Origin: Chryseobacterium scophthalmum
GTDB taxonomy: Bacteria; Bacteroidota; Bacteroidia; Flavobacteriales; Weeksellaceae
Assembly (NCBI RefSeq): GCF_900143185.1
Contig: NZ_FSRQ01000004.1
Span: 1 to 64,000, forward strand
DNA: 64,000 bases
Reading direction: 5' to 3'
Part shown: in pieces, positions 1 through 64,000 of the stretch
Position numbering within the stretch: the first letter of the stretch is position 1
How the letters are laid out: each line of letters begins with the position of its first letter
The notes under the pieces: model-generated
Databases searched by the model: none
Told to the model about the DNA's origin: nothing
Seen by the model: the letters and a program-made list of their open reading frames with translations, nothing else
Made by a program: the position numbers and the translations under genes

Positions 1-71
1 ATTCCGAACACAGAAGTTAAGCCCTCTAGCGCCGATGGTACTGCGAAAGCGGGAGAGTAGGTCGCCGCCAG
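1..71 (+). rRNA. rrf: 5S ribosomal RNA, 3' part
   Basis: The first 71 bases carry the conserved 3' half of bacterial 5S rRNA, including CCGAACACAGAAGTTAAGC near the start and GGGAGAGTAGGTCGCCGCCA before the end. The 5' part lies outside the window, so the window starts at the tail of an rRNA operon. A strong terminator follows directly. Confidence 0.95.
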
Positions 72-79
72 TTTTTTTT

Positions 80-116
80 AAAGTCTCATAGATTTATTTC
101 TATGAGACTTTTTTTT
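80..116 (+). terminator. rRNA operon terminator
   Basis: A perfect 12-bp stem AAGTCTCATAGA (81-92) pairs with TCTATGAGACTT (99-110) and is followed by a run of T. It sits just after the 5S rRNA and most likely ends the rRNA operon. Confidence 0.9.
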
Positions 117-225
117 GTTATAAACTCAGAAAATCAACAATATAGATCAATGATAATTGATAAATGATCATTGATCACTAATAAACAATAGGTAATGAAT
201 AATAAATAATAGATAATAAGGAATT

Positions 226-280
226 TTGCCTATTGCCTATTGCCTATTGCCTATTGCCTATTGCCTATTGCCTATTGCTA
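226..280. repeat. Heptamer tandem repeat TTGCCTA x7
   Basis: Seven exact copies of TTGCCTA run from 226 to 274, followed by a decayed copy. The bases just before (ATAGGTAATGAATAATAAATAATAGATAATAAG region) are degenerate heptamers of the opposite sense, so the block could fold back on itself. It lies in the gene-poor stretch between the 5S rRNA and dusB. Other 7-bp-period repeats occur elsewhere in the window. Confidence 0.9.
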
Positions 281-430
281 ATGGTTTAGGTTCGCTCCGG
301 AGGAGCGATACGTATTAATTCTAGAATTGTAATAAGTAAAGAGATTAAAGTTGATAGAATAAACAAACTAAAGCTGAATAAATTTATTTGTCTCAATTAA
401 ACGAAAACTAATATTGAATGACTACAATTC
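281..430. other. Intergenic stretch with short palindromes
   Basis: No credible gene is seen. A compact hairpin CGCTCC-GGAGGAGCG lies near 293-308. CTAGAATTGTA at 321-331 and TACAATTCTAG at 423-433 form a perfect 11-bp inverted pair about 90 bp apart, flanking A+T-rich sequence, and the second arm abuts the interspersed repeat that follows. Confidence 0.5.
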
Positions 431-541
431 TAGCCCGGATAGAAGCGATTACCCCGCAACATGAGATGGAGAGTTGGAGGAATTTAGAGATGGAGAAACA
501 ATGGCGTGAGGAGTAATAGTGGATAGCCGGAAATAGCTCCT
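431..541 (-). repeat. Flavobacterial interspersed repeat, copy 1
   Basis: Begins TAGCCCGGATAGAAGCG and ends GTGGATAGCCGGAAATAGCTCC. The same element in the opposite orientation is at 36384-36475, where it reads GGAGCT...CCCGCTTTCCACTATATC...CGGGGCTAGG. Conserved ends with a variable centre resemble a REP-like element common between flavobacterial genes (recalled, not searched). Confidence 0.65.
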
Positions 542-620
542 GAAAATTATAGTTATTATGCTCAATGTTGTTTAATTATATTAAATATATTTAAGAATCA
601 CCATAATAGATATTATTAAA

Positions 621-650
621 TTGTTTAAAGTTTAGAAATTCGTAAATTTG
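621..650 (+). promoter_or_regulatory. dusB promoter, Bacteroidota type
   Basis: TTG at 621-623, a 19-base spacer and TAAATTTG at 643-650 match the Bacteroidota housekeeping promoter consensus. The start codon follows the -7 box by only four bases, so transcription should begin at or very near the ATG. Confidence 0.7.
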
Positions 651-654
651 CACC

Positions 655-1653
655 ATGATTAAAATTGGCAATATAGAACTGCCGGAATTTCCGCTTTTGT
701 TGGCTCCGATGGAAGATGTGAGTGACCCTCCATACAGACGTTTATGCAAATTGCATGGAGCAGATTTGATGTATTCGGAGTTTATTTCTTCTGAAGGCTT
801 AATTCGTGATGCGATGAAGAGCAGAAAAAAGCTGGATATTTTCGATTATGAAAGACCGGTTGGAATTCAGATTTTTGGTGGTGATGAAGAGGCAATGGCG
901 ATGTCTGCAAGAATTGTAGAAACTGTAAATCCTGATTTGGTAGATATTAATTTCGGATGTCCTGTAAAAAAAGTGGTTTGTAAAGGAGCCGGTGCAGGTG
1001 TTTTGAAGGATGTTGACATGATGGTTCGTTTAACGAAAGCGGTAGTGAGTTCTACAAGTCTTCCAGTAACGGTGAAAACCCGTCTGGGATGGGACAGCAA
1101 TTCTATCAATATTGATGAAGTTGCCGAACGTCTTCAGGAAACAGGAATCAAAGCTTTAACCATCCATGCGAGAACGCGTGGACAAATGTATAAAGGTGAA
1201 GCAGATTGGGAACATATTTCCAGAATTAAGCAAAATCCTAATATTGAGATTCCTATTTTCGGTAACGGAGATATAGATTCTCCCGAAAAAGCTTTAGAAT
1301 ATAAAAATAAATATGCGTGTGACGGTATTATGATCGGTCGTGCTGCAATTGGATATCCGTGGATTTTTAATGAAATAAAGCATTTCTTTAAAACAGGTGA
1401 AAACTTGGCTGCTCCAACTATTTCAGACAGATTATTAGCCGTTCGTCAACATGCTGAATGGAGTGCTGAATGGAAAGGTGAAAAGTTGGGATTAATTGAA
1501 ATGAGACAACATTATAGCAATTATTTCCGTGGAATTCCACATTTTAAAGATTTCAGAAGAAAATTCTTAGAAGTATATACTTTGGAAGAAATGGATGCTG
1601 TTATTCATGAAACTCAGGAGTTTTACGAAGAATATCAAGCTCAACAGGCATAA
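655..1653 (+). CDS. dusB: tRNA-dihydrouridine synthase
   Basis: 332-residue FMN-dependent enzyme that reduces uridine to dihydrouridine in the tRNA D-loop. The TIM-barrel fold shows in APMEDVSDPPYR at the N-terminus, the catalytic cysteine in NFGCPVKKV (Cys102), LPVTVKTRLGW, TIHARTR, and the flavin-phosphate motif GNGDI with DGIMIGRAAIGYPW. Length is typical for DusB. The start codon is chosen from the promoter immediately upstream and the conserved N-terminal strand. The gene stands alone and ends in a terminator. Which Dus subtype (B or another) is not certain. Confidence 0.93.
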   Translation: MIKIGNIELPEFPLLLAPMEDVSDPPYRRLCKLHGADLMYSEFISSEGLIRDAMKSRKKLDIFDYERPVGIQIFGGDEEAMAMSARIVETVNPDLVDINFGCPVKKVVCKGAGAGVLKDVDMMVRLTKAVVSSTSLPVTVKTRLGWDSNSINIDEVAERLQETGIKALTIHARTRGQMYKGEADWEHISRIKQNPNIEIPIFGNGDIDSPEKALEYKNKYACDGIMIGRAAIGYPWIFNEIKHFFKTGENLAAPTISDRLLAVRQHAEWSAEWKGEKLGLIEMRQHYSNYFRGIPHFKDFRRKFLEVYTLEEMDAVIHETQEFYEEYQAQQA

Positions 1654-1657
1654 AATT

Positions 1658-1690
1658 AAAACCCATCAGATTTTGATGGGTTTTGTTATT
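1658..1690 (+). terminator. Terminator after dusB
   Basis: AAAACCCATCA pairs with TGATGGGTTTT (11 bp), followed by a T-rich tail. It lies between the convergent genes dusB and deoC and could serve both strands. Confidence 0.85.
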
Positions 1691-1709
1691 TTTTAAAGTT
1701 TTGTTTGAA

Positions 1710-2459
1710 TTAATATCCTCCTTCTGAAGAAGAATCATTTTTTATAAGAGCCAATGCAGAAGAAGTTCCAATCCTTTTAACGCCTAGTTTAATCATCTTT
1801 TCTGCATCTTCTGGAGTTCTTACCCCACCTGCTGCTTTTACGGGAAGTTTACCCGCATTATCAAGCATTATTTTGATTCCTTCGAAGGTTGCTCCGTTTG
1901 GTTTTCCGTTTTCTGTTTGATAAAAACCTGTTGAAGATTTAACGAAAATATTTTCTAAATCTTTTTCATTAAAATTCTCTTCTGCCCAAGTTGAAATATT
2001 ATTGGTAAGGTCTGCAATTTTTGCATCTGTCAAAGCTGCAATTTCAATAATCCATTTTGCAATTTTTTGATTCTGAATGCATAGTTGCGTGCATCTTAAA
2101 AATTCGTCTTTTACAAGCTCTAAATTTCCATTAAGATAAGCTTCGTAATTAATTACAAAATCCAATTCATCTGCTCCGTCATTGATCGCCTTGGTTGCTT
2201 GAGCCAGCTTTTCATCAAGAGAATATGTTCCTTCATGAAAACCAATTACCGTTCCTACAATTACATTAGATTTCTTTTCATTTAAAAAACTTTTAATTTC
2301 AGCAACATAATCAGGACGAATCATTACGGCAAAAATGTGATAATCTATTGCTTCCTGAGCCAAATCTTTCACAATCTGCAATGTTTCTTCCTCAGAAATT
2401 CCTGATTGCTGTGGAGTTTTTAAATAAGTTGAATCTAAATATTGAGCAATGTTCATCAT
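1710..2459 (-). CDS. deoC: Deoxyribose-phosphate aldolase
   Basis: 249-residue class I aldolase that cleaves 2-deoxyribose 5-phosphate to glyceraldehyde 3-phosphate and acetaldehyde during deoxynucleoside salvage. The Schiff-base lysine lies in VKSSTG (Lys174) and the second active-site lysine in VKAAGGVRT (Lys208); GTVIGFHEG and DGADELDFVIN are family motifs. The protein ends in tyrosine, as E. coli DeoC does, where the C-terminal Tyr takes part in catalysis. It starts two bases after the end of the upstream lrp-type gene, so the two form an operon and the regulator may act on it. Confidence 0.95.
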   Translation of the reverse strand: MMNIAQYLDSTYLKTPQQSGISEEETLQIVKDLAQEAIDYHIFAVMIRPDYVAEIKSFLNEKKSNVIVGTVIGFHEGTYSLDEKLAQATKAINDGADELDFVINYEAYLNGNLELVKDEFLRCTQLCIQNQKIAKWIIEIAALTDAKIADLTNNISTWAEENFNEKDLENIFVKSSTGFYQTENGKPNGATFEGIKIMLDNAGKLPVKAAGGVRTPEDAEKMIKLGVKRIGTSSALALIKNDSSSEGGY

Positions 2460-2461
2460 AA

Positions 2462-2935
2462 TTATACTTTCAGTTGTCTGTAAATACCTTGTTCCAAAGA
2501 TATGAAAGTTTCGGTTCTTGTAACGCCTTTCAGCTTCTGAAGTTTGCTTAAAATCAGCATTAAATGATCATTGTCTTTGCATAAGACTTTCAGAAAAATA
2601 GTATAATTTCCTGTGGTGTAATGTGCTTCTACCACTTCATTTACTTCTTTCAAAGATTTTACAACCTCAGGATAGTGACTTGGCTGGTCAAGAAACATTC
2701 CGATGTATGATACTACTTTGTATCCTATTTTTCTTGGGTTCAAAAATGAGATAGAATTCTCTATAACTCCCGCTACCTCAAGCTTTTTAATTCTTTGATG
2801 CACGGCAGTGGTAGATATCCCTACTTGTTTAGATATATACGCCAAAGAACTTTTAGAATTGTCCATCAGCATATATATGATCTCTTTGTCTAGCTGATCC
2901 AATTGATAGCTCGTATTATCTTCTGTGTTTCTCAT
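2462..2935 (-). CDS. Lrp/AsnC family transcriptional regulator
   Basis: 157-residue regulator with an N-terminal helix-turn-helix (YQLDQLDKEIIYMLMDNSKS through ISTTAVHQRIKKLE, residues about 10-55) and a C-terminal RAM/AsnC ligand-binding domain (VVSYIGMFLD ... GNYTIFLKVLCKDNDHLMLIL). Family members form octamers that respond to amino acids. First gene of a two-gene unit with deoC, two bases apart. The coupling to a deoxynucleoside catabolic gene is seen here; the effector is unknown. Confidence 0.92.
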   Translation of the reverse strand: MRNTEDNTSYQLDQLDKEIIYMLMDNSKSSLAYISKQVGISTTAVHQRIKKLEVAGVIENSISFLNPRKIGYKVVSYIGMFLDQPSHYPEVVKSLKEVNEVVEAHYTTGNYTIFLKVLCKDNDHLMLILSKLQKLKGVTRTETFISLEQGIYRQLKV

Positions 2936-2958
2936 TTTTAATATTTTGTTACTTCAAT

Positions 2959-3900
2959 TCAATTTTTTTTGAAAGCTACTAAAACAGGAAAATGGTCGCT
3001 AAAGCCACCAAGATACCTTGTTCCTGCATATGTTCTGAAAGGTCTGCCTTCAAAACCTTTATTTCTAGTACTCATACTTTCAGGATTAAAAACCTTTGCC
3101 TCCTGAAAAGATAATGTTGCATCAGCTTTAAAAAAAGAATCTGATAGCATGATCTGGTCAAAAAGTAGTCCGGATTTGTAATGAAAAGTAGAATATTTCT
3201 TAGTTGAAAACAGCTTTTGAAAAGGGTTGTGTAAAACCCTGTTCTGTGTACTGTCATAAAGAATTTTTATTAAATTCTCATCGTCCGGGTTTTGATTAAA
3301 ATCTCCGCACAAAATGACATGTTCCTGATCTTTATTGATGATATTTAAAATCCTGTTGTGAATTTCATTCATAATAAAGTTTCTTTTGGGTTGATTAATG
3401 TCTTTTTCTCTCTTCGAAGGAAGGTGAGCTACAAAAACATTCATTATTTCCTCTTTGAATTTTACTTTTGCAAAGAGTACATCCCTTGTCGTGTCATAAT
3501 TATCGGGTCTGTTGTCTACGATTTCAAAAAAGAAAGTGATAGCTTCAGAATCTAAGATTTCAACTTTAGACTTGTCATATAAAAGAGCAACGTCTACTTT
3601 TCGCTCATCAAGGGAATTATAATGTACAATTCCGTATTGAGAGCTGAAAGGATCAAGTTTTACCAGATCTTCTAATACCTTTTTTCCGGAAACTTCACAA
3701 AGACCGATAAGGGCAGGTAAAATTCCGTTTTCTTCCTTCATTAAACGAAAAACATGAGCAATTTTTGAAAGCTTAGTTCTGTACTTTCTGTCGTCCCAGT
3801 TTCGTAATCCTGATCTTGTAGGATCGAGTTTATGAATCTGCGGCGGATCGGGCAAAAATAAATTTTCAACATTGTAAAAAGCAAAAAGCTCCATCAACAT
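2959..3900 (-). CDS. Endonuclease/exonuclease/phosphatase family protein
   Basis: 313-residue EEP-fold metal-dependent phosphoesterase. Conserved pieces in order: YNVENLF (N-terminus), GLCEV (metal-binding Glu), VAHLPSKR, CGDFNQNPDD (catalytic Asp/Asn) and GGFSDHFPVLV (catalytic Asp-His) at the C-terminus. No signal peptide, so probably cytoplasmic. Substrates in this fold range from DNA to phospholipids and cannot be named from sequence. MLMEL offers two adjacent starts; the second methionine is equally possible. Confidence 0.85.
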   Translation of the reverse strand: MLMELFAFYNVENLFLPDPPQIHKLDPTRSGLRNWDDRKYRTKLSKIAHVFRLMKEENGILPALIGLCEVSGKKVLEDLVKLDPFSSQYGIVHYNSLDERKVDVALLYDKSKVEILDSEAITFFFEIVDNRPDNYDTTRDVLFAKVKFKEEIMNVFVAHLPSKREKDINQPKRNFIMNEIHNRILNIINKDQEHVILCGDFNQNPDDENLIKILYDSTQNRVLHNPFQKLFSTKKYSTFHYKSGLLFDQIMLSDSFFKADATLSFQEAKVFNPESMSTRNKGFEGRPFRTYAGTRYLGGFSDHFPVLVAFKKN

Positions 3901-4184
3901 ATTTTTCTAAATTGTGACAAAATTTTAATCAAACTTATCATTAAATATATCAAGAATTTTGATGATTATAAAATCTTAAATCAAATTAATTTTTAAAATC
4001 TTAATATGTTATTACAATGATAAATAATGGGCAAATTTACAATATAAATTTCAAACAAACCCATGTATGATTCAATAAAAAATAATCCATTTAAAAGTGA
4101 TATAAATGGGGTGAAAAATGTAATGAAAGGTATTATAAATGTAAAATTTTCAGTAAAAACTATTTCTCACATAAGTTTTTTTAC

Positions 4185-4859
4185 TTATTCTAAAAGGTCG
4201 GGGCGCTTTTCTGTAGTGATTTTTACAGCTTGTTCGTGTCTCCATTCCTCTATTTTAGCGAAATTTCCACTTAAAAGTATTTTTGGAACTTCCAATCCTT
4301 TATAAGATTCAGGTCTTGTATAAATGGGAGGAGAAAGTAAATCGTCCTGAAAACTGTCTGTTAAAGCACTTTGTTCGTCATTCAAAACTCCGGGAACAAG
4401 ACGGATGATAGAATCTGCCAAAACACAAGCTGCCAATTCACCACCAGTCAAAACAAAATCTCCGATTGATATTTCTTTGGTAATATGCAAATCTCTTACA
4501 CGCTGATCGATTCCTTTGTAGTGACCGCACAAAAAGATCAGATTGTTTTTAATCGATAAAGTATTGGCGATTTTTTGGTTTAAAGTTTCTCCATCGGGCG
4601 TTAAATAAATGATTTCATCATATTCTCTCTGAGATTTAAGTTCAGAAATACATTTATCTATAGGCTCAATCATCATTACCATTCCAGCGCCACCACCGTA
4701 AGGTTCGTCGTCAATCTGGCGGTGTTTGTTGATTGACCAGTCTCTCAACTGATGAAAATGTACTTCTACAATACCTTTATCAACTGCTCTTTTCAAAATA
4801 GAAGTTTGAAACGGGCTTTCCATTAATTCTGGAAGCACGCTTATAATGTCAATTCTCAT
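4185..4859 (-). CDS. trmD: tRNA (guanine-37-N1)-methyltransferase
   Basis: 224-residue SPOUT methyltransferase that makes m1G37 next to the anticodon and prevents frameshifting. Diagnostic motifs: [25 protein letters not shown], and the knot segment [15 protein letters not shown]; the C-terminal [19 protein letters not shown] and W-rich tail also fit. It overlaps the upstream ndh gene by four bases (ATGA), which suggests translational coupling. The usual rimM-trmD-rplS context is absent here. Confidence 0.96.
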
Positions 4860-6118
4860 TGCTGCGTATTATTTTTTTGAGATGGCGAAATAATCAGACG
4901 TAAGGAAGAATCTTTATTAAAATAGCTCCACATCCAATTAAAAAATATCGCCAGTTTATTTCGGACGCTCAAAATAAGCATTAAATGTAAGAACATCCAA
5001 AAATACCAGGCTAAAAATCCCTGAAATTTTATAAATGGTAAATCTACAACGGCTCTGTGTTTTCCGATGGTTGCTAATGAACCTTGGTCTTTATACTCAT
5101 ATTCAACCCATTCGTTCTTGTTTTTCCTCAGAAAGTTTTTGCCTAAATTTTTTGCCTGATTGATGGCAACATTCGCAACTTGAGGATGACCTTGAGGATA
5201 TTTCGGAGTTTCCATGTACGCAATATCTCCAACAGCATAAATGTTGTCGTAGCCTTTTACTTTATTAAAACGGTCGACGATATATCGATTTCTGACTAAA
5301 TTTTCTGAAGGAAAACCGTCAATGACGTTTCCTGTAACTCCTGCAGCCCAGATTACATTATTCGACGGGATTTCTTTGCCACTTTTCATGTAGACTTTAT
5401 TTCCGTCATAATCGGTTACGACTTCACCACTGAGGAAGTTTACTCCTAATTCTTTTAAATATTTTTCAGATTTTTCCTGAGCTTCAGGGCTCATTACGGC
5501 AAGTGGTTTTTCGGTAGAACTTACAAGAATAATTTGAAGGTGATCAAAATTCATGTAAGGATAATCTCGCGGAAGAATTTCTTTTTTCATTTCTGAAAAA
5601 GCGCCGGCTAATTCTACTCCGGTTGGCCCGCTTCCTACGATAACGATATTCCAGTTTCCATCGTCACTTCGGCTTTTTTCAAGAATCAGTTTTTCGAAAG
5701 TCATTAAAACATGATTTCTGATACTGATAGCTTCTTGTGTATTTTTCATCCCAAAAGCTTTACTTTCGAGATCTTTATTTCCGAAAAAATTGGTTTTACA
5801 ACCGGTGGCGATAATTAATTTGTCGTATGTGAATTCTGCTTCGTCTGTAATGACCTTATTATTGCCCGGATCAATAGATTTTACATCCGTTAAACGAAAT
5901 TGTGTATTTCTGGATTGCTGAAAGATTTTTCTGAAAGGAAAAGAAATATTGGAAGGCTCGATTCGTCCGCATGCAACCTGATAAAAAAGGGGTTGAAACA
6001 TGTGGTGATTTACTCTGTCGAGAACAATTACCTTTTTATTTTTATTGTTCAGCGTTTTTGCAAGCTGCAATCCCGCAAAACCTCCTCCAATGATGATAAC
6101 CTTTTCGCGTGTTTCCAT
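4856..6118 (-). CDS. ndh: Type II NADH dehydrogenase (NDH-2)
   Basis: 420-residue FAD enzyme passing electrons from NADH to the quinone pool without proton pumping. It has the FAD Rossmann motif [15 protein letters not shown] at the N-terminus, an NAD-binding motif [19 protein letters not shown] mid-protein, and [13 protein letters not shown]-terminal hydrophobic amphipathic stretch ([18 protein letters not shown]) fits membrane attachment. I chose the ATG at 6118 over an in-frame TTG three codons upstream because that TTG lies inside the -7 promoter box. Confidence 0.92.
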
Positions 6119-6124
6119 AATACA

Positions 6125-6175
6125 CAAATTTACTTATTTTATTTAGTATTTTTAGGTCTTAAAAAGTTAGTTTTG
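6125..6175. promoter_or_regulatory. Divergent -7 boxes for ndh and the GH25 gene
   Basis: On the minus strand TAAATTTG (6125-6132) lies six bases before the ndh ATG. On the plus strand TAGTTTTG (6168-6175) lies nine bases before the GH25 ATG. Both fit TAnnTTTG; neither has a well-placed TTG at -33, so the promoters may be weak or activator-dependent. Confidence 0.5.
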
Positions 6176-6184
6176 CAAAACTTT

Positions 6185-7048
6185 ATGAGCCCTAAAAAGT
6201 ACACCAAAAAAACTGCCAAAAACATCCACAAATCAAGACGAAAGAATTATTTTTTGCGTCGGAAAATTGTATTGCTCATCTTGGTGATTGCACTTATCGG
6301 AACAGGTTTATATCTAAAGCAATCAATCAGTTACTATTATGCTTTATATTTTAATAAATTCGCTCATAAGAAGCTAAAAAACAGCGAATCTGAAACTCTA
6401 AGAATTCAGAAAATTATTTCAAATAATTTGGATAAAACTTATGGTTTTGACATTTCCCATTACCAAAATAAAGAAGATATAAAATGGGATAGCTTAAGCA
6501 TCGGGAATAAAACAATTCCGCTTGAATTTGTAGTGATGAGAGCAACAATGGGAAACCGAAATGCTGATAAAAATTTTGATGAATTTTGGTCTTCCGCAAA
6601 AGAGCATAACCTAATCCGTGGAGCGTATCATTTTTACAGAGCTGATGAAGATCCGGTAATCCAGGCAAACAATTTTTTGGATAATGTAAAGCTTGAAAGT
6701 GGGGATTTGCCGCCAGTTTTAGATATTGAAAAGATTCCAAAAAGTAAGTCGAAAGAAAAGTTGATTGAGGACTTAAAAATTTGGTGTAAAATTGTAGAAG
6801 AAACTTATGGTGAAAAACCTATTATTTACACCTATTATCATTATTACAAAGATTTTCTGAGAGGCGAATTTGATGGTTACCCGATCTGGCTTGCCAATTA
6901 CAACGATGTTCCCGAACCTTCCCCTGAAGATCAGTGGAATTTCTGGCAATTTACAGAAAACGGAATTGTGTACGGAATCAATTCTAAAATAGATTTAAAT
7001 ATTTACAATGGTGGAGTTTGGTCGTTGAAAAACTTAACCTTAGATTAA
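6185..7048 (+). CDS. GH25 lysozyme, membrane-anchored
   Basis: 287-residue protein with a very basic N-terminus and one membrane helix (about residues 28-46, IVLLILVIALIGTGLYL), then a glycoside hydrolase family 25 domain. Seen motifs: YGFDISHYQ (first catalytic acid), GAYHFYRADEDP, LPPVLDIE (catalytic Asp-Glu pair), IWLANYND and WNFWQFTENG. GH25 enzymes cut the MurNAc-GlcNAc bond of peptidoglycan. The extracytoplasmic domain suggests cell-wall turnover. An upstream in-frame extension overlaps ndh and is rejected; the ATG after the -7 box is used. Confidence 0.88.
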   Translation: MSPKKYTKKTAKNIHKSRRKNYFLRRKIVLLILVIALIGTGLYLKQSISYYYALYFNKFAHKKLKNSESETLRIQKIISNNLDKTYGFDISHYQNKEDIKWDSLSIGNKTIPLEFVVMRATMGNRNADKNFDEFWSSAKEHNLIRGAYHFYRADEDPVIQANNFLDNVKLESGDLPPVLDIEKIPKSKSKEKLIEDLKIWCKIVEETYGEKPIIYTYYHYYKDFLRGEFDGYPIWLANYNDVPEPSPEDQWNFWQFTENGIVYGINSKIDLNIYNGGVWSLKNLTLD

Positions 7049-7156
7049 TTAATCTTTTCTTAATTTTTGTTAATAATTCTTAAAAAATTATTCTATAAAA
7101 TCATTTTTGCGTTAAAAAATTACAGATATTTGTATTAACTAATACCTGAAAACTCG

Positions 7157-7181
7157 ACTGCCAATATCTTGGTAGTTGCTT
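7157..7181 (+). terminator. Possible terminator between the GH25 gene and the next gene
   Basis: ACTGCCAA pairs with TTGGTAGT (8 bp with one G-T) around a TATC loop, followed by a T-rich tail. Confidence 0.55.
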
Positions 7182-7222
7182 TTTCTGCTTTTTATAAAAC
7201 TAACCATAAAAACAAAGTAACC

Positions 7223-8722
7223 ATGAGAACAAAAATTTTATTGCTGTTTCTACTCGGATGTGTGGGAATGGTATCTGCGCAAAAAGAGACTCCCAAGCTT
7301 CATTATGATTTAAGTTTTGATAAAGATACCATTAGGGTGTCTGATTTATTAGCTAAAAAAAGTCAGATTATTCAAATAGATGTAACAGGGAAATATTTTT
7401 CAAATGGAATAAAACAAATAAAAATTTTAAAAAAACAAAATGAATTATCGGAGAATGAAGCTACTTTGAATTTTTCTCAAAAAGATATAAGTAGAATTAA
7501 AATAGATTCTTCAGATATAAAATTTAAAGAAAGTTTATATTTATCAATAAAACTAGATTCATTAAGAAAAACTGATAAAAAAATAGTTTATGGAATTGTT
7601 GGTTTAGGAAAATCTGGAGAAGAAATAAATAATAATACAGGTAATTTACAACAAATCGTAATAATTATTAAAAAAGCAAATGAAATAAAAAAAACAGAGA
7701 TTGATAATGCTAAAGATACTAATGTTTATATGTATTTTGGTGAAAATAAAGTGTTGAAGGAAGATATTTTTAAGAATAAAAATGATGAAGCATCTCAAAT
7801 TCTGAGAAGTGTCATCAATAATAAAGGTAAGGAGAGTTATTTTGGAGATATTATAGTTCCGAAACATAAAGAAGAATTTTATTTCTATAAATATATTGAA
7901 CGAAAAGACATTAAAAAAATTAAAGAAGAATTTAAAAAGGAGCAGCATAATTTTAATAAAAGTAAAGATAGTACCAATATTAAAGAGTTTTTGAAGACAA
8001 ATAAATTTATGGTTGAAAAAAAATATGACTGTGGAGATTATATATTGCAACCAAAATTAATGTATAAATTCAAAAAATTAGATGTCGAAATTAAAGATGG
8101 GTACTTTTGTGATATAAGAGTTTTTGTAGAGGATGATGAAGGAAATGAACATGTTTTTACAAATCAGATTGGGATAAGTGTTTTATTCTTTTCAAGTTTT
8201 GGTACGAGAAAGATGATGAATTATAAGAACTCTATAAGAAAAGTATCATACGATGCATATAAGGAGTACACTGATGAAAAAATGAAGTATTTATTCATTA
8301 GCTTATCTGATGTTATGAATTATAATTATAAAGTTGGGAACCATTACATTCCTCATGATATAGCTTTAGAGCTTCCTACAAAACCTGAAGAAAATCAAAC
8401 TGGAAATGCTGTTTATCAAATAAAACAAGAGACTTATTTAGAAAAAATATTAGAATTAAGGGCTTATACAGATTTTCTTACTCTTTTCGGAGATTCACAA
8501 AATGGTGTGGCACAAGTTGAAGGTCGAGCTAAATTTTACTTATTTCCTTATCCTTTCCGATTTTTAGGAAGTAAAAAAACTTTAGGACAGATTGAATATT
8601 TTCCAGCTGTTTCTCCTTCTGTAAATTATTCTCGTTTTGAAAAAGATTCACGGTATGTGCAGACAAAATTAGACAGTACCAATACAAATTATGTGGTAAA
8701 AAATGATATAGATTTAGTTTAA
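7223..8722 (+). CDS. Secreted protein of unknown function, N-terminal portion of a split gene
   Basis: 499-residue protein with a clear signal peptide (MRTKILLLFLLGCVGMVSAQ, cleavage after Ala-Gln likely). The rest is Lys/Asn-rich and matches no family I can name. A TTG-initiated extension is possible but the ATG matches the signal peptide. It ends at a TAA (8720-8722), and the same reading frame stays open immediately afterwards to 9199 with outer-membrane-like beta strands. The simplest reading is one gene interrupted by a nonsense mutation. Confidence 0.7.
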   Translation: MRTKILLLFLLGCVGMVSAQKETPKLHYDLSFDKDTIRVSDLLAKKSQIIQIDVTGKYFSNGIKQIKILKKQNELSENEATLNFSQKDISRIKIDSSDIKFKESLYLSIKLDSLRKTDKKIVYGIVGLGKSGEEINNNTGNLQQIVIIIKKANEIKKTEIDNAKDTNVYMYFGENKVLKEDIFKNKNDEASQILRSVINNKGKESYFGDIIVPKHKEEFYFYKYIERKDIKKIKEEFKKEQHNFNKSKDSTNIKEFLKTNKFMVEKKYDCGDYILQPKLMYKFKKLDVEIKDGYFCDIRVFVEDDEGNEHVFTNQIGISVLFFSSFGTRKMMNYKNSIRKVSYDAYKEYTDEKMKYLFISLSDVMNYNYKVGNHYIPHDIALELPTKPEENQTGNAVYQIKQETYLEKILELRAYTDFLTLFGDSQNGVAQVEGRAKFYLFPYPFRFLGSKKTLGQIEYFPAVSPSVNYSRFEKDSRYVQTKLDSTNTNYVVKNDIDLV

Positions 8723-8731
8723 AAACGATAT

Positions 8732-9199
8732 TTGGTTATGGGGTTGGATTTGGAAGTTTTAAAATGGCAGAACAAGAATGCCCCGGTAAGCCTTAGCTTG
8801 TATGGTTTACTAAACTACAATATTTCTGAAATGAATATTCATACTGTAAATGATACTATTACTAAAAGTGTTAAAGCAATGGGATTTGGTGGCGGTTTGC
8901 ATTTGTCTACAAAAAGGTTTAATAATTTCGGGTTTGATTACAAAGCAGAGTTTTCGTGGTATGATTTTCAGAATTTTAATACTTATCAAAGTGAAAAGAT
9001 TATGTTACCACCCATTATTCCTATTTTTAGAAATGAAGCGGAAGTTTTTTATCATCCGAATGGAAATCCGAATCAGGCGATATTTGCGCGTTTAATTACT
9101 TATAATTATTTAGGAAGTTCAAATAATCAGGCATTTTATCAGTTTCAATTTGGATATAAATTTGCGATTGGCAATCGAACTGCAAGCGGAAAAGATTAA
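8732..9199 (+). pseudogene. C-terminal continuation of the split secreted protein (beta-strand rich)
   Basis: 155 codons in the same frame as the preceding gene, separated only by one TAA and a few sense codons. The segment shows alternating hydrophobic/aromatic strands (LSLYGLLNYN, FGFDYKAEFSWYDF, AFYQFQFGYKFAIG), typical of an outer-membrane barrel end. No signal peptide and no promoter lie between the two parts, so independent expression is doubtful. The in-frame methionine could still be a genuine restart. Confidence 0.6.
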
Positions 9200-9205
9200 T
9201 GATAT

Positions 9206-9239
9206 AAAAAAAAACCTTCCATCCGGAAGGTTTTTTTTA
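9206..9239. terminator. Bidirectional terminator
   Basis: AAAAACCTTCC pairs with GGAAGGTTTTT around an ATCC loop, with A- and T-runs on the two sides. It lies between convergent genes (the split surface gene and gap). Confidence 0.9.
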
Positions 9240-9259
9240 TATCATAAAAGATTAATCAA

Positions 9260-10270
<1,011 letters not shown>

Positions 10271-10299
10271 TTACTTTTTTAAAAATTATATTAAATAGA

Positions 10300-11286
10300 T
10301 TAGATTGCTAAAATTTCTGAAATTAATAAAAGATCTTTATTGATTTCATTATGTTTTTTAATGGCCTCTTCAATAGGAGTGTACGTTAAATCATTAGAAC
10401 GCATTCCTGCCATTACATTGGTTTCACCATTCATTAATCCGACTACGGCTCCATAACCAAGTCTGCTTGCCAAAACTCGGTCTGCACAACTTGGTGAACC
10501 TCCTCTTTGCATATGACCTAAAACTGCTACTCGGATATCATAATCAGGAAATTCTGCTTTTGTTTTTTCTGCTAATTCATACACATTAGCAAGTTTTTCA
10601 CCTTCTGCAACAACAACGATACTTGATGCTTTTCCTGTTTTTTCAGCATTTCTGAATTTTCCAAATAAATCTTCAATGCTGTCTTTTCTTTCAGGAATAA
10701 GGATATCTAAAGCTCCGGTTGCCAAACCACTGTTTAACGCAATAAATCCTGCATCACGCCCCATTACTTCAACAAAGAAAACTCTGTTGTGAGAAGTTGC
10801 TGTATCACGGATCTTATCGATAGCATCCATTGCTGTATTTAAAGCAGTATCATAACCAATGGTATTATCGGTTCCGAAAATATCGTTGTCGATCGTTCCC
10901 GGTACACCAATTACTCTGATTCCAAATTCTTCACTAAAGATTTTTGCTCCGGTAAAAGTTCCGTCTCCGCCAATACAAACTAAACCATCAATTCCTAATT
11001 TCTGGCAGTTCTCAAAAGCTTTTTGACGTCCTTCTTTGGTTCTGAATTCCACGGAACGGGCAGATTTAAGAATCGTACCACCCTGATTGATTATATTTTT
11101 TACAGAACGAGCTCCCATTTTCAGGAAATCATCGTGAATAAGACCATTGTAGCCTTCTCTTACTCCGTAACATTCGATATTATAGTAATTTGCAGTTCTT
11201 ACAACTGCTCTTAATGCTGCGTTCATACCCGGAGAATCTCCTCCCGAAGTAAGAACTGCAATTTTTTTTACAGCACTTTCTTTCAT
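10300..11286 (-). CDS. pfkA: ATP-dependent 6-phosphofructokinase
   Basis: 328-residue enzyme phosphorylating fructose 6-phosphate. Motifs: LTSGGDSPGMNAALRA (ATP site), CIGGDGTFTGA, GVPGTIDNDI (catalytic Asp), VEVMGRDAGFIA and LGHMQRGGSPS. Length matches bacterial PfkA. Leads a unit with gap. A TAAATTTG -7 box on the minus strand at 11307-11314 is a likely promoter, with a leader of about 15 bases. Confidence 0.97.
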   Translation of the reverse strand: MKESAVKKIAVLTSGGDSPGMNAALRAVVRTANYYNIECYGVREGYNGLIHDDFLKMGARSVKNIINQGGTILKSARSVEFRTKEGRQKAFENCQKLGIDGLVCIGGDGTFTGAKIFSEEFGIRVIGVPGTIDNDIFGTDNTIGYDTALNTAMDAIDKIRDTATSHNRVFFVEVMGRDAGFIALNSGLATGALDILIPERKDSIEDLFGKFRNAEKTGKASSIVVVAEGEKLANVYELAEKTKAEFPDYDIRVAVLGHMQRGGSPSCADRVLASRLGYGAVVGLMNGETNVMAGMRSNDLTYTPIEEAIKKHNEINKDLLLISEILAI

Positions 11287-11574
11287 CTAGTAAAAAATTT
11301 CAAACACAAATTTACGAAAACAAGTTCAGATAACTGTAGCATTTTGAGAATAACTTTAAGGAATAGGTTTTTAATATTTAGAGGAATTAATACGCTTAAA
11401 TGTAATATGGTTAATCTCTTATTTTACCTCAAAAAAACACCTATGAGATAAATCTGTAATTGCGATCAATATTAAATATTTATAGCATAGTATTTCCTTC
11501 AAAAATAATTTTTTTAATATTTCTATATCATTAGAAATTAATATCTTGGAATACCAAATTTAAAATATTTAACT

Positions 11575-13080
11575 ATGAAAAAATGTGTATTTTATGTATT
11601 CGCAGCTTTTGCGTTGTATTCTTGTTCTACTGAAGAAATGCAGACCAATGCAGTTGAAACAGAAATTGTACAGACAGATCCGCTGAGTGCAAGACAAATC
11701 AACGATCAGATCAACCAAACTACCAAAACGAAAGGAAGGTTTTCCTGGAACGAAGCTTCATCACACTTTTTGTGGAGCGGAATTGTTCAGGGAAATAAAA
11801 TAGCTTCCATTGGTTTCGGAAATTCAAAAGATGATTTTGATAAAAGTAAATCTTCTAATTCGGAGGCTTTACAACAGGAAATTTTAGATGTCATTCAACA
11901 ATATGAAGGGAAAAACGAGCGAGTTTTGTTAGCTTCTGATGAATTTCTAAATCAAATGGATGTTTATATCGAAAAGCAGGAAACAGTAATTGCTTTGCGA
12001 AAATTAAAATCAATCCGCTATTTCGAGCCTGCAGATTACCGCTATTTTGAAAATGAAAATAAAATCAATGGAACCGTAGCTAAATCAAGTGGAAGTTCTT
12101 CAGGTTGCGGATTGGAATCAACTGCTCTGAGTGCTTCAGATTACACTACCGTAACTCCCAACGCAAAAGCACCTTGGTCATTCGCAAAACATAATATTAC
12201 CAGTGCATGGAATTACAGCACAGGAGCCGGAGTTACCATCGGATTAATCGATTCAGGAGTTTCTTTCAATCAAAGTTTGTTGAGTGGCAGTTTTAATAAC
12301 GGTTCGTCTTCGGGAAGAACAATCAGTAAAAACGGAGTGTATGTAGATTCTGTTTGGCCTTGGAGTTCCGGTTACGACGGAGCGGATGATAAATGCGGTC
12401 ACGGAACGAGTATGGCTTCTGCAATGGCAGCTCCGAGAAACAATCAGGGACAACCGGTTGGTGTTGCCTATAATGCAAACTTGATCTCTTATCGTGCAGC
12501 TTCTAATGTTGTTTTGGATGGTTACCACGAACAAGAAGGGGTGAAAATAGCCTTTACCAATCTTGGAAATACAGCAAGTGTGAAAATTATTTCAATGTCA
12601 ATGGGACATATTTTCTCAGTCGGAAAAATTGAAGATGGTGTAAAATATGCTTATTCTAAAGGTAAACTGATTTTCTGTGCAGGTGGAACTTCTACAAACT
12701 TTACAACATTTGTCGGCGTAATTTTCCCTGCTTGGATGCCGGAAACTCAGGCAATAACAGGAGTGAAAGAAAATACTTCTAATCAGAAATGTGATGTTTG
12801 CCACTCAGGAAGTGAGATTGATTTTACCTATCAAATGGAAAGAGCTTCTGGAAATAATATTCCTGTGTTAAGTTATTATAATGCACAAACCGATTATGTA
12901 GGCGGTTCTTCTGTGGCAACTGCTTCTACTGCGGGTATTGCCGCATTGGTTTGGTCTAAAAACCCGTCATGGACGAGAGATCAGGTTTTAAATAAAATGA
13001 GACAGTCTGCAACCTATTATCCAACCAAGAATGCAGATTACGGATATGGAAATATTAATGTTTTACAAGCTGTACAGTAG
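11575..13080 (+). CDS. S8 subtilisin-family protease, lipoprotein
   Basis: 501 residues. The N-terminus is a lipoprotein signal (lipobox LYSC, Cys17), followed by a propeptide-like region (about 35-180) and a subtilase domain. The triad is visible: Asp226 in GLIDSGV, His276 in CGHGTSMA and Ser446 in GGSSVATAS. The segment that normally carries the oxyanion Asn (AAGN) reads CAGGTS, so that Asn seems replaced by Gly. Extra cysteines (CDVC, residues about 404-407) may form disulfides. Probably a surface-exposed or exported peptidase. Confidence 0.9.
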   Translation: MKKCVFYVFAAFALYSCSTEEMQTNAVETEIVQTDPLSARQINDQINQTTKTKGRFSWNEASSHFLWSGIVQGNKIASIGFGNSKDDFDKSKSSNSEALQQEILDVIQQYEGKNERVLLASDEFLNQMDVYIEKQETVIALRKLKSIRYFEPADYRYFENENKINGTVAKSSGSSSGCGLESTALSASDYTTVTPNAKAPWSFAKHNITSAWNYSTGAGVTIGLIDSGVSFNQSLLSGSFNNGSSSGRTISKNGVYVDSVWPWSSGYDGADDKCGHGTSMASAMAAPRNNQGQPVGVAYNANLISYRAASNVVLDGYHEQEGVKIAFTNLGNTASVKIISMSMGHIFSVGKIEDGVKYAYSKGKLIFCAGGTSTNFTTFVGVIFPAWMPETQAITGVKENTSNQKCDVCHSGSEIDFTYQMERASGNNIPVLSYYNAQTDYVGGSSVATASTAGIAALVWSKNPSWTRDQVLNKMRQSATYYPTKNADYGYGNINVLQAVQ

Positions 13081-13477
13081 ATTCAAAGTTTTTAGAAGAA
13101 TTATAATTTAACTAACTTTTTATTTAATAATCGGAAGAATTTATCTTCCGATTTTTTTTATGATTTCATGTTAATAACTCAGCTTTAGTTGGGTTTAAAA
13201 ACTAAAGAGTATTTTTTTTTTTGTTTTTAATATATTTAATATGTTTTATTATTGCGAAAATATTTTGTATAAACATATATGTTTGGTGAGTTTAAATAAA
13301 AATATGGTATTTGGTAATTATACTTAAAATTAAAAATACGTATTTATACGCTATTAAATATATTTTATCTGTAGTAGCTTTGTCATGTGATCACAAACAA
13401 ATACAGAGAAGTTTTAAAAATAATATTGAAAGATTTCAAAAATATTTAATAAACAATCTGTATAAAAAACTTAAACC
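13081..13477. other. A+T-rich intergenic region
   Basis: Besides the terminator near 13129-13160 I see only A+T-rich sequence. A 62-codon open frame at 13311-13499 overlaps the downstream short gene in another frame, has low-complexity Lys/Ile/Tyr composition and no family features, so it is not annotated as a gene. The promoter for the stefin-like gene must lie here but no clear -33/-7 pair stands out. Confidence 0.5.
13129..13160 (+). terminator. Terminator after the subtilase gene
   Basis: AATCGGAAGA (13129-13138) pairs with TCTTCCGATT (13144-13153) and runs into a T-tract. A nearly identical hairpin follows the stefin-like gene at 13844-13876. Confidence 0.9.
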
Positions 13478-13549
13478 ATGGAGACCAGAAACCATTTAAA
13501 ACGGGGCGAAATCCGAAAAGCCACAAGAGTAGGAAAATCAAAATATTAA
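13478..13549 (+). CDS. Putative 23-residue basic peptide
   Basis: A short frame encodes METRNHLKRGEIRKATRVGK plus three residues (SKY), rich in Lys and Arg (8 of 23). It ends two bases before the start codon of the stefin-like gene, so translation could be coupled. Codon composition looks more gene-like than the surrounding A+T-rich sequence. It may be a small protein, a leader peptide that controls the next gene, or chance. Confidence 0.45.
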   Translation: METRNHLKRGEIRKATRVGKSKY

Positions 13550-13551
13550 TC

Positions 13552-13824
13552 ATGACAACAGCACAAGAATCATTAGTAGGGGGATGGACAGCGTATCACG
13601 CTCTTACGCCACAAGATCAAAAAGTATTTGACGAAGCAATGAGAGGATTTGTAGGAGTAAAATATACTCCGCAACTTGTATCTACACAATTGGTTAACGG
13701 AACTAATTACCGCTTTAAGTGTGTAGCATCTATGCCACCTTCAGAAGTTGTTTGGGATGCAATCGTAGAAATTTATAGCCCAATTGAGGGCGTACCACAT
13801 GTTGTTGCAATTACAAGAATCTAA
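13552..13824 (+). CDS. Stefin/cystatin-like small protein, putative cysteine-protease inhibitor
   Basis: 90-residue cytoplasmic protein without a signal peptide. The N-terminus has a Gly-Gly (LVGGWTAYHALT), the middle has QLVNGTNYRFKCVAS matching the cystatin QxVxG hairpin followed by TNY, and a C-terminal strand pair (VVWDAIVEIYSPIEG..HVVAITRI) follows. These three elements in this order are the hallmark of stefins (inhibitors of papain-type proteases), which are sporadic in bacteria. The overall fold assignment is inference; inhibition of any protease is unproven. Preceded by a short basic-peptide frame and followed by its own terminator. Confidence 0.65.
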   Translation: MTTAQESLVGGWTAYHALTPQDQKVFDEAMRGFVGVKYTPQLVSTQLVNGTNYRFKCVASMPPSEVVWDAIVEIYSPIEGVPHVVAITRI

Positions 13825-13843
13825 TTGAAGCAATTACATATTA

Positions 13844-13876
13844 GAATCGGAGGATTTATCTTCCGATTTTTTTTGT
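13844..13876 (+). terminator. Terminator after the stefin-like gene
   Basis: AATCGGAGGAT pairs with ATCTTCCGATT (one G-T) before a T-run. Nearly the same sequence as the terminator at 13129-13160. Confidence 0.85.
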
Positions 13877-13895
13877 GCAAAAATTTTAGTGATTA

Positions 13896-15059
13896 TCAAT
13901 CTCCTAATTGGTAATCTAAAGGCAAAAGGAATTCAATTTTATTTTTAGTAAACTCTCCCTGATTGGTCAGCATACCTGGGTTTGAGGTATTTCCGTTGGT
14001 GTAAATTTCAAAAGTATCGCTTTCAGGATGAAGAAAAGAGGTCTGTATAATTGGGATTGTAGCTTTTACAAACTGTCCTTTTTTAAACTCATAAAAATAC
14101 TTTTTGAAATTGATCTGCATCATGTGATCATAATCCAGATATAATTTATTGTCTGTTTTTTTAGTATAATCAGTTTCAAGGATCTGGGTTTTTGTAATAG
14201 CAATTTTATACGGTTGCTCGCTTCTTTTTCGATTACCAATATCTAAAATATCTTCCGGAACATTCATTGTACCTTTTGATTTGAACATTTCAGCAAAATC
14301 CTTGAGCCTTTGTAATTCTTCTTCAGTAGGATATTTTGAGTTCGGAAACTTGGTGATCTGATTGACAATAAACCCTTCATCAGCAACTTTATTAGCAAAA
14401 ACACTTCTGAAAAAATGAACCTGACTGCCGTCGTAAGCATTCATTCTATTCAGCTTTACTTTATCGCTGCTTTTTGTTTCCTTGAAGAAGCTTGTGCCCA
14501 CAAATCGGGTTGTATTTTCATCAAAATTTGCAGAAAATTCTACAAGATTATACTCGATGGTATATCCTAAATTTTTGTTTTCGATGATTAAAGTCTGTGG
14601 AGCCTTTACTTTTAAAGTTTTACTGCTTTTATCGTAGGCAAATTTTAGCGAACGTTGATTTTTGATTCTTACATTTTCTTTATCATATCCAATGAAAGAA
14701 TCCAGAAAGAAGTTTATGTAATTTTTATACGCAGCTTCTGTAAACGGAATGATCACAACTTCTTCAATTTCTTTTGATTTAATTAAAACAACTTTCAAAG
14801 TTTTGTTTAAAACTTCAGATGTATTAATTGTAAATGTTTCGTAATCATCTTTCTGAAAAACCAGACTGTTATTATTTGTTGAATTGAGGCTAAAGCTTCC
14901 GTTTGCTGAAGAAACTGTTCCTGTTTTTGTTCCGTCGAGATAGATGTTGACATTCGCAATCGGTTTGTCGATGTCATTCACAACTGTGCCTTTTATAGTT
15001 TGCGAAAAAAGCGCATAAAAAGGACAAATCATTAAGAAAAGTAATAATGTTTTTTTCAT
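13896..15059 (-). CDS. Exported protein with CarboxypepD_reg-like domain
   Basis: 387 residues from the ATG at 15059; an upstream TTG adds three residues. Signal peptide MKKTLLLFLMICPFYALFSQ, then a carboxypeptidase-regulatory-like beta sandwich (TIKGTVVNDIDKPIANVNIYLDGTKTGTVSS, residues about 21-95), as found at the start of many Bacteroidota outer-membrane or surface proteins. The remaining region is Lys/Asn-rich with no recognisable catalytic motif. It is too short for a TonB-dependent receptor and no plug domain is seen. Function unknown. Confidence 0.8.
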   Translation of the reverse strand: MKKTLLLFLMICPFYALFSQTIKGTVVNDIDKPIANVNIYLDGTKTGTVSSANGSFSLNSTNNNSLVFQKDDYETFTINTSEVLNKTLKVVLIKSKEIEEVVIIPFTEAAYKNYINFFLDSFIGYDKENVRIKNQRSLKFAYDKSSKTLKVKAPQTLIIENKNLGYTIEYNLVEFSANFDENTTRFVGTSFFKETKSSDKVKLNRMNAYDGSQVHFFRSVFANKVADEGFIVNQITKFPNSKYPTEEELQRLKDFAEMFKSKGTMNVPEDILDIGNRKRSEQPYKIAITKTQILETDYTKKTDNKLYLDYDHMMQINFKKYFYEFKKGQFVKATIPIIQTSFLHPESDTFEIYTNGNTSNPGMLTNQGEFTKNKIEFLLPLDYQLGD

Positions 15060-15116
15060 GGTAAACAATATTACTAAATTTATAGTGATAAAAAAGAGGC
15101 TGAAAAGAAAATTAAT

Positions 15117-15941
15117 TTAACCGATTTTTACGCTCGTCATACTTAGCGAACCGCCAATTAAATCATCATTAAATAAAACTAGATCTTCCGATTTATTTTT
15201 TAAACCTAAAGAATAGATCAACGGCAAATAATGATCGGGTGTAGGAATGGCGTATTGCAGAGAAATTCCCTGCTTTTGATAATCGATAAGGTTCTGAAAA
15301 TTTCCGTCGAGAAGCCAATTGTTTGTTTTTTCACGAGCTTCAATTGCCCAGTCCCAACCCGCTCCAACGGTATCAATATTTTTCCAGTCAATTAATCTTA
15401 GATTATGAACAATATTTCCGCTGCCAATAATTAAGATGCCTTTTTCTCTTAATTTTTCTAATTTTTTAGCCAAATCAAAATGATATTGAGGTGGCTTTGT
15501 ATGATCAATACTCAATTGGATCACGGGAATATCAGCATTCGGATACATATGTTTAATGACCGACCAAGCTCCATGATCGAGTCCCCAATTGTGATCTTCT
15601 TCAACGATCGGATTCAAAATTTCAGCAACTTCATGGGCTAATTCAGGATTTCCGGGAGCTGGATATTGCACATCAAACAAAGCTTGCGGAAAACCACCAA
15701 AATCGTGAATCGTTTTGGGCATATCCATTGCAGTAACTTTTGTTCCGCGAGTAAACCAGTGTGCAGAAATACACAAAATCGCATTAGGTTTTGGGATCTC
15801 TTTTGCCACATTTCTAAAACCCTGAACAAACTGATTTTCTTCAATGGCATTCATCGGAGAGCCATGACCAAGAAAAAGAATCGGCATTTTCTGCGAATTT
15901 TTAAACTGGCTGCTTATATTCTGTAAATCGTTGAGATTCAT
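15117..15941 (-). CDS. Extradiol dioxygenase of the YgiD / 4,5-DOPA dioxygenase type
   Basis: 274-residue LigB-fold metal enzyme. The family motifs ILFLGHGSPMNAI, CISAHWFTRGTKV, IHDFGGFP, WGLDHGAWSVIKHMYP and GSGNIVHNLR carry the metal-binding and catalytic histidines. Relatives (plant DODA, bacterial YgiD) cleave catechol rings such as L-DOPA; the natural bacterial substrate is usually unknown. It is downstream of the YceI gene on the same strand, but a terminator lies between, so it is probably transcribed on its own. Confidence 0.9.
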   Translation of the reverse strand: MNLNDLQNISSQFKNSQKMPILFLGHGSPMNAIEENQFVQGFRNVAKEIPKPNAILCISAHWFTRGTKVTAMDMPKTIHDFGGFPQALFDVQYPAPGNPELAHEVAEILNPIVEEDHNWGLDHGAWSVIKHMYPNADIPVIQLSIDHTKPPQYHFDLAKKLEKLREKGILIIGSGNIVHNLRLIDWKNIDTVGAGWDWAIEAREKTNNWLLDGNFQNLIDYQKQGISLQYAIPTPDHYLPLIYSLGLKNKSEDLVLFNDDLIGGSLSMTSVKIG

Positions 15942-15955
15942 TTTTACTAAGATTA

Positions 15956-15993
15956 AAAAAGGTTCAAGGTTAACTAATAATCCCTGAACCTTC
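15956..15993 (-). terminator. Terminator after the YceI gene (minus strand)
   Basis: Read on the minus strand, AAGGTTCAGGG pairs with CCTTGAACCTT and is followed by TTTTTT. Confidence 0.8.
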
Positions 15994-16057
15994 TGATTTA
16001 AAAAACTAATTATTTCATTATTCCACGCTTTGTGGCTTGCAGAAACTTATTTTAAAA

Positions 16058-16570
16058 TTAAGCTTGTTTTACAAACTGCAATTCACCTGCAATTTTCACT
16101 TCTTCACTTACCATTACACCACCTGCTTCAAGAGCTGCATTCCAGTTAAGACCGAAATCTTTTCTGTTGATTTTTCCTTCAAAAGAAAAACCAGCTTTTG
16201 TATTTCCCCAAGGATCAACGTTGATACCTCCGAAATCTACATCCAAAGTAATTGGTTTTGTAACTCCGTTTACGGTAAGATTTCCAGTTACAGAATTGTT
16301 AAGAGCATTAGACTCAAAAGTAATCGTTGGGTTAGCTTCTGCGTTAAAGAATTCTGCAGATTTCAGGTGATTATCTCTGTCTGTATTATGAGTAGAGATA
16401 GAGTCTACATTAATTGTGGCGGTAGTTTTTGCATTGGCAAAAGTATCGTCTTCAGCTTCGATTTCTGCATTGAAATTAGTAAAGTTACCTTTGATGTTAG
16501 AAATCATCATGTGTTTTACTTTAAAAGTAATCTCACTGTGCGCTGGGTCTAAATTCCATTTTGTAGCCAT
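16058..16570 (-). CDS. YceI family protein
   Basis: 170-residue YceI-like lipocalin-type beta barrel: MATKWNLDPAHSEITFKVKHMMISNIKGNF, DSISTHNTDRDNHLKSAEFFNAE, and the GNLTVNGVTKPITLDVDFGG repeat-like strand are diagnostic. The fold binds long isoprenoid-like lipids such as polyprenyl chains. Many YceI proteins are periplasmic, but this one shows no signal peptide and is likely cytoplasmic. Monocistronic as far as can be seen. Confidence 0.93.
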   Translation of the reverse strand: MATKWNLDPAHSEITFKVKHMMISNIKGNFTNFNAEIEAEDDTFANAKTTATINVDSISTHNTDRDNHLKSAEFFNAEANPTITFESNALNNSVTGNLTVNGVTKPITLDVDFGGINVDPWGNTKAGFSFEGKINRKDFGLNWNAALEAGGVMVSEEVKIAGELQFVKQA

Positions 16571-16771
16571 TGTATGTATTTTTTTGTTGTTATTTATAAT
16601 GCAAATCTAAGCCAAGAATGATTTCCGATTCATTGATTTAGGATAAGAAATTGATTTTAATATAAATTTAATGAGAATTCTGTAGTTTTTTGTTCATTAA
16701 AGAAGTAAATCTTGTTTCAGGTTTTAAAATTCATAAATAATTAAAGAAAATAATTCTATTTTTGTTAGGCA

Positions 16772-17410
16772 ATGGAAAATAAATCCCCGTTTTTAGACAC
16801 TTTATTTCTTCTTAGAAAAGAGGGCGCACTGACTATTTTTTCAGATCTTAAAACACTGTCTAAAAAAGAGGAAAATGATGCGGAAGATTTTTTCGAATCT
16901 GAATTTGAAAAAGAAAGATTAGATTTTTTATACGATAAGATTCTATTCAATAAAGAAGCTGCCATTTGGGCTGCGAAAATTTTGTATCACAGTGCTCAGT
17001 TGTATTTAATAAGAAAAGATACGGCGAAAGATTTAGAAAAATTGATTCCTCAATATCAAGATGAAAAAGATGTTTCCTCAATTTTATCTGCAGATTTGTC
17101 GTTGAGGTTTTTACCACAATTGCTCGATGCACTTCAGGTTGCAGATTCTACAGATCCTTTGGTGAAAATGCTGGAAAATATTTTACATCAGTTTCATTAT
17201 TCAGGAATTGGATCAGATCTAGATCTTGAAAAAATCAATTGGGAAGAAGAATTAAAAGACAAAACCTACCGAAAATTATATCTTGAAAGAATTGTAGAAA
17301 AGAAAGCCTATAAGCTTGCAGAAACTCCATACATCAACCAATTGCTGATCGCAGAATTTGGAATGTACAAAGATATTTTTTGGAGAGAATTAAAAATAGT
17401 AGAAAACTAA
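16772..17410 (+). CDS. First protein of the MoxR-ternary operon (unknown function)
   Basis: 212-residue, acidic, helix-rich soluble protein without signal or membrane segment. I recognise no motif. Its place directly upstream of the MoxR ATPase, and the tight gene order downstream, suggest it belongs to the MoxR-vWA-beta-propeller ternary system, whose operons carry several poorly conserved bpX-type helper families; I cannot assign which one. A 121-bp gap containing a dispersed repeat separates it from the ATPase gene, so an internal promoter is possible. Confidence 0.65.
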   Translation: MENKSPFLDTLFLLRKEGALTIFSDLKTLSKKEENDAEDFFESEFEKERLDFLYDKILFNKEAAIWAAKILYHSAQLYLIRKDTAKDLEKLIPQYQDEKDVSSILSADLSLRFLPQLLDALQVADSTDPLVKMLENILHQFHYSGIGSDLDLEKINWEEELKDKTYRKLYLERIVEKKAYKLAETPYINQLLIAEFGMYKDIFWRELKIVEN

Positions 17411-17425
17411 TCTGTTTGTATTTCT

Positions 17426-17505
17426 TGGCTGAGTAGAACGCCTTTGTGAACTTAAAAACTGTTAGCTGTTAAAAAAAACTTTGCACTCTTTGCGCTAAAA
17501 AGCAA
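17426..17505. repeat. Dispersed repeat, copy 1
   Basis: Shares GGCTGAGTAGAACGCCTTTG and a downstream CTTTGC...CTTTGCG pattern with 56031-56105. It lies between two genes of the MoxR operon; the other copy lies between two Ter genes. Confidence 0.6.
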
Positions 17506-17531
17506 AAGCAAGAAAAAATATAAAGAAAAAA

Positions 17532-18665
17532 ATGACTCAAAATATAGAAAAACTAAACAAAGTTCTCGCTTTTGTTAAAGACACTTTTGTCGGGAAAAAT
17601 GACGTCGTAGATTTACTCGGAATCTGTTTGCTGGCAAGAGAAAATGCATTTTTGTATGGTCCTCCCGGAACCGCAAAATCTGCCATTGTAAGAACACTGG
17701 CAAATACGGTGACAGACGGTAAAAACTTCGAATATCTTTTAACCCGTTTCACAGAACCGAACGAAATTTTTGGTCCTTTTGATATCAGAAAATTAAAAGA
17801 AGGAGAATTGTTAACCAATACAGAAGGAATGATGCCTGAAGCGTCGATGGTTTTTCTGGATGAAATTTTCAATGCCAATTCGGCAATCCTAAATTCACTT
17901 TTGATGGCTTTAAATGAAAAGATTTTCAAAAGAGGAAAAGAAACAAGGAAGCTTCCTGCATTGATGTTTGTCGGTGCAAGTAACGTTCTTCCTGAGGATG
18001 AAGCTTTGAATGCGCTTTTCGATCGTTTTTTAATTAGAATTAATGTTGATAATGTAAATCCGGATCTTCTTCAACAAGTACTTTTAGCTGGTCGAAAACT
18101 CGAAAATATTCTGGAAACCAAAACTCCCGAAATCTTTTCAGATGAAATCCGAGAGCTTCAGAATTTGTGTAAAAATATAGACCTGAAACCCATTTATGAA
18201 GTTTATTTAAATACAATTATCAATCTTAGAAATACCGGGATTGCAATTTCCGATCGTAGAGCCGTGAAACTGCAAAATCTTATTGCTGCAAGTGCTTTAA
18301 TTTGTGGACGAAACGAAGCGATTCTTTCAGATTTATGGGTGTTGAAACATATTTGGGATACCGAAGAGCAAATAGAAATTTTAGAAGGAATTATCAACAG
18401 AACGATTGAAAAAGACGACCACCCAAAATCTCATCCGCAAGCTTTGCAAAATAAAATCCCCAATCCTGAAGAGGTGATGAAAGATGTAAAGATCCTGATC
18501 GAAAAATGGAATAGCGGAACATTAAGTTTTGAGGAACAAAACGTGATAAAAGATAAATTAAGATATCTTCAAACGAGATGCGACTGGATCAGATACCCTG
18601 AACAAAAACAATACATTCAACAAGAAATCGAAAGTTTATGGCAGAAGATTCTTCAAACAGTATAA
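17532..18665 (+). CDS. MoxR-family AAA+ ATPase (RavA-like)
   Basis: 377 residues. Walker A GPPGTAKS at residues 43-50, Walker B MVFLDE at about 106-111 followed by IFNANSAILNSLL, and sensor 1 with the arginine region FVGASNVLPEDEALNALFDRFLIR. The C-terminus is helical. MoxR ATPases act as chaperones that remodel partners bearing vWA domains through the MIDAS metal site. The downstream vWA and propeller genes fit exactly this role. The next gene starts inside its last 28 bases, so translation is coupled. Confidence 0.93.
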   Translation: MTQNIEKLNKVLAFVKDTFVGKNDVVDLLGICLLARENAFLYGPPGTAKSAIVRTLANTVTDGKNFEYLLTRFTEPNEIFGPFDIRKLKEGELLTNTEGMMPEASMVFLDEIFNANSAILNSLLMALNEKIFKRGKETRKLPALMFVGASNVLPEDEALNALFDRFLIRINVDNVNPDLLQQVLLAGRKLENILETKTPEIFSDEIRELQNLCKNIDLKPIYEVYLNTIINLRNTGIAISDRRAVKLQNLIAASALICGRNEAILSDLWVLKHIWDTEEQIEILEGIINRTIEKDDHPKSHPQALQNKIPNPEEVMKDVKILIEKWNSGTLSFEEQNVIKDKLRYLQTRCDWIRYPEQKQYIQQEIESLWQKILQTV

Positions 18666-19381
18666 AAACTTTTTGGGCAGAACTTCCAAAAGCTGATGAA
18701 GATTTTCTTGGTGTAATTCGAGACTGGAAAAATGTTCAGATTGCGATGGATGAAGAAGTGATTTGGCTGAAAGGTTTTACTGATGAACAGGCGGCTTCAT
18801 CGGATATTCAGCAATTGCCGAATTTTATTTTGTATGAATTGAGGGATGGACTTTTATTCAGAAAAGATGCATTGGTTCCAAGCAAAAAAATGAGAACCGC
18901 TTTGCTGTGGACTCCAATCGATAAAGCTTTAAAGCTTACTTTTCCTATTTCGAATAATAATTTTTTTGGAATTAATGAAAAGGTTGATGTCAAATTAAAA
19001 TCTAGTGAGGAAGAGCAGCCTGCAATGGCTTTGCTTTGCTCAATTTCGGAAATTAAAGAAGTAATTATTACGACACCAAAATTCAAATTAGAAAAACTGG
19101 ATTGGATTGTTATTAATGATAAAGCATTGTTTATGGGAACTCCATTATTAGGCTTTCCGGGAAAAACTTTTTGGTTAAAAGATGATCATCTTCTACCAAC
19201 AGGTTTTGATTTTGAATTTAAAAATCTGAGTTCTTTATTGCAAAGAAAATATAATGAATGCAACGAAGATTGGCTTTTATGGAGCGAAAACGGAAGTGTT
19301 TTACCAATCAAAAAAGAAGATTTCAGAAAACTATCTGTAAGCTCATTTCGTCTGACTGAAAAATCACAAGAATGGAGTTAA
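18638..19381 (+). CDS. MoxR-ternary system helper protein
   Basis: 247-residue soluble alpha/beta protein. It overlaps the ATPase gene by 28 bases and the next gene by 10. N-terminal WAELPKADEDFLGVIRDWKNVQIAMDEEVIWLKGF and conserved Trp residues near LDWIVINDKALFMGTPLLGFPGKTFW resemble the accessory families that link MoxR and propeller subunits. Assignment rests on operon position plus general look; no catalytic residues are visible. Confidence 0.65.
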   Translation: MAEDSSNSIKTFWAELPKADEDFLGVIRDWKNVQIAMDEEVIWLKGFTDEQAASSDIQQLPNFILYELRDGLLFRKDALVPSKKMRTALLWTPIDKALKLTFPISNNNFFGINEKVDVKLKSSEEEQPAMALLCSISEIKEVIITTPKFKLEKLDWIVINDKALFMGTPLLGFPGKTFWLKDDHLLPTGFDFEFKNLSSLLQRKYNECNEDWLLWSENGSVLPIKKEDFRKLSVSSFRLTEKSQEWS

Positions 19382-21771
19382 CCGAATATTTCCAATCTTA
19401 CGAAGATTATTTCTGGGAGTGGGCGACTGATGAAGATGTTTCGAATGATTCGGATTATCAAGTCAATAATATGATTTATTTTCCAATAGTATCTTCTGTG
19501 ATAGGTTATCGCGTTTATATTCTTACAATTTTAAGAGAATTACAGTTACAAGGATGGCCTCCTTTTGGGGCATTGCTTTTGGTTTTGTATGCGACTCAGG
19601 ATGGTTATAAACAGTTGAGAACATTAATTGATGATCTTAAGAAGAATATTTCAAGAGAACAAACTAAAGAATTGTTTTCTGAAGCTGTTTTTCTACTCAA
19701 AAAATTGGAGATTTTAGATCATAAATATAAAACAGGACAAAACAGAGTTGTTCTTATTCAGACCTTATTCGCAGATAATAAAACTTGTCTTACTTCTAAA
19801 AAATCTCAGGAATTATACAATAGATATATCAAAATTCCGCAGCTTTTAAACGAAAGCGCCCATAAAATTGATTTGAGGTATGAAGCGTTTAGAAAAGATA
19901 TTATTTCTCTTGCGGTTATTAATCGCAAATTTCCCACCACGGAATCCATTGAAAAAGCTTTGCATGGAATCATAGAAATTCCAGAGGTTGAAGAAGAAGT
20001 TATTGAAGAAGAAACAACAATAGAAACCGATAAAGATTTTATTCAGGAACTCATCGAAGAACCAAAAACTTTCCAGGTTGGAAGTTTAATTAAAAGAATA
20101 TGGAGCGGACTGAAAATTCCTATGCGACATCTTTCTCCCGGTGAACAACCGATTGGCGGTGTTTCTGATATGACCAATAAAGGTGATTTCAGCAGAATGC
20201 TTTTGTCGGAATTTGCCAATGAAGATGAGGTTTTTATGAACCGTGTCGCAAATAATGAAGCTTTATACATTCAGCGTGAAATTCCGCCTGAAGAAAATGT
20301 TTTTGAAAGAATTATTTTAATAGATACTTCCCTGAAAAATTGGGGAACTCCTAAAGTTTTGTCGTTTGCATCAGCCATTGCAGTTATCAAACATCCAAAA
20401 GCTCATTCCGAATGTGAAGTTTTTGCTTTAGGACAAAATTCAATTCCGATCAAACTTGATAAAGTGGAGGAGGTGATCGATCATCTCAATATCGTAAGTC
20501 CGGTTTTGGAAGTTTCTCAGTCATTGGAAAAGTTTTTTAGTGAAGAGCATACCGAGAAAGATCTTGAAGTTTTTTTTATTACCAATCAGGAAAATTTAGA
20601 AAATCAAAAGCTACAGAAAGTCATTCACGAAAATCGGGATCGTCTAAAATTTTTGGTGACAACTTCTGCAGAAGGCGAACTGAATTTTTACAAGCATCAT
20701 AAAGGAACAAGAAAACACGTTCAAAAAATCATGCTTCCGTTGCAGGAATTATGGGCAAATCCGCCAAAGAAAAATCAAAAAGGAGAAAAAAACACTTCTC
20801 TGAGAAGCAAAAAAGCAGATGTTCCTTTGAATTATCCGATTTTATTTCCAACCTCAAAAAATAGAATTGCTACATTTTTGTATGAAGGAGAGTTTTTTAT
20901 TTTAAGTTCTAAAAAACAGTTGCTAAAAACTTATTTGTCAGATAATTATTACAATAAAAATTATTATGATCAGTATAAAATTCATCGGGGTTGCGAAGTT
21001 TTATTTGAAGATATTTCGGTGAGACCAAAAGGTCAGTTTGCTTTAGCTAAAAACAAACAGCATCAATTTATTTTATGCCATTATCAACGAGATAAAAAAT
21101 TGATTTCTAAATTAAATTTAAATACAAAAGAATATTCTGAATTGAATTTGTCTGGACATAAAATTCCCCATCAGCATAAATTGATCTATTTTGATAAAAA
21201 TTTTTATTTACATCAAATTGAAATTCCTTACAATTACAGGATAAACTTAGATGGTGATATCTCTTTAGAAGAAACTTTTGACAAGGTTAATGAAATGGAT
21301 AAAAATAATTCAAAAGTTGAAACTGAACTCAATAAACTGAACAATATTGGAGTTAAAATTTTAAATAATTTCAATAATGTCGGAATCAATACTGAATTTG
21401 GATTAGTGATTTCTAATAATGAATTGACCAAGAATTATGATAATTCATTGGTTTTTTACAGGAATAAATATCCGATAAAGATTTTTGCTCAGCAAAATAA
21501 AAATAGATTTACATTTTCTGAAGGCAGCGAAATTATTACAGATTCCCGTGGAATTTTGACTTTTAAAAGCAGTAATCAAAACATTCCGGAGTTTTATATT
21601 CCATCTACAGAATCTGGCTATTTGGCTTTGGCGAGTCATACCGAATTCGGAGGTTCAGAATATTATTTGCCCGAAACCACTTTGCTGAAAATAAAAAAAA
21701 TGGAAGACATGATTTTGGAATATTTAGAACCATTTATTCATCAAATTGTAGAATATGGAACTGAGAATTAA
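19372..21771 (+). CDS. vWA and beta-propeller protein of the MoxR-ternary system
   Basis: 799 residues. Residues 1-220 are helical; about 300-470 read as a von Willebrand A-like domain (FERIILIDTSLKNWGTPKVLSFASAIAV) in which the usual MIDAS DxSxS is DTSLK, hence degenerate; about 490-780 is a run of short beta repeats (RIATFLYEGEFFILSSKKQ, QFILCHYQRDKKLISKLNL) fitting a beta-propeller. This is the substrate-like partner expected for the MoxR ATPase. In known ternary systems the propeller is thought to recognise a signal; here that is inference. Confidence 0.75.
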   Translation: MELTEYFQSYEDYFWEWATDEDVSNDSDYQVNNMIYFPIVSSVIGYRVYILTILRELQLQGWPPFGALLLVLYATQDGYKQLRTLIDDLKKNISREQTKELFSEAVFLLKKLEILDHKYKTGQNRVVLIQTLFADNKTCLTSKKSQELYNRYIKIPQLLNESAHKIDLRYEAFRKDIISLAVINRKFPTTESIEKALHGIIEIPEVEEEVIEEETTIETDKDFIQELIEEPKTFQVGSLIKRIWSGLKIPMRHLSPGEQPIGGVSDMTNKGDFSRMLLSEFANEDEVFMNRVANNEALYIQREIPPEENVFERIILIDTSLKNWGTPKVLSFASAIAVIKHPKAHSECEVFALGQNSIPIKLDKVEEVIDHLNIVSPVLEVSQSLEKFFSEEHTEKDLEVFFITNQENLENQKLQKVIHENRDRLKFLVTTSAEGELNFYKHHKGTRKHVQKIMLPLQELWANPPKKNQKGEKNTSLRSKKADVPLNYPILFPTSKNRIATFLYEGEFFILSSKKQLLKTYLSDNYYNKNYYDQYKIHRGCEVLFEDISVRPKGQFALAKNKQHQFILCHYQRDKKLISKLNLNTKEYSELNLSGHKIPHQHKLIYFDKNFYLHQIEIPYNYRINLDGDISLEETFDKVNEMDKNNSKVETELNKLNNIGVKILNNFNNVGINTEFGLVISNNELTKNYDNSLVFYRNKYPIKIFAQQNKNRFTFSEGSEIITDSRGILTFKSSNQNIPEFYIPSTESGYLALASHTEFGGSEYYLPETTLLKIKKMEDMILEYLEPFIHQIVEYGTEN

Positions 21772-23404
21772 ACCTTTTCCGAAAAACAATTATCCTAAAA
21801 AAGGACTTTTAATAAAAGGTTCTTCACCATTGACGTGGCTGCATGAAATGGAAATTTTAGGAATTGATTTAAATGAAGTTCGGTCATTTCCAATTCCTTC
21901 CAAAGAACCGAATATTTTGTATGGATGCTTTTTGATTTTTAAAAATTTGGCACCTTCTGAAATTGGCAAGAATTCTTATTTTCAATGTGTTGAAGACAAG
22001 CTTTTCATCCCTGAAAACACTACTTTTTATCCTAAACTCAATCCTGAAGACTGGCAAAACATCAATGCTGATTTTCTGGTGATGCATCCCGATTTCGGTT
22101 TGGTGAAATTGAATGAAGAAATTGATTGGATCTCATTAATTAATCATCCTAAACAATCTGGAGATAAGATTCGAAAACCATCAAACGGAGTAACGATTCC
22201 TCAAGAAATTAAAAGTTTTATGGTGGAAATGGATGATGACCAAGTGATGGAAGCGCTTCAAAAACCACAAACGGAAGAAGAGTGGATGAAAAACCTGCCT
22301 TTTGATATGAAAAAAGTAATGGCAGGAAATAAAAAGGAAATCGAAAAATATTTAAAATATATTGAAAAATATCCTGAAAGAGCTGTAGAATTGGGAGTTC
22401 CACTGGATGTAATGGGAACTTCAAGAGGAGATGGATTTGGTAAATTCAATTTTGGAAACTGGTTTCAAAACTTTTTTAGCGGCGGTGATAATTCTTTAGG
22501 TGAAAACTCAGGTTCTGGGAATTACCGCTGGATCTTTTTTGTTTTTATCATTTTAATTGTAGTTGCGAGAATCGGGTTTCAGTTGACTAAGGATGAAACG
22601 GAGGAACATGTGAATTCCGGGAAAGTTCAACAGCAAAACAAGATCGGAAAAATTTTGGCGTTTAAATCTGGGATTACTGATATCGATATAAAAATTGATT
22701 CTATTTACAGAAAACGAAGAGGGAAATTGATGAGCGATTTTCATGAAGCAACGAAAGAATTTCACGAAAAATCAATGGATGATGTGGTGAAAGATGTTGA
22801 GAAATATAGAATTGATGAAGGAAAAACAAAAGATTCTCTCAAAACGATTTACAATAAAAAAATAGTAAAAGTAATAACAGAAAATACAGAAAAACTACAA
22901 AATAAAATCACAGATTCTCTCAAAAAAGAAGGAAACGGAATACCAGCCGATAAAGGTGTCGTGAAAATGGTTCTCAATAAAAAACAGATTTTGATGGCTG
23001 ATTCTTTAGGGAAACGCTACGGAACTATTGATCCGCCAGTTTCTAAGATGGATGAAAATTCACAGGCTTATCTTGAAGGAAATAAAGGAGAGTCAAGTGA
23101 TTCTGAAAAAGTTTCCGCATCAGAGATTTTTTGGCTGATTGTTTTAATGACTGGAGCTGTAGGATTGTATTCTTTCCTTTTTAAAAAGAAAAAAATACAT
23201 TTCGGTGGCGAGAATGTTCCGATAGGAATCAAAATTTTTCTCATGGTTGTTCTGATTGCTTTATTGAGCTATATTTTTTATCCGATCATCGAAATGTTTG
23301 GCTATAATTGGTTTGTCTGGATATTGATCATTTGTGTAGCTCTTCTTTTGTACAGACTTTTAAGGGAAGATAAAACCATATTAAAATCTGAAGAAAATGA
23401 ATAA
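21755..23404 (+). CDS. Membrane protein of the MoxR-ternary system
   Basis: 549 residues. N-terminal soluble domain (about 1-250, opening MELRIKPFPKNNYPKKGLLIKG) resembles bpX-type domains of these operons. One membrane helix follows at about 260-278 (WIFFVFIILIVVARIGFQL), then a long Lys/Asp/Glu-rich coiled region (about 290-440), and three further helices (about 455-475, 490-508 and 515-535). Overlaps its neighbours by 17 and 8 bases. It could anchor the ternary complex at the membrane. Confidence 0.7.
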   Translation: MELRIKPFPKNNYPKKGLLIKGSSPLTWLHEMEILGIDLNEVRSFPIPSKEPNILYGCFLIFKNLAPSEIGKNSYFQCVEDKLFIPENTTFYPKLNPEDWQNINADFLVMHPDFGLVKLNEEIDWISLINHPKQSGDKIRKPSNGVTIPQEIKSFMVEMDDDQVMEALQKPQTEEEWMKNLPFDMKKVMAGNKKEIEKYLKYIEKYPERAVELGVPLDVMGTSRGDGFGKFNFGNWFQNFFSGGDNSLGENSGSGNYRWIFFVFIILIVVARIGFQLTKDETEEHVNSGKVQQQNKIGKILAFKSGITDIDIKIDSIYRKRRGKLMSDFHEATKEFHEKSMDDVVKDVEKYRIDEGKTKDSLKTIYNKKIVKVITENTEKLQNKITDSLKKEGNGIPADKGVVKMVLNKKQILMADSLGKRYGTIDPPVSKMDENSQAYLEGNKGESSDSEKVSASEIFWLIVLMTGAVGLYSFLFKKKKIHFGGENVPIGIKIFLMVVLIALLSYIFYPIIEMFGYNWFVWILIICVALLLYRLLREDKTILKSEENE

Positions 23405-24413
23405 GCAGAAGTTTATCGATAAGTTTCTGAGAGCACTTGTGGTTTTAGCAATTATTAAAATCATTGCGATTTTTGCTGAGCTCTTTCAGAAAACATTTTG
23501 GAGTGTTATTGGAAATTTGGTGATTTTCATCGTCGTTTTAGTAATTATATTTTTTGTAATCATCGCTCTTGAAAATAAAGAAAAATCTGGAAATTCTTCA
23601 GGAAGAAAAGGTAGCGGAGGAAACTTTTATCTTGAAAATTCTTTGTTCGACAGAATTAGAAACAAATACGAAGAATTAGCCGAAAAATACATTGCTGAAA
23701 AAGATTATACAAGAGCCGCAAAAGTCTATATGAATTTGCTGAATGACAATTATCGTGGCGCAAAAACACTTGAAGATGGCGGTTTGTATAACGAAGCTGC
23801 CGTGGTCTACCTTAAAAAATTAAAAAATAGATCGGAGGCTGCGTCTTGTTTTGAAAAAGCGAAGCAATATCAAAAATCGATTGAACTGTATAAAGAACTC
23901 GAGCAAAAAGAAAAAGTGGGTGATCTTTATATACAAATTAACGATACCAAAAATGCGAATTCTTATTACCAAATGGTTGTTGATGATTATGTAAACAACG
24001 ATCAAATGGTGAAAGCTTCTCTTATTTACCGCAAAAAAATGGATGTTCCGGAAGAAGCTCAGAAAATTCTTTTACAAGGTTGGGAAGAAAATAAAGATGC
24101 TTTTAATTGCTTGAATAACTATTTTGTAAATATCAATACTATTGAAGACCTGAATCATACAATTCAAAATTTATACCTCAAAACTCCTTCTGATAAGAAA
24201 TTAATTTATTTGGAAGCGATGAAACATGAGTTTAATAAAGATTCAAAGCTACAGGAAACAACAAGGAATATCGCTTACGAAATCATTGCCGAAAATATAG
24301 AAAATCATTCTTCCATCATCAATGAACTGAAGCATTTCAATCCAAAAGATGAGGTGATTTTAAAAGATATTTCGAGATACAGAACAGGGAGAAATAAAAT
24401 GTTTAGAAATTAA
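23397..24413 (+). CDS. Membrane-anchored TPR-like protein, last gene of the MoxR-ternary operon
   Basis: 338 residues with one or two N-terminal membrane helices (about 10-58) and a low-complexity Gly/Ser linker. Helical repeats of TPR type follow (YEELAEKYIAEKDYTRAAKVYMNLL, GGLYNEAAVVYLKKLKNR, AKQYQKSIELYKELEQKEKVGDLYIQINDTKNA). TPRs bind partner proteins. It overlaps the preceding gene by 8 bases. Likely a scaffold subunit on the cytoplasmic face. Confidence 0.75.
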   Translation: MNKQKFIDKFLRALVVLAIIKIIAIFAELFQKTFWSVIGNLVIFIVVLVIIFFVIIALENKEKSGNSSGRKGSGGNFYLENSLFDRIRNKYEELAEKYIAEKDYTRAAKVYMNLLNDNYRGAKTLEDGGLYNEAAVVYLKKLKNRSEAASCFEKAKQYQKSIELYKELEQKEKVGDLYIQINDTKNANSYYQMVVDDYVNNDQMVKASLIYRKKMDVPEEAQKILLQGWEENKDAFNCLNNYFVNINTIEDLNHTIQNLYLKTPSDKKLIYLEAMKHEFNKDSKLQETTRNIAYEIIAENIENHSSIINELKHFNPKDEVILKDISRYRTGRNKMFRN

Positions 24414-24429
24414 TAACAATGCTGATTCG

Positions 24430-24510
24430 TCATTGCGAGGAGCAAACCGACGAAGCAATCTCAAAGTAAATATGATATAAAATAGATTGTTTCACGTTCG
24501 TTCGCAATGA
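24430..24510. repeat. Dispersed palindromic repeat, copy 1
   Basis: TCATTGCGA (24430-24438) pairs with TCGCAATGA (24502-24510), and inner parts (CGACGAAGCAATC and GATTGTTTC) also pair imperfectly. The GCGAGGAGCAAA..CGACGAAGCAATCTC core recurs at 51452-51484. Such repeats are widespread in bacteria. Confidence 0.75.
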
Positions 24511-24562
24511 CAAAATAAAAAAACATATTAAGAAAAACAATTATCTTTGCCTCAGTAAAATT

Positions 24563-24691
24563 ATGACAATACAAAGAGCACATATCAGTTTAAATCTATG
24601 CGATCGCCCTGTAGTAAAGGGATCGTTTGGATATGAATGGATGATATCTAATGAGGCGAAATGTGCTTTCTTTGAAAATTATTTACTGTAA
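24563..24691 (+). CDS. Putative 42-residue protein, or a structured small RNA
   Basis: A -7-like TATCTTTG (24542-24549), this short frame and a strong terminator (24722-24752) form a complete small transcription unit. The peptide begins MTIQRAHISLNLCDRP and ends AFFENYLL, with two Cys and no membrane segment. The same bases fold well: GCGATCGCCCT faces AGGGATCG around position 24620. It could therefore be a small RNA rather than a gene. I recognise no family. Confidence 0.4.
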   Translation: MTIQRAHISLNLCDRPVVKGSFGYEWMISNEAKCAFFENYLL

Positions 24692-24721
24692 ACTCGTAAA
24701 TATTTAATCAAAATACTGCAG

Positions 24722-24752
24722 AAACGCCTCGGTCATCGAGGCGTTTTTTGTG
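24722..24752 (+). terminator. Terminator of the first short unit
   Basis: AAACGCCTCG pairs with CGAGGCGTTT around GTCAT, followed by a T-run. Confidence 0.92.
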
Positions 24753-25076
24753 TTTTTAGGGCAGAAATTATTTAGAATGAAAAAAAATAACCATAAAAGT
24801 GAAAATAATTTAATCAACAATGAACAAATAATTAGAAAATAAGACGTGATAGGAAAACCAATGAGAGACAGTCATTTAGGTAAAATTAATATCTGTAAAA
24901 TATTACGGACAGGAATTTTCTATTCTAAAAACTAATTGTAATAAACTGATTTTCAATTAGTTGATTTGGAAATAAATTTGCGGATTTAAAAATTTCATAC
25001 TTACTTTGCAACCGAAAATTAAAAGCAACATGTTTTTGATCTTTTCAAAAAAACAATTTTATACAACAAGAATATA

Positions 25077-25202
25077 ATGAAACAATTACATAACATATCT
25101 AATCAGTATTCAGGACGAGACGGACAAGAGCCGATGGGATTTGCGTGTATTCTTGATAGTGAATTTGTGGATAAAAGGTGCTTATATAAATGGGTCGGCT
25201 AA
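25077..25202 (+). CDS. Putative 41-residue protein, or a structured small RNA
   Basis: Short frame beginning MKQLHNISNQYSGRDG and ending CLYKWVG, followed by a strong terminator (25226-25257). The layout repeats that of the preceding short unit: isolated start, about 40 codons, hairpin. The two peptides share only a vague G-[FY] ... [ND]xE pattern, not enough for homology. It directly precedes the tRNA array. Unknown function. Confidence 0.4.
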   Translation: MKQLHNISNQYSGRDGQEPMGFACILDSEFVDKRCLYKWVG

Positions 25203-25225
25203 TATAGCGACATGTCAAAAAATAT

Positions 25226-25257
25226 AAAGCGCCTCCCGAAAAGAGGCGCTTTTTTTA
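25226..25257 (+). terminator. Terminator of the second short unit
   Basis: AAAGCGCCTC pairs with GAGGCGCTTT around CCGAAAA, followed by a T-run. The tRNA array begins right after it, so the array needs its own promoter or read-through. Confidence 0.92.
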
Positions 25258-25258
25258 T

Positions 25259-25332
25259 GGTTTCTTTAGCTTATTTGGTAAAGCGTCGGTTTGTGGCACC
25301 GGAGAACAGGGTTCGATCCCCGGAGATACCCA
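25259..25332 (+). tRNA. tRNA-His-like (anticodon GTG), degenerate
   Basis: Anticodon arm TCGGT-TTGTGGC-ACCGG is clear. The acceptor GGTTTCT/AGATACC has a T-T mismatch, the T stem CAGGG/CCCGG has an A-G mismatch, and the U8-A9 spacing is off. No clean G-1:C73 histidine identity pair can be drawn. It may not be a working tRNA. Confidence 0.55.
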
Positions 25333-25337
25333 AAAGT

Positions 25338-25422
25338 GTGAATGAGTGAATGGTGAATTTTGCTTCGCAAGTGAATTTTTAAAAATTGACAAGCAAGGCG
25401 AATTGACGATTGACAATTCACA
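25338..25422. repeat. Array palindrome, copy 1
   Basis: Begins GTGAATGAGTGAATGGTGAA and ends GATTGACAATTCAC; the ends are inverted complements, with TTCGCAAGTGAATTTT and AAAAATTGACAAGC inside. Five related copies separate genes of the tRNA array. Confidence 0.75.
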
Positions 25423-25428
25423 AAAAAT

Positions 25429-25502
25429 AATCTCATAGCTCAATTGGTTGGAGCATCGGTCTGATACGCCGAAGGTTGAAGGTTCGAATCCTTCTGGGAT
25501 TA
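25429..25502 (+). tRNA. tRNA-Ile (GAT)
   Basis: Acceptor AATCTCA/TGGGATT (one G-T), D arm TAGCTCAATTGGTTGGAGCA, anticodon loop CTGATAC, T arm GAAGG-TTCGAAT-CCTTC. CCA is not fully encoded. The body outside the anticodon arm is nearly the same as in the next two genes. Confidence 0.85.
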
Positions 25503-25510
25503 CAAAACAT

Positions 25511-25583
25511 AATCTTATAGCCAATTGGATAGAGCGTTGGTTTACGACACCAAAGGTTGAAGGTTCGAACCCTTCTAGGATTA
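25511..25583 (+). tRNA. tRNA-Arg (ACG), one-base deletion in D arm
   Basis: Acceptor AATCTTA/TAGGATT, anticodon loop TTACGAC, T arm GAAGG-TTCGAAC-CCTTC. The D arm reads TAGCCAATTGG where siblings have TAGCTCAATTGG, so one base is missing. Same body as the Ile and Lys genes beside it. Confidence 0.75.
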
Positions 25584-25590
25584 CAAATAG

Positions 25591-25664
25591 AATCTCATAG
25601 CTCAAATGGTTAGAGCACCGGTCTTTTAAACCGGGGGTTGAAAGTTCAAATCTTTCTGCGGTTA
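25591..25664 (+). tRNA. tRNA-Lys (TTT)
   Basis: Acceptor AATCTCA/TGCGGTT has one T-C mismatch, anticodon loop CTTTTAA, T arm GAAAG-TTCAAAT-CTTTC with A in place of the usual G of TTCG. Shares its body with the neighbouring Ile and Arg genes. Confidence 0.75.
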
Positions 25665-25678
25665 CAAAAAAGAGAAAA

Positions 25679-25752
25679 GTGAATGGTGAATTTTGTTTCA
25701 CAAGTGAACCTAAAATTGACGAGCAAAGCGGATTGACAATTCACGATTCACA
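25679..25752. repeat. Array palindrome, copy 2
   Basis: GTGAATGGTGAATTTTG at the left and GATTGACAATTCACGATTCAC at the right, same family as 25338-25422. Confidence 0.7.
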
Positions 25753-25758
25753 TAAAAA

Positions 25759-25829
25759 GGTCTATTGAGGTAATGGTAACCTGCCTGACTGTCGCTCAGG
25801 CACTGCGAGTTCGATTCTCGCATAGACCG
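25759..25829 (+). tRNA. tRNA-Asp (GTC)
   Basis: Perfect acceptor GGTCTAT/ATAGACC, D arm AGGTAATGGTAACCT, anticodon arm CCTGA-CTGTCGC-TCAGG, T arm GCGAG-TTCGATT-CTCGC. A further isolated hairpin with the same CTGTC loop (TCCGA...TCGGA, about 25853-25871) follows and may be a remnant of another copy. Confidence 0.88.
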
Positions 25830-25898
25830 CAAAGATTCACGGGAAATTTCGGATCCGACTGTCTCTCGGAGAAGATTTTTGAAGTGAACCTGCAAAAC

Positions 25899-25969
25899 TG
25901 GAAAGATAACGGTGGTTGTTTACCCGTCTTGGACGCGGGAGGTCGCAAGTTCGAATCTTGCTTTCCAGA
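25899..25969 (+). tRNA. tRNA-Pro (TGG), unusual D arm
   Basis: Perfect acceptor CTGGAAA/TTTCCAG, anticodon arm CCCGT-CTTGGAC-GCGGG, T arm GCAAG-TTCGAAT-CTTGC. Positions 8-9 and the D arm (TAACGGTGGTTGTTTA) depart from the standard TA-GCTC pattern. Confidence 0.78.
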
Positions 25970-25975
25970 CAATTT

Positions 25976-26048
25976 GCTCCATTCGTCTAATGGTTTAGGA
26001 CGGCTGCCTTTCGAGCAGTAGATAAGAGTTCGATTCTCTTATGGAGTA
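25976..26048 (+). tRNA. tRNA-Glu (TTC), copy 1
   Basis: Acceptor GCTCCAT/ATGGAGT (G-T at 1-72), anticodon loop CTTTCGA, T arm AAGAG-TTCGATT-CTCTT. A close copy is at 27055-27127. Confidence 0.85.
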
Positions 26049-26054
26049 CAATAA

Positions 26055-26136
26055 TGTGAATGGTCAATAGTGAATTTCACTTCGTAAGTGAATTTGAAAA
26101 TTGATAGCAAAGGGAATTGATAATTGGTAGTTCACA
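26055..26136. repeat. Array palindrome, copy 3
   Basis: GTGAATGGTCAATAGTGAATT at the left, AATTGGTAGTTCAC at the right, same family as 25338-25422 with more divergence. Confidence 0.65.
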
Positions 26137-26141
26137 TAAAA

Positions 26142-26213
26142 GATTTCGTAGCTCAATGGTAGAGCGCTGGTCTGTTAAACCAGAAGTTGAAAGTTCGAAT
26201 CTTTCCGGGATCG
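26142..26213 (+). tRNA. tRNA-Asn (GTT)
   Basis: Acceptor GATTTCG/CGGGATC (two G-T), D arm TAGCTCAATGGTAGAGC, anticodon arm CTGGT-CTGTTAA-ACCAG, T arm GAAAG-TTCGAAT-CTTTC. Confidence 0.85.
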
Positions 26214-26248
26214 CAAATAACTAAATGTTAATTGTTTCAAAAGAGAGA

Positions 26249-26319
26249 AAGAAAAAGTTTGTCGAGAGCAGAAGATCTTTACGCCAAAAAAACACAAAAA
26301 TATAGACAGGCTTTTTCTT
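26249..26319 (+). ncRNA. Three-copy stem-loop element, copy 1
   Basis: AAGAAAAAGTTTGTC pairs with GACAGGCTTTTTCTT (15 bp with two G-T). The loop begins GAGAGCAGAAGATCTTTACG. Two relatives with the same TTTGTC...GACAG stem and a loop core like GCAGAAGTTCTTA follow in the array. Unknown RNA element, possibly transcribed between tRNAs. Confidence 0.6.
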
Positions 26320-26393
26320 AACTCAAAAAATGAAAATTAAAAGATGGATGAAGAAAGTTGGAAGTTTTAAACATAATATAAATTTTTAGATAA

Positions 26394-26455
26394 AATAAAG
26401 TTTGTCAAAGCGCAGAAGTTCTTATATCAAACATAAAATTAAGACAGGCTTTATT
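26394..26455 (+). ncRNA. Three-copy stem-loop element, copy 2
   Basis: AATAAAGTTTGTC pairs with GACAGGCTTTATT (13 bp with two G-T); loop AAAGCGCAGAAGTTCTTATA and on. Conserved with copy 3 in the loop, which suggests selection on sequence as well as on pairing. Confidence 0.6.
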
Positions 26456-26536
26456 TTTTCAATTAGAAGCTAGATGTTAGAAACGTGATATTTCTAAAAA
26501 CTATCAACTAGAAACCAACAACTAGTTAAAAAAAAC

Positions 26537-26618
26537 GATGGTTCGCCGAAGTGGAAGAGTCGGGGCGGTCTGCAAAACCGTTGCGTAAGCTGAGTGGGTT
26601 TGAATCCCATAACCATCT
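26537..26618 (+). tRNA. tRNA-Cys (GCA) on a Tyr-like long-variable-arm body
   Basis: Acceptor GATGGTT/AACCATC, anticodon loop CTGCAAA, long variable region TTGCGTAAGCTGAG. The D arm CGCCGAAGTGG...AGAGTCGGGGC is nearly that of the Tyr gene at 26799, and the anticodon differs from GTA by one base, so it looks like an anticodon-switched tRNA-Tyr. Confidence 0.75.
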
Positions 26619-26644
26619 CAAATAACTAAAATGAGATTAGTTCC

Positions 26645-26720
26645 GAAGAAAAAGAAAAGTTTGTCGAGCGTAGAAGTTCTTACATCAAACAAAAAATAAA
26701 AGACAGACTTTGTTTTCTTC
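26645..26720 (+). ncRNA. Three-copy stem-loop element, copy 3
   Basis: AAAGTTTGTC pairs with GACAGACTTT, extended by GAAGAAAA/TTTTCTTC; loop GAGCGTAGAAGTTCTTACAT and on. Same family as 26249 and 26394. Confidence 0.6.
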
Positions 26721-26798
26721 AAATGAGAAATTAGATGTTAGAAATTAGAAGTTAGAATGAAAATCATTCATCTTCTATCAATTATCATCTATAAAAAA

Positions 26799-26885
26799 GG
26801 AAGTACGCCGAAGTTGGAGAGTCGGGGCAGACTGTAAATCTGTTGCTTCATTGCTGAGTAGGTTCGAATCCTACTACTTCCACCA
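26799..26885 (+). tRNA. tRNA-Tyr (GTA), CCA encoded
   Basis: Acceptor GGAAGTA/TACTTCC, anticodon loop CTGTAAA, long variable arm TTGCTTCATTGCTGAG, T arm GTAGG-TTCGAAT-CCTAC, then ACCA. It is the only array member whose CCA is clearly encoded. Confidence 0.85.
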
Positions 26886-26958
26886 ACCGCTTATAATGTA
26901 AAGGAAGCATGCAGGAAATGTACTCTTGTTGTTCAGGTTCGACTCCTGGTTAGTGGTC
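26886..26958 (+). tRNA. tRNA-Thr-like (TGT), abnormal anticodon loop
   Basis: Acceptor ACCGCTT/TAGTGGT with one mismatch and one G-T; anticodon arm CAGGA-AATGTAC-TCTTG. Position 33 is A instead of the near-universal U, which should impair decoding. The 3' half from TCTTGTTGTTCAGG matches the Gln gene at 27523. Confidence 0.55.
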
Positions 26959-26965
26959 AAAAAAA

Positions 26966-27046
26966 GTGAAATGTGGATACTGAATTTTACTACGCAAGTG
27001 AATTTAAAAATTGACTGCAAAGCAAATTGAAGATTCACCATTCACA
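26966..27046. repeat. Array palindrome, copy 4
   Basis: GTGAAATGTGGATACTGAATT at the left and GATTCACCATTCAC at the right, same family as 25338-25422. Confidence 0.65.
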
Positions 27047-27054
27047 AGAAAAAT

Positions 27055-27127
27055 GCTCTATTCGTCTAACGGTTCAGGACGCCTGCCTTTCGAGCAGAAA
27101 ACAAGGGTTCGATTCCCTTATAGAGTA
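27055..27127 (+). tRNA. tRNA-Glu (TTC), copy 2
   Basis: Acceptor GCTCTAT/ATAGAGT, D arm TCGTCTAACGGTTCAGGACG, anticodon loop CTTTCGA, T arm AAGGG-TTCGATT-CCCTT. Close copy of 25976-26048. Confidence 0.85.
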
Positions 27128-27209
27128 CAAAATATGAGTAATGGGTAATGGGCAATGAGTAATTATTGCCAGCATAAATTATTAAGGATGAATTTATATA
27201 TAAAAACTT

Positions 27210-27283
27210 GCGGGAATGGCGGAACTGGTATACGCACTTGATTTAGGCTCAAGATATTGAGGGTTCGACTCCCTTTTTCCGTA
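27210..27283 (+). tRNA. tRNA-Leu-like (TAG) without long variable arm
   Basis: Acceptor GCGGGAA/TTTCCGT, anticodon arm CTTGA-TTTAGGC-TCAAG, T loop TTCGACT. The variable region is only about five bases, while bacterial tRNA-Leu normally has a long arm, so aminoacylation is doubtful. Confidence 0.65.
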
Positions 27284-27364
27284 CAAAAGCATAATTGATA
27301 AATCATCAATAATAAATGATAAAAGCAGCAATGGTACCATTTATAACTTATCATTTATAAACTT

Positions 27365-27437
27365 GGAAGAGTGGTGTAGCAGGTCTGCACGTTAGTCTGA
27401 AAAACTAAAGGTACAGGTTCGATTCCTGTCTGTTCCG
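27365..27437 (+). tRNA. tRNA-Phe (GAA)
   Basis: Acceptor GGAAGAG/CTGTTCC with one G-G mismatch, anticodon arm TTAGT-CTGAAAA-ACTAA, T arm ACAGG-TTCGATT-CCTGT. Confidence 0.8.
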
Positions 27438-27522
27438 CAGAAATATAGTTGATAAGTCATAAATGATCAATCCAGAAAATAAAATCAATTATCATTCATC
27501 ATCTATCAATTATAATTAAAAC

Positions 27523-27595
27523 TGATTCATAGTGTAATTGGTCAGCACACAAGACTTTGACTCTTGTTGTTCAGGTTCGAGTCCTGATGAATCAA
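27523..27595 (+). tRNA. tRNA-Gln (TTG)
   Basis: Perfect acceptor TGATTCA/TGAATCA, D arm TAGTGTAATTGGTCAGCAC, anticodon arm CAAGA-CTTTGAC-TCTTG, T arm TCAGG-TTCGAGT-CCTGA. Last member of the array, 130 bp before the RNA-repair operon. Confidence 0.87.
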
Positions 27596-27602
27596 CAAAA
27601 AA

Positions 27603-27686
27603 GTGAATGGTCAATGGTGAATTTTGCTTCGCAAATGAAATTTTTAAAAATTGCCTGCAAGGCAGATTGACTATTCACAATTCACA
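27603..27686. repeat. Array palindrome, copy 5
   Basis: GTGAATGGTCAATGGTGAATT at the left and GACTATTCACAATTCAC at the right. It ends just before the first repair gene. Confidence 0.7.
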
Positions 27687-27726
27687 TATTTAACAATTTA
27701 ATATTTAAACAAAACATGTAGAAAAA

Positions 27727-28212
27727 ATGGAAACGCAACAACAAACATGGCAAAATATGAAAGGAAAAATTTTCCAGCATTCTATCACACAACTGGTAGA
27801 AGAAGCCATCATCCGCGAACAGGCAAATGGATATAGATTGAAAGTTTGTGTGGGTTCAGATTCCCACGTTTACGGTGATGCCATTAATTATGCTACGGCA
27901 GTTGTCTTTATTCGTGAGGGAAAAGGAGCGTTTACCTTTATCAGAAAAGAAAGAGAAATACAGAATATCAGTATCAAAGAGCGAATGTTGAATGAGGTCA
28001 ACAAATCCGTGGAAATCGCTTATGCAATTTGCTCTATTCTGGAAACTTATGATGTGGAAATGGAGGTACACGCAGACATTAACACCGACCCGGATTTTAA
28101 ATCCAACGTTGCTTTGAAAGACGCAATGGGATATATTCTGGGAATGGGTTATGTGTTTAAAGCAAAACCTTACGCATTTGCAAGTTCAAATTGTGCAGAT
28201 ATGATGGTCTAA
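27727..28212 (+). CDS. YkuK-family RNase H-fold protein (DUF458)
   Basis: 161 residues. VCVGSDSHVYGDAINYATAVVFI carries the first acidic strand of an RNase H-like fold, and VEMEVHADINTDPDFKSNVA plus SSNCADMMV supply the later acidic and Asn/Asp positions. B. subtilis YkuK is the namesake; the family is predicted to be a nuclease. The gene lies between the tRNA array and the ATP-grasp/RNA-ligase genes, which suggests RNA processing. It is separated from the next gene by 124 bp containing an imperfect palindrome of GGAAGCT/AGCTTCC motifs. Confidence 0.82.
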   Translation: METQQQTWQNMKGKIFQHSITQLVEEAIIREQANGYRLKVCVGSDSHVYGDAINYATAVVFIREGKGAFTFIRKEREIQNISIKERMLNEVNKSVEIAYAICSILETYDVEMEVHADINTDPDFKSNVALKDAMGYILGMGYVFKAKPYAFASSNCADMMV

Positions 28213-28336
28213 AATAGCTGGAAGCGGGGTGATGGGAGATGGAAGCTTCTTAACAGTATGAATTTAGCTTCCCTCATCCAGCTTCTAGCATCCATCCAAA
28301 AAAAATAAATAAAAGAACCTTTAAAAACTAGTAACC

Positions 28337-29113
28337 ATGTATTTTTTAGTTCAGGCTAATGTATATTTAGATCCCGATCATTGTAAAATTTTTGATGCTT
28401 TGGAAGAATTAAATATTGATTATCATGTAATTAATATTCCTCCAAACTCAGAAAAAATAGACTTCGAAACAGACAGAAAAGATGTTTTCGTTTATGGTTC
28501 GGTAACGATTGCAAGATTGGCAAAACAAAATACCAATTGGTTTCCCGGTTCTTTTTACGGAGGCAATCACCTGTATGAAGTGTATTCCAAATATTATGGT
28601 GAAAACCTTTTGAATCACAAAGTTTCCATTCATAAAATTTCAGAACAATTGGTTTGGAAAAAAGGTGAAATTAAATTCATCAAACCTTACAATGAAGCTA
28701 AAATTTTCACAGGAAAAGTTTTCAGTGAAACAGAATGGAAAGATTTTGTTTTTGAAGCATTGAAAAATAGATCCAACAGAATTACAGAAGATTCTTTGGT
28801 TCAGATTTCTGAAGCAAAACTAACAATAAAAGAAGCTAGACTTTGGATCGTGGGCGGACAGATTATCGATGCAGGATATTATAAATTTAATGATAATGCG
28901 CCTTTCGAAGAAAATGTTTCAGGAGAAGGATTGAGTTTCGCCAATGAAATGATCCAGCTTTTCAATCTTGAAGAAGCTTTTGTAATGGATATTTGTTTAA
29001 CAGACAGAGGTTGGAAAATTGTTGAAATAAATTGTATCAACAGTTCCGGATTTTATCCAAACACCAACGTGAAAAGTATTATCAAAGCATTGAATATTTA
29101 CTTTTCCAATTAA
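28337..29113 (+). CDS. ATP-grasp domain protein (DUF4343-like)
   Basis: 258 residues. Central ATP-grasp signatures: VSIHKISEQLVWKKGEIKFIKPYNEAKIFTGKVF, EARLWIVGGQIIDAGYYK, and the metal-binding end FVMDICLTDRGWKIVEINCINSSGFY (Asp, Glu and Asn in the usual D...E.N order). Such enzymes join a carboxylate to an amine or thiol using ATP. Relatives occur beside RNA-repair genes; the substrate here is unknown. First gene of a tightly packed six-gene run (gaps 13, 4, -1, 2 and 26 bp). Confidence 0.8.
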   Translation: MYFLVQANVYLDPDHCKIFDALEELNIDYHVINIPPNSEKIDFETDRKDVFVYGSVTIARLAKQNTNWFPGSFYGGNHLYEVYSKYYGENLLNHKVSIHKISEQLVWKKGEIKFIKPYNEAKIFTGKVFSETEWKDFVFEALKNRSNRITEDSLVQISEAKLTIKEARLWIVGGQIIDAGYYKFNDNAPFEENVSGEGLSFANEMIQLFNLEEAFVMDICLTDRGWKIVEINCINSSGFYPNTNVKSIIKALNIYFSN

Positions 29114-29126
29114 AAAATAAATTAAA

Positions 29127-29672
29127 ATGTTTTTATACGACAAAGTAATTGTCATAGATATCGAAGCTACATGTTGGGAAAAAGGACAAACTCCTGAAGA
29201 TCAAAAAAGAGAAATTATTGAAATCGGAATTTGCAAACTCAATATGTCAGACGGAAGTATTGAAGACAAAAGAAGCTATTTGATAAAACCGACACAATCG
29301 GAAGTAAGTGAATATTGTACAGAATTGACAGGAATTACACCTGAAAAACTAGAAAAAGAAGGAATTTCTTTTAAAGAAGCCTGTTCAAATATCAAAAACA
29401 GATACAATTCCTTACGAAGAACATACGCCGGTTATGGTGGATTTGACAAATTGATTATGGAAAGTCAATGTCAAGAATTTGATGTTAAATTTCCCTTTAG
29501 TGAAACGTATCTTGATTTGAAAGTCTTGATAAGTTTAATGACCGGCGAAAAACCAATCGGACTATTGAAAGAACTTCAGACAAGAAATATAGAATTTGAA
29601 GGGAGTAATCATAATGGTGCAGATGACGCTTTTAACACAGCAAAATTATTGTATCAAGTTTTAAAAAATTAA
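29127..29672 (+). CDS. DEDDh 3'-5' exonuclease
   Basis: 181 residues. VIVIDIEATCW gives the first Asp-Glu pair (Asp11, Glu13), RRTYAGYGGFDKLIM the second Asp region, and NHNGADDAFNTAKLL the His...Asp end. The EATCW variant resembles the ERI1/KapD branch, whose members trim RNA 3' ends. Placed upstream of the receiver-like and RNA-ligase genes, it could clean damaged RNA ends before ligation (inference). Confidence 0.9.
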   Translation: MFLYDKVIVIDIEATCWEKGQTPEDQKREIIEIGICKLNMSDGSIEDKRSYLIKPTQSEVSEYCTELTGITPEKLEKEGISFKEACSNIKNRYNSLRRTYAGYGGFDKLIMESQCQEFDVKFPFSETYLDLKVLISLMTGEKPIGLLKELQTRNIEFEGSNHNGADDAFNTAKLLYQVLKN

Positions 29673-29676
29673 AGCA

Positions 29677-30048
29677 ATGGAACTCACAAATAGATTACTG
29701 TTTCTGGATGATATAAGATATCCAATTGAGGCATATCATTATACAAAACAAGATATTTTCCTCAGAAAAGACTGGCATATCGTTCGAAATTACGAGCAGT
29801 TTGTTAACAGGATTTTGGAAAAAGGACTTCCGGAAATGATTTCTTTTGACCATGACCTTGCTGATGAACATTATTTGAAACCAAATTCTCACGAATTTGT
29901 TGAAAAAACAGGCTGCGATTGTGCAAAATGGTTGGTGGAATATTGTATGGATAACTATTTAGATTTACCAAAATTCTATTGTCACTCTATGAATCCTGTT
30001 GGAAAGCAAAATATTGAGAGCCTTTTAAAAAACTTTAAAAATTTATAA
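29677..30048 (+). CDS. Cyclic-phosphate-processing-type receiver domain protein
   Basis: 123-residue stand-alone receiver-like domain: RLLFLDDIRYP at the start, MISFDHDLADEHY in the middle and FYCHSMNPVGKQNIESLL at the end. The FDHDL motif and HSMNPVG are those of a receiver family linked in published comparative genomics to RNA repair (cyclic-phosphate processing). The stop overlaps the next start by one base. The enzymatic role is predicted in the literature, not shown here. Confidence 0.75.
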   Translation: MELTNRLLFLDDIRYPIEAYHYTKQDIFLRKDWHIVRNYEQFVNRILEKGLPEMISFDHDLADEHYLKPNSHEFVEKTGCDCAKWLVEYCMDNYLDLPKFYCHSMNPVGKQNIESLLKNFKNL

Positions 30049-30614
30049 TGGATATTTTTAGATTAATTCAAGATATAAAAGCGCATTTGAAATTCAGCTT
30101 TGATGAGGTTGATAAATGGTTTGAAAAAGATAAAACAACATTGAATTATCAACCTTCAAATGGAGGTTGGACGGTTCAGCAGATTTTAGAACACATTTAT
30201 CTCACAAACTTTTATTTGTTGATTCTTATTGAAAAAGGTTCAAAAAAAGCAATGCGAAATTATCGCAATCTTGATTTAAATCTTGAAATAGAAAACTATA
30301 CTTTCAATAAAGAAAATTTTGAAAAAGTAGGTGAGTATGGTGCGTTTGAATGGATAAGACCGGAACACATGGAGCCGAGAGAAGAATTAAACTTAAATGA
30401 AATCAGAAGTTTAATTTCTCAGCAATATCATCAATGTTTAAATTATTTAGACTTGATGAAAAACGGTGAAGGTCTTCTTTGTAAAACGACAATGACCGTA
30501 AATGGATTGGGTAAAATCAATGTGTATGAATACATTTATTTTCTTTCACTTCACGCTCAGAGACACGTTACTCAGATGAAAAATAATGAATTGAGTTTAA
30601 TTAAAAACTATTAA
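30048..30614 (+). CDS. DinB-family four-helix protein
   Basis: 188 residues, helix bundle typical of the DinB/YfiT superfamily. Metal-ligand histidines: one in WTVQQILEHIYLTNFYLL (His in helix 2) and a pair in YFLSLHAQRHVTQM near the C-terminus, which is the standard three-His set. Family members are metal-dependent transferases or hydrolases. Embedded between the receiver and the ligase gene, with a one-base overlap and a two-base gap. Confidence 0.85.
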   Translation: MDIFRLIQDIKAHLKFSFDEVDKWFEKDKTTLNYQPSNGGWTVQQILEHIYLTNFYLLILIEKGSKKAMRNYRNLDLNLEIENYTFNKENFEKVGEYGAFEWIRPEHMEPREELNLNEIRSLISQQYHQCLNYLDLMKNGEGLLCKTTMTVNGLGKINVYEYIYFLSLHAQRHVTQMKNNELSLIKNY

Positions 30615-30616
30615 AA

Positions 30617-31207
30617 ATGAAAAAGATAAGTACATTATTCAAAAAAGATATAAATAATTTAGCAAGAGTTGTTGACGAAATTAATCCTGAAAACAAATGG
30701 GTTTTTGATGGAAAAGCTATTGCTACACGAAAGTTTGATGGTTCTGCGTGCGCAGTAATCAACGGTAAATTATACAAAAGATATGATGCGAAAAGAGGAA
30801 AAATAGCTCCGGAAGGCGCAATTCCGTGTCAAGACGCAGATTTTGTTACCGGTCATCATCCGCATTGGGTTGCGTGTGAAATTACTAAGAACGAAGATAA
30901 ATATTTTTGGGAAGGCTTCCATGCTTTGGCTGAATTGGGCAAGGTAGAAGATGGAACCTACGAACTTATTGGCGAAAAAATACAAGGAAATCCTGAAAAT
31001 ATAAAAGGTCATTTATTGGTTAAGCACGGAACTCATATTCTTAGTTTAGAAAGTTTAGATTTTGAATTTATCAAAAACTTCTTGAGCAATCCTGAGAATA
31101 ATATGGAAGGTATTGTTTTCCATCACACAGCTGATAATCGTATGTGCAAGATCAGAAAATCTGATTTTGGTGTACGTAGAAAATTAGTAAAAGAACTTAT
31201 ATTTTAA
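30617..31207 (+). CDS. RNA ligase (DUF5565-like)
   Basis: 196-residue nucleotidyltransferase. Motif I is TRKFDGSACAV with the adenylated Lys39, motif III YELIGEKI, motif IV EGIVFHH and motif V CKIRKSDF. Only the catalytic core is present, with no C-terminal domain, so it is a minimal ligase. It would join 5'-phosphate and 3'-hydroxyl ends through an AMP intermediate. Together with the exonuclease, receiver-like protein and phosphoesterase next to it, it forms an end-healing and sealing set. Confidence 0.88.
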   Translation: MKKISTLFKKDINNLARVVDEINPENKWVFDGKAIATRKFDGSACAVINGKLYKRYDAKRGKIAPEGAIPCQDADFVTGHHPHWVACEITKNEDKYFWEGFHALAELGKVEDGTYELIGEKIQGNPENIKGHLLVKHGTHILSLESLDFEFIKNFLSNPENNMEGIVFHHTADNRMCKIRKSDFGVRRKLVKELIF

Positions 31208-31233
31208 AAACAAACAATTAAAAAACAAAACAA

Positions 31234-31797
31234 ATGCAAACAAATATATTTTTTACGGCAGATCATCATTTCGGGCATGCCAATATTATAAAATTTTCCG
31301 AACGGCCTTTTGAGTCGATGGAAAAAATGAATGAAGAACTCATCAAACGCTGGAACGAAAAGATTGGAAAAGATGATATGGTCTATCACTTGGGCGATGT
31401 AAGTTTAGGAAAACCAGATTTCACGAAAGAAATTTTAGATAGATTAAATGGAAAAATTCATCTGATAAAAGGCAATCATGAATATTCTGCGCTTCGGGTT
31501 CCGGAAAGATTCGAGTGGATTAAAGATTACCACGAGCTTTATGTGGAAGACGAAAGTCATAAAATGGGCAAACAGAAAATCATGCTTTTTCATTACGCAA
31601 TGCGCACCTGGAACGGTTCTCATCACGGAACATGGCAATTGTACGGTCATTCTCACGGAACTTTGCTTGATGACGAAATGAGTTTGAGTATTGATGTAGG
31701 TGTTGATTGCCATAATTTTTATCCAGTTTCTTATGAAGAAATCAAAGAATTGATGAAGAAAAAGAAATGGACGCCTCCTTTTGCGCCAAGAAATTAG
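31234..31797 (+). CDS. Metallophosphoesterase
   Basis: 187-residue calcineurin-like enzyme with all blocks: FTADHHFGHANII, YHLGDVSLG, LIKGNHE, MLFHYAMRTW and LYGHSHG. Small stand-alone members often hydrolyse phosphodiesters, including 2',3'-cyclic phosphates. As last gene of the repair run it could prepare RNA termini (inference). Confidence 0.88.
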   Translation: MQTNIFFTADHHFGHANIIKFSERPFESMEKMNEELIKRWNEKIGKDDMVYHLGDVSLGKPDFTKEILDRLNGKIHLIKGNHEYSALRVPERFEWIKDYHELYVEDESHKMGKQKIMLFHYAMRTWNGSHHGTWQLYGHSHGTLLDDEMSLSIDVGVDCHNFYPVSYEEIKELMKKKKWTPPFAPRN

Positions 31798-31904
31798 CAA
31801 AGGCTGGAAGTTCGGTGATGGAAGCTAGATGTTTTTAGGAAGGTACTGAAGGTTTTCAGTATTTATCTCAAATAAAAAAACAATGTTTTTAGAAATTATT
31901 TTTC

Positions 31905-31940
31905 TACGCAAAAAGAATGCGCAATAAGCTTTTTACTTTG
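31905..31940 (+). promoter_or_regulatory. Shared stress-type promoter, slipin copy
   Basis: TACGCA-AAAAGAA-TGCGCA (31905-31923) followed after ten bases by TACTTTG (31934-31940). Two other copies with the same half-site spacing (7) and the same distance from the second half-site to the end of TTTG (17) precede Ro60 and the Y RNA run. No TTG is found at -33. Confidence 0.75.
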
Positions 31941-32119
31941 CATTATCAAAAGAACAAAACACTAAAATTTTGAAAATGAATTTTAGTCAAAATATCAGAC
32001 AGGTCTTGTTGGGTGTTTCTGTATATCACCATTGCAGAATATTTTGTTGAGAAACATGATATTATTCTGTTCAACTTGATCTGAAGGTTTCAGAGGTTTT
32101 CCAAAAAATTTCACACGGC

Positions 32120-32189
32120 TCTATAGGTTGAAGGTTCGAGTCCTTCTATTTCCAAAATGGGAATATAGTTCAAGTGGTAGAACAATAGA
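32120..32189 (+). ncRNA. Permuted tRNA-like element X1
   Basis: Order: TCTAT, T arm GAAGG-TTCGAGT-CCTTC, acceptor 3' strand TATTTCC, short linker, acceptor 5' strand GGGAATA, D arm TAGTTCAAGTGGTAGAACA, then ATAGA pairing with the opening TCTAT. The two tRNA halves are thus in reversed order and the closing stem sits where an anticodon arm would be. A run of T follows. Confidence 0.65.
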
Positions 32190-32200
32190 TTTTTTTTTGC

Positions 32201-32332
32201 GAGGGTTCGAATCCTTCTCTCGTTTTGAACGGGATAGCTCAGTTGGTTAGAGCACTACACTTTTAATGTAGTTTGAAAATAGACTCAAAATCTATTTTTT
32301 ATTAGAGTTTGAATATCTCGTTAAAAATATTC
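32201..32332 (+). ncRNA. tRNA-like element X2 (permuted half plus tRNA-Lys-like TTT)
   Basis: T arm GAGGG-TTCGAAT-CCTTC and acceptor strand TCTCGTT precede AACGGGA, D arm TAGCTCAGTTGGTTAGAGC and an anticodon-like arm CTACA-CTTTTAA-TGTAG. A second ATCTCGTT at about 32325-32332 could also pair with AACGGGA, after a hairpin insert AAAATAGA/TCTATTTT. Either fold is possible; neither is a normal tRNA. Confidence 0.55.
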
Positions 32333-32471
32333 TTCATGGAAAGTCTGGGATTTTTTCGGTTGTTGAATCAACATTTTGAAAAAGCCTGTAAGAAAAGTTT
32401 TTTTCTGAAAATGAAATTCAGTTGATGAATACATGATTATTGGACAAGTTTTTCTAAAAATGACGGTTTTC

Positions 32472-32589
32472 CGCGTGAGCGATGGTAGCGGATACCCCAC
32501 AGTGAAGAGGCGAAAGCTGATGAACGAGGAGTAGAAGCGGACGTAGCGACCCAAGCTATTGCTTTCAGCGATGGAAAGGGACACGCCCA
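32472..32589. repeat. Dispersed repeat (GCGTGAGCGATGGTAGCGG type)
   Basis: Runs from CGCGTGAGCGATGGTAGCGG to GGAAAGGGACACGCCC; G+C-rich against its A+T-rich setting and able to form several short hairpins. Its ends resemble flavobacterial intergenic repeats, judged from memory. A spurious reading frame on the minus strand is not annotated. Confidence 0.5.
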
Positions 32590-32734
32590 AAATCTGATTG
32601 ATTAGAAAATAAGTTTAAAAATAGTATTCGGAAACGAATAGACTTTTTTGCAATACTTTACTTCCGCCATTTTTGGAAGAAAGAATCTTGGTTTTTCCTT
32701 TTTTAATTAAAATTAATAACACTAAAAATAAAAT

Positions 32735-33835
32735 ATGATGGTAAAAAATGTACAAATTAAAGCATATCAAGTGGGTTTGGTTTTTAAAAACCGAAACCTG
32801 ATTACTATTTTGAAAGAAGGTAATTACTGGCTTTTCGGAAACAAATCTGTAGAAGTTTTTGAAACGAAAGCTCAGTTTAAAACCGGAGAAGATTTGAATC
32901 TTTTATTGAAAAATACAGATTTGGCTTCTATGATCGATGTCGTTGAGGTAAAAGACGGCGAAATTGTTTTGGTTTATGAAAACGGAATTTTTAAAGAAGT
33001 TCTAAATGTTGGTCAATATGCATTCTGGAAAGGTGTTTTGAATAGAGAATTTCAAAAAATCGACCTGACAAAAGTTGAGATTACAGAAAAAATTTCTAAA
33101 ACAATTTTGGAAAATTTGAAACTCAAAAGCTTCGTAAGAAAGTTTGTTGTAGCTAATCAATATAAAGGTCTTTTGCTGATTGACGGTAAACTGACCCAGA
33201 TTTTGGAAGCCGGAACCTATTATTTCTGGAACAACGAAACTTCTGTGGAAACCAAAACCATCGATACGAGAATGCAACAAATGGAGATTGCAGGTCAGGA
33301 ACTTTTGACGAAAGATAAAGCGATGCTTCGTATCAATTTTTACGTGCGTTATCAGGTGGAAGATGTTGTGAAAGCCTTGATGGATAACAAAGAATACGAC
33401 AAGCAGCTTTACATTTTAATGCAATTGGCTTTGCGTGAATTTGTTGGAGCTTTAACGTTGGATGAGTTGCTGTTGAAAAAAGATTCTGTAGGCAAAGAAA
33501 TCCTTGAAAATTTGGGGAAGAAAGCTGAAGACTTAGGTTTAAAAGCTTCCGATGCGGGAATCCGTGATGTGATTTTGACCGGAGAAATGAAGGAAATTAT
33601 GAATCAGGTTTTGATTGCTGAGAAAAAAGCTCAGGCAAACAGCATTATGAGACGTGAAGAAACCGCTTCCACAAGAAGTTTGCTGAATACTGCCAAATTA
33701 ATGGAAGAAAACGAAACGCTTTGGAAGCTGAAAGAAATGGAATATATGGAAAAAATCGCCGAAAAAATTGGAGATATTACCGTTTCCGGAAACAGTAATA
33801 TTGTTTCTCAGCTGAAAGAGATTTTTGCGAAATAA
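32735..33835 (+). CDS. SPFH/slipin-like protein
   Basis: 366 residues with no membrane helix. Two related beta-rich SPFH-like halves are visible: KAYQVGLVFKNRNLITILKEGNYWLFG (about 8-35) and VANQYKGLLLIDGKLTQILEAGTYYFWN (about 139-168). Then comes a band-7 core (TKDKAMLRINFYVRYQVEDVVKAL...LALREFVGALTLDELL) and a C-terminal coiled coil. Slipins of this type are known companions of bacterial RNA-repair and Ro60 loci. Its promoter matches those of Ro60 and the Y RNA run, so the three are probably co-regulated. Confidence 0.87.
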   Translation: MMVKNVQIKAYQVGLVFKNRNLITILKEGNYWLFGNKSVEVFETKAQFKTGEDLNLLLKNTDLASMIDVVEVKDGEIVLVYENGIFKEVLNVGQYAFWKGVLNREFQKIDLTKVEITEKISKTILENLKLKSFVRKFVVANQYKGLLLIDGKLTQILEAGTYYFWNNETSVETKTIDTRMQQMEIAGQELLTKDKAMLRINFYVRYQVEDVVKALMDNKEYDKQLYILMQLALREFVGALTLDELLLKKDSVGKEILENLGKKAEDLGLKASDAGIRDVILTGEMKEIMNQVLIAEKKAQANSIMRREETASTRSLLNTAKLMEENETLWKLKEMEYMEKIAEKIGDITVSGNSNIVSQLKEIFAK

Positions 33836-33890
33836 TCAAAGACAGGTTTTCATTTTTGAAAATCTGTTTTTGCTTGTTATAACCAAGAAA

Positions 33891-33937
33891 GAGTCCCGAA
33901 GGGACGATTTAGCAAAGGATTGGATAAAATCCAATTA
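33891..33937. repeat. Dispersed repeat GAGTCCC..GGGAC, copy 1
   Basis: GAGTCCCGAAGGGACGATTT then GGATTGGATAAAATCCAAT; two small hairpins in tandem. Further copies at 43235-43281 and 63243-63290. Confidence 0.75.
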
Positions 33938-33954
33938 AAACTAACGTACAAATC

Positions 33955-34407
33955 TTATGCTTTTTTTTCATTAAGCCATTCCTCATAAGAAAGCACCCCC
34001 AATTCCGGTTTTGCATCACCTTCCAAAATCGAAATAAATTCCAGTTGATTTCCATCAGGATCATTAAAATAAATCGCCAAAGCCGGCATCCAAGCAAAAA
34101 CCATTGGCTTATCAATTCCGTCTTTTAAGAAGTTGTAAGGTTTTAAATTTTTATTTTTCAAAAACTCAACAGAATAATTCAGAGTATCTTCTTTATCAGC
34201 CGTAAAAGCAAAATGCCTGGTTTGCAAATTTTCTTTCTGTTCCCACAATCCAAGCATAGATTCTTTATTTTTTCCAATCCATAAAAAAGCAATGGGACGG
34301 GTTTCATCTTTGTGAGCAAACTCCAATCCTAAAACTTCAGTGTAAAATTGAATGGTATTTTCCAAGTTGCTTACCTGAACGTGAGTTTCATATAATCCTT
34401 TGATCAT
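33955..34407 (-). CDS. VOC/glyoxalase superfamily protein
   Basis: 150-residue vicinal-oxygen-chelate fold: GLYETHVQVSNLENTIQFYTEVLGLEFA at the start, a His in QTRHFAF, and YFNDPDGNQLEFISIL near the end with the typical metal-ligand Glu. Single gene on the minus strand between slipin and Ro60; its relation to that system is unclear. Substrate unknown (possibly aldehyde or antibiotic detoxification). Confidence 0.88.
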   Translation of the reverse strand: MIKGLYETHVQVSNLENTIQFYTEVLGLEFAHKDETRPIAFLWIGKNKESMLGLWEQKENLQTRHFAFTADKEDTLNYSVEFLKNKNLKPYNFLKDGIDKPMVFAWMPALAIYFNDPDGNQLEFISILEGDAKPELGVLSYEEWLNEKKA

Positions 34408-34790
34408 TGTTTTAATTTTAATTAAGACAAAGCTAGAAAAGAGATTGCCAAAAATTTAAAATTGTTGATTCCTTTAGATAAAATGAATGATAGACAAATT
34501 GTATTTGGTAGATAGTTTATAGTTGTTTGTTTCCTTAGTCAAGTAAAGCGTAATGAATTTATTTAAACACAAGTCCCACAAATATTTTCACAAATTCCAC
34601 AAGCAAAAATTATTAGTGTCATTCGTGTAAAAATTCGTGATATTGGTGTTTAAAATCAAAAAAAATAAAAACTTTTTCACAAAAAAAAATCACTACGCAA
34701 AAACACTGCGCAATACCACTCTTACTTTGCATAAGAAATCAGTGAGGAAGTGATAATCCTCCAAAAATGTTTAACTAAAAAACAGTAACC
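34408..34790. other. Intergenic region upstream of Ro60
   Basis: A+T-rich. Contains the shared promoter at 34694-34729 and a short hairpin GAGGA...TCCTC in the 50-base leader (34744-34762) that could affect Ro60 translation. No gene or tRNA-like module is seen. Confidence 0.55.
34694..34729 (+). promoter_or_regulatory. Shared stress-type promoter, Ro60 copy
   Basis: TACGCA-AAAACAC-TGCGCA (34694-34712), ten bases, TACTTTG (34723-34729). Spacing is identical to the slipin copy. Expected transcript start near 34736-34741, about 50 bases before the Ro60 ATG. Confidence 0.78.
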
Positions 34791-36308
34791 ATGAAATTTA
34801 ATTTTTTAAGAAAATCAAATAACGTAGTAATGAATTACGAAGGTGGAAAAGCTTACAAAATGACACCTGCAGAAGAACTATATAGTGCTGTTGTTACAAC
34901 AGGATTATCAAACGCAACTTATGAAAAAGGAAATGAAAGATTGGCGAGAATCCAGTTTCTGATTCAAAAAAACAACCCAGATTTCGTTGCGAAATTGGCA
35001 GTTTATGCGAGAAAAGAGATGTATTTGCGTTCAATTCCTTTGGTTTTGACGACCGAATTGGCAAAACAAACTTCGGGTACAGACTTGGTAAGCAAAACTG
35101 TTGATGGAGTAATTCAAAGAGCTGATGAGATCACAGAATTACTGGCGTACTACCAGTTGGCAAACGAAAGAACAGAAACTAAAAAATTGAATAAACTTTC
35201 AAAGCAAATCCAAAAAGGTTTGGTGAAATCTTTCAACAAATTTGATGAATATCAATTTGCAAAGTATAACAGAAAGGGAGAAGTGACTTTGAAGGATGCT
35301 TTGTTCTTGGTTCACCCAAAAGCAAAAGATGAAGATCAGCAGACAATTTTCAACAAGATCGTCAACGACTCCTTGGAAACTCCTTATACTTGGGAAGTTG
35401 AACTTTCAATGTTGGGTCAGACAAAATTTACCGATGACGCTGAAAGAACATTAGCTTTCAAAAATAAATGGGAAGAATTGATTTTCAGCAACAAATTGGG
35501 TTATATGGCAACATTGCGAAACCTTAGAAATATTTTAGAAGCCAAAGTTTCTTCTGATGCGATGTACAAAGTTTGCAACTATTTGTCAGATGAAAAAGCG
35601 GTAAGAAACTCAAAACAATTACCATTCAGATTTTTGGCGGCGTATAGAGAATTGAAAACAATCGATTCGCCTTATTTGTCATCGATCCTAGAAGCATTGG
35701 AAGATGCGGTGATGGTGAGTGCAAAAAATATTAAAGGGTTTGGCTTCGAAACTTCGGTAGTGATCGCGGCAGACGTTTCGGGTTCGATGCAGCAACCAAT
35801 TTCTCCGAGATCTAAAGTTTTGTTGTACGATATCGGTCTGTTAATGTCGATGATGTTGCAGTCGCAGTGCAAAAACGTGATCACTGGTATGTTTGGTGAC
35901 CGTTGGAAAAGAGTTCCGATGCCGAAGAACGGTATCCTGAGAAATGTAGATGCATTCTACAAAAGAGAAGGTGAAGTGGGTTATTCCACAAACGGTCATC
36001 TTGTGCTTGAAGACTTGATCAACAAGCGAGAAATTGTAGACAAAATTATGTTGTTCACCGATACTCAAATGTGGGATACCGGTGGATTTACCAATGCTTT
36101 CGAAAACTCTTGGAGTCGATACAAAAAGATCAATCCGAATGCAAAATTGTATCTGTTTGATTTGGCAGGTTACGGAAAACCACCTTTGGATGTCAGAAAA
36201 AATGATGTCTATCTTATCGCAGGTTGGTCCGACAAGATTTTCGATGTACTGAATGCTTTGGAAGACAAAAAATCTGCCGTAGAAATGATTAAAAAAGTAG
36301 TGCTGTAA
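34791..36308 (+). CDS. rsr: Ro60/Rsr homologue (TROVE-vWA RNA-binding protein)
   Basis: 505 residues. N-terminal TROVE domain of helical repeats (about 15-320: MTPAEELYSAVVTTGL, NPDFVAKLAVYARKEMYLRSIPLVLTTELA, GYMATLRNLRNILEAKV) and C-terminal vWA domain with an intact MIDAS ADVSGSM (Asp328) and MLFTDTQMWDTGG. Ro60 forms a ring that binds Y RNAs on the outside and misfolded RNA ends in the centre; bacterial Rsr works with RNA maturation and decay after stress. The ten Y-like RNAs downstream are its expected partners. No RtcB or PNPase gene is nearby. Confidence 0.95.
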   Translation: MKFNFLRKSNNVVMNYEGGKAYKMTPAEELYSAVVTTGLSNATYEKGNERLARIQFLIQKNNPDFVAKLAVYARKEMYLRSIPLVLTTELAKQTSGTDLVSKTVDGVIQRADEITELLAYYQLANERTETKKLNKLSKQIQKGLVKSFNKFDEYQFAKYNRKGEVTLKDALFLVHPKAKDEDQQTIFNKIVNDSLETPYTWEVELSMLGQTKFTDDAERTLAFKNKWEELIFSNKLGYMATLRNLRNILEAKVSSDAMYKVCNYLSDEKAVRNSKQLPFRFLAAYRELKTIDSPYLSSILEALEDAVMVSAKNIKGFGFETSVVIAADVSGSMQQPISPRSKVLLYDIGLLMSMMLQSQCKNVITGMFGDRWKRVPMPKNGILRNVDAFYKREGEVGYSTNGHLVLEDLINKREIVDKIMLFTDTQMWDTGGFTNAFENSWSRYKKINPNAKLYLFDLAGYGKPPLDVRKNDVYLIAGWSDKIFDVLNALEDKKSAVEMIKKVVL

Positions 36309-36321
36309 AAGGCACTACTTT
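36294..36321 (+). terminator. Terminator overlapping the Ro60 stop codon
   Basis: AAAGTAGTGC pairs with GCACTACTTT (10 bp); the stop codon lies in the loop. The T-tail is short, so some read-through is possible. Confidence 0.75.
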
Positions 36322-36383
36322 AATTAGAATAAATTATAAGTGATAAATGTTGAGTGATTTTATACTGAATATTACTGTAATTT

Positions 36384-36475
36384 AGGAGCTTGATCCCGCT
36401 TTCCACTATATCTTTTTCTCCAACGCTTTTTTCAAGCCATTTCAGAAAAAGGATGCCGTTGCAATCGGGGCTAGG
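36384..36475 (+). repeat. Flavobacterial interspersed repeat, copy 2
   Basis: Reads GGAGCTTGATCCCGCTTTCC, then ACTATATCTTTTTCTCC, then a stem TTTCTCCAACGCTTTTTTC..., and ends GGATGCCGTTGCAATCGGGG plus CTAGG. Opposite orientation of 431-541. Confidence 0.75.
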
Positions 36476-36499
36476 AATAAAAATTTAAAAAATAAACTT

Positions 36500-37144
36500 A
36501 TGAATGAACAAGAAGTATTAAACTATTCAGATGAAGAAGTGATAAAAAGAATAATTAAATTAACTGAGGGATTAGCTAACTTTTGGAAAAGTTCTCATGG
36601 TTGGGCACCTATAAAGGCTTCTGATTTAATGTCAAAATCTAGACTAGATTGGCAAGCATCTTTAGCTAGAACTCTTAATTTATTTAGATGTGATAAGGCA
36701 CAAGAAGAAGATGGGGCACTTATACTTGCTTGGGCAACATTAGGTAGCTTAGTAGAAGGAACATTAAAATTATTTTTATCTGTTTGGTATAATGATTATG
36801 AGCACACAACAACTAAAACATCATTGAAAGGATTTGAAGATACAAAAGGTGATTTAATAGAACCTGATATTTTGATGCTTGAAAAGCTAAGGCTATTCTT
36901 TGATAAAGAAATTTATCCTGCAGATATACAAAAGATATGGGATGAAGAAGGAAGACTCAATATTATTGAATGGATTCAGAAAATACAATATAAGCGTAAT
37001 GCAATTCATGCATATAAGCATAGAGATATTGGAAGTTTTAAAGAATTTTTTAACGAGTTGAGAAACTATTTGATTTTTATGAGACGTTTGACCGATACTT
37101 TTCCCTATCCTGATGATATGATGTATAAACCTACTGAAATTTAG
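36500..37144 (+). CDS. Unknown helical protein, HEPN-like candidate
   Basis: 214 residues, all-helical, no signal or membrane segment. WIQKIQYKRNAIHAYKHRDIG resembles the R-N-x(2-4)-H motif of HEPN-domain proteins, many of which are RNases or RNA-binding partners in conflict systems; the spacing RNAIH is one residue shorter than the usual catalytic RxxxxH. It sits between Ro60 and the Y RNAs on the same strand, so a link to that ribonucleoprotein is attractive but unproven. Confidence 0.5.
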   Translation: MNEQEVLNYSDEEVIKRIIKLTEGLANFWKSSHGWAPIKASDLMSKSRLDWQASLARTLNLFRCDKAQEEDGALILAWATLGSLVEGTLKLFLSVWYNDYEHTTTKTSLKGFEDTKGDLIEPDILMLEKLRLFFDKEIYPADIQKIWDEEGRLNIIEWIQKIQYKRNAIHAYKHRDIGSFKEFFNELRNYLIFMRRLTDTFPYPDDMMYKPTEI

Positions 37145-37147
37145 AGG

Positions 37148-37224
37148 TTAATCGATGCCATAAGAAAAGAAATCCTTCGACTTCCAATTGAAACAGAATC
37201 TTTTCGCTATATCGCTCGGTTTAA
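37148..37224 (+). ncRNA. Y RNA-like unit Y1
   Basis: Lower stem TTAATCGA/TCGGTTTAA (imperfect), 5' bulge TGCCATAA, upper stem GAAAAGA/TCTTTTC, 3' side ending ATCGC. The loop carries CCTTCGACTTCC but no tRNA module. Confidence 0.68.
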
Positions 37225-37227
37225 ACT

Positions 37228-37309
37228 AACCAATGTCGTCCATAAGAGTTCCATCGTCAAACTTATAATTTGAATAACATTCAAAACTCTTATAACTTGT
37301 TATTTGGTT
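37228..37309 (+). ncRNA. Y RNA-like unit Y2
   Basis: Lower stem AACCAA/TTGGTT, 5' bulge TGTCGTCC, upper stem ATAAGAGTT/AACTCTTAT (9 bp), 3' side AACTTGTTAT, then a T-run that could end the transcript. Minimal unit without tRNA module. Confidence 0.75.
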
Positions 37310-37331
37310 TTTAATTTAAAATAATTTCAAC

Positions 37332-37367
37332 TGCGTAAAAAGAATACGCACCAACGCAATAATTTTG
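37332..37367 (+). promoter_or_regulatory. Shared stress-type promoter, Y RNA copy
   Basis: TGCGTA-AAAAGAA-TACGCA (37332-37350, a perfect inverted repeat here) with TAATTTTG ending at 37367, again 17 bases past the second half-site. Unit Y3 begins 12 bases downstream, where transcription should start. Confidence 0.78.
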
Positions 37368-37378
37368 CAATAACAAAT

Positions 37379-37505
37379 AAGTAAGTGTCGTAAAACAGAA
37401 TTTCTTCGTTTTCAGGGTGGCGATGTAGGTTCGATTCCTACTCCTTGTGATAGTATAATGGTAATACTTCACCAGTAAGTCTCTGTTTGATTTTTTACCT
37501 TACTT
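37379..37505 (+). ncRNA. Y RNA-like unit Y3, with T and D arms
   Basis: Lower stem AAGTAAG/CTTACTT, 5' bulge TGTCGTAA, upper stem AACAGA/TCTGTT, 3' side TGATTTTTTAC. The insert holds T arm GTAGG-TTCGATT-CCTAC followed by a Gly-like D arm AGTATAATGGTAATACT, without a clear acceptor stem. Its 5' end coincides with the predicted transcription start. Confidence 0.8.
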
Positions 37506-37511
37506 TAAAAC

Positions 37512-37583
37512 AACCGATGCCGTAAAAAAGAGTTCCTTCTACTTTACATTGAAATCAAAACTCTTTTTATCAATTGCTCGGTT
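37512..37583 (+). ncRNA. Y RNA-like unit Y4, minimal
   Basis: Lower stem AACCGA/TCGGTT, 5' bulge TGCCGTAA, upper stem AAAAGAGTT/AACTCTTTT (9 bp), 3' side ATCAATTGC. Loop of about 24 bases starting CCTTCTACTTT; no tRNA module. Confidence 0.8.
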
Positions 37584-37599
37584 TTAAAAAATATAAACG

Positions 37600-37741
37600 A
37601 ATCAAGTGTCGTTTTAGGATCATACTTCGATATCTGATCTTTGGGTCGCAGGTTCGAGCCCTGCCTTTTCCTTAAAAACGGAAGAGTAGCTCAGTCGGTA
37701 GAGCAAAAGCACTGAAAGATTCTGCAATTATTACCTTGATT
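37600..37741 (+). ncRNA. Y RNA-like unit Y5, with full permuted tRNA module
   Basis: Lower stem AATCAAG/CTTGATT, 5' bulge TGTCGTTT, upper stem AGGATC/GATTCT, then TACTTCG. Module: T arm GCAGG-TTCGAGC-CCTGC, acceptor CTTTTCC, linker, GGAAGAG, D arm TAGCTCAGTCGGTAGAGC. The acceptor strands pair over 7 bp with 3' strand first. Confidence 0.85.
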
Positions 37742-37748
37742 TAATAAT

Positions 37749-37848
37749 AAGAGTGTCGTAGAAAAGACCTACTTCGTGGTTTAATTTTGGTTCGAGTCCA
37801 AACGATCTTGAAAAAGATTGGGAGGTCTTTCAATAGGTTACCTCTTTT
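37749..37848 (+). ncRNA. Y RNA-like unit Y6, T arm only
   Basis: Lower stem AAGAG/CTCTT, 5' bulge TGTCGTAG, upper stem AAAGACCT/AGGTCTTT (8 bp), then ACTTCG. The insert has a T arm TTTGG-TTCGAGT-CCAAA and a hairpin GATCTTGAAAAAGATT in place of the acceptor and D arms. Confidence 0.78.
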
Positions 37849-37865
37849 AAATTTAAAAATAAAAT

Positions 37866-37990
37866 ATCAAGTGTCGTAGTATAGAAATACTTCGTTCCAG
37901 GCTTAAGATGCAGGTTCGAATCCTGTCTGTAAAATAGTAGTCTAATGGTAGGACGTAAGCGTAAAGTGTCTGTACGAAATTTACCTTGAT
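37866..37990 (+). ncRNA. Y RNA-like unit Y7
   Basis: Lower stem ATCAAG/CTTGAT, 5' bulge TGTCGTAG, upper stem TATAGA/TCTGTA, then TACTTCG. Module: T arm GCAGG-TTCGAAT-CCTGT then D arm TAGTCTAATGGTAGGAC, with no long acceptor stem. Confidence 0.8.
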
Positions 37991-37996
37991 AAAAAT

Positions 37997-38113
37997 AAAG
38001 AGTGCCGTTAGAGAAAACTTACTTCGGTTGATCTTATGATATTGGTTCGACTCCAGAAAATAGGTCTTAATGACTTATTATTTCGTGGTTTTCTCGACTT
38101 TCGCCTCTTTTTT
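37997..38113 (+). ncRNA. Y RNA-like unit Y8, run-ending
   Basis: Lower stem AAAGAG/CTCTTT, 5' bulge TGCCGTTA, upper stem GAGAAAAC/GTTTTCTC (8 bp), 3' side GACTTTCGC, then TTACTTCG after the upper stem and a T-loop-like TTGG-TTCGACT-CCAG. The lower stem runs into TTTTTT, which can act as terminator of the Y3-Y8 run. Confidence 0.8.
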
Positions 38114-38131
38114 AATTAAAAAATAAATTAC

Positions 38132-38965
38132 ATGGAAATACCAGTAAATTTTACAGATTTTTTATATTGGCTAAAAGAACGAACAGAAAGATTTTGGAGC
38201 GAAAATACTTGCCAGAAAGGATTTTATGGAGCAAAATGGCAGCCTCTCAGTGAAAAACAAATTGATTTTATTGAATTGAAATACTCCGTCAGATTTACAT
38301 CAGAACACCGTGAATTCTTGAAGATCCTCCATGCTATTGATAAAAAAGAAATTGTGGAATACGAAGATGAGGGTGAAATAATTACCGAACAATGTACTTT
38401 TTTCTACAATTGGTTGGAAGATGAAAAAGAGATTACGAAGGTTTTGAAAGAACCTTATCAATGGATGTTTGATGATATTGATTCTGTGAATAAAGTTTGG
38501 CTAAAATCATGGGGAATTAAACCAAAATCTGCTGAAAAAAGAAAAAAGATTTTTGACAAATGGTTTTCTAATGTACCAAGTTTATTACCGTTGACGGGTA
38601 GTGTATTTGTTGTAAGTGATGAAAACCTTGAGTGTAAACCAATTCTTTCAGTTAGAGGTTCTGATATTGTGACAATGGGATGGGATTTTAGAACGGGTTT
38701 ATTAAATGAGATTAGAAATCATCTTGATATTTATATTGAAGTTTTTGATGAAGAAGACCAAATGTTTTATCCTGAATTATTGCCGGAAGTGCAAGAGATT
38801 TTTGATCAGAATTTTAAATATGATGAAACAAAAGACGTTCCTTATCTTAAAGAAATGATGCTATATTGGTCCTCTGGATGGTCAAGCTTTGACATGACTT
38901 ATCATCCTGAAAATGCAAAAGTTCACCCAATTGTAAAAACATATATAGCTGAAGAACAAGTTTAA
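38132..38965 (+). CDS. SMI1/KNR4 (SUKH) family protein
   Basis: 277 residues. WQPLSEKQIDFIELKYSVRFTSEHREFLKILHAIDKK and SLLPLTGSVFVVSDENLECKPILSV ... SDIVTMGWDF match the SUKH/SMI1-KNR4 fold, best known as immunity proteins against nuclease and deaminase toxins. No toxin gene is adjacent. It lies between Y RNA units Y8 and Y9 on the same strand, with unit Y9 only about seven bases after the stop codon, so it may share their transcript. Confidence 0.75.
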   Translation: MEIPVNFTDFLYWLKERTERFWSENTCQKGFYGAKWQPLSEKQIDFIELKYSVRFTSEHREFLKILHAIDKKEIVEYEDEGEIITEQCTFFYNWLEDEKEITKVLKEPYQWMFDDIDSVNKVWLKSWGIKPKSAEKRKKIFDKWFSNVPSLLPLTGSVFVVSDENLECKPILSVRGSDIVTMGWDFRTGLLNEIRNHLDIYIEVFDEEDQMFYPELLPEVQEIFDQNFKYDETKDVPYLKEMMLYWSSGWSSFDMTYHPENAKVHPIVKTYIAEEQV

Positions 38966-38971
38966 AAACAA

Positions 38972-39127
38972 AAACAAGTGTCGTAGAATAGTGTTACTTC
39001 GATTATCACGACGGGGACGCAGGTTCGAGTCCTGTCTTTTCCACAATTGAAACACAAAAATTAGATAGGAAAAGTAGCTCAGTTGGTTAGAGCACGACAC
39101 ACTTTTTGATTGACTGTTGCCTTGTTT
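38972..39127 (+). ncRNA. Y RNA-like unit Y9, with full permuted tRNA module
   Basis: Lower stem AAACAAG/CTTGTTT, 5' bulge TGTCGTAG, short upper stem AGTGT/ACACT, then TACTTCG. Module: T arm GCAGG-TTCGAGT-CCTGT, acceptor CTTTTCC (39036-39042), 25-base linker, GGAAAAG (39068-39074, 7 bp perfect), D arm TAGCTCAGTTGGTTAGAGCA. 3' side ends TTGC. Confidence 0.85.
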
Positions 39128-39132
39128 GAAAA

Positions 39133-39269
39133 ATAAAAGTGTCGTAGAGAAAAGATACTTCGTCTCACTCATGGGGAGGAATAGCGAAGTCGGTAACTCC
39201 GGCAAGGCTATCCGGTTCGACTCCGGCTTGACGTGCCCCACTTTCTTTTCTCGATTTTTTACCTTTTAT
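39133..39269 (+). ncRNA. Y RNA-like unit Y10
   Basis: Lower stem ATAAAAG/CTTTTAT, 5' bulge TGTCGTAG, upper stem AGAAAAG/CTTTTCT, then TACTTCG, 3' side CGATTTTTTAC. The insert here keeps normal order: GGGG, D-like arm, T arm CCGG-TTCGACT-CCGG and CCCC, unlike Y5 and Y9. Confidence 0.78.
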
Positions 39270-39298
39270 CCTTTCCGAAATTCGGAAGGGATTTTTTA
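39270..39298 (+). terminator. Terminator of the Y9-Y10 run
   Basis: CCTTTCCGAA pairs with TTCGGAAGGG, followed by TTTTTT. Confidence 0.85.
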
Positions 39299-39370
39299 TT
39301 GAAAGAAATGATGTTTTGTGTTTTTTTTAATCATAAGTTTGTGAGATAAAAAACTTAAATTATAATAACT

Positions 39371-39562
39371 ATGGAAAACAAAAAAGGAGGAACGTTTTTC
39401 TTTGCGGTCATTGCGATTATTGTAGGAAGTGCTTTATGGAAACAATTTGATTTCAAAACAATGACTTTTGAAAAAGTAGGTTTAAGCGTTCTCTATTTAA
39501 TTACTTTTTTATTTTGCATCTTCTTTTTAATTAGAAATGCCAGAAATAACGTTAAGAAATAG
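39371..39562 (+). CDS. Small two-helix membrane protein
   Basis: 63 residues with two hydrophobic segments (FFFAVIAIIVGSALW and VGLSVLYLITFLFCIFFLI) and basic ends. A -7-like TAAGTTTG lies at 39334-39341. No family recognised. Convergent with the XRE gene, only 12 bp apart. Confidence 0.65.
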   Translation: MENKKGGTFFFAVIAIIVGSALWKQFDFKTMTFEKVGLSVLYLITFLFCIFFLIRNARNNVKK

Positions 39563-39574
39563 ATTATTTGGGTA

Positions 39575-40186
39575 TTATTTCCCTTTTTTCTCTAAAATTT
39601 CAATCCTTTCTAGAATGTCAGAAAGGATATTTTTTTGTTCAAAAGAAAGATAACCGGAAATTTTATAAACCTCTTTCTTTGAATGTGATTCTTTTGGAAT
39701 TGAAGAAAGGTATTTTAAGTTTCCATTTTCCTTGAATAATAAAGTCTCGGAATTTTCTTCGGAAATTTTTGATTTCACTAAGAATAAAAAATCCCCCAAA
39801 TTGTAATTTGATAAAAGCAATGTGTTTTCTGTGAATTCATAGATTAAATCAATATTTGCTAATGCTTTTTGCAGTGAGTTATATTTGGTATTATTCTCAA
39901 AGTTATTTTCCTGATAAGGTAAGTCAGAATTAAAAGATAATTGATATTTTTCGAAATTTTCAGGCTTATTCAAATCATCAACTGTTAACGGAACCGTTAA
40001 AAATTGGTCTAAATCAAGATTAAAATAGTGAACTACAGTAAGTAGTGTGGATATCTTGGGTTCAGAACGTCCTTCTTCATAAGCACCTATAACTCCTCTG
40101 GTTAAATCAAATAAATCTGCGAATGCTTGTTGGCTTAATCCTTTTGCTTGTCTTATTGTTTTAATATTAGCTCCGAAAAAACTCAT
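39575..40186 (-). CDS. XRE-family transcriptional regulator
   Basis: 203 residues from the ATG at 40186; a TTG start seven codons upstream overlaps the -7 box. HTH_3 domain at the N-terminus: MSFFGANIKTIRQAKGLSQQAFADLF then RGVIGAYEEGRSEPKISTLL. The C-terminal 130 residues are helical with no known fold. It is divergent from the NfeD/flotillin genes across a region with a long imperfect inverted repeat, so it probably controls them and itself. Confidence 0.85.
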   Translation of the reverse strand: MSFFGANIKTIRQAKGLSQQAFADLFDLTRGVIGAYEEGRSEPKISTLLTVVHYFNLDLDQFLTVPLTVDDLNKPENFEKYQLSFNSDLPYQENNFENNTKYNSLQKALANIDLIYEFTENTLLLSNYNLGDFLFLVKSKISEENSETLLFKENGNLKYLSSIPKESHSKKEVYKISGYLSFEQKNILSDILERIEILEKKGK

Positions 40187-40202
40187 ATGTTCTAATCTTT
40201 TT

Positions 40203-40273
40203 TGCAAATGTAATATTAATTCTAATTAATTTGCTAATAATATTTGCAATTTGATTAAATTTTATTATATTTG
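40203..40273. promoter_or_regulatory. Divergent promoter and operator between XRE and NfeD genes
   Basis: Plus strand: TTG (40244-40246), 19 bases, TATATTTG (40266-40273), a full Bacteroidota promoter for the NfeD/flotillin side. Minus strand: TACATTTG box at 40205-40212 for the XRE gene. Arms TTGCAAATGTAATATTA (from 40203) and TAATAATATTTGCAA (ending about 40249) are imperfect inverted repeats flanking the centre: a likely XRE operator. Confidence 0.65.
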
Positions 40274-40386
40274 TGTACAATCAGTCATAATTAAATGAAT
40301 AAGTGAAGTTTTTAGATTATAAAGCTTTAATTATTTTATTTAATGGGGGTATTTATTGTTAATTGATTAATTTAAAAAAAACGCAT

Positions 40387-41040
40387 ATGACCTACCAAGA
40401 ATTTTTAACAATAGCTTTTTCGCCGGTTAATACGGTTTTAAGCATGCTGCTCATTTTGTCTGTGATTTATTGGCTTTTCACCATCATCACAGGTTTAGAT
40501 ATTGATGTAGGAATTGACGCTGACGCTGACTTTGATACTGATGTAAACGGTCCGGATGGTCATGTTCATGTTCCGGATGATGCTTCAGGTTGGCTTCAGT
40601 TTTTGAAATTTCTGAATCTGGATATTGTACCAATCACTTATTTTCTCACGTTGTCACTTTTGTTAACATGGTTGGGTTCATTCTATATTGAAGTGTTTTT
40701 TTCTTTTGGACTTTGGGTTTCTGCATTGATTGTGATTCCGATGTTTTTCATAAGCATGTTGTTGACGAAATTGATTTTAAAGCCATTAAATCCCTTTTTC
40801 AGAGAAATCAATTATAAAGGAGAGGTTTCACACGATTTTCTGGGTCGACAAGGAAGAATGAAATCAACCATTCACGGAACTAAAACCGGAATGCTCGAAG
40901 TTTTTGTTGAAAAAGATCCTATGATTTTAATGGTGAGAAGTAAAGATGGTGAGGTGATCAACCACGGAACGATAGTGTATATTGTTGACGAAGATCGAGA
41001 GAAAAGAATCTATTATGTAGCGGAAGAAATTCGCTTTTAA
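40387..41040 (+). CDS. NfeD/YqiJ-like membrane protein, flotillin partner
   Basis: 217 residues from ATG at 40387; an upstream TTG is not needed. Three to four membrane helices (about 15-35, 85-105, 108-135) with an acidic Asp-rich loop (about 42-68), then a C-terminal OB-fold-like beta domain (about 145-215, HDFLGRQGRMKSTIHGTKTGMLEVFVEKDPMILMVRSKDGE). NfeD-type proteins are encoded next to flotillins and bind them in membrane microdomains. The promoter is well formed and gives a leader of about 105 bases. Confidence 0.82.
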   Translation: MTYQEFLTIAFSPVNTVLSMLLILSVIYWLFTIITGLDIDVGIDADADFDTDVNGPDGHVHVPDDASGWLQFLKFLNLDIVPITYFLTLSLLLTWLGSFYIEVFFSFGLWVSALIVIPMFFISMLLTKLILKPLNPFFREINYKGEVSHDFLGRQGRMKSTIHGTKTGMLEVFVEKDPMILMVRSKDGEVINHGTIVYIVDEDREKRIYYVAEEIRF

Positions 41041-41208
41041 ATTGAAAATAAAAAATACAAATTCATGATGAAATTTCGTTTCTCCGTCCCTAAAGGGAGC
41101 TAAATTTCTTGGGAAACTTATCAAAATTACTCCCTTTAGGGTTGGGGAAATGATTTTGATAAATTTAAATAAATTAAAAACACATTAAAATAAATAAACT
41201 ATAAAAAT

Positions 41209-43218
41209 ATGAATACACCTTTGATTGTTGGAATTGTTGTCGTTGTGGTAGCATCTTTAGGATTGATTTTCTGGATCTTATCAATGTATAAAAAAACTGT
41301 TCAGGGAATTGTAATTTTAAGAACGGGGTATGGGGGAACGAAAGTTTTCTTCAATGCGGGAATCGTTATTCCGGTCATTCATAGAATGGAATCGATGGAT
41401 ATTTCCGTTAAAAAACTGGAAATTGCCCGAGAAGGAAGAGCAGGATTGATCTGTAAAGATAATATGAGAGCCGATATTCAGGTGGCTTTCTTTATCAGAG
41501 TTAATAAATCGGCGGATGATATTGTGAATGTGGGGCAGACGATTGGTTGCCAGAGAGCTTCTGATATCAATACGTTGAGAGAATTATTTGAAGCTAAATT
41601 TTCTGAAGCCTTGAAAACGGTAGGTAAAAAGTTTGAATTTATTGAATTGTATGAAGCAAGAAGTGAATTCCGTCAGGAAATTTTAGATATTATCGGAACA
41701 GATTTGAATGGTTATGTTTTAGATGACTGTGCGATTGATTATTTAGAGCAGACAAAGATCGAGAATTTAGATAAAGATAATATTTTAGATTCAGAAGGTA
41801 TTAAGAAGATCACTGAATTAACGGCTAATCAAAATATTAAAGCCAATCAGGTTCGCAGAGATGAAGAAAAAATCATCACTAAACAAAATGTTGAGGCTCG
41901 TGAAGCTATTTTAGAACTGGAAAAACAATTGGCTGAAAAAGAAGAATCTCAAAAAAGAGAAGTTGCTAATATTAGATCCCGTGAAAATGCTGAGATCTTA
42001 AAAGTAACTGAAGAAGAACGTTTAAAATATGAAACTGTTCGAATTGCAACGGAAGAAAAACTTCAAATCGCTGAAGAAAATAAACAAAGACAAGTTGTTA
42101 TAGCAGCTAAAAATAAAGAACGTGCCGATCTCGTGGAAACTGAAAGAGTACAGAAAGACCAAATGTTGGAAGCAACAGAAAGAGAAAGAATTGTTTCTTT
42201 GGCTCAGATCGAAAAGGAAAAAGCGATCGAATTGGAGAAGAAAAATATTCAGGATGCGATTCGTGAGCGTTTGACAATGGAAAAAACGGTTGTTGAAGAG
42301 CAGCAGGGAATTAAAGATCTGGAAGCATTCAAAACTGCCGACAGAACAAAACAAGTGGAAATTACTTTGGCAACCCAAGAAGCTGAAAAGAAATTGATCC
42401 AGGAAACAAGAGCAGCAGAATCAAGAAAATTATCTGCTGAGAAAGATGCTCAGAAATACGTCATCGAAGCTCAGGCAAAAAGAGATGCTGCTGAAAAAGA
42501 AGCAGAAGCTCGTAAGATCATTGCTGATGCAAAAGCAAAAGAAGAAGCAACGGTTGGTCTATCTGAAGCTCAGGTGCTTCATGCAAAAGCGGATGCTGCC
42601 GAAAGACAGGGGATCGTTGAGTCGATCGTAATTGAGAAAAAAGCGGAAGCTGAAAGAAAAGAGGGTATTGCTCAAGCTGAAGTGATCAAAGAAAAAGCAT
42701 TTGCTGAAGCTGCCGGAATTACCGAAAAAGCTGAAGCAATGAAAAAATTAAACGATGCAGGAAAAGATCATGAAGAGTTCCGATTGACTTTAGCCAAAGA
42801 AAAAGAAGTGGAGTTGGCGCAGATCTCAATCCAAAAAGATATAGCACAGGCTCAGGCTGGAGTTTTAGCGGAAGCATTCAAGTCTGCAAAAATTGACATC
42901 GTTGGTGGTGATAATACCTTCTTTGATAATGTGATTCGTCAGGTTTCTGCTGGGAAAGGTTTAGATAAATTCATCAGTCACAGTGAAAATGCGACTTTAG
43001 TAAAAGAAAATTTACTGGGTGACGGTGAAAACATCATCGGCAAAGTAATGGGAATGGTTGAAAAATACAATGTTTCCTCAGAAGATATCAAAAATATGAG
43101 CATTGCAAGTCTTATTTTCAAACTCAACGGCGTAGCCAATCAGCAAGAGAGAGGACTTCTAGAAAGAGCAATGGATATGGCTAAAAATCTTGGAATCGAC
43201 CAGAAACCGATCAGATAA
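41209..43218 (+). CDS. Flotillin-family protein
   Basis: 669 residues. N-terminal membrane helix (about 5-27, IVGIVVVVVASLGLIFWILSM), SPFH domain (about 40-200: VVIPVIHRMESMDISVKKLEIAREGR, LKTVGKKFEFIELYEARSEFRQEIL), then a very long Lys/Glu/Ala-rich coiled coil (about 210-560) with EAE-type repeats, and a globular tail. Flotillins organise membrane microdomains and signalling or stress complexes. It follows the NfeD-like gene and precedes the giant ATPase. Confidence 0.93.
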   Translation: MNTPLIVGIVVVVVASLGLIFWILSMYKKTVQGIVILRTGYGGTKVFFNAGIVIPVIHRMESMDISVKKLEIAREGRAGLICKDNMRADIQVAFFIRVNKSADDIVNVGQTIGCQRASDINTLRELFEAKFSEALKTVGKKFEFIELYEARSEFRQEILDIIGTDLNGYVLDDCAIDYLEQTKIENLDKDNILDSEGIKKITELTANQNIKANQVRRDEEKIITKQNVEAREAILELEKQLAEKEESQKREVANIRSRENAEILKVTEEERLKYETVRIATEEKLQIAEENKQRQVVIAAKNKERADLVETERVQKDQMLEATERERIVSLAQIEKEKAIELEKKNIQDAIRERLTMEKTVVEEQQGIKDLEAFKTADRTKQVEITLATQEAEKKLIQETRAAESRKLSAEKDAQKYVIEAQAKRDAAEKEAEARKIIADAKAKEEATVGLSEAQVLHAKADAAERQGIVESIVIEKKAEAERKEGIAQAEVIKEKAFAEAAGITEKAEAMKKLNDAGKDHEEFRLTLAKEKEVELAQISIQKDIAQAQAGVLAEAFKSAKIDIVGGDNTFFDNVIRQVSAGKGLDKFISHSENATLVKENLLGDGENIIGKVMGMVEKYNVSSEDIKNMSIASLIFKLNGVANQQERGLLERAMDMAKNLGIDQKPIR

Positions 43219-43234
43219 CTAAAAGAATTTTCTC

Positions 43235-43281
43235 AAAGTCCTAAATGGACGATTTAACAAAGGGTAGGATAAGATCCTATC
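43235..43281. repeat. Dispersed repeat GAGTCCC..GGGAC, copy 2
   Basis: AAAGTCCTAAATGGACGATTT then AGGGTAGGATAAGATCCTATC. Same layout as 33891-33937, slightly decayed in the first hairpin. Confidence 0.65.
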
Positions 43282-43294
43282 AATAAAATTAAGT

Positions 43295-43339
43295 AAAACT
43301 CTCATTGTATAATTTTCAATGATACTTTGAGAGTTTTTT
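43295..43339 (+). terminator. Terminator after flotillin
   Basis: AAAACTCTCA pairs with TGAGAGTTTT around a 23-base loop that itself has ATTGTAT/ATGATAC-like complementarity, followed by a T-run. It separates flotillin from the ATPase gene. Confidence 0.75.
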
Positions 43340-43504
43340 TAATATAAATTTTAAAAATTTAATCATTAAGGTATTAAGTTCAGAAAATCAATAGATTTTT
43401 TATAAGCGTGAACCTAAAAGCGAAGCTAAACTTAATGACTCTTAAGTGTTTAATAAACCTTAATGATTAAAAAAATGTTTTTAAAAGTATGATGGTAGTC
43501 TAAA

Positions 43505-43532
43505 ATCTAGCATCTAACATCTAATATCTAAA
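43505..43532. repeat. Heptamer repeat ATCTA(NN) x4 before the giant ATPase
   Basis: ATCTAGC, ATCTAAC, ATCTAAT and ATCTAAA in tandem end two bases before the ATG at 43535. A repeat in this place could alter translation if its copy number varies. Confidence 0.7.
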
Positions 43533-43534
43533 AT

Positions 43535-46500
43535 ATGTCAGAAACATTAAATTCAGGGACATACGAAATAATCCAGAACCGATTGAATGAGCAGAAAAAT
43601 GATCTCATTCAAAGGCTTCAGAAGCTAAATGAAAACCGTAAAGAAATTTTCGGCGGCGTAGATTTTTCACTCATCGCCAACGAAAGAATTTCTACGGAGC
43701 ACAATTGCGTTGCCAAAGATATTTTTTCACTAAAAGATATTTTGATTTTTGGTTCTAATGCACATTTGGGTTTACAGACCGAAATCAACATAACCGATGT
43801 TTTTTCAATTTATAAAATAAATAATGATCGTTTTGAACCGCAAGACTCTTCTTTAATTGGAGATGAAATTTTTATTGACGAGTTCAAAAACCTCTATAAA
43901 TATTACAGAAATACATTTTTTGCACGCTTTCATTTTACTGAAAACTATCTGTATATGGTTTTCCAGTTGTCGGAAAGTACATCCGATATCAAGGCTTTTA
44001 AATGGCTGATCAAAGAGGATAAATTAATTTATATTGATTCTCGAAGTGCTTCGGAAGTAACTTATCCGCCACAACATGGTTTTGCATGGACGAAAGCAAC
44101 CAGAGATATGCAGCGAAGCGGAAAATTTCCACATGTTTCTTTGGCTGATAAAGTTTTTGTGGAGTCTATTGGCGGCGATATCACGATAAAAATTGAAGAC
44201 AATACCGATTCAGGAAAAGGAATTTATTCTGAAGATGTTGTTCATAAAGATCAGAACCTCGACGATGCCGAAATTCATTTTTGTGATCTTGATAATCTTG
44301 TTTTATTTAAAATTAAACCTTATCAGGAATCTGAGCGTTATTTTATTTATAATCATAAAGAAAAAATTGTTTCAAGAGTTGATACCTTGAAGTATTCGGC
44401 GGTTTTGCTTCCGGAAAATCAGGGCGTTCTTTTCTCGAACGGTTATGCTTTGCAGACGGGAGGTTTAAAGGTGATTTCTCAGGATCAGAATAAACTTCAT
44501 TATCTGAAAACGATTCCTGAACCGAATGGTGAAAATTTTATGTATGTTTTTTATGATGATAAAACGAATAATTATCAGCTGATTTCGTACAATATCATTA
44601 CACAAACTATCGAGACACCGATTCGTTGCAGCGGTTTTTCTATTTTAAGTGATGGAAGATTAATTTATCTAAGAGAAACTCTCGAAACCACAAAACATCA
44701 TTTAGCTCAGATTTGGCAGACTCCATATTCAAAAGAATTGTTGCCAAATACCGAAAAATCAGACACGCTTCTTTACAAAATCGGGAATAAAGATATTGTA
44801 AGAGTGATGGCTGAAAGTCAGGAATTGATTACACTTTTAAATAAAAAAGATTCTTACAGCGGATTGTACGATGATATTGTCAAGCTTTCCACAACGATTT
44901 TAGATGCGTATTATTTTCTTGGTGATGATGAGGTTGAAAATCTCGATCAGCCTTTAAAAGAAATCAGGAATATCGCTCATTCTGCCATTAATGAATACGA
45001 AAAAGTTGTCGAGCAGAAGAAAAATACTTCTGAAGCGGTTGAAAAAATCAAAGCAGCGGTTGAGAAAATTTTAGATGATACTAAAAGAATTAACTACTCT
45101 CAACTGACGGAATATATTGATATGCTTTCGCAAATCAGAGCTTTTCGTGGTGAAATTACCGGAGCAAGAGATCTGAAATATGTTGATGTTGCTGTTCTTG
45201 ATTCTTTAGAGAAATCACTTTCAGAGCGTTCTGAGGAACTTTCAAATGCCTGTGTGAATTTCCTGCTTCAGGAAGATTCTTTGTTGCCTTATCAAAACAG
45301 AGCACAGCAGATTTCTGAAAATATCATCAATTTACAGAAAGCAATTGACGCCAAAACAATTGAGGAAGAAATCAATAATTTATCTGGGCAACTTGAACTT
45401 TTGGTGGATATTGTCAACAATTTAAAAATTGAAGATACATCACAATCTACGCAGATTATTGAAAATATTTCGGTGATTTTTGCAAGGTTAAATCAGGAGA
45501 GATTAGAGCTTTCAAAAAGGAAAAGAGAAATTTCCGGTAAAGAATTGTCTGCAGATTTTCAGGCACAAATGACATTGTTTGATCAGTCGGTAATTAATTT
45601 TCTTGAATTATCTCAAACTCCCGAAAAATGTGATGAATATTTAACCAAACTTTCCATTCAGTTGGAAGAAATGGAAACAAAATTTGTTGATTTTGATGAA
45701 TTTATTCAAAAGATTGGTGAAAAAAGGGAAGAAGTTTACGGGCATTTTCAAAATAAAAGAGTTCAGCTAACAGAATTCCGAAACAAGCGTACGCAGAGTT
45801 TGTATGATTCTGCACAACGAATTTTAAAATCTATTCAGACTAAAGGTGAATCTTTTGGTTCTGAAAACGAAATCAACGGCTATTTTGCGACCGATTTAAT
45901 GGTGGAGAAAGTGAGAGATATTTCCCGTCAGTTGATGGAATTTGAAGATTCTGCCAAAGCGGAAGAAATTCAGACTTTGCTGAAAACTTCTCAGCAGGAG
46001 GCAGTCAGAAAACTTAAAGATAAAAAGGAAATTTATGCAGACGGAGATAATGTAATTGCTTTAGGTGACTATAAATTTGCAGTAAACCGTCAGAAATTAG
46101 ATCTTACTTTAGTGTTAAGAAATGCTCAGTATTATTATCATTTGACAGGAACTGCATTTTATGAACCTTTAAATTTTGAAACAATTTCAGATTATAAAGA
46201 AGTCTGGAATCAGGAATATATTTCAGAAAATCAAAGTGTAAAACGTTTCGAATATTTAGCGTGGAATGTTTTTTCAAACAATAGAAATATTAATACAGAA
46301 GAACAAAACCGAAGCGCAATTCAGCAATTTATGACGGAGCATTTTGGTGAAGGTTTGGTGAAAGGAATTCATGATGAAGATGCTTTGATAATAGTTTCAA
46401 AACTTCAGCAGATGCACAATGAATTAGGGTTGATGCAGTTTACGCCGAAAGAAAGAGCTTTAGCGCAATTATTCTGGTATTTTCTGAATCAGGAAAAAAA

Positions 46501-48346
46501 AGAATATTACCAAAAGCAGTTTGAAGCAGCGAATTTAATTTCAAAATCATTTATAACAGATAAAGGTTTTCAATATTTAAATGAAGAATTGTCGAATGAA
46601 ATAAAATTATTTGCTCACAATAATCATTTTTTTGCTGAAGTAAATTTTCTGAATTCTGCAATTTATCTGAAAAGAGAAAACAAATCAGCATTCTTAGTTT
46701 CTGAAAAAGCAGGTTTACTACATGAATCATTTTTAAAAGATTTAAAGGAAAAAGGAAAAGATCTTGAGTTTGTTGATCAGCTGAATGCTTTGAAACAATA
46801 TCCTGCAGCTTGTTTTTCTATTGCAGAAAGTGCATTGAATGCGTTTCTATTTAATTCAGATTCAAATTTCGAAGAGGATATTAAAAAAGAAGCTGCTGTA
46901 TTTTTTGTGACCCAGAATTTTGATGCCAAAAATATTCTTCACATTGCTTATGAAACGGTTCTTGAAGGTTTAAAATCTTTAGAAAAAGATCTTAATTATA
47001 CTTTGAATTATTATGAGTTTTCTTCCCGATTATCCAATTTCAATGAAGTCGTTGTTCCGAAATACAAACAGCTTCAGGAATTGAAAGCAAAATGGGTGAA
47101 TGATAAAAAGAAAGCACTGAAAATAGATACTTTCAAATCGCAGGTTTTAAGTTCATTTGTAAGAAACAGATTGATTAACGATGTTTATTTTCCGTTGATT
47201 GGAGCTAATTTAGCTAAACAATTAGGAACAACTGGAAACGATAAACGTACCGACAGAATGGGAATGTTGCTTCTCGTTTCACCTCCAGGTTATGGAAAAA
47301 CTACGTTAATGGAATATATGGCAGATCGAATGGGATTGGTTTTTATGAAAATCAACGGTCCGTCAATCGGTCACGATATTGTTTCCACAGACCCAAATGA
47401 AGCAAAAAATGCCGGAGCAAAACAGGAGCTTGAAAAGCTGAATTTAGCTTTGGAAATGGGTGATAATGTGATGTTGTATTTGGATGATATTCAACATTGT
47501 AATCCTGAATTTTTACAGAAATTTATTTCTTTAGCAGATGGACAAAGGAAAATTGAAGGAATTTATAATGGTGAAAGCAAAACCTATGATTTAAGGTCAA
47601 AACGTTTCTGTTTGGTGATGGCTGGAAATCCATACACAGAAAGTGGCGAAAAATTCAGAATTCCGGATATGTTGGCAAACCGTTCTGATACATATAATTT
47701 AGGTGAAATTTCCGGCAGTAAAACTGAATTGTTTGATTTAAGTTTGATTGAAAATTCACTGATGTCAAACGATTATCTTACCCGATTGACTCAGTTTGGA
47801 ATGGAAAATCTATATCATTTGTATGATAGTGTTCAGTCTAGTTCGCCGAACGTAGATTTGGCTGGAAATTTTAGTTCAAATGAAATTTCTGATTTCAGAA
47901 AAGTGGTTGAAAATATTTTGAAAGTAAGAGATGTTGTTTTAAAAGTGAATAAGCAATACATCACTTCTGCGGCAATGTCTGATGATTATCGAAACGAACC
48001 GTCTTTCAAATTGCAAGGTTCTTACCGAAATATGAATAAGTTGATCACACAGATTCAACCGATTTTAAAAGAGGAAGAAGTAACGCAGATTGTTTTGAAT
48101 CATTACCAAAATGAATCTCAGACATTGACAACCGGAGCAGAATCGAACATGCTTAAACTAAAAGAATTAATGAATATTCTTTCGGAAGATGAAGCTTTGC
48201 GTTGGGAAGAAATCAAGAAAACTTTTGTTAAAAATAAAACGATAAAAGGTTTAGGTGATAATGACCGAATGACGCAGGTGATTGCGCTATTAGCCCAGTT
48301 TAGTGAAGGTCTTGATGGAATAAAAGATGTTCTGAATAAGAACTAA
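43535..48346 (+). CDS. Giant AAA ATPase (DNA repair ATPase family, DUF3686-like)
   Basis: 1603 residues. The first 430 residues are beta-rich, propeller-like; about 470-820 is long coiled coil; a helical region follows; the AAA module is near the C-terminus with Walker A PPGYGKTT (about 1251-1258) and Walker B NVMLYLDDIQH (about 1311-1321), then MAGNPYTESG and a sensor-2-like tail. Relatives are annotated as DNA repair ATPases in stress loci with SPFH and Ter genes. No nuclease motif is visible. Function is unproven; the partnership with flotillin is inferred from order. Confidence 0.85.
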   Translation: MSETLNSGTYEIIQNRLNEQKNDLIQRLQKLNENRKEIFGGVDFSLIANERISTEHNCVAKDIFSLKDILIFGSNAHLGLQTEINITDVFSIYKINNDRFEPQDSSLIGDEIFIDEFKNLYKYYRNTFFARFHFTENYLYMVFQLSESTSDIKAFKWLIKEDKLIYIDSRSASEVTYPPQHGFAWTKATRDMQRSGKFPHVSLADKVFVESIGGDITIKIEDNTDSGKGIYSEDVVHKDQNLDDAEIHFCDLDNLVLFKIKPYQESERYFIYNHKEKIVSRVDTLKYSAVLLPENQGVLFSNGYALQTGGLKVISQDQNKLHYLKTIPEPNGENFMYVFYDDKTNNYQLISYNIITQTIETPIRCSGFSILSDGRLIYLRETLETTKHHLAQIWQTPYSKELLPNTEKSDTLLYKIGNKDIVRVMAESQELITLLNKKDSYSGLYDDIVKLSTTILDAYYFLGDDEVENLDQPLKEIRNIAHSAINEYEKVVEQKKNTSEAVEKIKAAVEKILDDTKRINYSQLTEYIDMLSQIRAFRGEITGARDLKYVDVAVLDSLEKSLSERSEELSNACVNFLLQEDSLLPYQNRAQQISENIINLQKAIDAKTIEEEINNLSGQLELLVDIVNNLKIEDTSQSTQIIENISVIFARLNQERLELSKRKREISGKELSADFQAQMTLFDQSVINFLELSQTPEKCDEYLTKLSIQLEEMETKFVDFDEFIQKIGEKREEVYGHFQNKRVQLTEFRNKRTQSLYDSAQRILKSIQTKGESFGSENEINGYFATDLMVEKVRDISRQLMEFEDSAKAEEIQTLLKTSQQEAVRKLKDKKEIYADGDNVIALGDYKFAVNRQKLDLTLVLRNAQYYYHLTGTAFYEPLNFETISDYKEVWNQEYISENQSVKRFEYLAWNVFSNNRNINTEEQNRSAIQQFMTEHFGEGLVKGIHDEDALIIVSKLQQMHNELGLMQFTPKERALAQLFWYFLNQEKKEYYQKQFEAANLISKSFITDKGFQYLNEELSNEIKLFAHNNHFFAEVNFLNSAIYLKRENKSAFLVSEKAGLLHESFLKDLKEKGKDLEFVDQLNALKQYPAACFSIAESALNAFLFNSDSNFEEDIKKEAAVFFVTQNFDAKNILHIAYETVLEGLKSLEKDLNYTLNYYEFSSRLSNFNEVVVPKYKQLQELKAKWVNDKKKALKIDTFKSQVLSSFVRNRLINDVYFPLIGANLAKQLGTTGNDKRTDRMGMLLLVSPPGYGKTTLMEYMADRMGLVFMKINGPSIGHDIVSTDPNEAKNAGAKQELEKLNLALEMGDNVMLYLDDIQHCNPEFLQKFISLADGQRKIEGIYNGESKTYDLRSKRFCLVMAGNPYTESGEKFRIPDMLANRSDTYNLGEISGSKTELFDLSLIENSLMSNDYLTRLTQFGMENLYHLYDSVQSSSPNVDLAGNFSSNEISDFRKVVENILKVRDVVLKVNKQYITSAAMSDDYRNEPSFKLQGSYRNMNKLITQIQPILKEEEVTQIVLNHYQNESQTLTTGAESNMLKLKELMNILSEDEALRWEEIKKTFVKNKTIKGLGDNDRMTQVIALLAQFSEGLDGIKDVLNKN

Positions 48347-48352
48347 AAACAA

Positions 48353-48383
48353 CAAAAAACACTACATTGAGTAGTGTTTTTTG
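48353..48383. terminator. Bidirectional terminator
   Basis: AAAAACACTAC pairs with GTAGTGTTTTT around ATTGA; lies between the ATPase gene and convergent small HTH genes. Confidence 0.9.
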
Positions 48384-48390
48384 TTTTCTA

Positions 48391-48723
48391 TTAGTAGCTT
48401 TGAAGCTCTTCTTCCAGTAATTTTTTCCACTTGGAAAAAGTTGTTCGGCTGATGTTATATTTTTTCGACATAAAGCTTGTAGAGAAATCGTGTTTTTTCT
48501 GATAATTCAAAAGCTTCATCATGGTTTTCTTGTCATAAGTTTTAAGCTGCTGATTGGTTTTTGAAGTTTCTTTACATTGCTTAAAAAGTTTTTCATTCAG
48601 CTTTAAAATCTCTTCCGTAGAATCTAATCTGCCTAATTGTTCTCTTATTTTCGGGCATTCTAGCTTTTCGGGATGTTGTTTTTGTAAAAGATCTTGGTAG
48701 ATCCTGTTGTAATTTGGTCTCAT
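48391..48723 (-). CDS. Small HTH protein, second of a pair
   Basis: 110 residues. The C-terminal half is a helix-turn-helix of the transposase or psq type (DFSTSFMSKKYNISRTTFSKWKKLL); the N-terminus MRPNYNRIYQDLLQKQHPEKL is a conserved opening that I recall from repeated gene pairs in Chryseobacterium genomes. It starts 23 bp after the partner gene ends. Such pairs are often labelled transposase, but no catalytic DDE domain is present. Function unknown. Confidence 0.7.
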   Translation of the reverse strand: MRPNYNRIYQDLLQKQHPEKLECPKIREQLGRLDSTEEILKLNEKLFKQCKETSKTNQQLKTYDKKTMMKLLNYQKKHDFSTSFMSKKYNISRTTFSKWKKLLEEELQSY

Positions 48724-48746
48724 AAATATAGTGTGGTTTGGTTATT

Positions 48747-49166
48747 TTATCTTTTCTTTTGAATCCAGCGGTGAAGGGTGCTCTTCGGAATAGAGTATTC
48801 TTTGATTACTTCTGCCTGAGTCATTTCTCCGGATTCGATCCTGTCCAGAATGAAATTTTTTATTTCCTGAGTGTAAATGTTTTTTCTGAACTGCGGTGCT
48901 TTTTCAGATTTTGGAGTGTCGGTTTTATTCACAGCTGAAGGTGGAGCATACAATATCAGATGTGAACTGTATAATCTGAAGAAATCATATTCCAACAGCT
49001 TGCTCCATCTCAAAAGAATGTCGGTTTCTATGGATTTGCTTTCATATATTTTCTCCACAAACTCTTCATCTTTTGCAAGAAAATTACAGATTCTTTCTAT
49101 GGAAATGTTTTTATCATCTACCATTTCCTTGATATAATTACCTATGTGTATGTTTTTGTATAACAT
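48747..49166 (-). CDS. Small HTH protein, first of a pair
   Basis: 139 residues: an XRE-like N-terminal half (IHIGNYIKEMVDDKNISIERICNFL), a central LLEYDFFRLYSSHLILYAPPSAVNK segment, and a C-terminal HTH (IESGEMTQAEVIKEYSIPKSTLHRWIQKK). The central segment is highly characteristic of a multi-copy gene type I recall from Chryseobacterium. Preceded by 700 bp of non-coding DNA. Confidence 0.72.
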   Translation of the reverse strand: MLYKNIHIGNYIKEMVDDKNISIERICNFLAKDEEFVEKIYESKSIETDILLRWSKLLEYDFFRLYSSHLILYAPPSAVNKTDTPKSEKAPQFRKNIYTQEIKNFILDRIESGEMTQAEVIKEYSIPKSTLHRWIQKKR

Positions 49167-49864
49167 TTACTAATAATAGCTTTTTTTTAAATTAATCGCA
49201 TTTTGTATGGTAAAGGAATGATTACGAGCCTTGTAGGAAATTATGAAACAATTTCTACATGATTTTGAGTTGCTCTAAAAAGTGGCTGCATCATTACTTT
49301 ACAATCTTTTAATAATTAATTGGTTGTAAAAAATTGATTTTCAGCAATTTGTGTTTTGTGATTGGTTTTGTAAACAAGATTTAACTGAGCTCAAAAATTC
49401 AATAATAAAACTCTTTAAAGTGATTTAATAGAGTTTTAATACCATTTAAATTTATAAAGCATATTTTCTGTTTTAATTATGTTGACTTAACATAATAATA
49501 TCCAAATATCCGTTATACTAACCTTGTTTATTCCCCAAAATTAAAAAAAAATAAGAACAAATCATAATTATTTATTTAGATATATGTTAATAATATTTAA
49601 TTTATATTGAAAATAGATTGTTAAAAGAGGGATTAATAAAGAATATTTAAAATTCATATTGTTTCTTTCTTGTACATTTTCAATGCAATACAATTCGCTG
49701 GATGATGAATATTTTCTATTATTTATTTAATAAGTGTTATTTTTGCTAAAATAAAAAATAAATTCGATTTTAATAAGATTTGATTAATTATAGTTTATAA
49801 ATATACTATATTTTGTTTTGATAATGAATTTATATAATTTTTAATAATTTTATAATATTTTATT
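49167..49864. other. Very A+T-rich intergenic region
   Basis: About 700 bases without a credible gene. The only marked feature is a stem-loop GTAGGAAATT/AATTTCTAC near 49233-49258. The rest, especially 49420-49860, is almost pure A+T with many TTAA/AATT runs. Promoters for the SulP gene (plus) and the HTH pair (minus) must lie here, but I see no convincing -33/-7 pair. Confidence 0.6.
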
Positions 49865-51400
49865 ATGCAGTCTCTTGCCTTATTTGATTTCTCAAAAAAA
49901 ATAAATCTTAAAAATGAAATCTTAGCCGGTTTTACTGTTGCAATGACTATGATTCCTGAATCGCTTTCATTTGCAATTTTGGCGGGACTTTCTCCACTTA
50001 CCGGATTATATGCCGCTTTCATGATGGGTTTGGTCACTGCAGTTTTAGGCGGTCGTCCCGGAATGGTTTCCGGTGGAGCAGGAGCAACAATCGTTGTTTT
50101 GATTGCATTAATAAAATCTCATGGAGTAGAATATCTCTTTGCAACGGTAGTTCTTGCAGGAATTTTACAGCTGTTGGTCGGGGTTTTCAAACTCGGGAAA
50201 TTTGTACGGTTAATTCCTCAACCTGTAATGTACGGTTTTCTAAATGGTTTGGCGGTCATTATTTTTATGGCGCAAGTAGAGCAATTTAAAATTGTTGATG
50301 CAAATGGAGTAGTGGGTTGGTTGCAAGGTTCTTCATTGTATGTAATGTTGGGTTTAACGGCTTTAACGATTGCTGTTGTTTATTTTTTTCCAAAAATCAC
50401 AAAAGTAGTTCCGGCTTCTTTAGTTGCTATATTAGTTGTCTTTGGAGTTGTTTTAGGCTTTGGAATTAATACAAAAACGGTTGCTGACATTGCTCATATT
50501 AGCGGTAGTTTGCCGAGCTTTCATATTCCCAAACTTCCTTTTTCATTAGAAACTTTACAGATTATTTTCCCTTATGCTATGATTATGGCAGGTGTTGGAT
50601 TGATCGAATCACTCTTAACTTTATCAATGGTTGACGAAATTACTAATTCAAAAGGTAGTGCAAATAAAGAATCTGTTGCTCAGGGTTTAGCAAATATTAC
50701 CAACGGATTCTTCGGCGGAATGGGTGGTTGTGCGATGGTTGCACAGACTTTAGTCAACTTAAATGCAGGTTCAAGAGCTAGACTTTCAGGAATTATTGCT
50801 TCCATCACAATCTTAATTATCATTCTTGTCGGAGCTCCATTTATTGAAAAAATACCAATGGCGGCTTTGGTAGGTGTAATGATGATGGTTGCAATCAGTA
50901 CTTTTCAGTGGGTTTCAATTCAGATTGTCAACAAAATGCCAAAATCTGATATTTTTGTTGGAATTACAGTGGCTTTAATTACGATTGTTCTTCACAATTT
51001 GGCATTGGCTGTTTTGGTAGGAGTTGTTATTTCTGCCTTGGTTTTTGCTTGGGATAATGCCAAAAGAATTCGTGCAAGAAAATTTACTGATGAAAACGGA
51101 GTTAAACATTACGAAATTTTCGGACCCTTATTCTTCGGTTCTGTTACAGCTTTTACAGATAAGTTTGAACCGGATAACGATCCCGAACAAGTTGTCATCG
51201 ATTTCAAAGAAAGCCGAATTGTTGACATGAGCGCAATCGATGCTTTAGATAAATTATCAAAAAAATACGCTCAACAAAATAAAAAAATACATTTAAAACA
51301 TCTCAGCGAAGACTGCCGAAAAATGTTGAAAAACGCAGAAGCTGTTATTGAAGTAAATATTCAGGACGATCCAACGTATAAAGTAATGCCTGAAAAGTAG
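49865..51400 (+). CDS. SulP-family anion transporter with STAS domain
   Basis: 511 residues. Eleven or more membrane helices; signatures near the N-terminus are FTVAMTMIPESLSFAILAGLSPLTGLYAAFMMGLVTAVLGGRPGMVSGGAGATIV (read in pieces), the SulP/SLC26 core. The C-terminal STAS domain (about 420-511) has EQVVIDFKESRIVDMSAIDALDKL. Likely substrates are sulfate, bicarbonate or other anions. No carbonic anhydrase is fused. Single gene in the window between the HTH pair and the Ter genes. Confidence 0.93.
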   Translation: MQSLALFDFSKKINLKNEILAGFTVAMTMIPESLSFAILAGLSPLTGLYAAFMMGLVTAVLGGRPGMVSGGAGATIVVLIALIKSHGVEYLFATVVLAGILQLLVGVFKLGKFVRLIPQPVMYGFLNGLAVIIFMAQVEQFKIVDANGVVGWLQGSSLYVMLGLTALTIAVVYFFPKITKVVPASLVAILVVFGVVLGFGINTKTVADIAHISGSLPSFHIPKLPFSLETLQIIFPYAMIMAGVGLIESLLTLSMVDEITNSKGSANKESVAQGLANITNGFFGGMGGCAMVAQTLVNLNAGSRARLSGIIASITILIIILVGAPFIEKIPMAALVGVMMMVAISTFQWVSIQIVNKMPKSDIFVGITVALITIVLHNLALAVLVGVVISALVFAWDNAKRIRARKFTDENGVKHYEIFGPLFFGSVTAFTDKFEPDNDPEQVVIDFKESRIVDMSAIDALDKLSKKYAQQNKKIHLKHLSEDCRKMLKNAEAVIEVNIQDDPTYKVMPEK

Positions 51401-51775
51401 GAGCGCTTTTGAGTTTGAGGGTTGGAGCGTTTGAGAATTGTAGGGTATTGGTTATTGCGAGGAGCAAAGCGACGAAGCAATCTCATGAAAACCTGTCTAA
51501 TCAGTGGAGTTAAGATTCATTTAATTCATTATTTCTGATACAAATCATTCTAATTTCATTTTAGAACACATTAATATAAAGTTTTCAAAAGTAAAATTTT
51601 ATATCGTTCGTCTTTAATTAAAATCTTAAAAAATCTTAAAAAAAATCAAGATTGAATGAAAAATTTTATCTTTGAAAGGAATTGAAAAATAAAACACTAA
51701 GTGATGATTAGAAAATATAAAATATTTAAAAAAATCTTTTTCAATTAAAGCTAAAAACAATTAACTTATACTATT
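51401..51775. other. Intergenic region before the Ter module
   Basis: Contains the palindromic repeat at 51452-51484 and, near the end, a -7-like TATCTTTG (51667-51674) about 100 bases before the first Ter gene. No gene is seen. Confidence 0.55.
51452..51484. repeat. Dispersed palindromic repeat, copy 2
   Basis: TTGCGAGGAGCAAAGCGACG followed by AAGCAATCTCA, the same core as 24430-24510; the distal arm is missing or decayed here. Confidence 0.7.
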
Positions 51776-52450
51776 TTGAAAACAGATATCGACATTCACA
51801 AGCATGATCATTTTTCGTTTGATCTGTGGCTTACTTTAATAAAATCTCACCCTGAATTTAAAGCAAAAAGAGTTGAGCTTTTTTCTTCGTTTTTTAATGT
51901 GGAAAAACCCATCGGTGAAGTTGAAAAAGCGGTGAAATATTATGATGATCTCTGCAATAATATTAATGAGGTAATTGGTGGGAATGTAGATACTTTTGAG
52001 ATTTATTTATTGATTTTAAATTCATTGAATGTCGATATAAAGCAATTGAATCAGGCAAATCTTAATGAGTTTTACCAGAAAAGTGAAGATTTGTTTTTAG
52101 AATATAAACCGGTGGTGATTTTTGATGAATTACACAATTTTTTTGATGAAATTAAAGATCAGGGAAAAACCATCAATATTCTGAGCAATACAGGTTTCAT
52201 CAAAGGTAAAACCATGCGAAAGTTTTTGATGAACGAAAATCTTGATCAATACATCGATTTTCATATTTATTCTGACGAAATTAAATGTTCTAAACCCAAT
52301 CCTTTGGTTTTTCAGGAAGTGAAAAATCAGATCAGAAATCAGGAACTTCAAATGGAGCAGATTTTGCATATTGGCGATAATCCGATTGCTGATTATAAAG
52401 GCGCAAAAGATTTCGGATTCAGTGCACACCTACTCAAACACCAAATATAA
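51776..52450 (+). CDS. HAD-superfamily hydrolase of the Ter module
   Basis: 224 residues, TTG start; no in-frame ATG precedes the nucleophile motif. Motif I FSFDLWLTLI (Asp16), motif II NILSNTGF, Lys before the GNEDxx-like region ECSKPNP (KCSKPNPLVF), motif IV HIGDNPIADYKGA. Ter loci commonly carry a HAD enzyme with a phosphoribosyltransferase, proposed to make a nucleoside-like metabolite. The next gene starts two bases later. Confidence 0.82.
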   Translation: MKTDIDIHKHDHFSFDLWLTLIKSHPEFKAKRVELFSSFFNVEKPIGEVEKAVKYYDDLCNNINEVIGGNVDTFEIYLLILNSLNVDIKQLNQANLNEFYQKSEDLFLEYKPVVIFDELHNFFDEIKDQGKTINILSNTGFIKGKTMRKFLMNENLDQYIDFHIYSDEIKCSKPNPLVFQEVKNQIRNQELQMEQILHIGDNPIADYKGAKDFGFSAHLLKHQI

Positions 52451-52452
52451 TT

Positions 52453-53277
52453 ATGAACAAGCGTTACAGTTTACATAAAATAGATTCTGCAGAGGAATTT
52501 ACTTTTTCGCCTGCAGAATACAGCTATTTCAAATATGGCGATAAATTTTTTGCAGAAAAGTTTGCGAAAGAACTTTTTGATGGGTTTATCAATCAACATC
52601 AGGAAATTTTAGATACCGATAAAGAGATTGTGGTTTTGCCAAGTCCTTACATGGCGATTCCTACCGCATCAAATTTTTTGTGTTTTTACTTTAAAAAACA
52701 TCTTGATTTTTATCTTTTTCAAAAAGGGAAAAAGTCGAGTGTGTTATCTAAGATCAATAGAAATCATACCTATACTACAGATTACGGAAATCTTAGTTTT
52801 GAAGACCGTAAAAATCTGATTGCTAACGATACTTATTATTTAGATAAAGATTTTTTGAGAGAAAAACTCTGCATTTTTATCGATGATATTAAAATTACAG
52901 GAAGCCACGAATACACGGTAAATAAAATTCTCGATCAATATGCAGTAAACGCAGATTTTCTCTTCATGTATTACGCCGAATTGACCAATTTTGATATCGA
53001 TCCTAAAATTGAAAACTTCTTTAATTATTATACGGTGAAAGATGTTGAGGACGTTGTAGAGGTGATGTCTAAAGAAAGTTTCCAGTTTAATACACGAATT
53101 GTAAAATATATTTTAGGTTTAAATTCCGAAAATTTTGAGTATCTTACCTCAAATGTAAAAAAACAACATACCGATGATTTAATCGAGCTTGCGATAAGTA
53201 ACAATTATCATTTAATAAAAGAATACGAAAATAACATAAACACTTTAACACAAACAGAAATCTATTATGGCAATTAA
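52453..53277 (+). CDS. Phosphoribosyltransferase-fold protein of the Ter module
   Basis: 274 residues. The PRPP-binding loop is LCIFIDDIKITGSHEYTV (about 139-156); EIVVLPSPYMAIPTASNFL (about 58-76) supplies the upstream strand. It overlaps the following TerD gene by 11 bases. Published comparative genomics links this family to Ter operons and a predicted nucleoside-like product; the exact base and reaction are unknown. Confidence 0.8.
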   Translation: MNKRYSLHKIDSAEEFTFSPAEYSYFKYGDKFFAEKFAKELFDGFINQHQEILDTDKEIVVLPSPYMAIPTASNFLCFYFKKHLDFYLFQKGKKSSVLSKINRNHTYTTDYGNLSFEDRKNLIANDTYYLDKDFLREKLCIFIDDIKITGSHEYTVNKILDQYAVNADFLFMYYAELTNFDIDPKIENFFNYYTVKDVEDVVEVMSKESFQFNTRIVKYILGLNSENFEYLTSNVKKQHTDDLIELAISNNYHLIKEYENNINTLTQTEIYYGN

Positions 53278-53821
53278 CTTACAGAAAGGGCAAAGAGAAA
53301 ATATAAATGCACCAAAATTTACCATCGGATTAGGATGGGATATCAATAATACATCTACAGGTGGAGCTTTCGATTTGGATGCTTCTTTATTCTTGTTAAA
53401 TGACAGCAAAAAACTGGTTTCAGATAACCACTTTATTTTTTATAACAATCTTGAGTCTCCGGATAAAGCGGTAGTTCACTCTGGTGATAATTTAACAGGT
53501 GACGGTGATGGTGATGATGAGCAAATCAAAATAGATTTAACTAAAATAGATTCTGCAGTACAGGAAATTACAGTTGTGGTAACCATTCACGATGCAGATG
53601 CAAGAAGACAAAACTTCGGACAGGTAAGAAATTCTTTCATCAGAATTTTCAATACTGATACCAATGAAGAGATTTTGAAATATGAATTAGACGAAGATTT
53701 CTCTATCGAAACTGCAGTAGAATTCGGAAGAATCTACAATAGAAACGGAGAATGGAAATTTGAAGCTGTAGGAAGCGGCCAGAGAGACGGTCTGGATAAA
53801 TTTGTATCAATGTATCAATAA
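53267..53821 (+). CDS. terD: TerD-family stress protein, copy 1
   Basis: 184 residues, complete TerD domain: MAINLQKGQREN, GLGWDINNTSTGGAFDLDASLFLL, VVHSGDNLTGDGDGDDEQIKIDL (the Asp-rich Ca2+-binding loop) and VVTIHDADARRQNFGQVRNSFIRI. TerD proteins bind calcium and associate with membranes during tellurite, DNA-damage and phage stress. Confidence 0.95.
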   Translation: MAINLQKGQRENINAPKFTIGLGWDINNTSTGGAFDLDASLFLLNDSKKLVSDNHFIFYNNLESPDKAVVHSGDNLTGDGDGDDEQIKIDLTKIDSAVQEITVVVTIHDADARRQNFGQVRNSFIRIFNTDTNEEILKYELDEDFSIETAVEFGRIYNRNGEWKFEAVGSGQRDGLDKFVSMYQ

Positions 53822-53829
53822 TCATTATT

Positions 53830-54999
53830 ATGGATAATCAAAATCAGCCAATTGACCCATCATTGCAGTCAATTGAGCCATTAAAAACTTTCGAACCGAC
53901 TCCGATGCCGTCTCAGCCGAGCCAGGCAAATCCTTCAACGCCACCGGTTTTGATGGATAGAGATGGGAATGTAAATTTGAATCAGATTCAGGATGCAGAT
54001 CGTGCAAAATATGAAATGGTTGCTAATGCGATTGACGAAACCAACCCAGGATCTATCGTTAATTTCGGTTCAGAATTACAGAAAACTTTAGCCAATCAGA
54101 GTGATAGTTTCTTAGGTAATGTAAGAAGATCAAATTCTGGTGAAGTTGGAGAATTGATCAATAATTTATTGATTGAATTGAATTACGTCGACGTAGATGA
54201 AATCAATAATGGTGGAGTAAAAGGTTTTTTAAGCAAAATTCCTTTTATGAAAAAGATGTTGACGCAGGTTGACAATCTTTTCGCTAAATACGATAAAATT
54301 ACAAGCAATATCGATCAGATTTCACATAAAGTAAACGCAGGAATCATTACTTCTACAAAAGATAATGCAGTTTTACAGACTATTTTCGACAGCAACGTCA
54401 ATTCAATTAAAGCAATTGAAGATCTTGTGATTGCCGGAAATCTAAGAATGGAAAAAGCGGCTTTAGAATTAGCAGATATGGAAACGAATGTTCAGAATTT
54501 TGCTGATTATCAGATTGCTGATAAGAGAGATTTTATCAACAGATTAGACAGAAGATTGGCAGATTTGAAGGTCGTTCGTTTGATTATGATGCAGTCTCTT
54601 CCCCAGATCAGACTGGTGCAAAATAACAACGTTTCAATTGCTGAAAAAGCACAGACAATTCTTACCACAACTTTACCGGTTTGGAAAAATCAGCTTTCTT
54701 TAGCAGTTGCAATGCACAGACAACAGCAGAATATTGAGATTCAGCAGAAAGTTTCGCAAACAACTGAAGATATTTTAAGAAAAAATGCAGAACGTTTGGG
54801 TCAGAATTCAAGAAATGTAGCAAGAGCAAACGAACAGACGATTGTTTCTGCTGAAACCTTGAAAGAAACAACTGCAATGTTGATCAATACTTTGAATGAA
54901 GTAAAACAGATTCAGAAACAAGGTACTGAAAGCAGAAGAAAACTGGATCAGGATCTTCAGACTTTAGAACACGAATTAAAAGCAAACATCAGAGGGTAA
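53830..54999 (+). CDS. TelA-type toxic anion resistance protein
   Basis: 389 residues, Pro-rich start (about 5-40), then helical coiled domain typical of TelA/KlaA: FGSELQKTLANQSDSFLGNVR, FDSNVNSIKAIEDLVIAGNLRMEKAA, and RLIMMQSLPQIRLVQNNNVSIAEKAQTILTTTLPVWKNQLSLAVAM read in parts. Eight bases after TerD. TelA is a regular partner of TerD and TerC in cytoplasmic stress complexes. Confidence 0.93.
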   Translation: MDNQNQPIDPSLQSIEPLKTFEPTPMPSQPSQANPSTPPVLMDRDGNVNLNQIQDADRAKYEMVANAIDETNPGSIVNFGSELQKTLANQSDSFLGNVRRSNSGEVGELINNLLIELNYVDVDEINNGGVKGFLSKIPFMKKMLTQVDNLFAKYDKITSNIDQISHKVNAGIITSTKDNAVLQTIFDSNVNSIKAIEDLVIAGNLRMEKAALELADMETNVQNFADYQIADKRDFINRLDRRLADLKVVRLIMMQSLPQIRLVQNNNVSIAEKAQTILTTTLPVWKNQLSLAVAMHRQQQNIEIQQKVSQTTEDILRKNAERLGQNSRNVARANEQTIVSAETLKETTAMLINTLNEVKQIQKQGTESRRKLDQDLQTLEHELKANIRG

Positions 55000-55038
55000 T
55001 AAGACGGTAAAAAGGTGAATGAGGAGGTTGCGATCATA

Positions 55039-55962
55039 ATGTCTCAAAGCAAAAGAAGATTAACAAGGCTTAAACTTCTGGCTAATTTCTTTGAAAATGT
55101 TGATATCATTGCGATTTATATTAAAACTGATATCATCCATAATTTATTCAACGAAAATCAGACGTTGGATTTCAATAAATTAGAGCTTTTTCACCTGCAA
55201 TATACCGACAGTCTTATCGAATTGTTGACCAAAATAAAAAAGAAAAAGGAAAACGATTTGCTGGCTGTTATTAACGAAATTAATATCAACAACCGATACA
55301 TTGCTTCTTTCGAAGAAAAAAAGACTGATAGTTTTGAAACCGACAGGAAGATCTACAGCGGAATTTTTTCTGAACATCTAAGAAATCTGTATAAAGATCT
55401 TACCGAAAACAGAGCAACTCTAAACTGGAATGATGTACTTTATTTTCATAAAAAATATGCAGCAGAATTTTACAGAACAGAAGTGGATGAGGATAAACTG
55501 AAACCTCAATCTGCTCCGTTTTATCAGTATCAGGATTATTGTATCGAAAGGAAATTGTTGGGAAAACTCAATATACAGAATTTTAAAGTGCGTTTTGTCT
55601 GCGGATATCGTATTGAAAGAGATGAATATGAGTTGTTTAAGATTTTTCAGACTGATGAGCATTTTATTTTCAATGTAGAAGAAAAAAAAATGTATCTGAT
55701 AGATGATGAAGATTTAGAATCATTAAATACGAATGAAAATGAATCTAATCAGATCTCGATCATTAATCAGCTGAAAAGGAAAAATGAAGACCTCAACGAA
55801 ACTATGGAATTTAGGAAAAAAGAGCTTTCGGCAGATGTAACTGCGGTTTTGAAAGACTATCTCAGAAACATTGAAAGCGTTGATATTATGAGTAAGATAT
55901 TTGATGTGAACGAAGAAACCAATATTCTTCGGGCAATGCTTAATTTAAATTTAAATAATTAA
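55039..55962 (+). CDS. Unknown protein within the Ter module
   Basis: 307 residues from the ATG at 55039, which has GAGGAGG 11 bases upstream; a GTG at 55015 is an alternative. Helical, charged, no membrane segment. It opens MSQSKRRLTRLKLLANFFENVD and contains IYSGIFSEHLRNLY and a Lys/Glu-rich C-terminal coil. No motif recognised. Position between TelA and the second TerD gene suggests a module-specific subunit. Confidence 0.65.
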   Translation: MSQSKRRLTRLKLLANFFENVDIIAIYIKTDIIHNLFNENQTLDFNKLELFHLQYTDSLIELLTKIKKKKENDLLAVINEININNRYIASFEEKKTDSFETDRKIYSGIFSEHLRNLYKDLTENRATLNWNDVLYFHKKYAAEFYRTEVDEDKLKPQSAPFYQYQDYCIERKLLGKLNIQNFKVRFVCGYRIERDEYELFKIFQTDEHFIFNVEEKKMYLIDDEDLESLNTNENESNQISIINQLKRKNEDLNETMEFRKKELSADVTAVLKDYLRNIESVDIMSKIFDVNEETNILRAMLNLNLNN

Positions 55963-55991
55963 AAAAGTAAAAAGTAAAAAGTAAAAAGTTT
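55963..55991. repeat. Heptamer tandem repeat AAAAAGT x4
   Basis: Four copies of AAAAAGT in a row directly after the unknown Ter gene. Same period as the repeats at 226, 43505 and 58047. Confidence 0.8.
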
Positions 55992-56030
55992 ATTTTCTAC
56001 TCTATATTTTTAAGTATGTAAATTTTCTTA

Positions 56031-56105
56031 GCTGAGTGGAACGCCTTTGCGAACGAAAATATGCAGAACAGATTTAACAAAAATCTTTGCGGGCTTTGCG
56101 TTTAA
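56031..56105. repeat. Dispersed repeat, copy 2
   Basis: GCTGAGTGGAACGCCTTTGCG then CTTTGCGGGCTTTGCG; matches 17426-17505. Confidence 0.65.
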
Positions 56106-56159
56106 ATTAAATTGAGCAATGAAGCAGAGATTCAAAAAATAACTAAAAAAAAAGAAATA

Positions 56160-56771
56160 ATGGCTATTAACTTACAAAAAGGTCAGAGAATAAACCTTAC
56201 TAAAGAAAACGGGACTACACTTTCCCAGGCTTGCGTAGGAATCAACTGGGGTGCTATCGAGAAGAAAAGTTTCTTCGGTGGAACTTCAAAAGAAGCAGTA
56301 GACTTAGACGGAAGCTGTATTTTATACGATTCAAACAAAAATGCAACTGAAGTAATTTATTTTGGAAACCTTAAATCTAAAAACGGTTCTGTAAAACACA
56401 GCGGTGATGATTTAACGGGTGATGTGAATGGTGATGACGGATTAGACAACGAAGTAATCACCGTAGATTTTTCTAATTTAGATCCTGCTGTTGAGCATGT
56501 AGCAATGGTTTTACACAGCTACAGAGGTCAGGATTTCGGTACAATTCCTTTTGCATCGATTAGAATTTACGAAGGAACTCCAACAAACGTAAGAGAGGTT
56601 TTTGCTAAATATGATATTGCCAATGATAAATCTTTCAGCGGACATGTATCAATGGTGATGGGAGTTTTCTATAAGAGAAACGGTGAATGGAAATTCAACG
56701 CAATCGGAGATGCAACTTCAGACAAAAAACTGGAACAAACGGTACAGACCGTTCAGCAAAAATATTTGTAA
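56160..56771 (+). CDS. terD: TerD-family stress protein, copy 2
   Basis: 203 residues starting MAINLQKGQRINLTKENG like other TerD proteins; an upstream TTG frame extension is rejected. Contains GINWGAIEKKSFFGGTSKEAVDLDGSCILY, the calcium loop KHSGDDLTGDVNGDDGLDNEVI, and VAMVLHSYRGQDFGTIPFASIRIYEG. About 31% longer in the central loop than copy 1, resembling the TerZ/TerD split. Closes the cytoplasmic part of the Ter module before TerC. Confidence 0.95.
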   Translation: MAINLQKGQRINLTKENGTTLSQACVGINWGAIEKKSFFGGTSKEAVDLDGSCILYDSNKNATEVIYFGNLKSKNGSVKHSGDDLTGDVNGDDGLDNEVITVDFSNLDPAVEHVAMVLHSYRGQDFGTIPFASIRIYEGTPTNVREVFAKYDIANDKSFSGHVSMVMGVFYKRNGEWKFNAIGDATSDKKLEQTVQTVQQKYL

Positions 56772-56950
56772 AATAATTTTATTCAATAGGAGCGGGCTTT
56801 AGCCCGTTTTAAATAATGAAATCTTCTTTTGGCTTTAGCAAAAACCTATTTATTGAAATCATTATTTTATTGAAATGAAAATTAGATTTAAATTAGCAAT
56901 ACCTGTATATTTACGGCTATTGCTTTTATCATATAATAAACAGAATTAAC

Positions 56951-57982
56951 GTGGAAAAATACAATATTTTAGAACTGCACCCTGGTTTGGTGTGGGGGTT
57001 TGCGATAACGGTTGTTATCATGTTGCTTCTCGATTTGGGAGTATTCAATAAAAAAAGTCATGAGGTTTCTTCAAAAGAGGCTACAATCTGGTCAATTGTC
57101 TGGATCTCGCTGTCTATGGTTTTTTCAGGAGTTGTGTATTGGGTTTTCAATACAGACGGAACTCCGGAAAGTCACGCAATTGCGGTAGAAAAATTTACAC
57201 AATATCAAGCTGCATATTGGATTGAGAAGGCACTTTCTGTAGATAATCTCTTCGTATTTATATTGGTTTTTGGTTTCTTTAAAGTTCCAAAATTCTTACA
57301 CCACAAGGTTTTATTTTGGGGAATTATCGGGGCGCTTGTTTTTAGAGCCATCTTTATTTTTGCAGGAGTTGAATTAATTGATTTGACTTATTTGCCTGAA
57401 ATGAATGTTTTTGGTCACGCAGTGAAAATCAATGTTGTGATGACGCTTTTTGGGTTATTCCTTATTTATGCGGGAATCAAATCTTGGGGTGACGGCGGAG
57501 ACGATGAAGATGAAGATTACAGCAATACAGCAGGAGCAAAACTGATCAAGAGTTTCTGGAAAGTTTCAGATAACTATGATGGCGACAAGTTTTTTACAGT
57601 GAAAAACGGAGTTAAGATGGCAACACCTTTATTGGTTGTTGTTGGGGTAATTGAGTTTACAGACGTTCTTTTTGCAGTAGATTCTATTCCTGCGATTTTT
57701 GCGATTTCAAAAGATCCGTTTATCCTTTATACTTCAAATATTTTTGCAATTTTAGGATTAAGATCTTTATATTTCTTGTTGGCAAACTTCATTCACATGT
57801 TCAGCAAGCTACCTTATGGTTTGGCAATTATTTTGGCATTTATCGGTGTTAAGATGTTAATTGCTCCTTGGTATCATATCTCATCTCCGGTTTCATTAGG
57901 AATTGTAGGTGGAGTTTTGGTGCTTTCGGTACTTATTTCTATCATGTTTCCCGACAAGGAAGATGACGAAGTAAAAGAATAA
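56951..57982 (+). CDS. TerC-family integral membrane protein
   Basis: 343 residues, GTG start. Nine or so membrane helices; TerC signatures LLLDLGVFNKKSHEVSSKEA, AYWIEKALSVDNLFVFILVFGFF (with the Asp-Asn in a helix) and EFTDVLFAVDSIPAIFAISKDPFILYTSNIFAILGLRSLYF read in parts. TerC proteins are linked to metal export, especially manganese, and anchor the Ter complex in the membrane. Confidence 0.95.
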   Translation: MEKYNILELHPGLVWGFAITVVIMLLLDLGVFNKKSHEVSSKEATIWSIVWISLSMVFSGVVYWVFNTDGTPESHAIAVEKFTQYQAAYWIEKALSVDNLFVFILVFGFFKVPKFLHHKVLFWGIIGALVFRAIFIFAGVELIDLTYLPEMNVFGHAVKINVVMTLFGLFLIYAGIKSWGDGGDDEDEDYSNTAGAKLIKSFWKVSDNYDGDKFFTVKNGVKMATPLLVVVGVIEFTDVLFAVDSIPAIFAISKDPFILYTSNIFAILGLRSLYFLLANFIHMFSKLPYGLAIILAFIGVKMLIAPWYHISSPVSLGIVGGVLVLSVLISIMFPDKEDDEVKE

Positions 57983-58003
57983 CTAAATAAAATTAAAACA
58001 TAG

Positions 58004-58033
58004 AAGGCTTTACAAATTGTAAAGCCTTTTTTA
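58004..58033 (+). terminator. Terminator after TerC
   Basis: AAGGCTTTACA pairs with TGTAAAGCCTT around AAT, followed by a T-run. Confidence 0.92.
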
Positions 58034-58046
58034 TTTCTTATTTTCA

Positions 58047-58088
58047 CCATCAACCATCAACCATCAACCATCAACTATCAACCATCAA
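58047..58088. repeat. Heptamer tandem repeat CCATCAA x6
   Basis: Six copies, five exact and one CTATCAA, ending just before the stop codon region of the minus-strand catalase-related gene. If the number changed it would not alter that protein. Confidence 0.85.
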
Positions 58089-58090
58089 CT

Positions 58091-59092
58091 TTACTTATAT
58101 TTCAACAGCTTATTAATCTTCTTTCTCGTCTGCAGTGAAACTTTATACGCTTCATCTCTGAGTTTCTGGATTTTTCCGACTGGTTGAAAGATTTCAGCGC
58201 TTTCAAAAGGATTAAAAGAGAGAAGTTCATTTTCGCAACCTTTAGGATTAAGCAATGAGCCCTTTTCAATTTTAATTTCTCCAATTTTGATGAAAGGAGA
58301 GTTTTTCCATTCAACATTGAGTCTATTAATGGGTTGATCTTTCAGATCATAACAAAACTGAATATAAACCTCCGCTAAATAATCATGAGTTCTGCAAAAG
58401 CTTTCAATAGCTTCTTTTACAGAATCTTTTTTACCAAAATTTTTCTCTATGTTTTTGGGGCTTACTTTAATTTTAATCATTTTGTCATCAAAACGATAAG
58501 CTCCTACAGAATGATATTCAAAAGAAAGCATGAAATTATTTTTGTTTAAAAGAAGCTTCCAAATATTTTTCAGAAAAGATGGGTTTAAAGTAAAAGGAAT
58601 GACTTTGTAAATCTGCTTTAAAACCGAAAAAGAATTGCTCCATTTTTTTACAAAAAACCGATTGACAGAAGTAAACAATTTCAAAAATACAGAAACAGAA
58701 TTCACCGGAAACAATGGAAAATTTACCAACGGATAATTTGAAATCGTTCTCCCCGAATCGTCTTTTATTTTAATGGCAAAACCATACGCGGGAAAGTCTT
58801 TCTTGTTTTTATTAATCTTCAGATGTGCGTTAGACAATCTTGCAGTAATTTCGTATTTATCACTGTCAAAAACAGTTTTTAAATCATTCGGAATATCTTT
58901 GTTGATGATAAATTCACCTTTCAAAACAGCATAGGTTTTTGCATGAGCATTTCTTGTGGCATAATTTACGTCACTTATTGTAGATGAGTATTCTACAAAA
59001 TCGGCAATGCTCTTTTTGGTCTCTTCCAAGAGTTGTTTTTCTTCATAGCTAAGTTTTTCAAAGTTCTTATTATATTTTAACGGATTTGGCAT
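58091..59092 (-). CDS. Small catalase-related heme protein
   Basis: 333 residues from the ATG at 59092 (a TTG extension adds ten). Catalase-family traits: a distal-His block NYATRNAHAKTYAVLKGEF, ARLSNAH then DFPAYGFAIKIKDDSG, FPLVNFPLFPVNSVSVFL, and FEYHSVGAYRFDDKMIKIKVSP. A likely proximal heme Tyr lies in RDEAYKVSLQTRKK at the C-terminus. It is much shorter than true catalase, like SrpA/allene-oxide-synthase-type relatives, so it may act on organic peroxides. Single gene. Confidence 0.78.
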   Translation of the reverse strand: MPNPLKYNKNFEKLSYEEKQLLEETKKSIADFVEYSSTISDVNYATRNAHAKTYAVLKGEFIINKDIPNDLKTVFDSDKYEITARLSNAHLKINKNKKDFPAYGFAIKIKDDSGRTISNYPLVNFPLFPVNSVSVFLKLFTSVNRFFVKKWSNSFSVLKQIYKVIPFTLNPSFLKNIWKLLLNKNNFMLSFEYHSVGAYRFDDKMIKIKVSPKNIEKNFGKKDSVKEAIESFCRTHDYLAEVYIQFCYDLKDQPINRLNVEWKNSPFIKIGEIKIEKGSLLNPKGCENELLSFNPFESAEIFQPVGKIQKLRDEAYKVSLQTRKKINKLLKYK

Positions 59093-59291
59093 ATAGTTTT
59101 TAAAACTCAATGATAACGCCAAGTTTTTTAATTTACGTTACGAGAATATTAAACATTTTTTAATGTTTTTAGTGCTGTAAACAGAAGCGATAATAAAAAG
59201 CTGGAAGCTTGATGTTTGAAGCTGGAAGTTTATCATTTATGATATGTTTATTTCAATTATCAATTATGATTTATCATTTATGCATAAACCT

Positions 59292-59299
59292 TATCTTTG
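59292..59299 (+). promoter_or_regulatory. -7 box for the FKBP gene
   Basis: TATCTTTG, 11 bases before the start codon. No clear TTG at -33. Confidence 0.5.
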
Positions 59300-59310
59300 T
59301 AAAAAAAATT

Positions 59311-59745
59311 ATGGGAGTAGCAGATTTGTTATTTAAGAAGAAAAAAGAATTGGCAGAGAAAAACCTGAAAGACGGTCAGGAATATATGGTTGAATATGGT
59401 AAAAGGGAAAGCGTAGTGCAGTTACCAAGCGGATTACAGTACGAAATCATTACCGAAGGTGATGGCCCGAAACCAGGTCCAAAATCTATGGTAAAATGCC
59501 ATTACCACGGAACAACAATTGCAGGAAAAGTTTTCGACAGTTCTGTAAAAAGAGGAACTCCAGCTTCATTTCCATTGAATAAAGTAATCAAGGGATGGAC
59601 AGAAGCACTTCAATTAATGCCTGTAGGAAGTAAATGGAGATTGATTATTCCACCTCATTTGGCTTATGGAGATCAGCAGATTAGCAAAGAAATCGGACCA
59701 AACTCTACTTTGGTATTTCAGGTAGAATTATTGGATATTAAATAA
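59311..59745 (+). CDS. FKBP-type peptidyl-prolyl cis-trans isomerase
   Basis: 144 residues starting MGVADLLFKKKKELAEKN; an upstream extension lies before the -7 box and is rejected. FKBP core: SGLQYEIITEGDGPKPGPKSMVKCHYHGT, GKVFDSSVKRGTPASFPLNKVIKGWTEALQLMPVGSKW, and LIIPPHLAYGDQ...IGPNSTLVFQVELL. No signal peptide, hence cytoplasmic. Catalyses proline isomerisation in protein folding. Confidence 0.93.
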   Translation: MGVADLLFKKKKELAEKNLKDGQEYMVEYGKRESVVQLPSGLQYEIITEGDGPKPGPKSMVKCHYHGTTIAGKVFDSSVKRGTPASFPLNKVIKGWTEALQLMPVGSKWRLIIPPHLAYGDQQISKEIGPNSTLVFQVELLDIK

Positions 59746-59770
59746 TCCGGTTCTTAAAAATAAATTAAAA

Positions 59771-59797
59771 TTCATCTGTTTTCAGGTGGATTTTTTT
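59771..59797 (+). terminator. Terminator after FKBP
   Basis: ATCTG pairs with CAGGT around TTTT and the arms extend weakly, followed by seven T. Confidence 0.65.
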
Positions 59798-59848
59798 ATT
59801 TGTGCTATCTTAGTAATAAGATTCATATTTCCCTTAATTGAATTTTTA

Positions 59849-60799
59849 ATGAAAAAACTTTACTTTATTTTTGCCGTTTTTATTTTGTTGACTTCCTGTG
59901 TTTCAAAGAAAAATCAGGTTATAAAACAGAATATTTTGACTTTGAGAGACAGCTATTGTAAGGCGCCTTTCAAGTATAATTATGAAAATAAATTACCTTC
60001 TTATAATTCAGATTCTATCATTGCAGCGAATCAACAACTGAAAAGTACTTTTTCTGATCAGAGTATTTTGGTTTTAAATGCCTTGGATAATTTAGATGAA
60101 GTGAATGAAATTGTAAAACTGAAGAAAGATTCATCATTAAATTCTCAGGTAAAAGTTTTGCAATTAAAGATGAAAATCAACAGCAAAATTACAATTGCAC
60201 TTACTGAATTGGATGCTGTTGCTGCAGAATTCGATTGTGAAGGAGAACGTGTTGCGCAAATTGGAAATTATGTTGATAATCTAAACGATTCCCGGAATAA
60301 TAAACTCATTTTATACTCAATTGCAGCAGGAGCTGTCGCCTCAATTGCAGGCGGAATTGTAAAAGATGAGGGTTGGAGCAGTGCAATAGATATTTCCGGA
60401 GGTGCTTTGGGAGCCGGCTTTGGTTTGGCAACCTTAAATCCGAAAGGTAAAAAAGTTGAATTTATACATCAAAGAAATTTATTGCGAGATATCTGGAACG
60501 AAAGACTGGAATCTCCCAATTTTCCACCTTTTATTTGGTATATGTACACCGAAAAAAGATTTTCAAACAAAGAACAGCATTCTATTATTTCAAGCATGAA
60601 ACAACGATGGCTGCATTATCAGTTTGATGATGATCAGAATAAAGCCGATCAGTCGGTTATTTTCAAAGATGGAGGTCTTTACAGAGCAGATGATCTTCAC
60701 AATCGTGCAGCGATGCTTAATCAGATGCAGTCGGCAACCCGAACAATTAATCAGATTATTAATTATCTGTTGTTAGATTTAGATAAATTGATTTTATAA
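59849..60799 (+). CDS. Lipoprotein of unknown function
   Basis: 316 residues from ATG 59849, giving a clean lipoprotein signal MKKLYFIFAVFILLTSCVSK (lipobox LTSC). The rest is helical, with a Gly/Ala-rich hydrophobic stretch (about 168-215, LYSIAAGAVASIAGGIVKDEG ... ISGGALGAGFGLATLN) that may insert in or touch a membrane. No enzymatic motif. Stands alone. Confidence 0.75.
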   Translation: MKKLYFIFAVFILLTSCVSKKNQVIKQNILTLRDSYCKAPFKYNYENKLPSYNSDSIIAANQQLKSTFSDQSILVLNALDNLDEVNEIVKLKKDSSLNSQVKVLQLKMKINSKITIALTELDAVAAEFDCEGERVAQIGNYVDNLNDSRNNKLILYSIAAGAVASIAGGIVKDEGWSSAIDISGGALGAGFGLATLNPKGKKVEFIHQRNLLRDIWNERLESPNFPPFIWYMYTEKRFSNKEQHSIISSMKQRWLHYQFDDDQNKADQSVIFKDGGLYRADDLHNRAAMLNQMQSATRTINQIINYLLLDLDKLIL

Positions 60800-60852
60800 T
60801 TTTGAATAGTAAATATTTGAATGTCTAAATTTGCTTTAATCTACTTTAAAGA

Positions 60853-61425
60853 ATGTCGGAATTAAAAAAAATCAGAGAGAGGCAAAATCTTACTCAGGAA
60901 GAATTAGCTGAAAAGTCAGGAATTTCGGTAAGAACAATTCAACGGATTGAGGCGGGTACAATTCCGAAAGGTTATACACTAAAAACGTTGGCTACAAGTC
61001 TTGATGTTTCTGAAAAAGATTTATTGATTTCTGAGACGATAAAAGAAGAAATTGCAGTTGATGAAATTATTATTGTAACAGAAAATAGCGATGCTTTTAA
61101 CTCCGGTTTAATCAAAATGATTAATCTTTCCACACTTCCAGTAGCATGGCTTCCGATTGCTAATTTTTTGCCGCCATTATTGATTATGCTTTTCACAAAA
61201 AATAAATCTCAAATTGTAAAACAAATCATTTCACTTCAAATATTTTTAGCTATTATTTCGCCTATTATTTTTATGTTGATTGCATTATTAAAGCTAGGTT
61301 CAGAATCTGTTATGATCACAATGATTTTCTTGGTATTGGCAAATGTTTACATTATTTTGAGAAACACTTACGAAATTGATAAGAGACAAAATCTCTATTA
61401 TAAATTGAATTTCAATATTATATAA
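60853..61425 (+). CDS. XRE-type regulator with C-terminal membrane helices
   Basis: 190 residues. HTH_3 domain at 1-60 (LKKIRERQNLTQEELAEKSGISVRTIQRIEAGTIPKGYTLKTLA), then about 40 linker residues and two or three hydrophobic helices (about 93-112, 122-142, 150-168). Membrane-tethered HTH proteins of this layout are common in Flavobacteriia; the target is unknown. Confidence 0.85.
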   Translation: MSELKKIRERQNLTQEELAEKSGISVRTIQRIEAGTIPKGYTLKTLATSLDVSEKDLLISETIKEEIAVDEIIIVTENSDAFNSGLIKMINLSTLPVAWLPIANFLPPLLIMLFTKNKSQIVKQIISLQIFLAIISPIIFMLIALLKLGSESVMITMIFLVLANVYIILRNTYEIDKRQNLYYKLNFNII

Positions 61426-61511
61426 ACATGACAGATGAATGTCGGGTTTTTGTCGGGTTCTTTTTTTGACTTACAATCAATTAATTCTGAATCTTTGTCA
61501 AAAATTAATCA

Positions 61512-62000
61512 ATGACAAAAAAACTTAACATCAGTATTTTTATTCTCTTCTTTTTCTTCGGAAACTTCAATGCTCAAATCGATAAAAATTCACCATTATT
61601 TTTAGAATTAAAAAAACAGGACAGTCTTTTTTTTGAACGTGGTTTTAATAATTGTGACATCGCATATCTTGAAAAATCAGTAGATGAAAATCTGAAATTT
61701 TATCACGATAGAGGTGGTTTTCAGGATAAGAAATTATTTCTCGAAAGAACGAAACAGAATATCTGTTCAAACCCAGCTCAAAAACCAATTCGTAAAGTCA
61801 TTGAAAGTAGTTTGGAAGTTTTTCCATTATACAATAACGGTGAATTGTACGGCGCAATACAAACCGGAGAGCATCAGTTTTATATTCGTGAAAAAAACAA
61901 ACAGGATGTTTTAGGGGGGAAAGCAAAATTTACCTCAGTCTGGATTAAGAAAAACGGCAACTGGGTTTTGAGTGACGTTCTAAGTTATGATCATCAATAA
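61512..62000 (+). CDS. Secreted NTF2-like (DUF4440) protein
   Basis: 162 residues with signal peptide MTKKLNISIFILFFFFGNFNAQ. The mature part has the cystatin-like NTF2 pattern: ELKKQDSLFFERGFNNCDIAYLEKSVDENLKFYHDRGGFQDKKLF in parts, and FTSVWIKKNGNWVLSDVLSYDHQ at the end, the usual DUF4440/SnoaL closing strand. Probably periplasmic; ligand or activity unknown. Confidence 0.82.
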   Translation: MTKKLNISIFILFFFFGNFNAQIDKNSPLFLELKKQDSLFFERGFNNCDIAYLEKSVDENLKFYHDRGGFQDKKLFLERTKQNICSNPAQKPIRKVIESSLEVFPLYNNGELYGAIQTGEHQFYIREKNKQDVLGGKAKFTSVWIKKNGNWVLSDVLSYDHQ

Positions 62001-62062
62001 CCGTTTTATTTAGCAAAAATTAAATTCAATAGTTTTCATCAAATTAATTGCAATTAATAATC

Positions 62063-62106
62063 TAATTGTAATTAATTTTGTTACAATTAAAATATTTGTA
62101 TCTTTG
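62063..62106 (+). promoter_or_regulatory. Rrf2 gene promoter with operator
   Basis: TAATTGTAA-TTAATTTTG-TTACAATTA (62063-62089) is a perfect 9-9-9 inverted repeat. It overlaps the -33 TTG (62078-62080), which is followed after 18 bases by TATCTTTG (62099-62106). The same half-sites precede the next gene at 62543-62566, pointing to autoregulation plus control of that gene. Confidence 0.8.
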
Positions 62107-62116
62107 CAGAGTAATT

Positions 62117-62527
62117 ATGAATAATACAAGATTTGCTACGGCGATACATATCATGACTTTGTTGTCAAAATTTCCTCAGGAGTGGCTTACTTCTGATTGG
62201 CTTGCCGGAAGTATTAATGTAAATCCTGTAATTGTTCGTAAAGAGATTGGTGTTTTAAAAGAAGCCGGTTTGATTATTAGCCGAAAAGGGAAAGAAGGAG
62301 GAAGTCAGTTAGCAAAAAACGCTTCTGACATTAGTATTTCTGAAATTTATTCAGCGGTGAAAAATTCAGAAGTTTTAGGTAAAAAAAATAACGATCCTAA
62401 TCCGGCTTGTCCTGTAGGGAAAAATATCAATACTCATCTAGGACAACTTTTTACAGAAACAGATTTGATGGTCTGTCAGTTTTTAGGAAATAAGTCTTTA
62501 AAAGAATTTACCGAACAATTCGAGTAA
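62117..62527 (+). CDS. Rrf2-family transcriptional regulator
   Basis: 136 residues from ATG 62117; a 13-residue upstream extension overlaps the promoter and is rejected. Rrf2 winged helix: NNTRFATAIHIMTLLSKFPQEWLTSDWLAGSINVNPVIVRKEIGVLKEAGLIISRKGKEGGSQLA read in parts. Only one Cys lies in the usual cluster region (NPACPVG; another at MVCQF), so an Fe-S cluster of three Cys is not supported. Resembles the YwnA-type, which pairs with NmrA-like oxidoreductases, exactly as here. Confidence 0.9.
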   Translation: MNNTRFATAIHIMTLLSKFPQEWLTSDWLAGSINVNPVIVRKEIGVLKEAGLIISRKGKEGGSQLAKNASDISISEIYSAVKNSEVLGKKNNDPNPACPVGKNINTHLGQLFTETDLMVCQFLGNKSLKEFTEQFE

Positions 62528-62542
62528 AATTTTTTGACTTAA

Positions 62543-62566
62543 AATGTAACAAAATTTATTACAATT
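62543..62566 (+). promoter_or_regulatory. Second Rrf2 operator
   Basis: AATGTAA-CAAAATTTA-TTACAATT: same half-site and 9-base spacer as the operator at 62063, one mismatch. It lies about 20 bases before the oxidoreductase start. Confidence 0.72.
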
Positions 62567-62584
62567 AATTTAAATAAAAATATT

Positions 62585-63235
62585 ATGAAAAAAGTAGCCG
62601 TAATCGGTGCAACAGGATTTGTGGGAACACAAGTAGTAAAAGAACTTGAAAACAGAGGTTTTGAAGTGAAAGCAATCGTAAGAGATGCATCGAAAGTAAA
62701 TGAAACTGAAAACGTAAAAGCAAAAAGCGTTGATGTAAATAATGTAGACGACTTAGCAGAAGCTTTGAAAGGAAATGATGCTGTAATCAACACCTTTAAT
62801 GCAGGTTGGACGAATCCTAATCTTTACAATGATTTTCTAAACGGTTCAATCAATATCGAAAAAGCAGTTGAAAAATCAGGGGTGAAAAGATTTATTACAG
62901 TTGGTGGAGCAGGAAGCTTATTCATCGACGGAAATCAATTGGTTGACGGACCAGATTTTCCGGCAGATATCAAACCAGGAGCAACTGCGGCAAGAGATTA
63001 TCTAAATAAAATCAAAGAAAATACAACTTTAGATTGGACTTTTTTCAGCCCTGCAATCGAAATGCATCCAGGAACAGCAGGAATCAGAACAGGAAAATAC
63101 AGAACTGCTCTTGAAAATCCTGTATTCAATGAAGAGGGGAGAAGCGTACTTTCTGTAGAAGATGTTGCTGTTGTTTTGGTTGATGAACTGGAAGAAAACA
63201 ATCACATCCGTGAAAGATTCACCGCAGCGTATTAA
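62585..63235 (+). CDS. NAD(P)-binding oxidoreductase, NmrA-like
   Basis: 216-residue atypical short-chain dehydrogenase: MKKVAVIGATGFVGTQVVKELENRG (Rossmann GxxGxxG), ALKGNDAVINTF, GVKRFITVGGAGSLF and TLDWTFFSPAIEM. The YxxxK pair is not conserved in the normal place, typical of NmrA/YwnB-type members. Paired with the Rrf2 regulator 57 bp upstream and sharing its operator. Likely a redox or electrophile response enzyme. Confidence 0.9.
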   Translation: MKKVAVIGATGFVGTQVVKELENRGFEVKAIVRDASKVNETENVKAKSVDVNNVDDLAEALKGNDAVINTFNAGWTNPNLYNDFLNGSINIEKAVEKSGVKRFITVGGAGSLFIDGNQLVDGPDFPADIKPGATAARDYLNKIKENTTLDWTFFSPAIEMHPGTAGIRTGKYRTALENPVFNEEGRSVLSVEDVAVVLVDELEENNHIRERFTAAY

Positions 63236-63242
63236 TTATTTT

Positions 63243-63290
63243 GAGAGTCCCAAAGGGACGACTTAACAAAGCATCGGATAAAATCCGATG
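63243..63290. repeat. Dispersed repeat GAGTCCC..GGGAC, copy 3
   Basis: GAGAGTCCCAAAGGGACGACTT then GCATCGGATAAAATCCGATG. Two hairpins in tandem, as in 33891-33937. Confidence 0.75.
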
Positions 63291-63310
63291 AAAACCGATA
63301 CAATAATTAT

Positions 63311-63350
63311 AAAAGTTTCGGCGGCACCTTTGGTGCCGCCGAAACCTTTT
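63311..63350. terminator. Bidirectional terminator, 14-bp stem
   Basis: GTTTCGGCGGCACC pairs perfectly with GGTGCCGCCGAAAC around TTT, flanked by A- and T-rich ends. Between the convergent oxidoreductase and M23 genes; unusually G+C-rich here. Confidence 0.88.
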
Positions 63351-63366
63351 ATACAAATAAATTATT

Positions 63367-63999
63367 TTATAAACTCATAAACAACTTCGGATTTACCGGA
63401 GCATTGTTTTTGTGTACTTCATAATGCAAATGCGGTCCTGTAGAACGTCCTGAATTCCCTGATTTTGCAATCACTTGCCCAACTTTCACTTTCTCATTGG
63501 TTTTTGCAACCAATTGTGAAAGGTGACCGTAAAGTGTTGCTAATCCGTTTCCGTGAGATACAATCACGCAGTTTCCATAACCGCCTTTTTGTCCTGAGAA
63601 AATTACAGTTCCGGCTGCAGTTGCAACAACATCAGATCCGAAAGGAACGGCAATATCCAAACCTTTGTGAAACTGCATTTGATCAGCTTCTGCAGGAGGA
63701 TTGTTTTTTTCTGTTGCAGCTTTAGAAACAGCTACATTTTTAGCATTTGAAGTTGTTGGAGCGACAGAAGTTGTACTTGCTGTTTTTGGAGTCACCATTA
63801 CTTTTATTTCTCTCTTATTTCCGTAACTGTCGGTTACTTCTATAATTTTTTCTACCGGTTCAGCTTTTACTTCAGGTTTTGGAGTTGCTGCGACAGCGAC
63901 TGGAGCTGAAGTAGGTTTTACCGATGCATACACTGTTTTAAAAGGAATAGGGTTTTTTCTGATTCCGAAATTGGATGAAATATAGCCTTCAGTAGGCAT
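63367..63999 (-). CDS. M23-family peptidase, C-terminal part (runs off the window)
   Basis: At least 210 residues. PTEGYISSNFGIRKNP at the window edge is normally mid-protein in this family, so the true start lies outside. A Pro/Ala/Val/Thr-rich linker follows, then the LytM-type domain: MQFHKGLDIAVPFGSDV (His and Asp zinc ligands), NCVIVSHGNGLATLYGHLS and STGPHLHYEVHKN (HxH). These zinc endopeptidases cut peptidoglycan cross-links or act in cell division and gliding-associated envelope work. Confidence 0.9.
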   Translation of the reverse strand: MPTEGYISSNFGIRKNPIPFKTVYASVKPTSAPVAVAATPKPEVKAEPVEKIIEVTDSYGNKREIKVMVTPKTASTTSVAPTTSNAKNVAVSKAATEKNNPPAEADQMQFHKGLDIAVPFGSDVVATAAGTVIFSGQKGGYGNCVIVSHGNGLATLYGHLSQLVAKTNEKVKVGQVIAKSGNSGRSTGPHLHYEVHKNNAPVNPKLFMSL

Positions 64000-64000
64000 T

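Follow-up and report, generated by a model that had tools for sequence, protein, structure and literature searches.

Ten predicted small-RNA units (Y1 to Y10), all different from one another and all built on one common base-paired stem, lie downstream of the Ro60 gene in the 64,000-nt stretch of Chryseobacterium DNA analyzed here (the window). Judged from the sequence and its predicted pairing, the units are most readily interpreted as Y RNAs arranged in a new way, with a swappable top on one Ro60-type stem. These ten predicted Y RNAs probably bind Ro60 through the shared bulged stem and probably act as interchangeable adaptors.

Ten units with a shared stem and variable tops

The Ro60 (Rsr) gene (34791 to 36308, plus strand), the one TROVE gene found in the genome, encodes a 505-aa protein with TROVE and vWA domains (PF05731, 99.4 bits). 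A Pfam search gave 22.1 bits to PF25045, under the cutoff of 27.7, and residues 14 to 494 align with the solved TROVE proteins 9l5y/9kop (E = 2e-27). The initial annotation had placed ten units at 37148 to 39269, and a two-stem scan recovered 10 of 10, spanning 37150 to 39269, compared with a mean of 0.06 units and a maximum of 1 in dinucleotide shuffles of 36309 to 39300 (n = 300). The 10 own pairs of arms had a mean score of 37.8 versus 7.9 for the 90 combinations of 5′ and 3′ arms from different units, 4 of which still scored ≥32. The strict motif TG[CT]CG found nine units and one chance match within a gene at 18809; Y1 carries TGCCA and is found with a relaxed motif. Across 81 sequences, scan hits per 10 kb numbered 13.6 on the Ro60 strand within the 5 kb downstream of the gene, against a background of 0.48 upstream of Ro60 and 0.30 on the opposite strand.

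The shared stem consists of a lower helix, a bulged U, GY/RC pairs, CGUA, and an upper helix. In the region initially annotated as a bulge, the T is indeed unpaired, but the GY dinucleotide that follows pairs with the RC of the 3′ TTAC, TTGC, or TCGC element, so that a switch between GU-AC and GC-GC counts as compensatory in its own right. The proposal of a single architecture holds for the stem but not above it, where several classes of top are found. Three units consist of the stem without a tRNA-like part: Y1 (37150 to 37221, 72 nt; two-stem score, 35), Y2 (37228 to 37309, 82 nt; score, 37), and Y4 (37512 to 37583, 72 nt; score, 43). A T arm is the only tRNA arm in Y6 (37749 to 37846, 98 nt; score, 37), which adds one hairpin and has no D arm, and in Y8 (37994 to 38113, 120 nt; score, 41). 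In four units the tRNA halves are reversed in order, as they are in YrlA: Y3 (37379 to 37505, 127 nt; score, 37; class perm_weak), with a T arm, a weak acceptor-like stem, and a D arm; Y5 (37599 to 37742, 144 nt; score, 37), which runs T arm, acceptor, loop, acceptor, D arm; Y7 (37865 to 37991, 127 nt; score, 36), with T and D arms and a weak acceptor; and Y9 (38972 to 39127, 156 nt; score, 34). The last unit, Y10 (39133 to 39269, 137 nt; score, 41), has a Deinococcus-Y-like domain of acceptor-like stem, hairpins, and T arm. All ten are on the plus strand, most of them separated by only a few nucleotides, and 7 of the 10 have at least a T arm; Chen 2014 reportedly found at least one Y RNA with a tRNA-like domain per species.

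Within 37148 to 39269, ARAGORN called no tRNA genes and no complete cloverleaf with an anticodon arm was found. The tops of Y3, Y5, Y7, and Y9 clearly matched no single tRNA among the 39 distinct core tRNAs and the 15 of the array, and we rejected the idea that each top is a copy of one particular host tRNA. The idea that stem-only units are copies of anticodon arms was not supported: 67 of 122 short units lack any 5-bp/7-nt hairpin, and the units are interrelated. In 38 of the 122, such a hairpin has T as its second loop base and a purine as its sixth (2.7% in mononucleotide shuffles).

The units had been described as a tandem array, but the run is not uninterrupted. A promoter-like element (37332 to 37366, plus strand), consisting of an operator at 37332 to 37350 with 0 mismatches and a TAATTTTG box, separates Y2 from Y3; the element is also present in the array region in 60 of 64 loci from relatives. 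Between Y8 and Y9 lies an open reading frame (ORF) of 277 aa (38132 to 38965, plus strand), 18 nt from Y8 and 6 nt from Y9, while another of 214 aa (36500 to 37144, plus strand) ends 5 nt before the start of Y1. Neither ORF had a Pfam match; a relative of the former in locus L062 matches SMI1_KNR4 (SUKH) at 19.3 bits, below the cutoff of 25.4. An operator/promoter-like element also precedes Ro60 (34694 to 34712, plus strand; 3 mismatches to TGCGYAAAAAGAATRCGCA); 51 of 64 loci from relatives have one in the corresponding position. A third copy precedes an upstream tRNA-like RNA. A scan for promoters of the sigma-70 type yielded 14 matches, not above the 16.3 expected by chance. A terminator-like hairpin of 11 pairs (5 GC) with a T run follows Y10 (39268 to 39292, plus strand). 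Because the array itself contains a promoter-like element, we do not favor a single transcript of Ro60 and the ten Y units.

Covariation and linkage to Ro60

The stems had been proposed to covary, and those of all four units checked in relatives do so: Y4 (20 sequences), Y6 (19 sequences), Y9 (21 sequences), and Y10 (22 sequences). Paired cells made up 94.3, 96.1, 99.4, and 94.9%, respectively, versus 33 to 65% in slid controls, although selection inflates the percentages for the lower and upper stems, pairing having been a requirement of the scan that identified the relatives' units. Double changes occurred at 6 of 14 pairs in Y4, 9 of 27 in Y6, 10 of 24 in Y9, and 20 of 36 in Y10, and for each unit at most 1 of 500 shuffles reached as high a count. 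The inner tRNA-like helices, which played no part in unit finding by the scan, also covary (5 pairs in Y10, 7 in Y9, and 5 in Y6). The count of further pair types in Y4 was not above that of shuffles (157 of 500), and one upper-stem pair is broken in 11 of 19 Y6 relatives.

Together with this covariation, the Ro60-type stem, the kept position after Ro60, weak Rfam matches, and co-occurrence with Ro60 uphold the initial view of the units as Y RNA-like and linked to Ro60. In a survey of 148 genomes (21 candidates scored per genome, strict filters), a model of Y10 (R1) matched 13 of the 20 TROVE-containing genomes and 1 of the other 128. TROVE lies within about 4 kb in 13 of the 14 matching genomes; the exception, G111, keeps two units and lacks Ro60. 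Among the 7 TROVE genomes that R1 did not match, the scan found four units in one, one unit in another, and no clear units in five, whose TROVE is divergent. Our model R2, to which Y9 scores 159 bits, gave 205 matches in 39 sources, 0 of them on the minus strand; by our count, 185 are downstream of Ro60, and the other 20 lie upstream, in tRNA-like RNA or tRNA genes.

Ten units beside one Ro60 gene had been thought exceptional, which they are not: 66 related loci hold 2 to 11 units (median, 7), and 17 of 25 loci in other Bacteroidota families have arrays of 3 to 6. In the related loci, unit order is conserved and gaps between units are ≤25 nt in 287 of 452 cases. Twelve gaps of 120 to 400 nt were inspected for extra long units, with no two-stem hit. 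A short reading frame was seen by eye in an ~350-nt gap of relatives' arrays.

One additional unit, present in 14 related loci, copies helix 69 of 23S rRNA. An exact pattern for this unit gave 0 matches in 148 family genomes, which says little because the pattern is stricter than its targets, most of which have A, T, or a deletion at a required C; no match was found in plasmids. A blast search with 531 unit inserts against the rRNA contig of this genome revealed no consistent rRNA copies in other types of unit; the matches were mostly to two tRNA genes on that contig, with 15 scattered others (E up to 0.05). The 23S-like unit hints at an rRNA link for Ro60, and a role in rRNA is reported for Deinococcus Ro60 (PMC4726728).

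Proposed interchangeable adaptors and alternative explanations

One stem with differing tops suggests that one RNA quality-control protein likely works with several RNA adaptors that can be exchanged for one another, a reading with precedents in PMC8394870, PMC4726728, and PMC7790460. Each top would present a different bait to partners of Ro60. Ro60 and the Y units may be induced together, and Y3 to Y10 may be excised from a precursor. Salmonella YrlA is modified by TruB and DusA, and the Deinococcus Y RNA tethers PNPase; by analogy, the tRNA-like tops could recruit, or be modified by, tRNA-binding proteins or, alternatively, could tether a nuclease such as PNPase, a gene for which is present in the genome. 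Stem-only units, which offer no bait, might serve as lids on the Ro60 ring. During stress or attack, a mixture of Ro60-Y particles would in this way reach a variety of damaged RNAs, with tRNAs and rRNA as the most plausible targets.

The units might instead be Ro60-bound decoys, whose tRNA-like tops absorb tRNA-cutting nucleases or shield tRNA-binding enzymes during attack, beside a backup tRNA set and an RNA ligase. A sponge role fits the copy number, and the locus holds an RNA-ligase-like (RLIG1-like) gene, a phosphoesterase, an exonuclease, and, 10 kb upstream of the Y units, an array of 15 divergent tRNAs (63 to 71% identity to the core tRNA with the matching anticodon). Hughes and colleagues discuss the possibility that YrlA competitively inhibits an anticodon nuclease, but in the same account that nuclease does not use YrlA as a substrate (PMC7790460). 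We consider the decoy explanation unlikely, as the modules here lack an anticodon arm, 3 of the 10 units have no tRNA-like part, and the 23S-like unit of relatives is ill suited to a tRNA sponge. It is hardly credible that the units are dead tRNA gene fragments left by a decayed cluster. Their tRNA arms are recognizable, the tRNA array is nearby, and the Rfam tRNA model covers Y5-Y6 at 25.1 bits (under the cutoff), but that explanation is already contradicted by covariation, in the form of compensatory changes across species, and sits poorly with the common non-tRNA stem, the units without a tRNA part, and the conserved unit order.

The ORFs between units, with gaps as small as 5, 6, and 18 nt in the window, and the location of 99 of 104 array ORFs on the array strand could point to cis-acting processing or stability elements of interleaved ORFs, never released as separate RNAs. 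This is very improbable in our estimation: most units have no adjoining ORF, an ORF ends ≤30 nt from a unit in only 20 of 99 cases, tRNA arms and unit order are kept where ORFs differ or are missing, and the association is with Ro60.

Extending the adaptor reading more tentatively, and a little short of what we would call probable, Ro60 of Bacteroidota may be programmed by a coregulated, evolvable array of Y RNA cassettes. The tops would be baits drawn from the translation machinery: tRNA halves, a T arm, the Deinococcus-type tRNA domain, and helix 69, the last of these in 14 related species. They would aim one ring protein in turn at tRNA- and ribosome-handling factors, and the docking stem would remain constant through the gain, loss, and exchange of units. 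Y RNAs have so far been studied singly or in pairs; with one Ro60, one stem, and ten variants, the array is a natural experiment on tops, and it suggests that bacterial Ro60 may be a platform with interchangeable RNA adaptors. With its divergent tRNA set, RNA ligase, Band-7 gene with its own tRNA-like RNA, and bpX conflict genes, the neighborhood opens a possible role in survival of RNA damage to testing.

Comparison with known Y RNAs and Ro60 systems

The units resemble bacterial Y RNAs in the broad sense, in that they adjoin Ro60 and have paired ends with a small bulge, the predicted Ro60-binding part; at gathering score, Rfam recognized no Y RNA among them. Like YrlA (RF02553), they are encoded beside Ro60 and have paired ends with a Ro60 stem, and Y5 and Y9 show the succession of T arm, closed acceptor, and D arm (in Y3 and Y7 the acceptor is weak). 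However, Y5 (32.2 bits; E = 2e-4), Y9 (31.8 bits), and Y7 (21.3 bits) lie far under the RF02553 gathering score of 69, the lower-stem sequence and the TGYCGUA motif differ from YrlA, and there are four YrlA-like units rather than one, mixed with other kinds. Y10 follows the order of the Deinococcus radiodurans Y RNA (RF01053), with an acceptor-like GGGG/CCCC stem, hairpins, and a T arm (CCGGTTCGA..CCGG); at 24.2 bits (E = 0.3; gathering score, 80), this is a resemblance and not membership. In contrast to the Deinococcus RNA, Y10 closes an array of YrlA-like units, such that YrlA-like and Deinococcus-like Y RNAs occur together in a single genome.

Burroughs and Aravind are said to have described, in 2016, RNA-repair scaffolds in which TROVE is paired with Y RNAs and Band-7 with a tRNA-like RNA, and both pairings occur in the window; to our knowledge, that work includes no Y RNA arrays and no rRNA-like Y RNA. 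With regard to RYPER, the Ro60-Y-PNPase machine in which Y RNA tethers PNPase, the genome has a PNPase gene. Ro60 particles with Y RNAs have been recovered from Bacteroides thetaiotaomicron, a member of the same phylum (Greiling 2018, as described in PMC11277228, a description that gives no Y RNA number or structure). The Salmonella rsr-yrlBA-rtcBA operon (PMC7790460) likewise combines Ro60, more than one Y RNA, RNA-repair genes, and a link to damaged tRNA. RtcB is encoded by two genes elsewhere in the present genome and by none in the window. Where the Salmonella operon as described has two Y RNAs and RtcB, the window has ten predicted Y RNAs with an RLIG1-like ligase, a tRNA array, and Band-7 and bpX genes.

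Common stem and different tops of the ten units

The Ro60 gene (34791-36308; TROVE match of 99.4 bits) is the single TROVE gene found in the whole genome. Residues 14 to 494 of its product align with two solved TROVE proteins, and the closest relative, from Chryseobacterium sp. BGARF1, is 97% identical. Ten units of 72 to 156 nt (Y1 to Y10; 37150-39269) lie 3′ of this gene, compared with a mean of 0.06 in 300 dinucleotide shuffles under the same two-stem scan, which requires pairing in a lower and an upper stem. All ten share a lower helix of 5 to 9 bp, a bulged U, two GY/RC pairs, CGUA, and an upper helix, followed by a (U/A)CUUCG-like element, the top, and the 3′ strands. The single architecture that the initial annotation ascribed to the ten units thus holds for the stem, while the tops differ by class. 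According to class assignment and folds read by eye, Y1, Y2, and Y4 are without a tRNA-like part. On class assignment and folds, a T arm is the only tRNA-like part of Y6 and Y8, with a second hairpin in Y6. In Y3, Y5, Y7, and Y9 the two halves of a tRNA are swapped, running from the T arm through the acceptor 3′ strand, a loop, and the acceptor 5′ strand to the D arm, with a good acceptor in Y5 and Y9 and a weak one in Y3 and Y7. Y10, assigned on the same basis, combines an acceptor-like GGGG/CCCC pairing, two nested hairpins, and a T arm. A Flavo-1 RNA (RF01705, 66.2 bits) was also located at 36388-36476 on the minus strand, antisense between Ro60 and the first open reading frame (ORF), and was found after Ro60 in L007, L021, and L022 as well.

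Ten units beside one Ro60 gene had been described as exceptional. Ten is high yet ordinary for Chryseobacterium-type loci, where the median is 7 units (range, 2 to 11; n = 66) once overlaps and weak unmatched hits are removed and the incomplete loci L004, L030, and L045 excluded; Flavobacterium loci (n = 11) have 3 to 6. These counts include a few false units (two long, coding-like matches well past the array in L053 and L068), and units longer than 185 nt escape the scan. Likely Y RNAs beside Ro60 were reportedly listed for more than 250 species by Chen 2014, and because of that span some of these arrays may already be among them. No arrays of bacterial Y RNAs and no rRNA-like Y RNA were found in the open-access literature, a search outside which fell Chen 2014, Wang 2018, Sim and Wolin 2018 and 2020, and Burroughs and Aravind 2016.

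Covariation and association with Ro60

Relatives comprised 80 loci with a Ro60 relative, taken from genome contigs, and unit order was retained among their orthologous units. Alignments combined each window unit with relatives' units (21 of 56 for Y10, 20 of 60 for Y9, 19 of 23 for Y4, and 18 of 29 for Y6). Paired cells amounted to 94.9, 99.4, 94.3, and 96.1%, respectively, stem values that are inflated because the scan that found the units demands pairing; slid control structures were 33 to 65% paired. Double changes occurred in 20 of 36 pairs in Y10, 10 of 24 in Y9, 6 of 14 in Y4, and 9 of 27 in Y6, counts matched by none of 500 shuffles for the first three and by 1 of 500 for Y6. The inner helices, which the scan does not use, also covary (5, 7, and 5 double-change pairs in Y10, Y9, and Y6). 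Further pair types in Y10 were equalled by 10/500 shuffles, and those in Y4 were not above shuffles (157/500 as high). The earlier proposal that the stems keep pairing by covariation is borne out for these four units.

A model scan of the family linked the units to Ro60. Our Y10-based model (R1) matched 14 of 148 genomes, and in 13 of these a TROVE gene lies no more than about 4 kb away on that contig; TROVE itself occurs in 20. The fourteenth, G111, lacks Ro60; its two units (L105:5284-5510) sit beside tRNA-Arg(cct), immediately behind a bpX operon, and are likely what a deletion left there. Absences are soft, the R1 search having used strict filters and 21 scored candidates per genome. R1 matched nothing in seven TROVE genomes; in these, the scan gave four units in G054, one in G016, and no clear unit in G046, G051, G062, G074, or G084, whose TROVE proteins are merely 28 to 29% identical.

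TROVE was present in 28 of 395 Bacteroidota genomes. Outside the family, 25 TROVE loci from 24 genomes were searched with R1 and R2 (our model matching Y9 at 159 bits), counting non-overlapping matches. Three to six units lay downstream of Ro60 on the same strand in 17 loci (L111-L124, L127-L129), and L126 had one unit. Matches were partial or upstream in L125, L131, L132, and L133, and there were none in L130, L134, and L135. In L125, L133, L107, and L108, model matches lie upstream, not downstream, of a divergent TROVE gene.

Among relatives, R2 matches of about 228 nt revealed an extra unit type (for example, L017:13837-14064), whose L017 insert contains CGTAAATATAACGGTCCTAAGGTAGCGTAATTC, identical at 31 of 33 bases to 23S rRNA of the window's genome (E = 6e-8). 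By 23S numbering, we take this stretch to be helix 69 plus the joint to helix 71. The comparison was made on 4 of the 14 such units (E = 3e-6 to 6e-8); the rest of the insert resembles 23S weakly, equalled by 3, 14, 4, and 5 of 500 shuffles in the four units tested. The unit occurs in L007, L013, L015, L017, L018, L020, L021, L022, L026, L027, L037, L055, L061, and L069, always behind a Y motif and upstream of a Y9-type unit in 13 of 14; the window has none. Across the 14 aligned sequences, 97.3% of cells were paired, 8 of 43 pairs had double changes (11/500 shuffles as high), and the covariation score exceeded all 500 shuffles; further pair types were not above shuffles (487/500 as high). Mapped on a 77-row Ro60 tree, the carriers need at least seven changes by parsimony, at least three forced by well supported branches, which argues for repeated gain and loss. 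Another Y unit type, an orphan roughly 130 nt long, is present in 15 loci (e.g., L007:13003); its conserved inner hairpins had no match among the RNAs compared.

Putative operators and gene neighborhood

Gaps between successive window units are 6, 69, 6, 15, 6, 18, 2, 858, and 5 nt. The 64-kb window holds three copies of a 19-nt inverted repeat, TGCGYAAAAAGAATRCGCA, at ≤3 mismatches (0.07 expected), each forming a putative operator with a promoter-like box: before the tRNA-like RNA that precedes Band-7 (31905-31923), before Ro60 (34694-34712), and between Y2 and Y3 (37332-37350). Of 64 relatives' loci, 51 have the repeat no more than 300 nt ahead of Ro60 and 60 have it inside the array region (98 hits in 255 kb), compared with 12 hits in 1.09 Mb elsewhere on the same strand and 0 in 1.36 Mb on the other. 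TAnnTTTG, presumably the Bacteroidota promoter box, follows 8 to 10 nt after 98 of 161 hits (90 at exactly 9 nt) and is missing in 63. A terminator-like hairpin (39268-39292) follows Y10. From sequence, we infer that the array holds at least one promoter of its own, that Y3 to Y10 would be cut from a precursor, and that operator-bearing elements probably share a regulator. The two window ORFs lie 5 to 18 nt from units; in other loci such closeness is not the rule, with 20 of 99 ORFs ending ≤30 nt from a unit. The arrays of relatives likewise contain ORFs interleaved between Ro60 and the final unit; they belong to 15 families, and 99 of the 104 share the strand of the array. Among them are DUF6584, a DUF4145 protein that matches HEPN weakly, and one with a weak match to SUKH.

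Upstream of Ro60 are a MoxR-vWA-bpX conflict system (16772-24413), fifteen tRNA genes with hairpin-rich spacers (25259-27596), genes for RNaseH-like, R2K ATP-grasp, RNase T, cREC, DinB_2, RLIG1-like RNA ligase, and phosphoesterase proteins, and then Band-7; on the downstream side are an SPFH-like protein, a DUF3686 AAA, and TerD. The fifteen tRNAs form a divergent second set, each only 63 to 71% identical to its core counterpart with that anticodon; their spacers contain three copies of AAAGTTTGTC...GACAGRCTTT. Of 42 relatives' loci scanned for tRNA genes, 16 have at least four within the 10 kb upstream of Ro60, and the compact locus L023 has the order bpX, tRNAs, RNaseH-like, Ro60, Ys. A bpX system near Ro60 was also observed in L031. 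A structured tRNA-like RNA before Band-7 (31960-32345), with two T arm/acceptor/D arm modules, is kept in relatives with Band-7 nearby; we take it to be possibly the Band-7 tRNA-like RNA of Burroughs and Aravind 2016. Elsewhere, a DUF805 RNA motif (RF03081, 76.4 bits) lies at 13473-13539, and an RtcB gene at G000:C1:1681083-1682051 is followed by a 108-nt tRNA-model match (48.8 bits). In the accessible part of the bpX paper (PMC7159879), TROVE is just an ordinary word and tRNA appears just in a reference title.

Proposed working and known Y RNAs

According to three papers (PMC8394870, PMC4726728, PMC7790460), the Y RNA lower stem is the binding site of Ro60/Rsr, Deinococcus Y RNA tethers PNPase, TruB and DusA modify Salmonella YrlA, tRNA fragments trigger the response of the Salmonella operon (PMC7790460), and Rsr acts in 23S maturation and rRNA decay (PMC4726728). 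Given these roles, we predict a dock common to all ten units and a bait differing from unit to unit, so that the array would yield a mixed population of Ro60 particles; a PNPase gene is present in the genome. The main rival, in which the units are decoys that compete with tRNA nucleases, seems to us unlikely.

The reversed module may have arisen from a tandem tRNA junction, since its order is that of the junction between two tandem tRNA genes. The Y5 module is 84% identical over 70 bases to a Vibrio phage stretch, annotated in one record as tRNA-Asn then tRNA-Phe.

Rfam returned no Y RNA match at gathering score; weak matches were to YrlA (32.2, 31.8, and 21.3 bits; gathering, 69) and Deinococcus Y RNA (24.2 bits, E = 0.3; gathering, 80). 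In arrangement, Y3, Y5, Y7, and Y9 match the reversed T arm/acceptor/D arm order of YrlA, and Y10 has the same acceptor-like pairing, hairpins, and T arm as the Deinococcus Y RNA.
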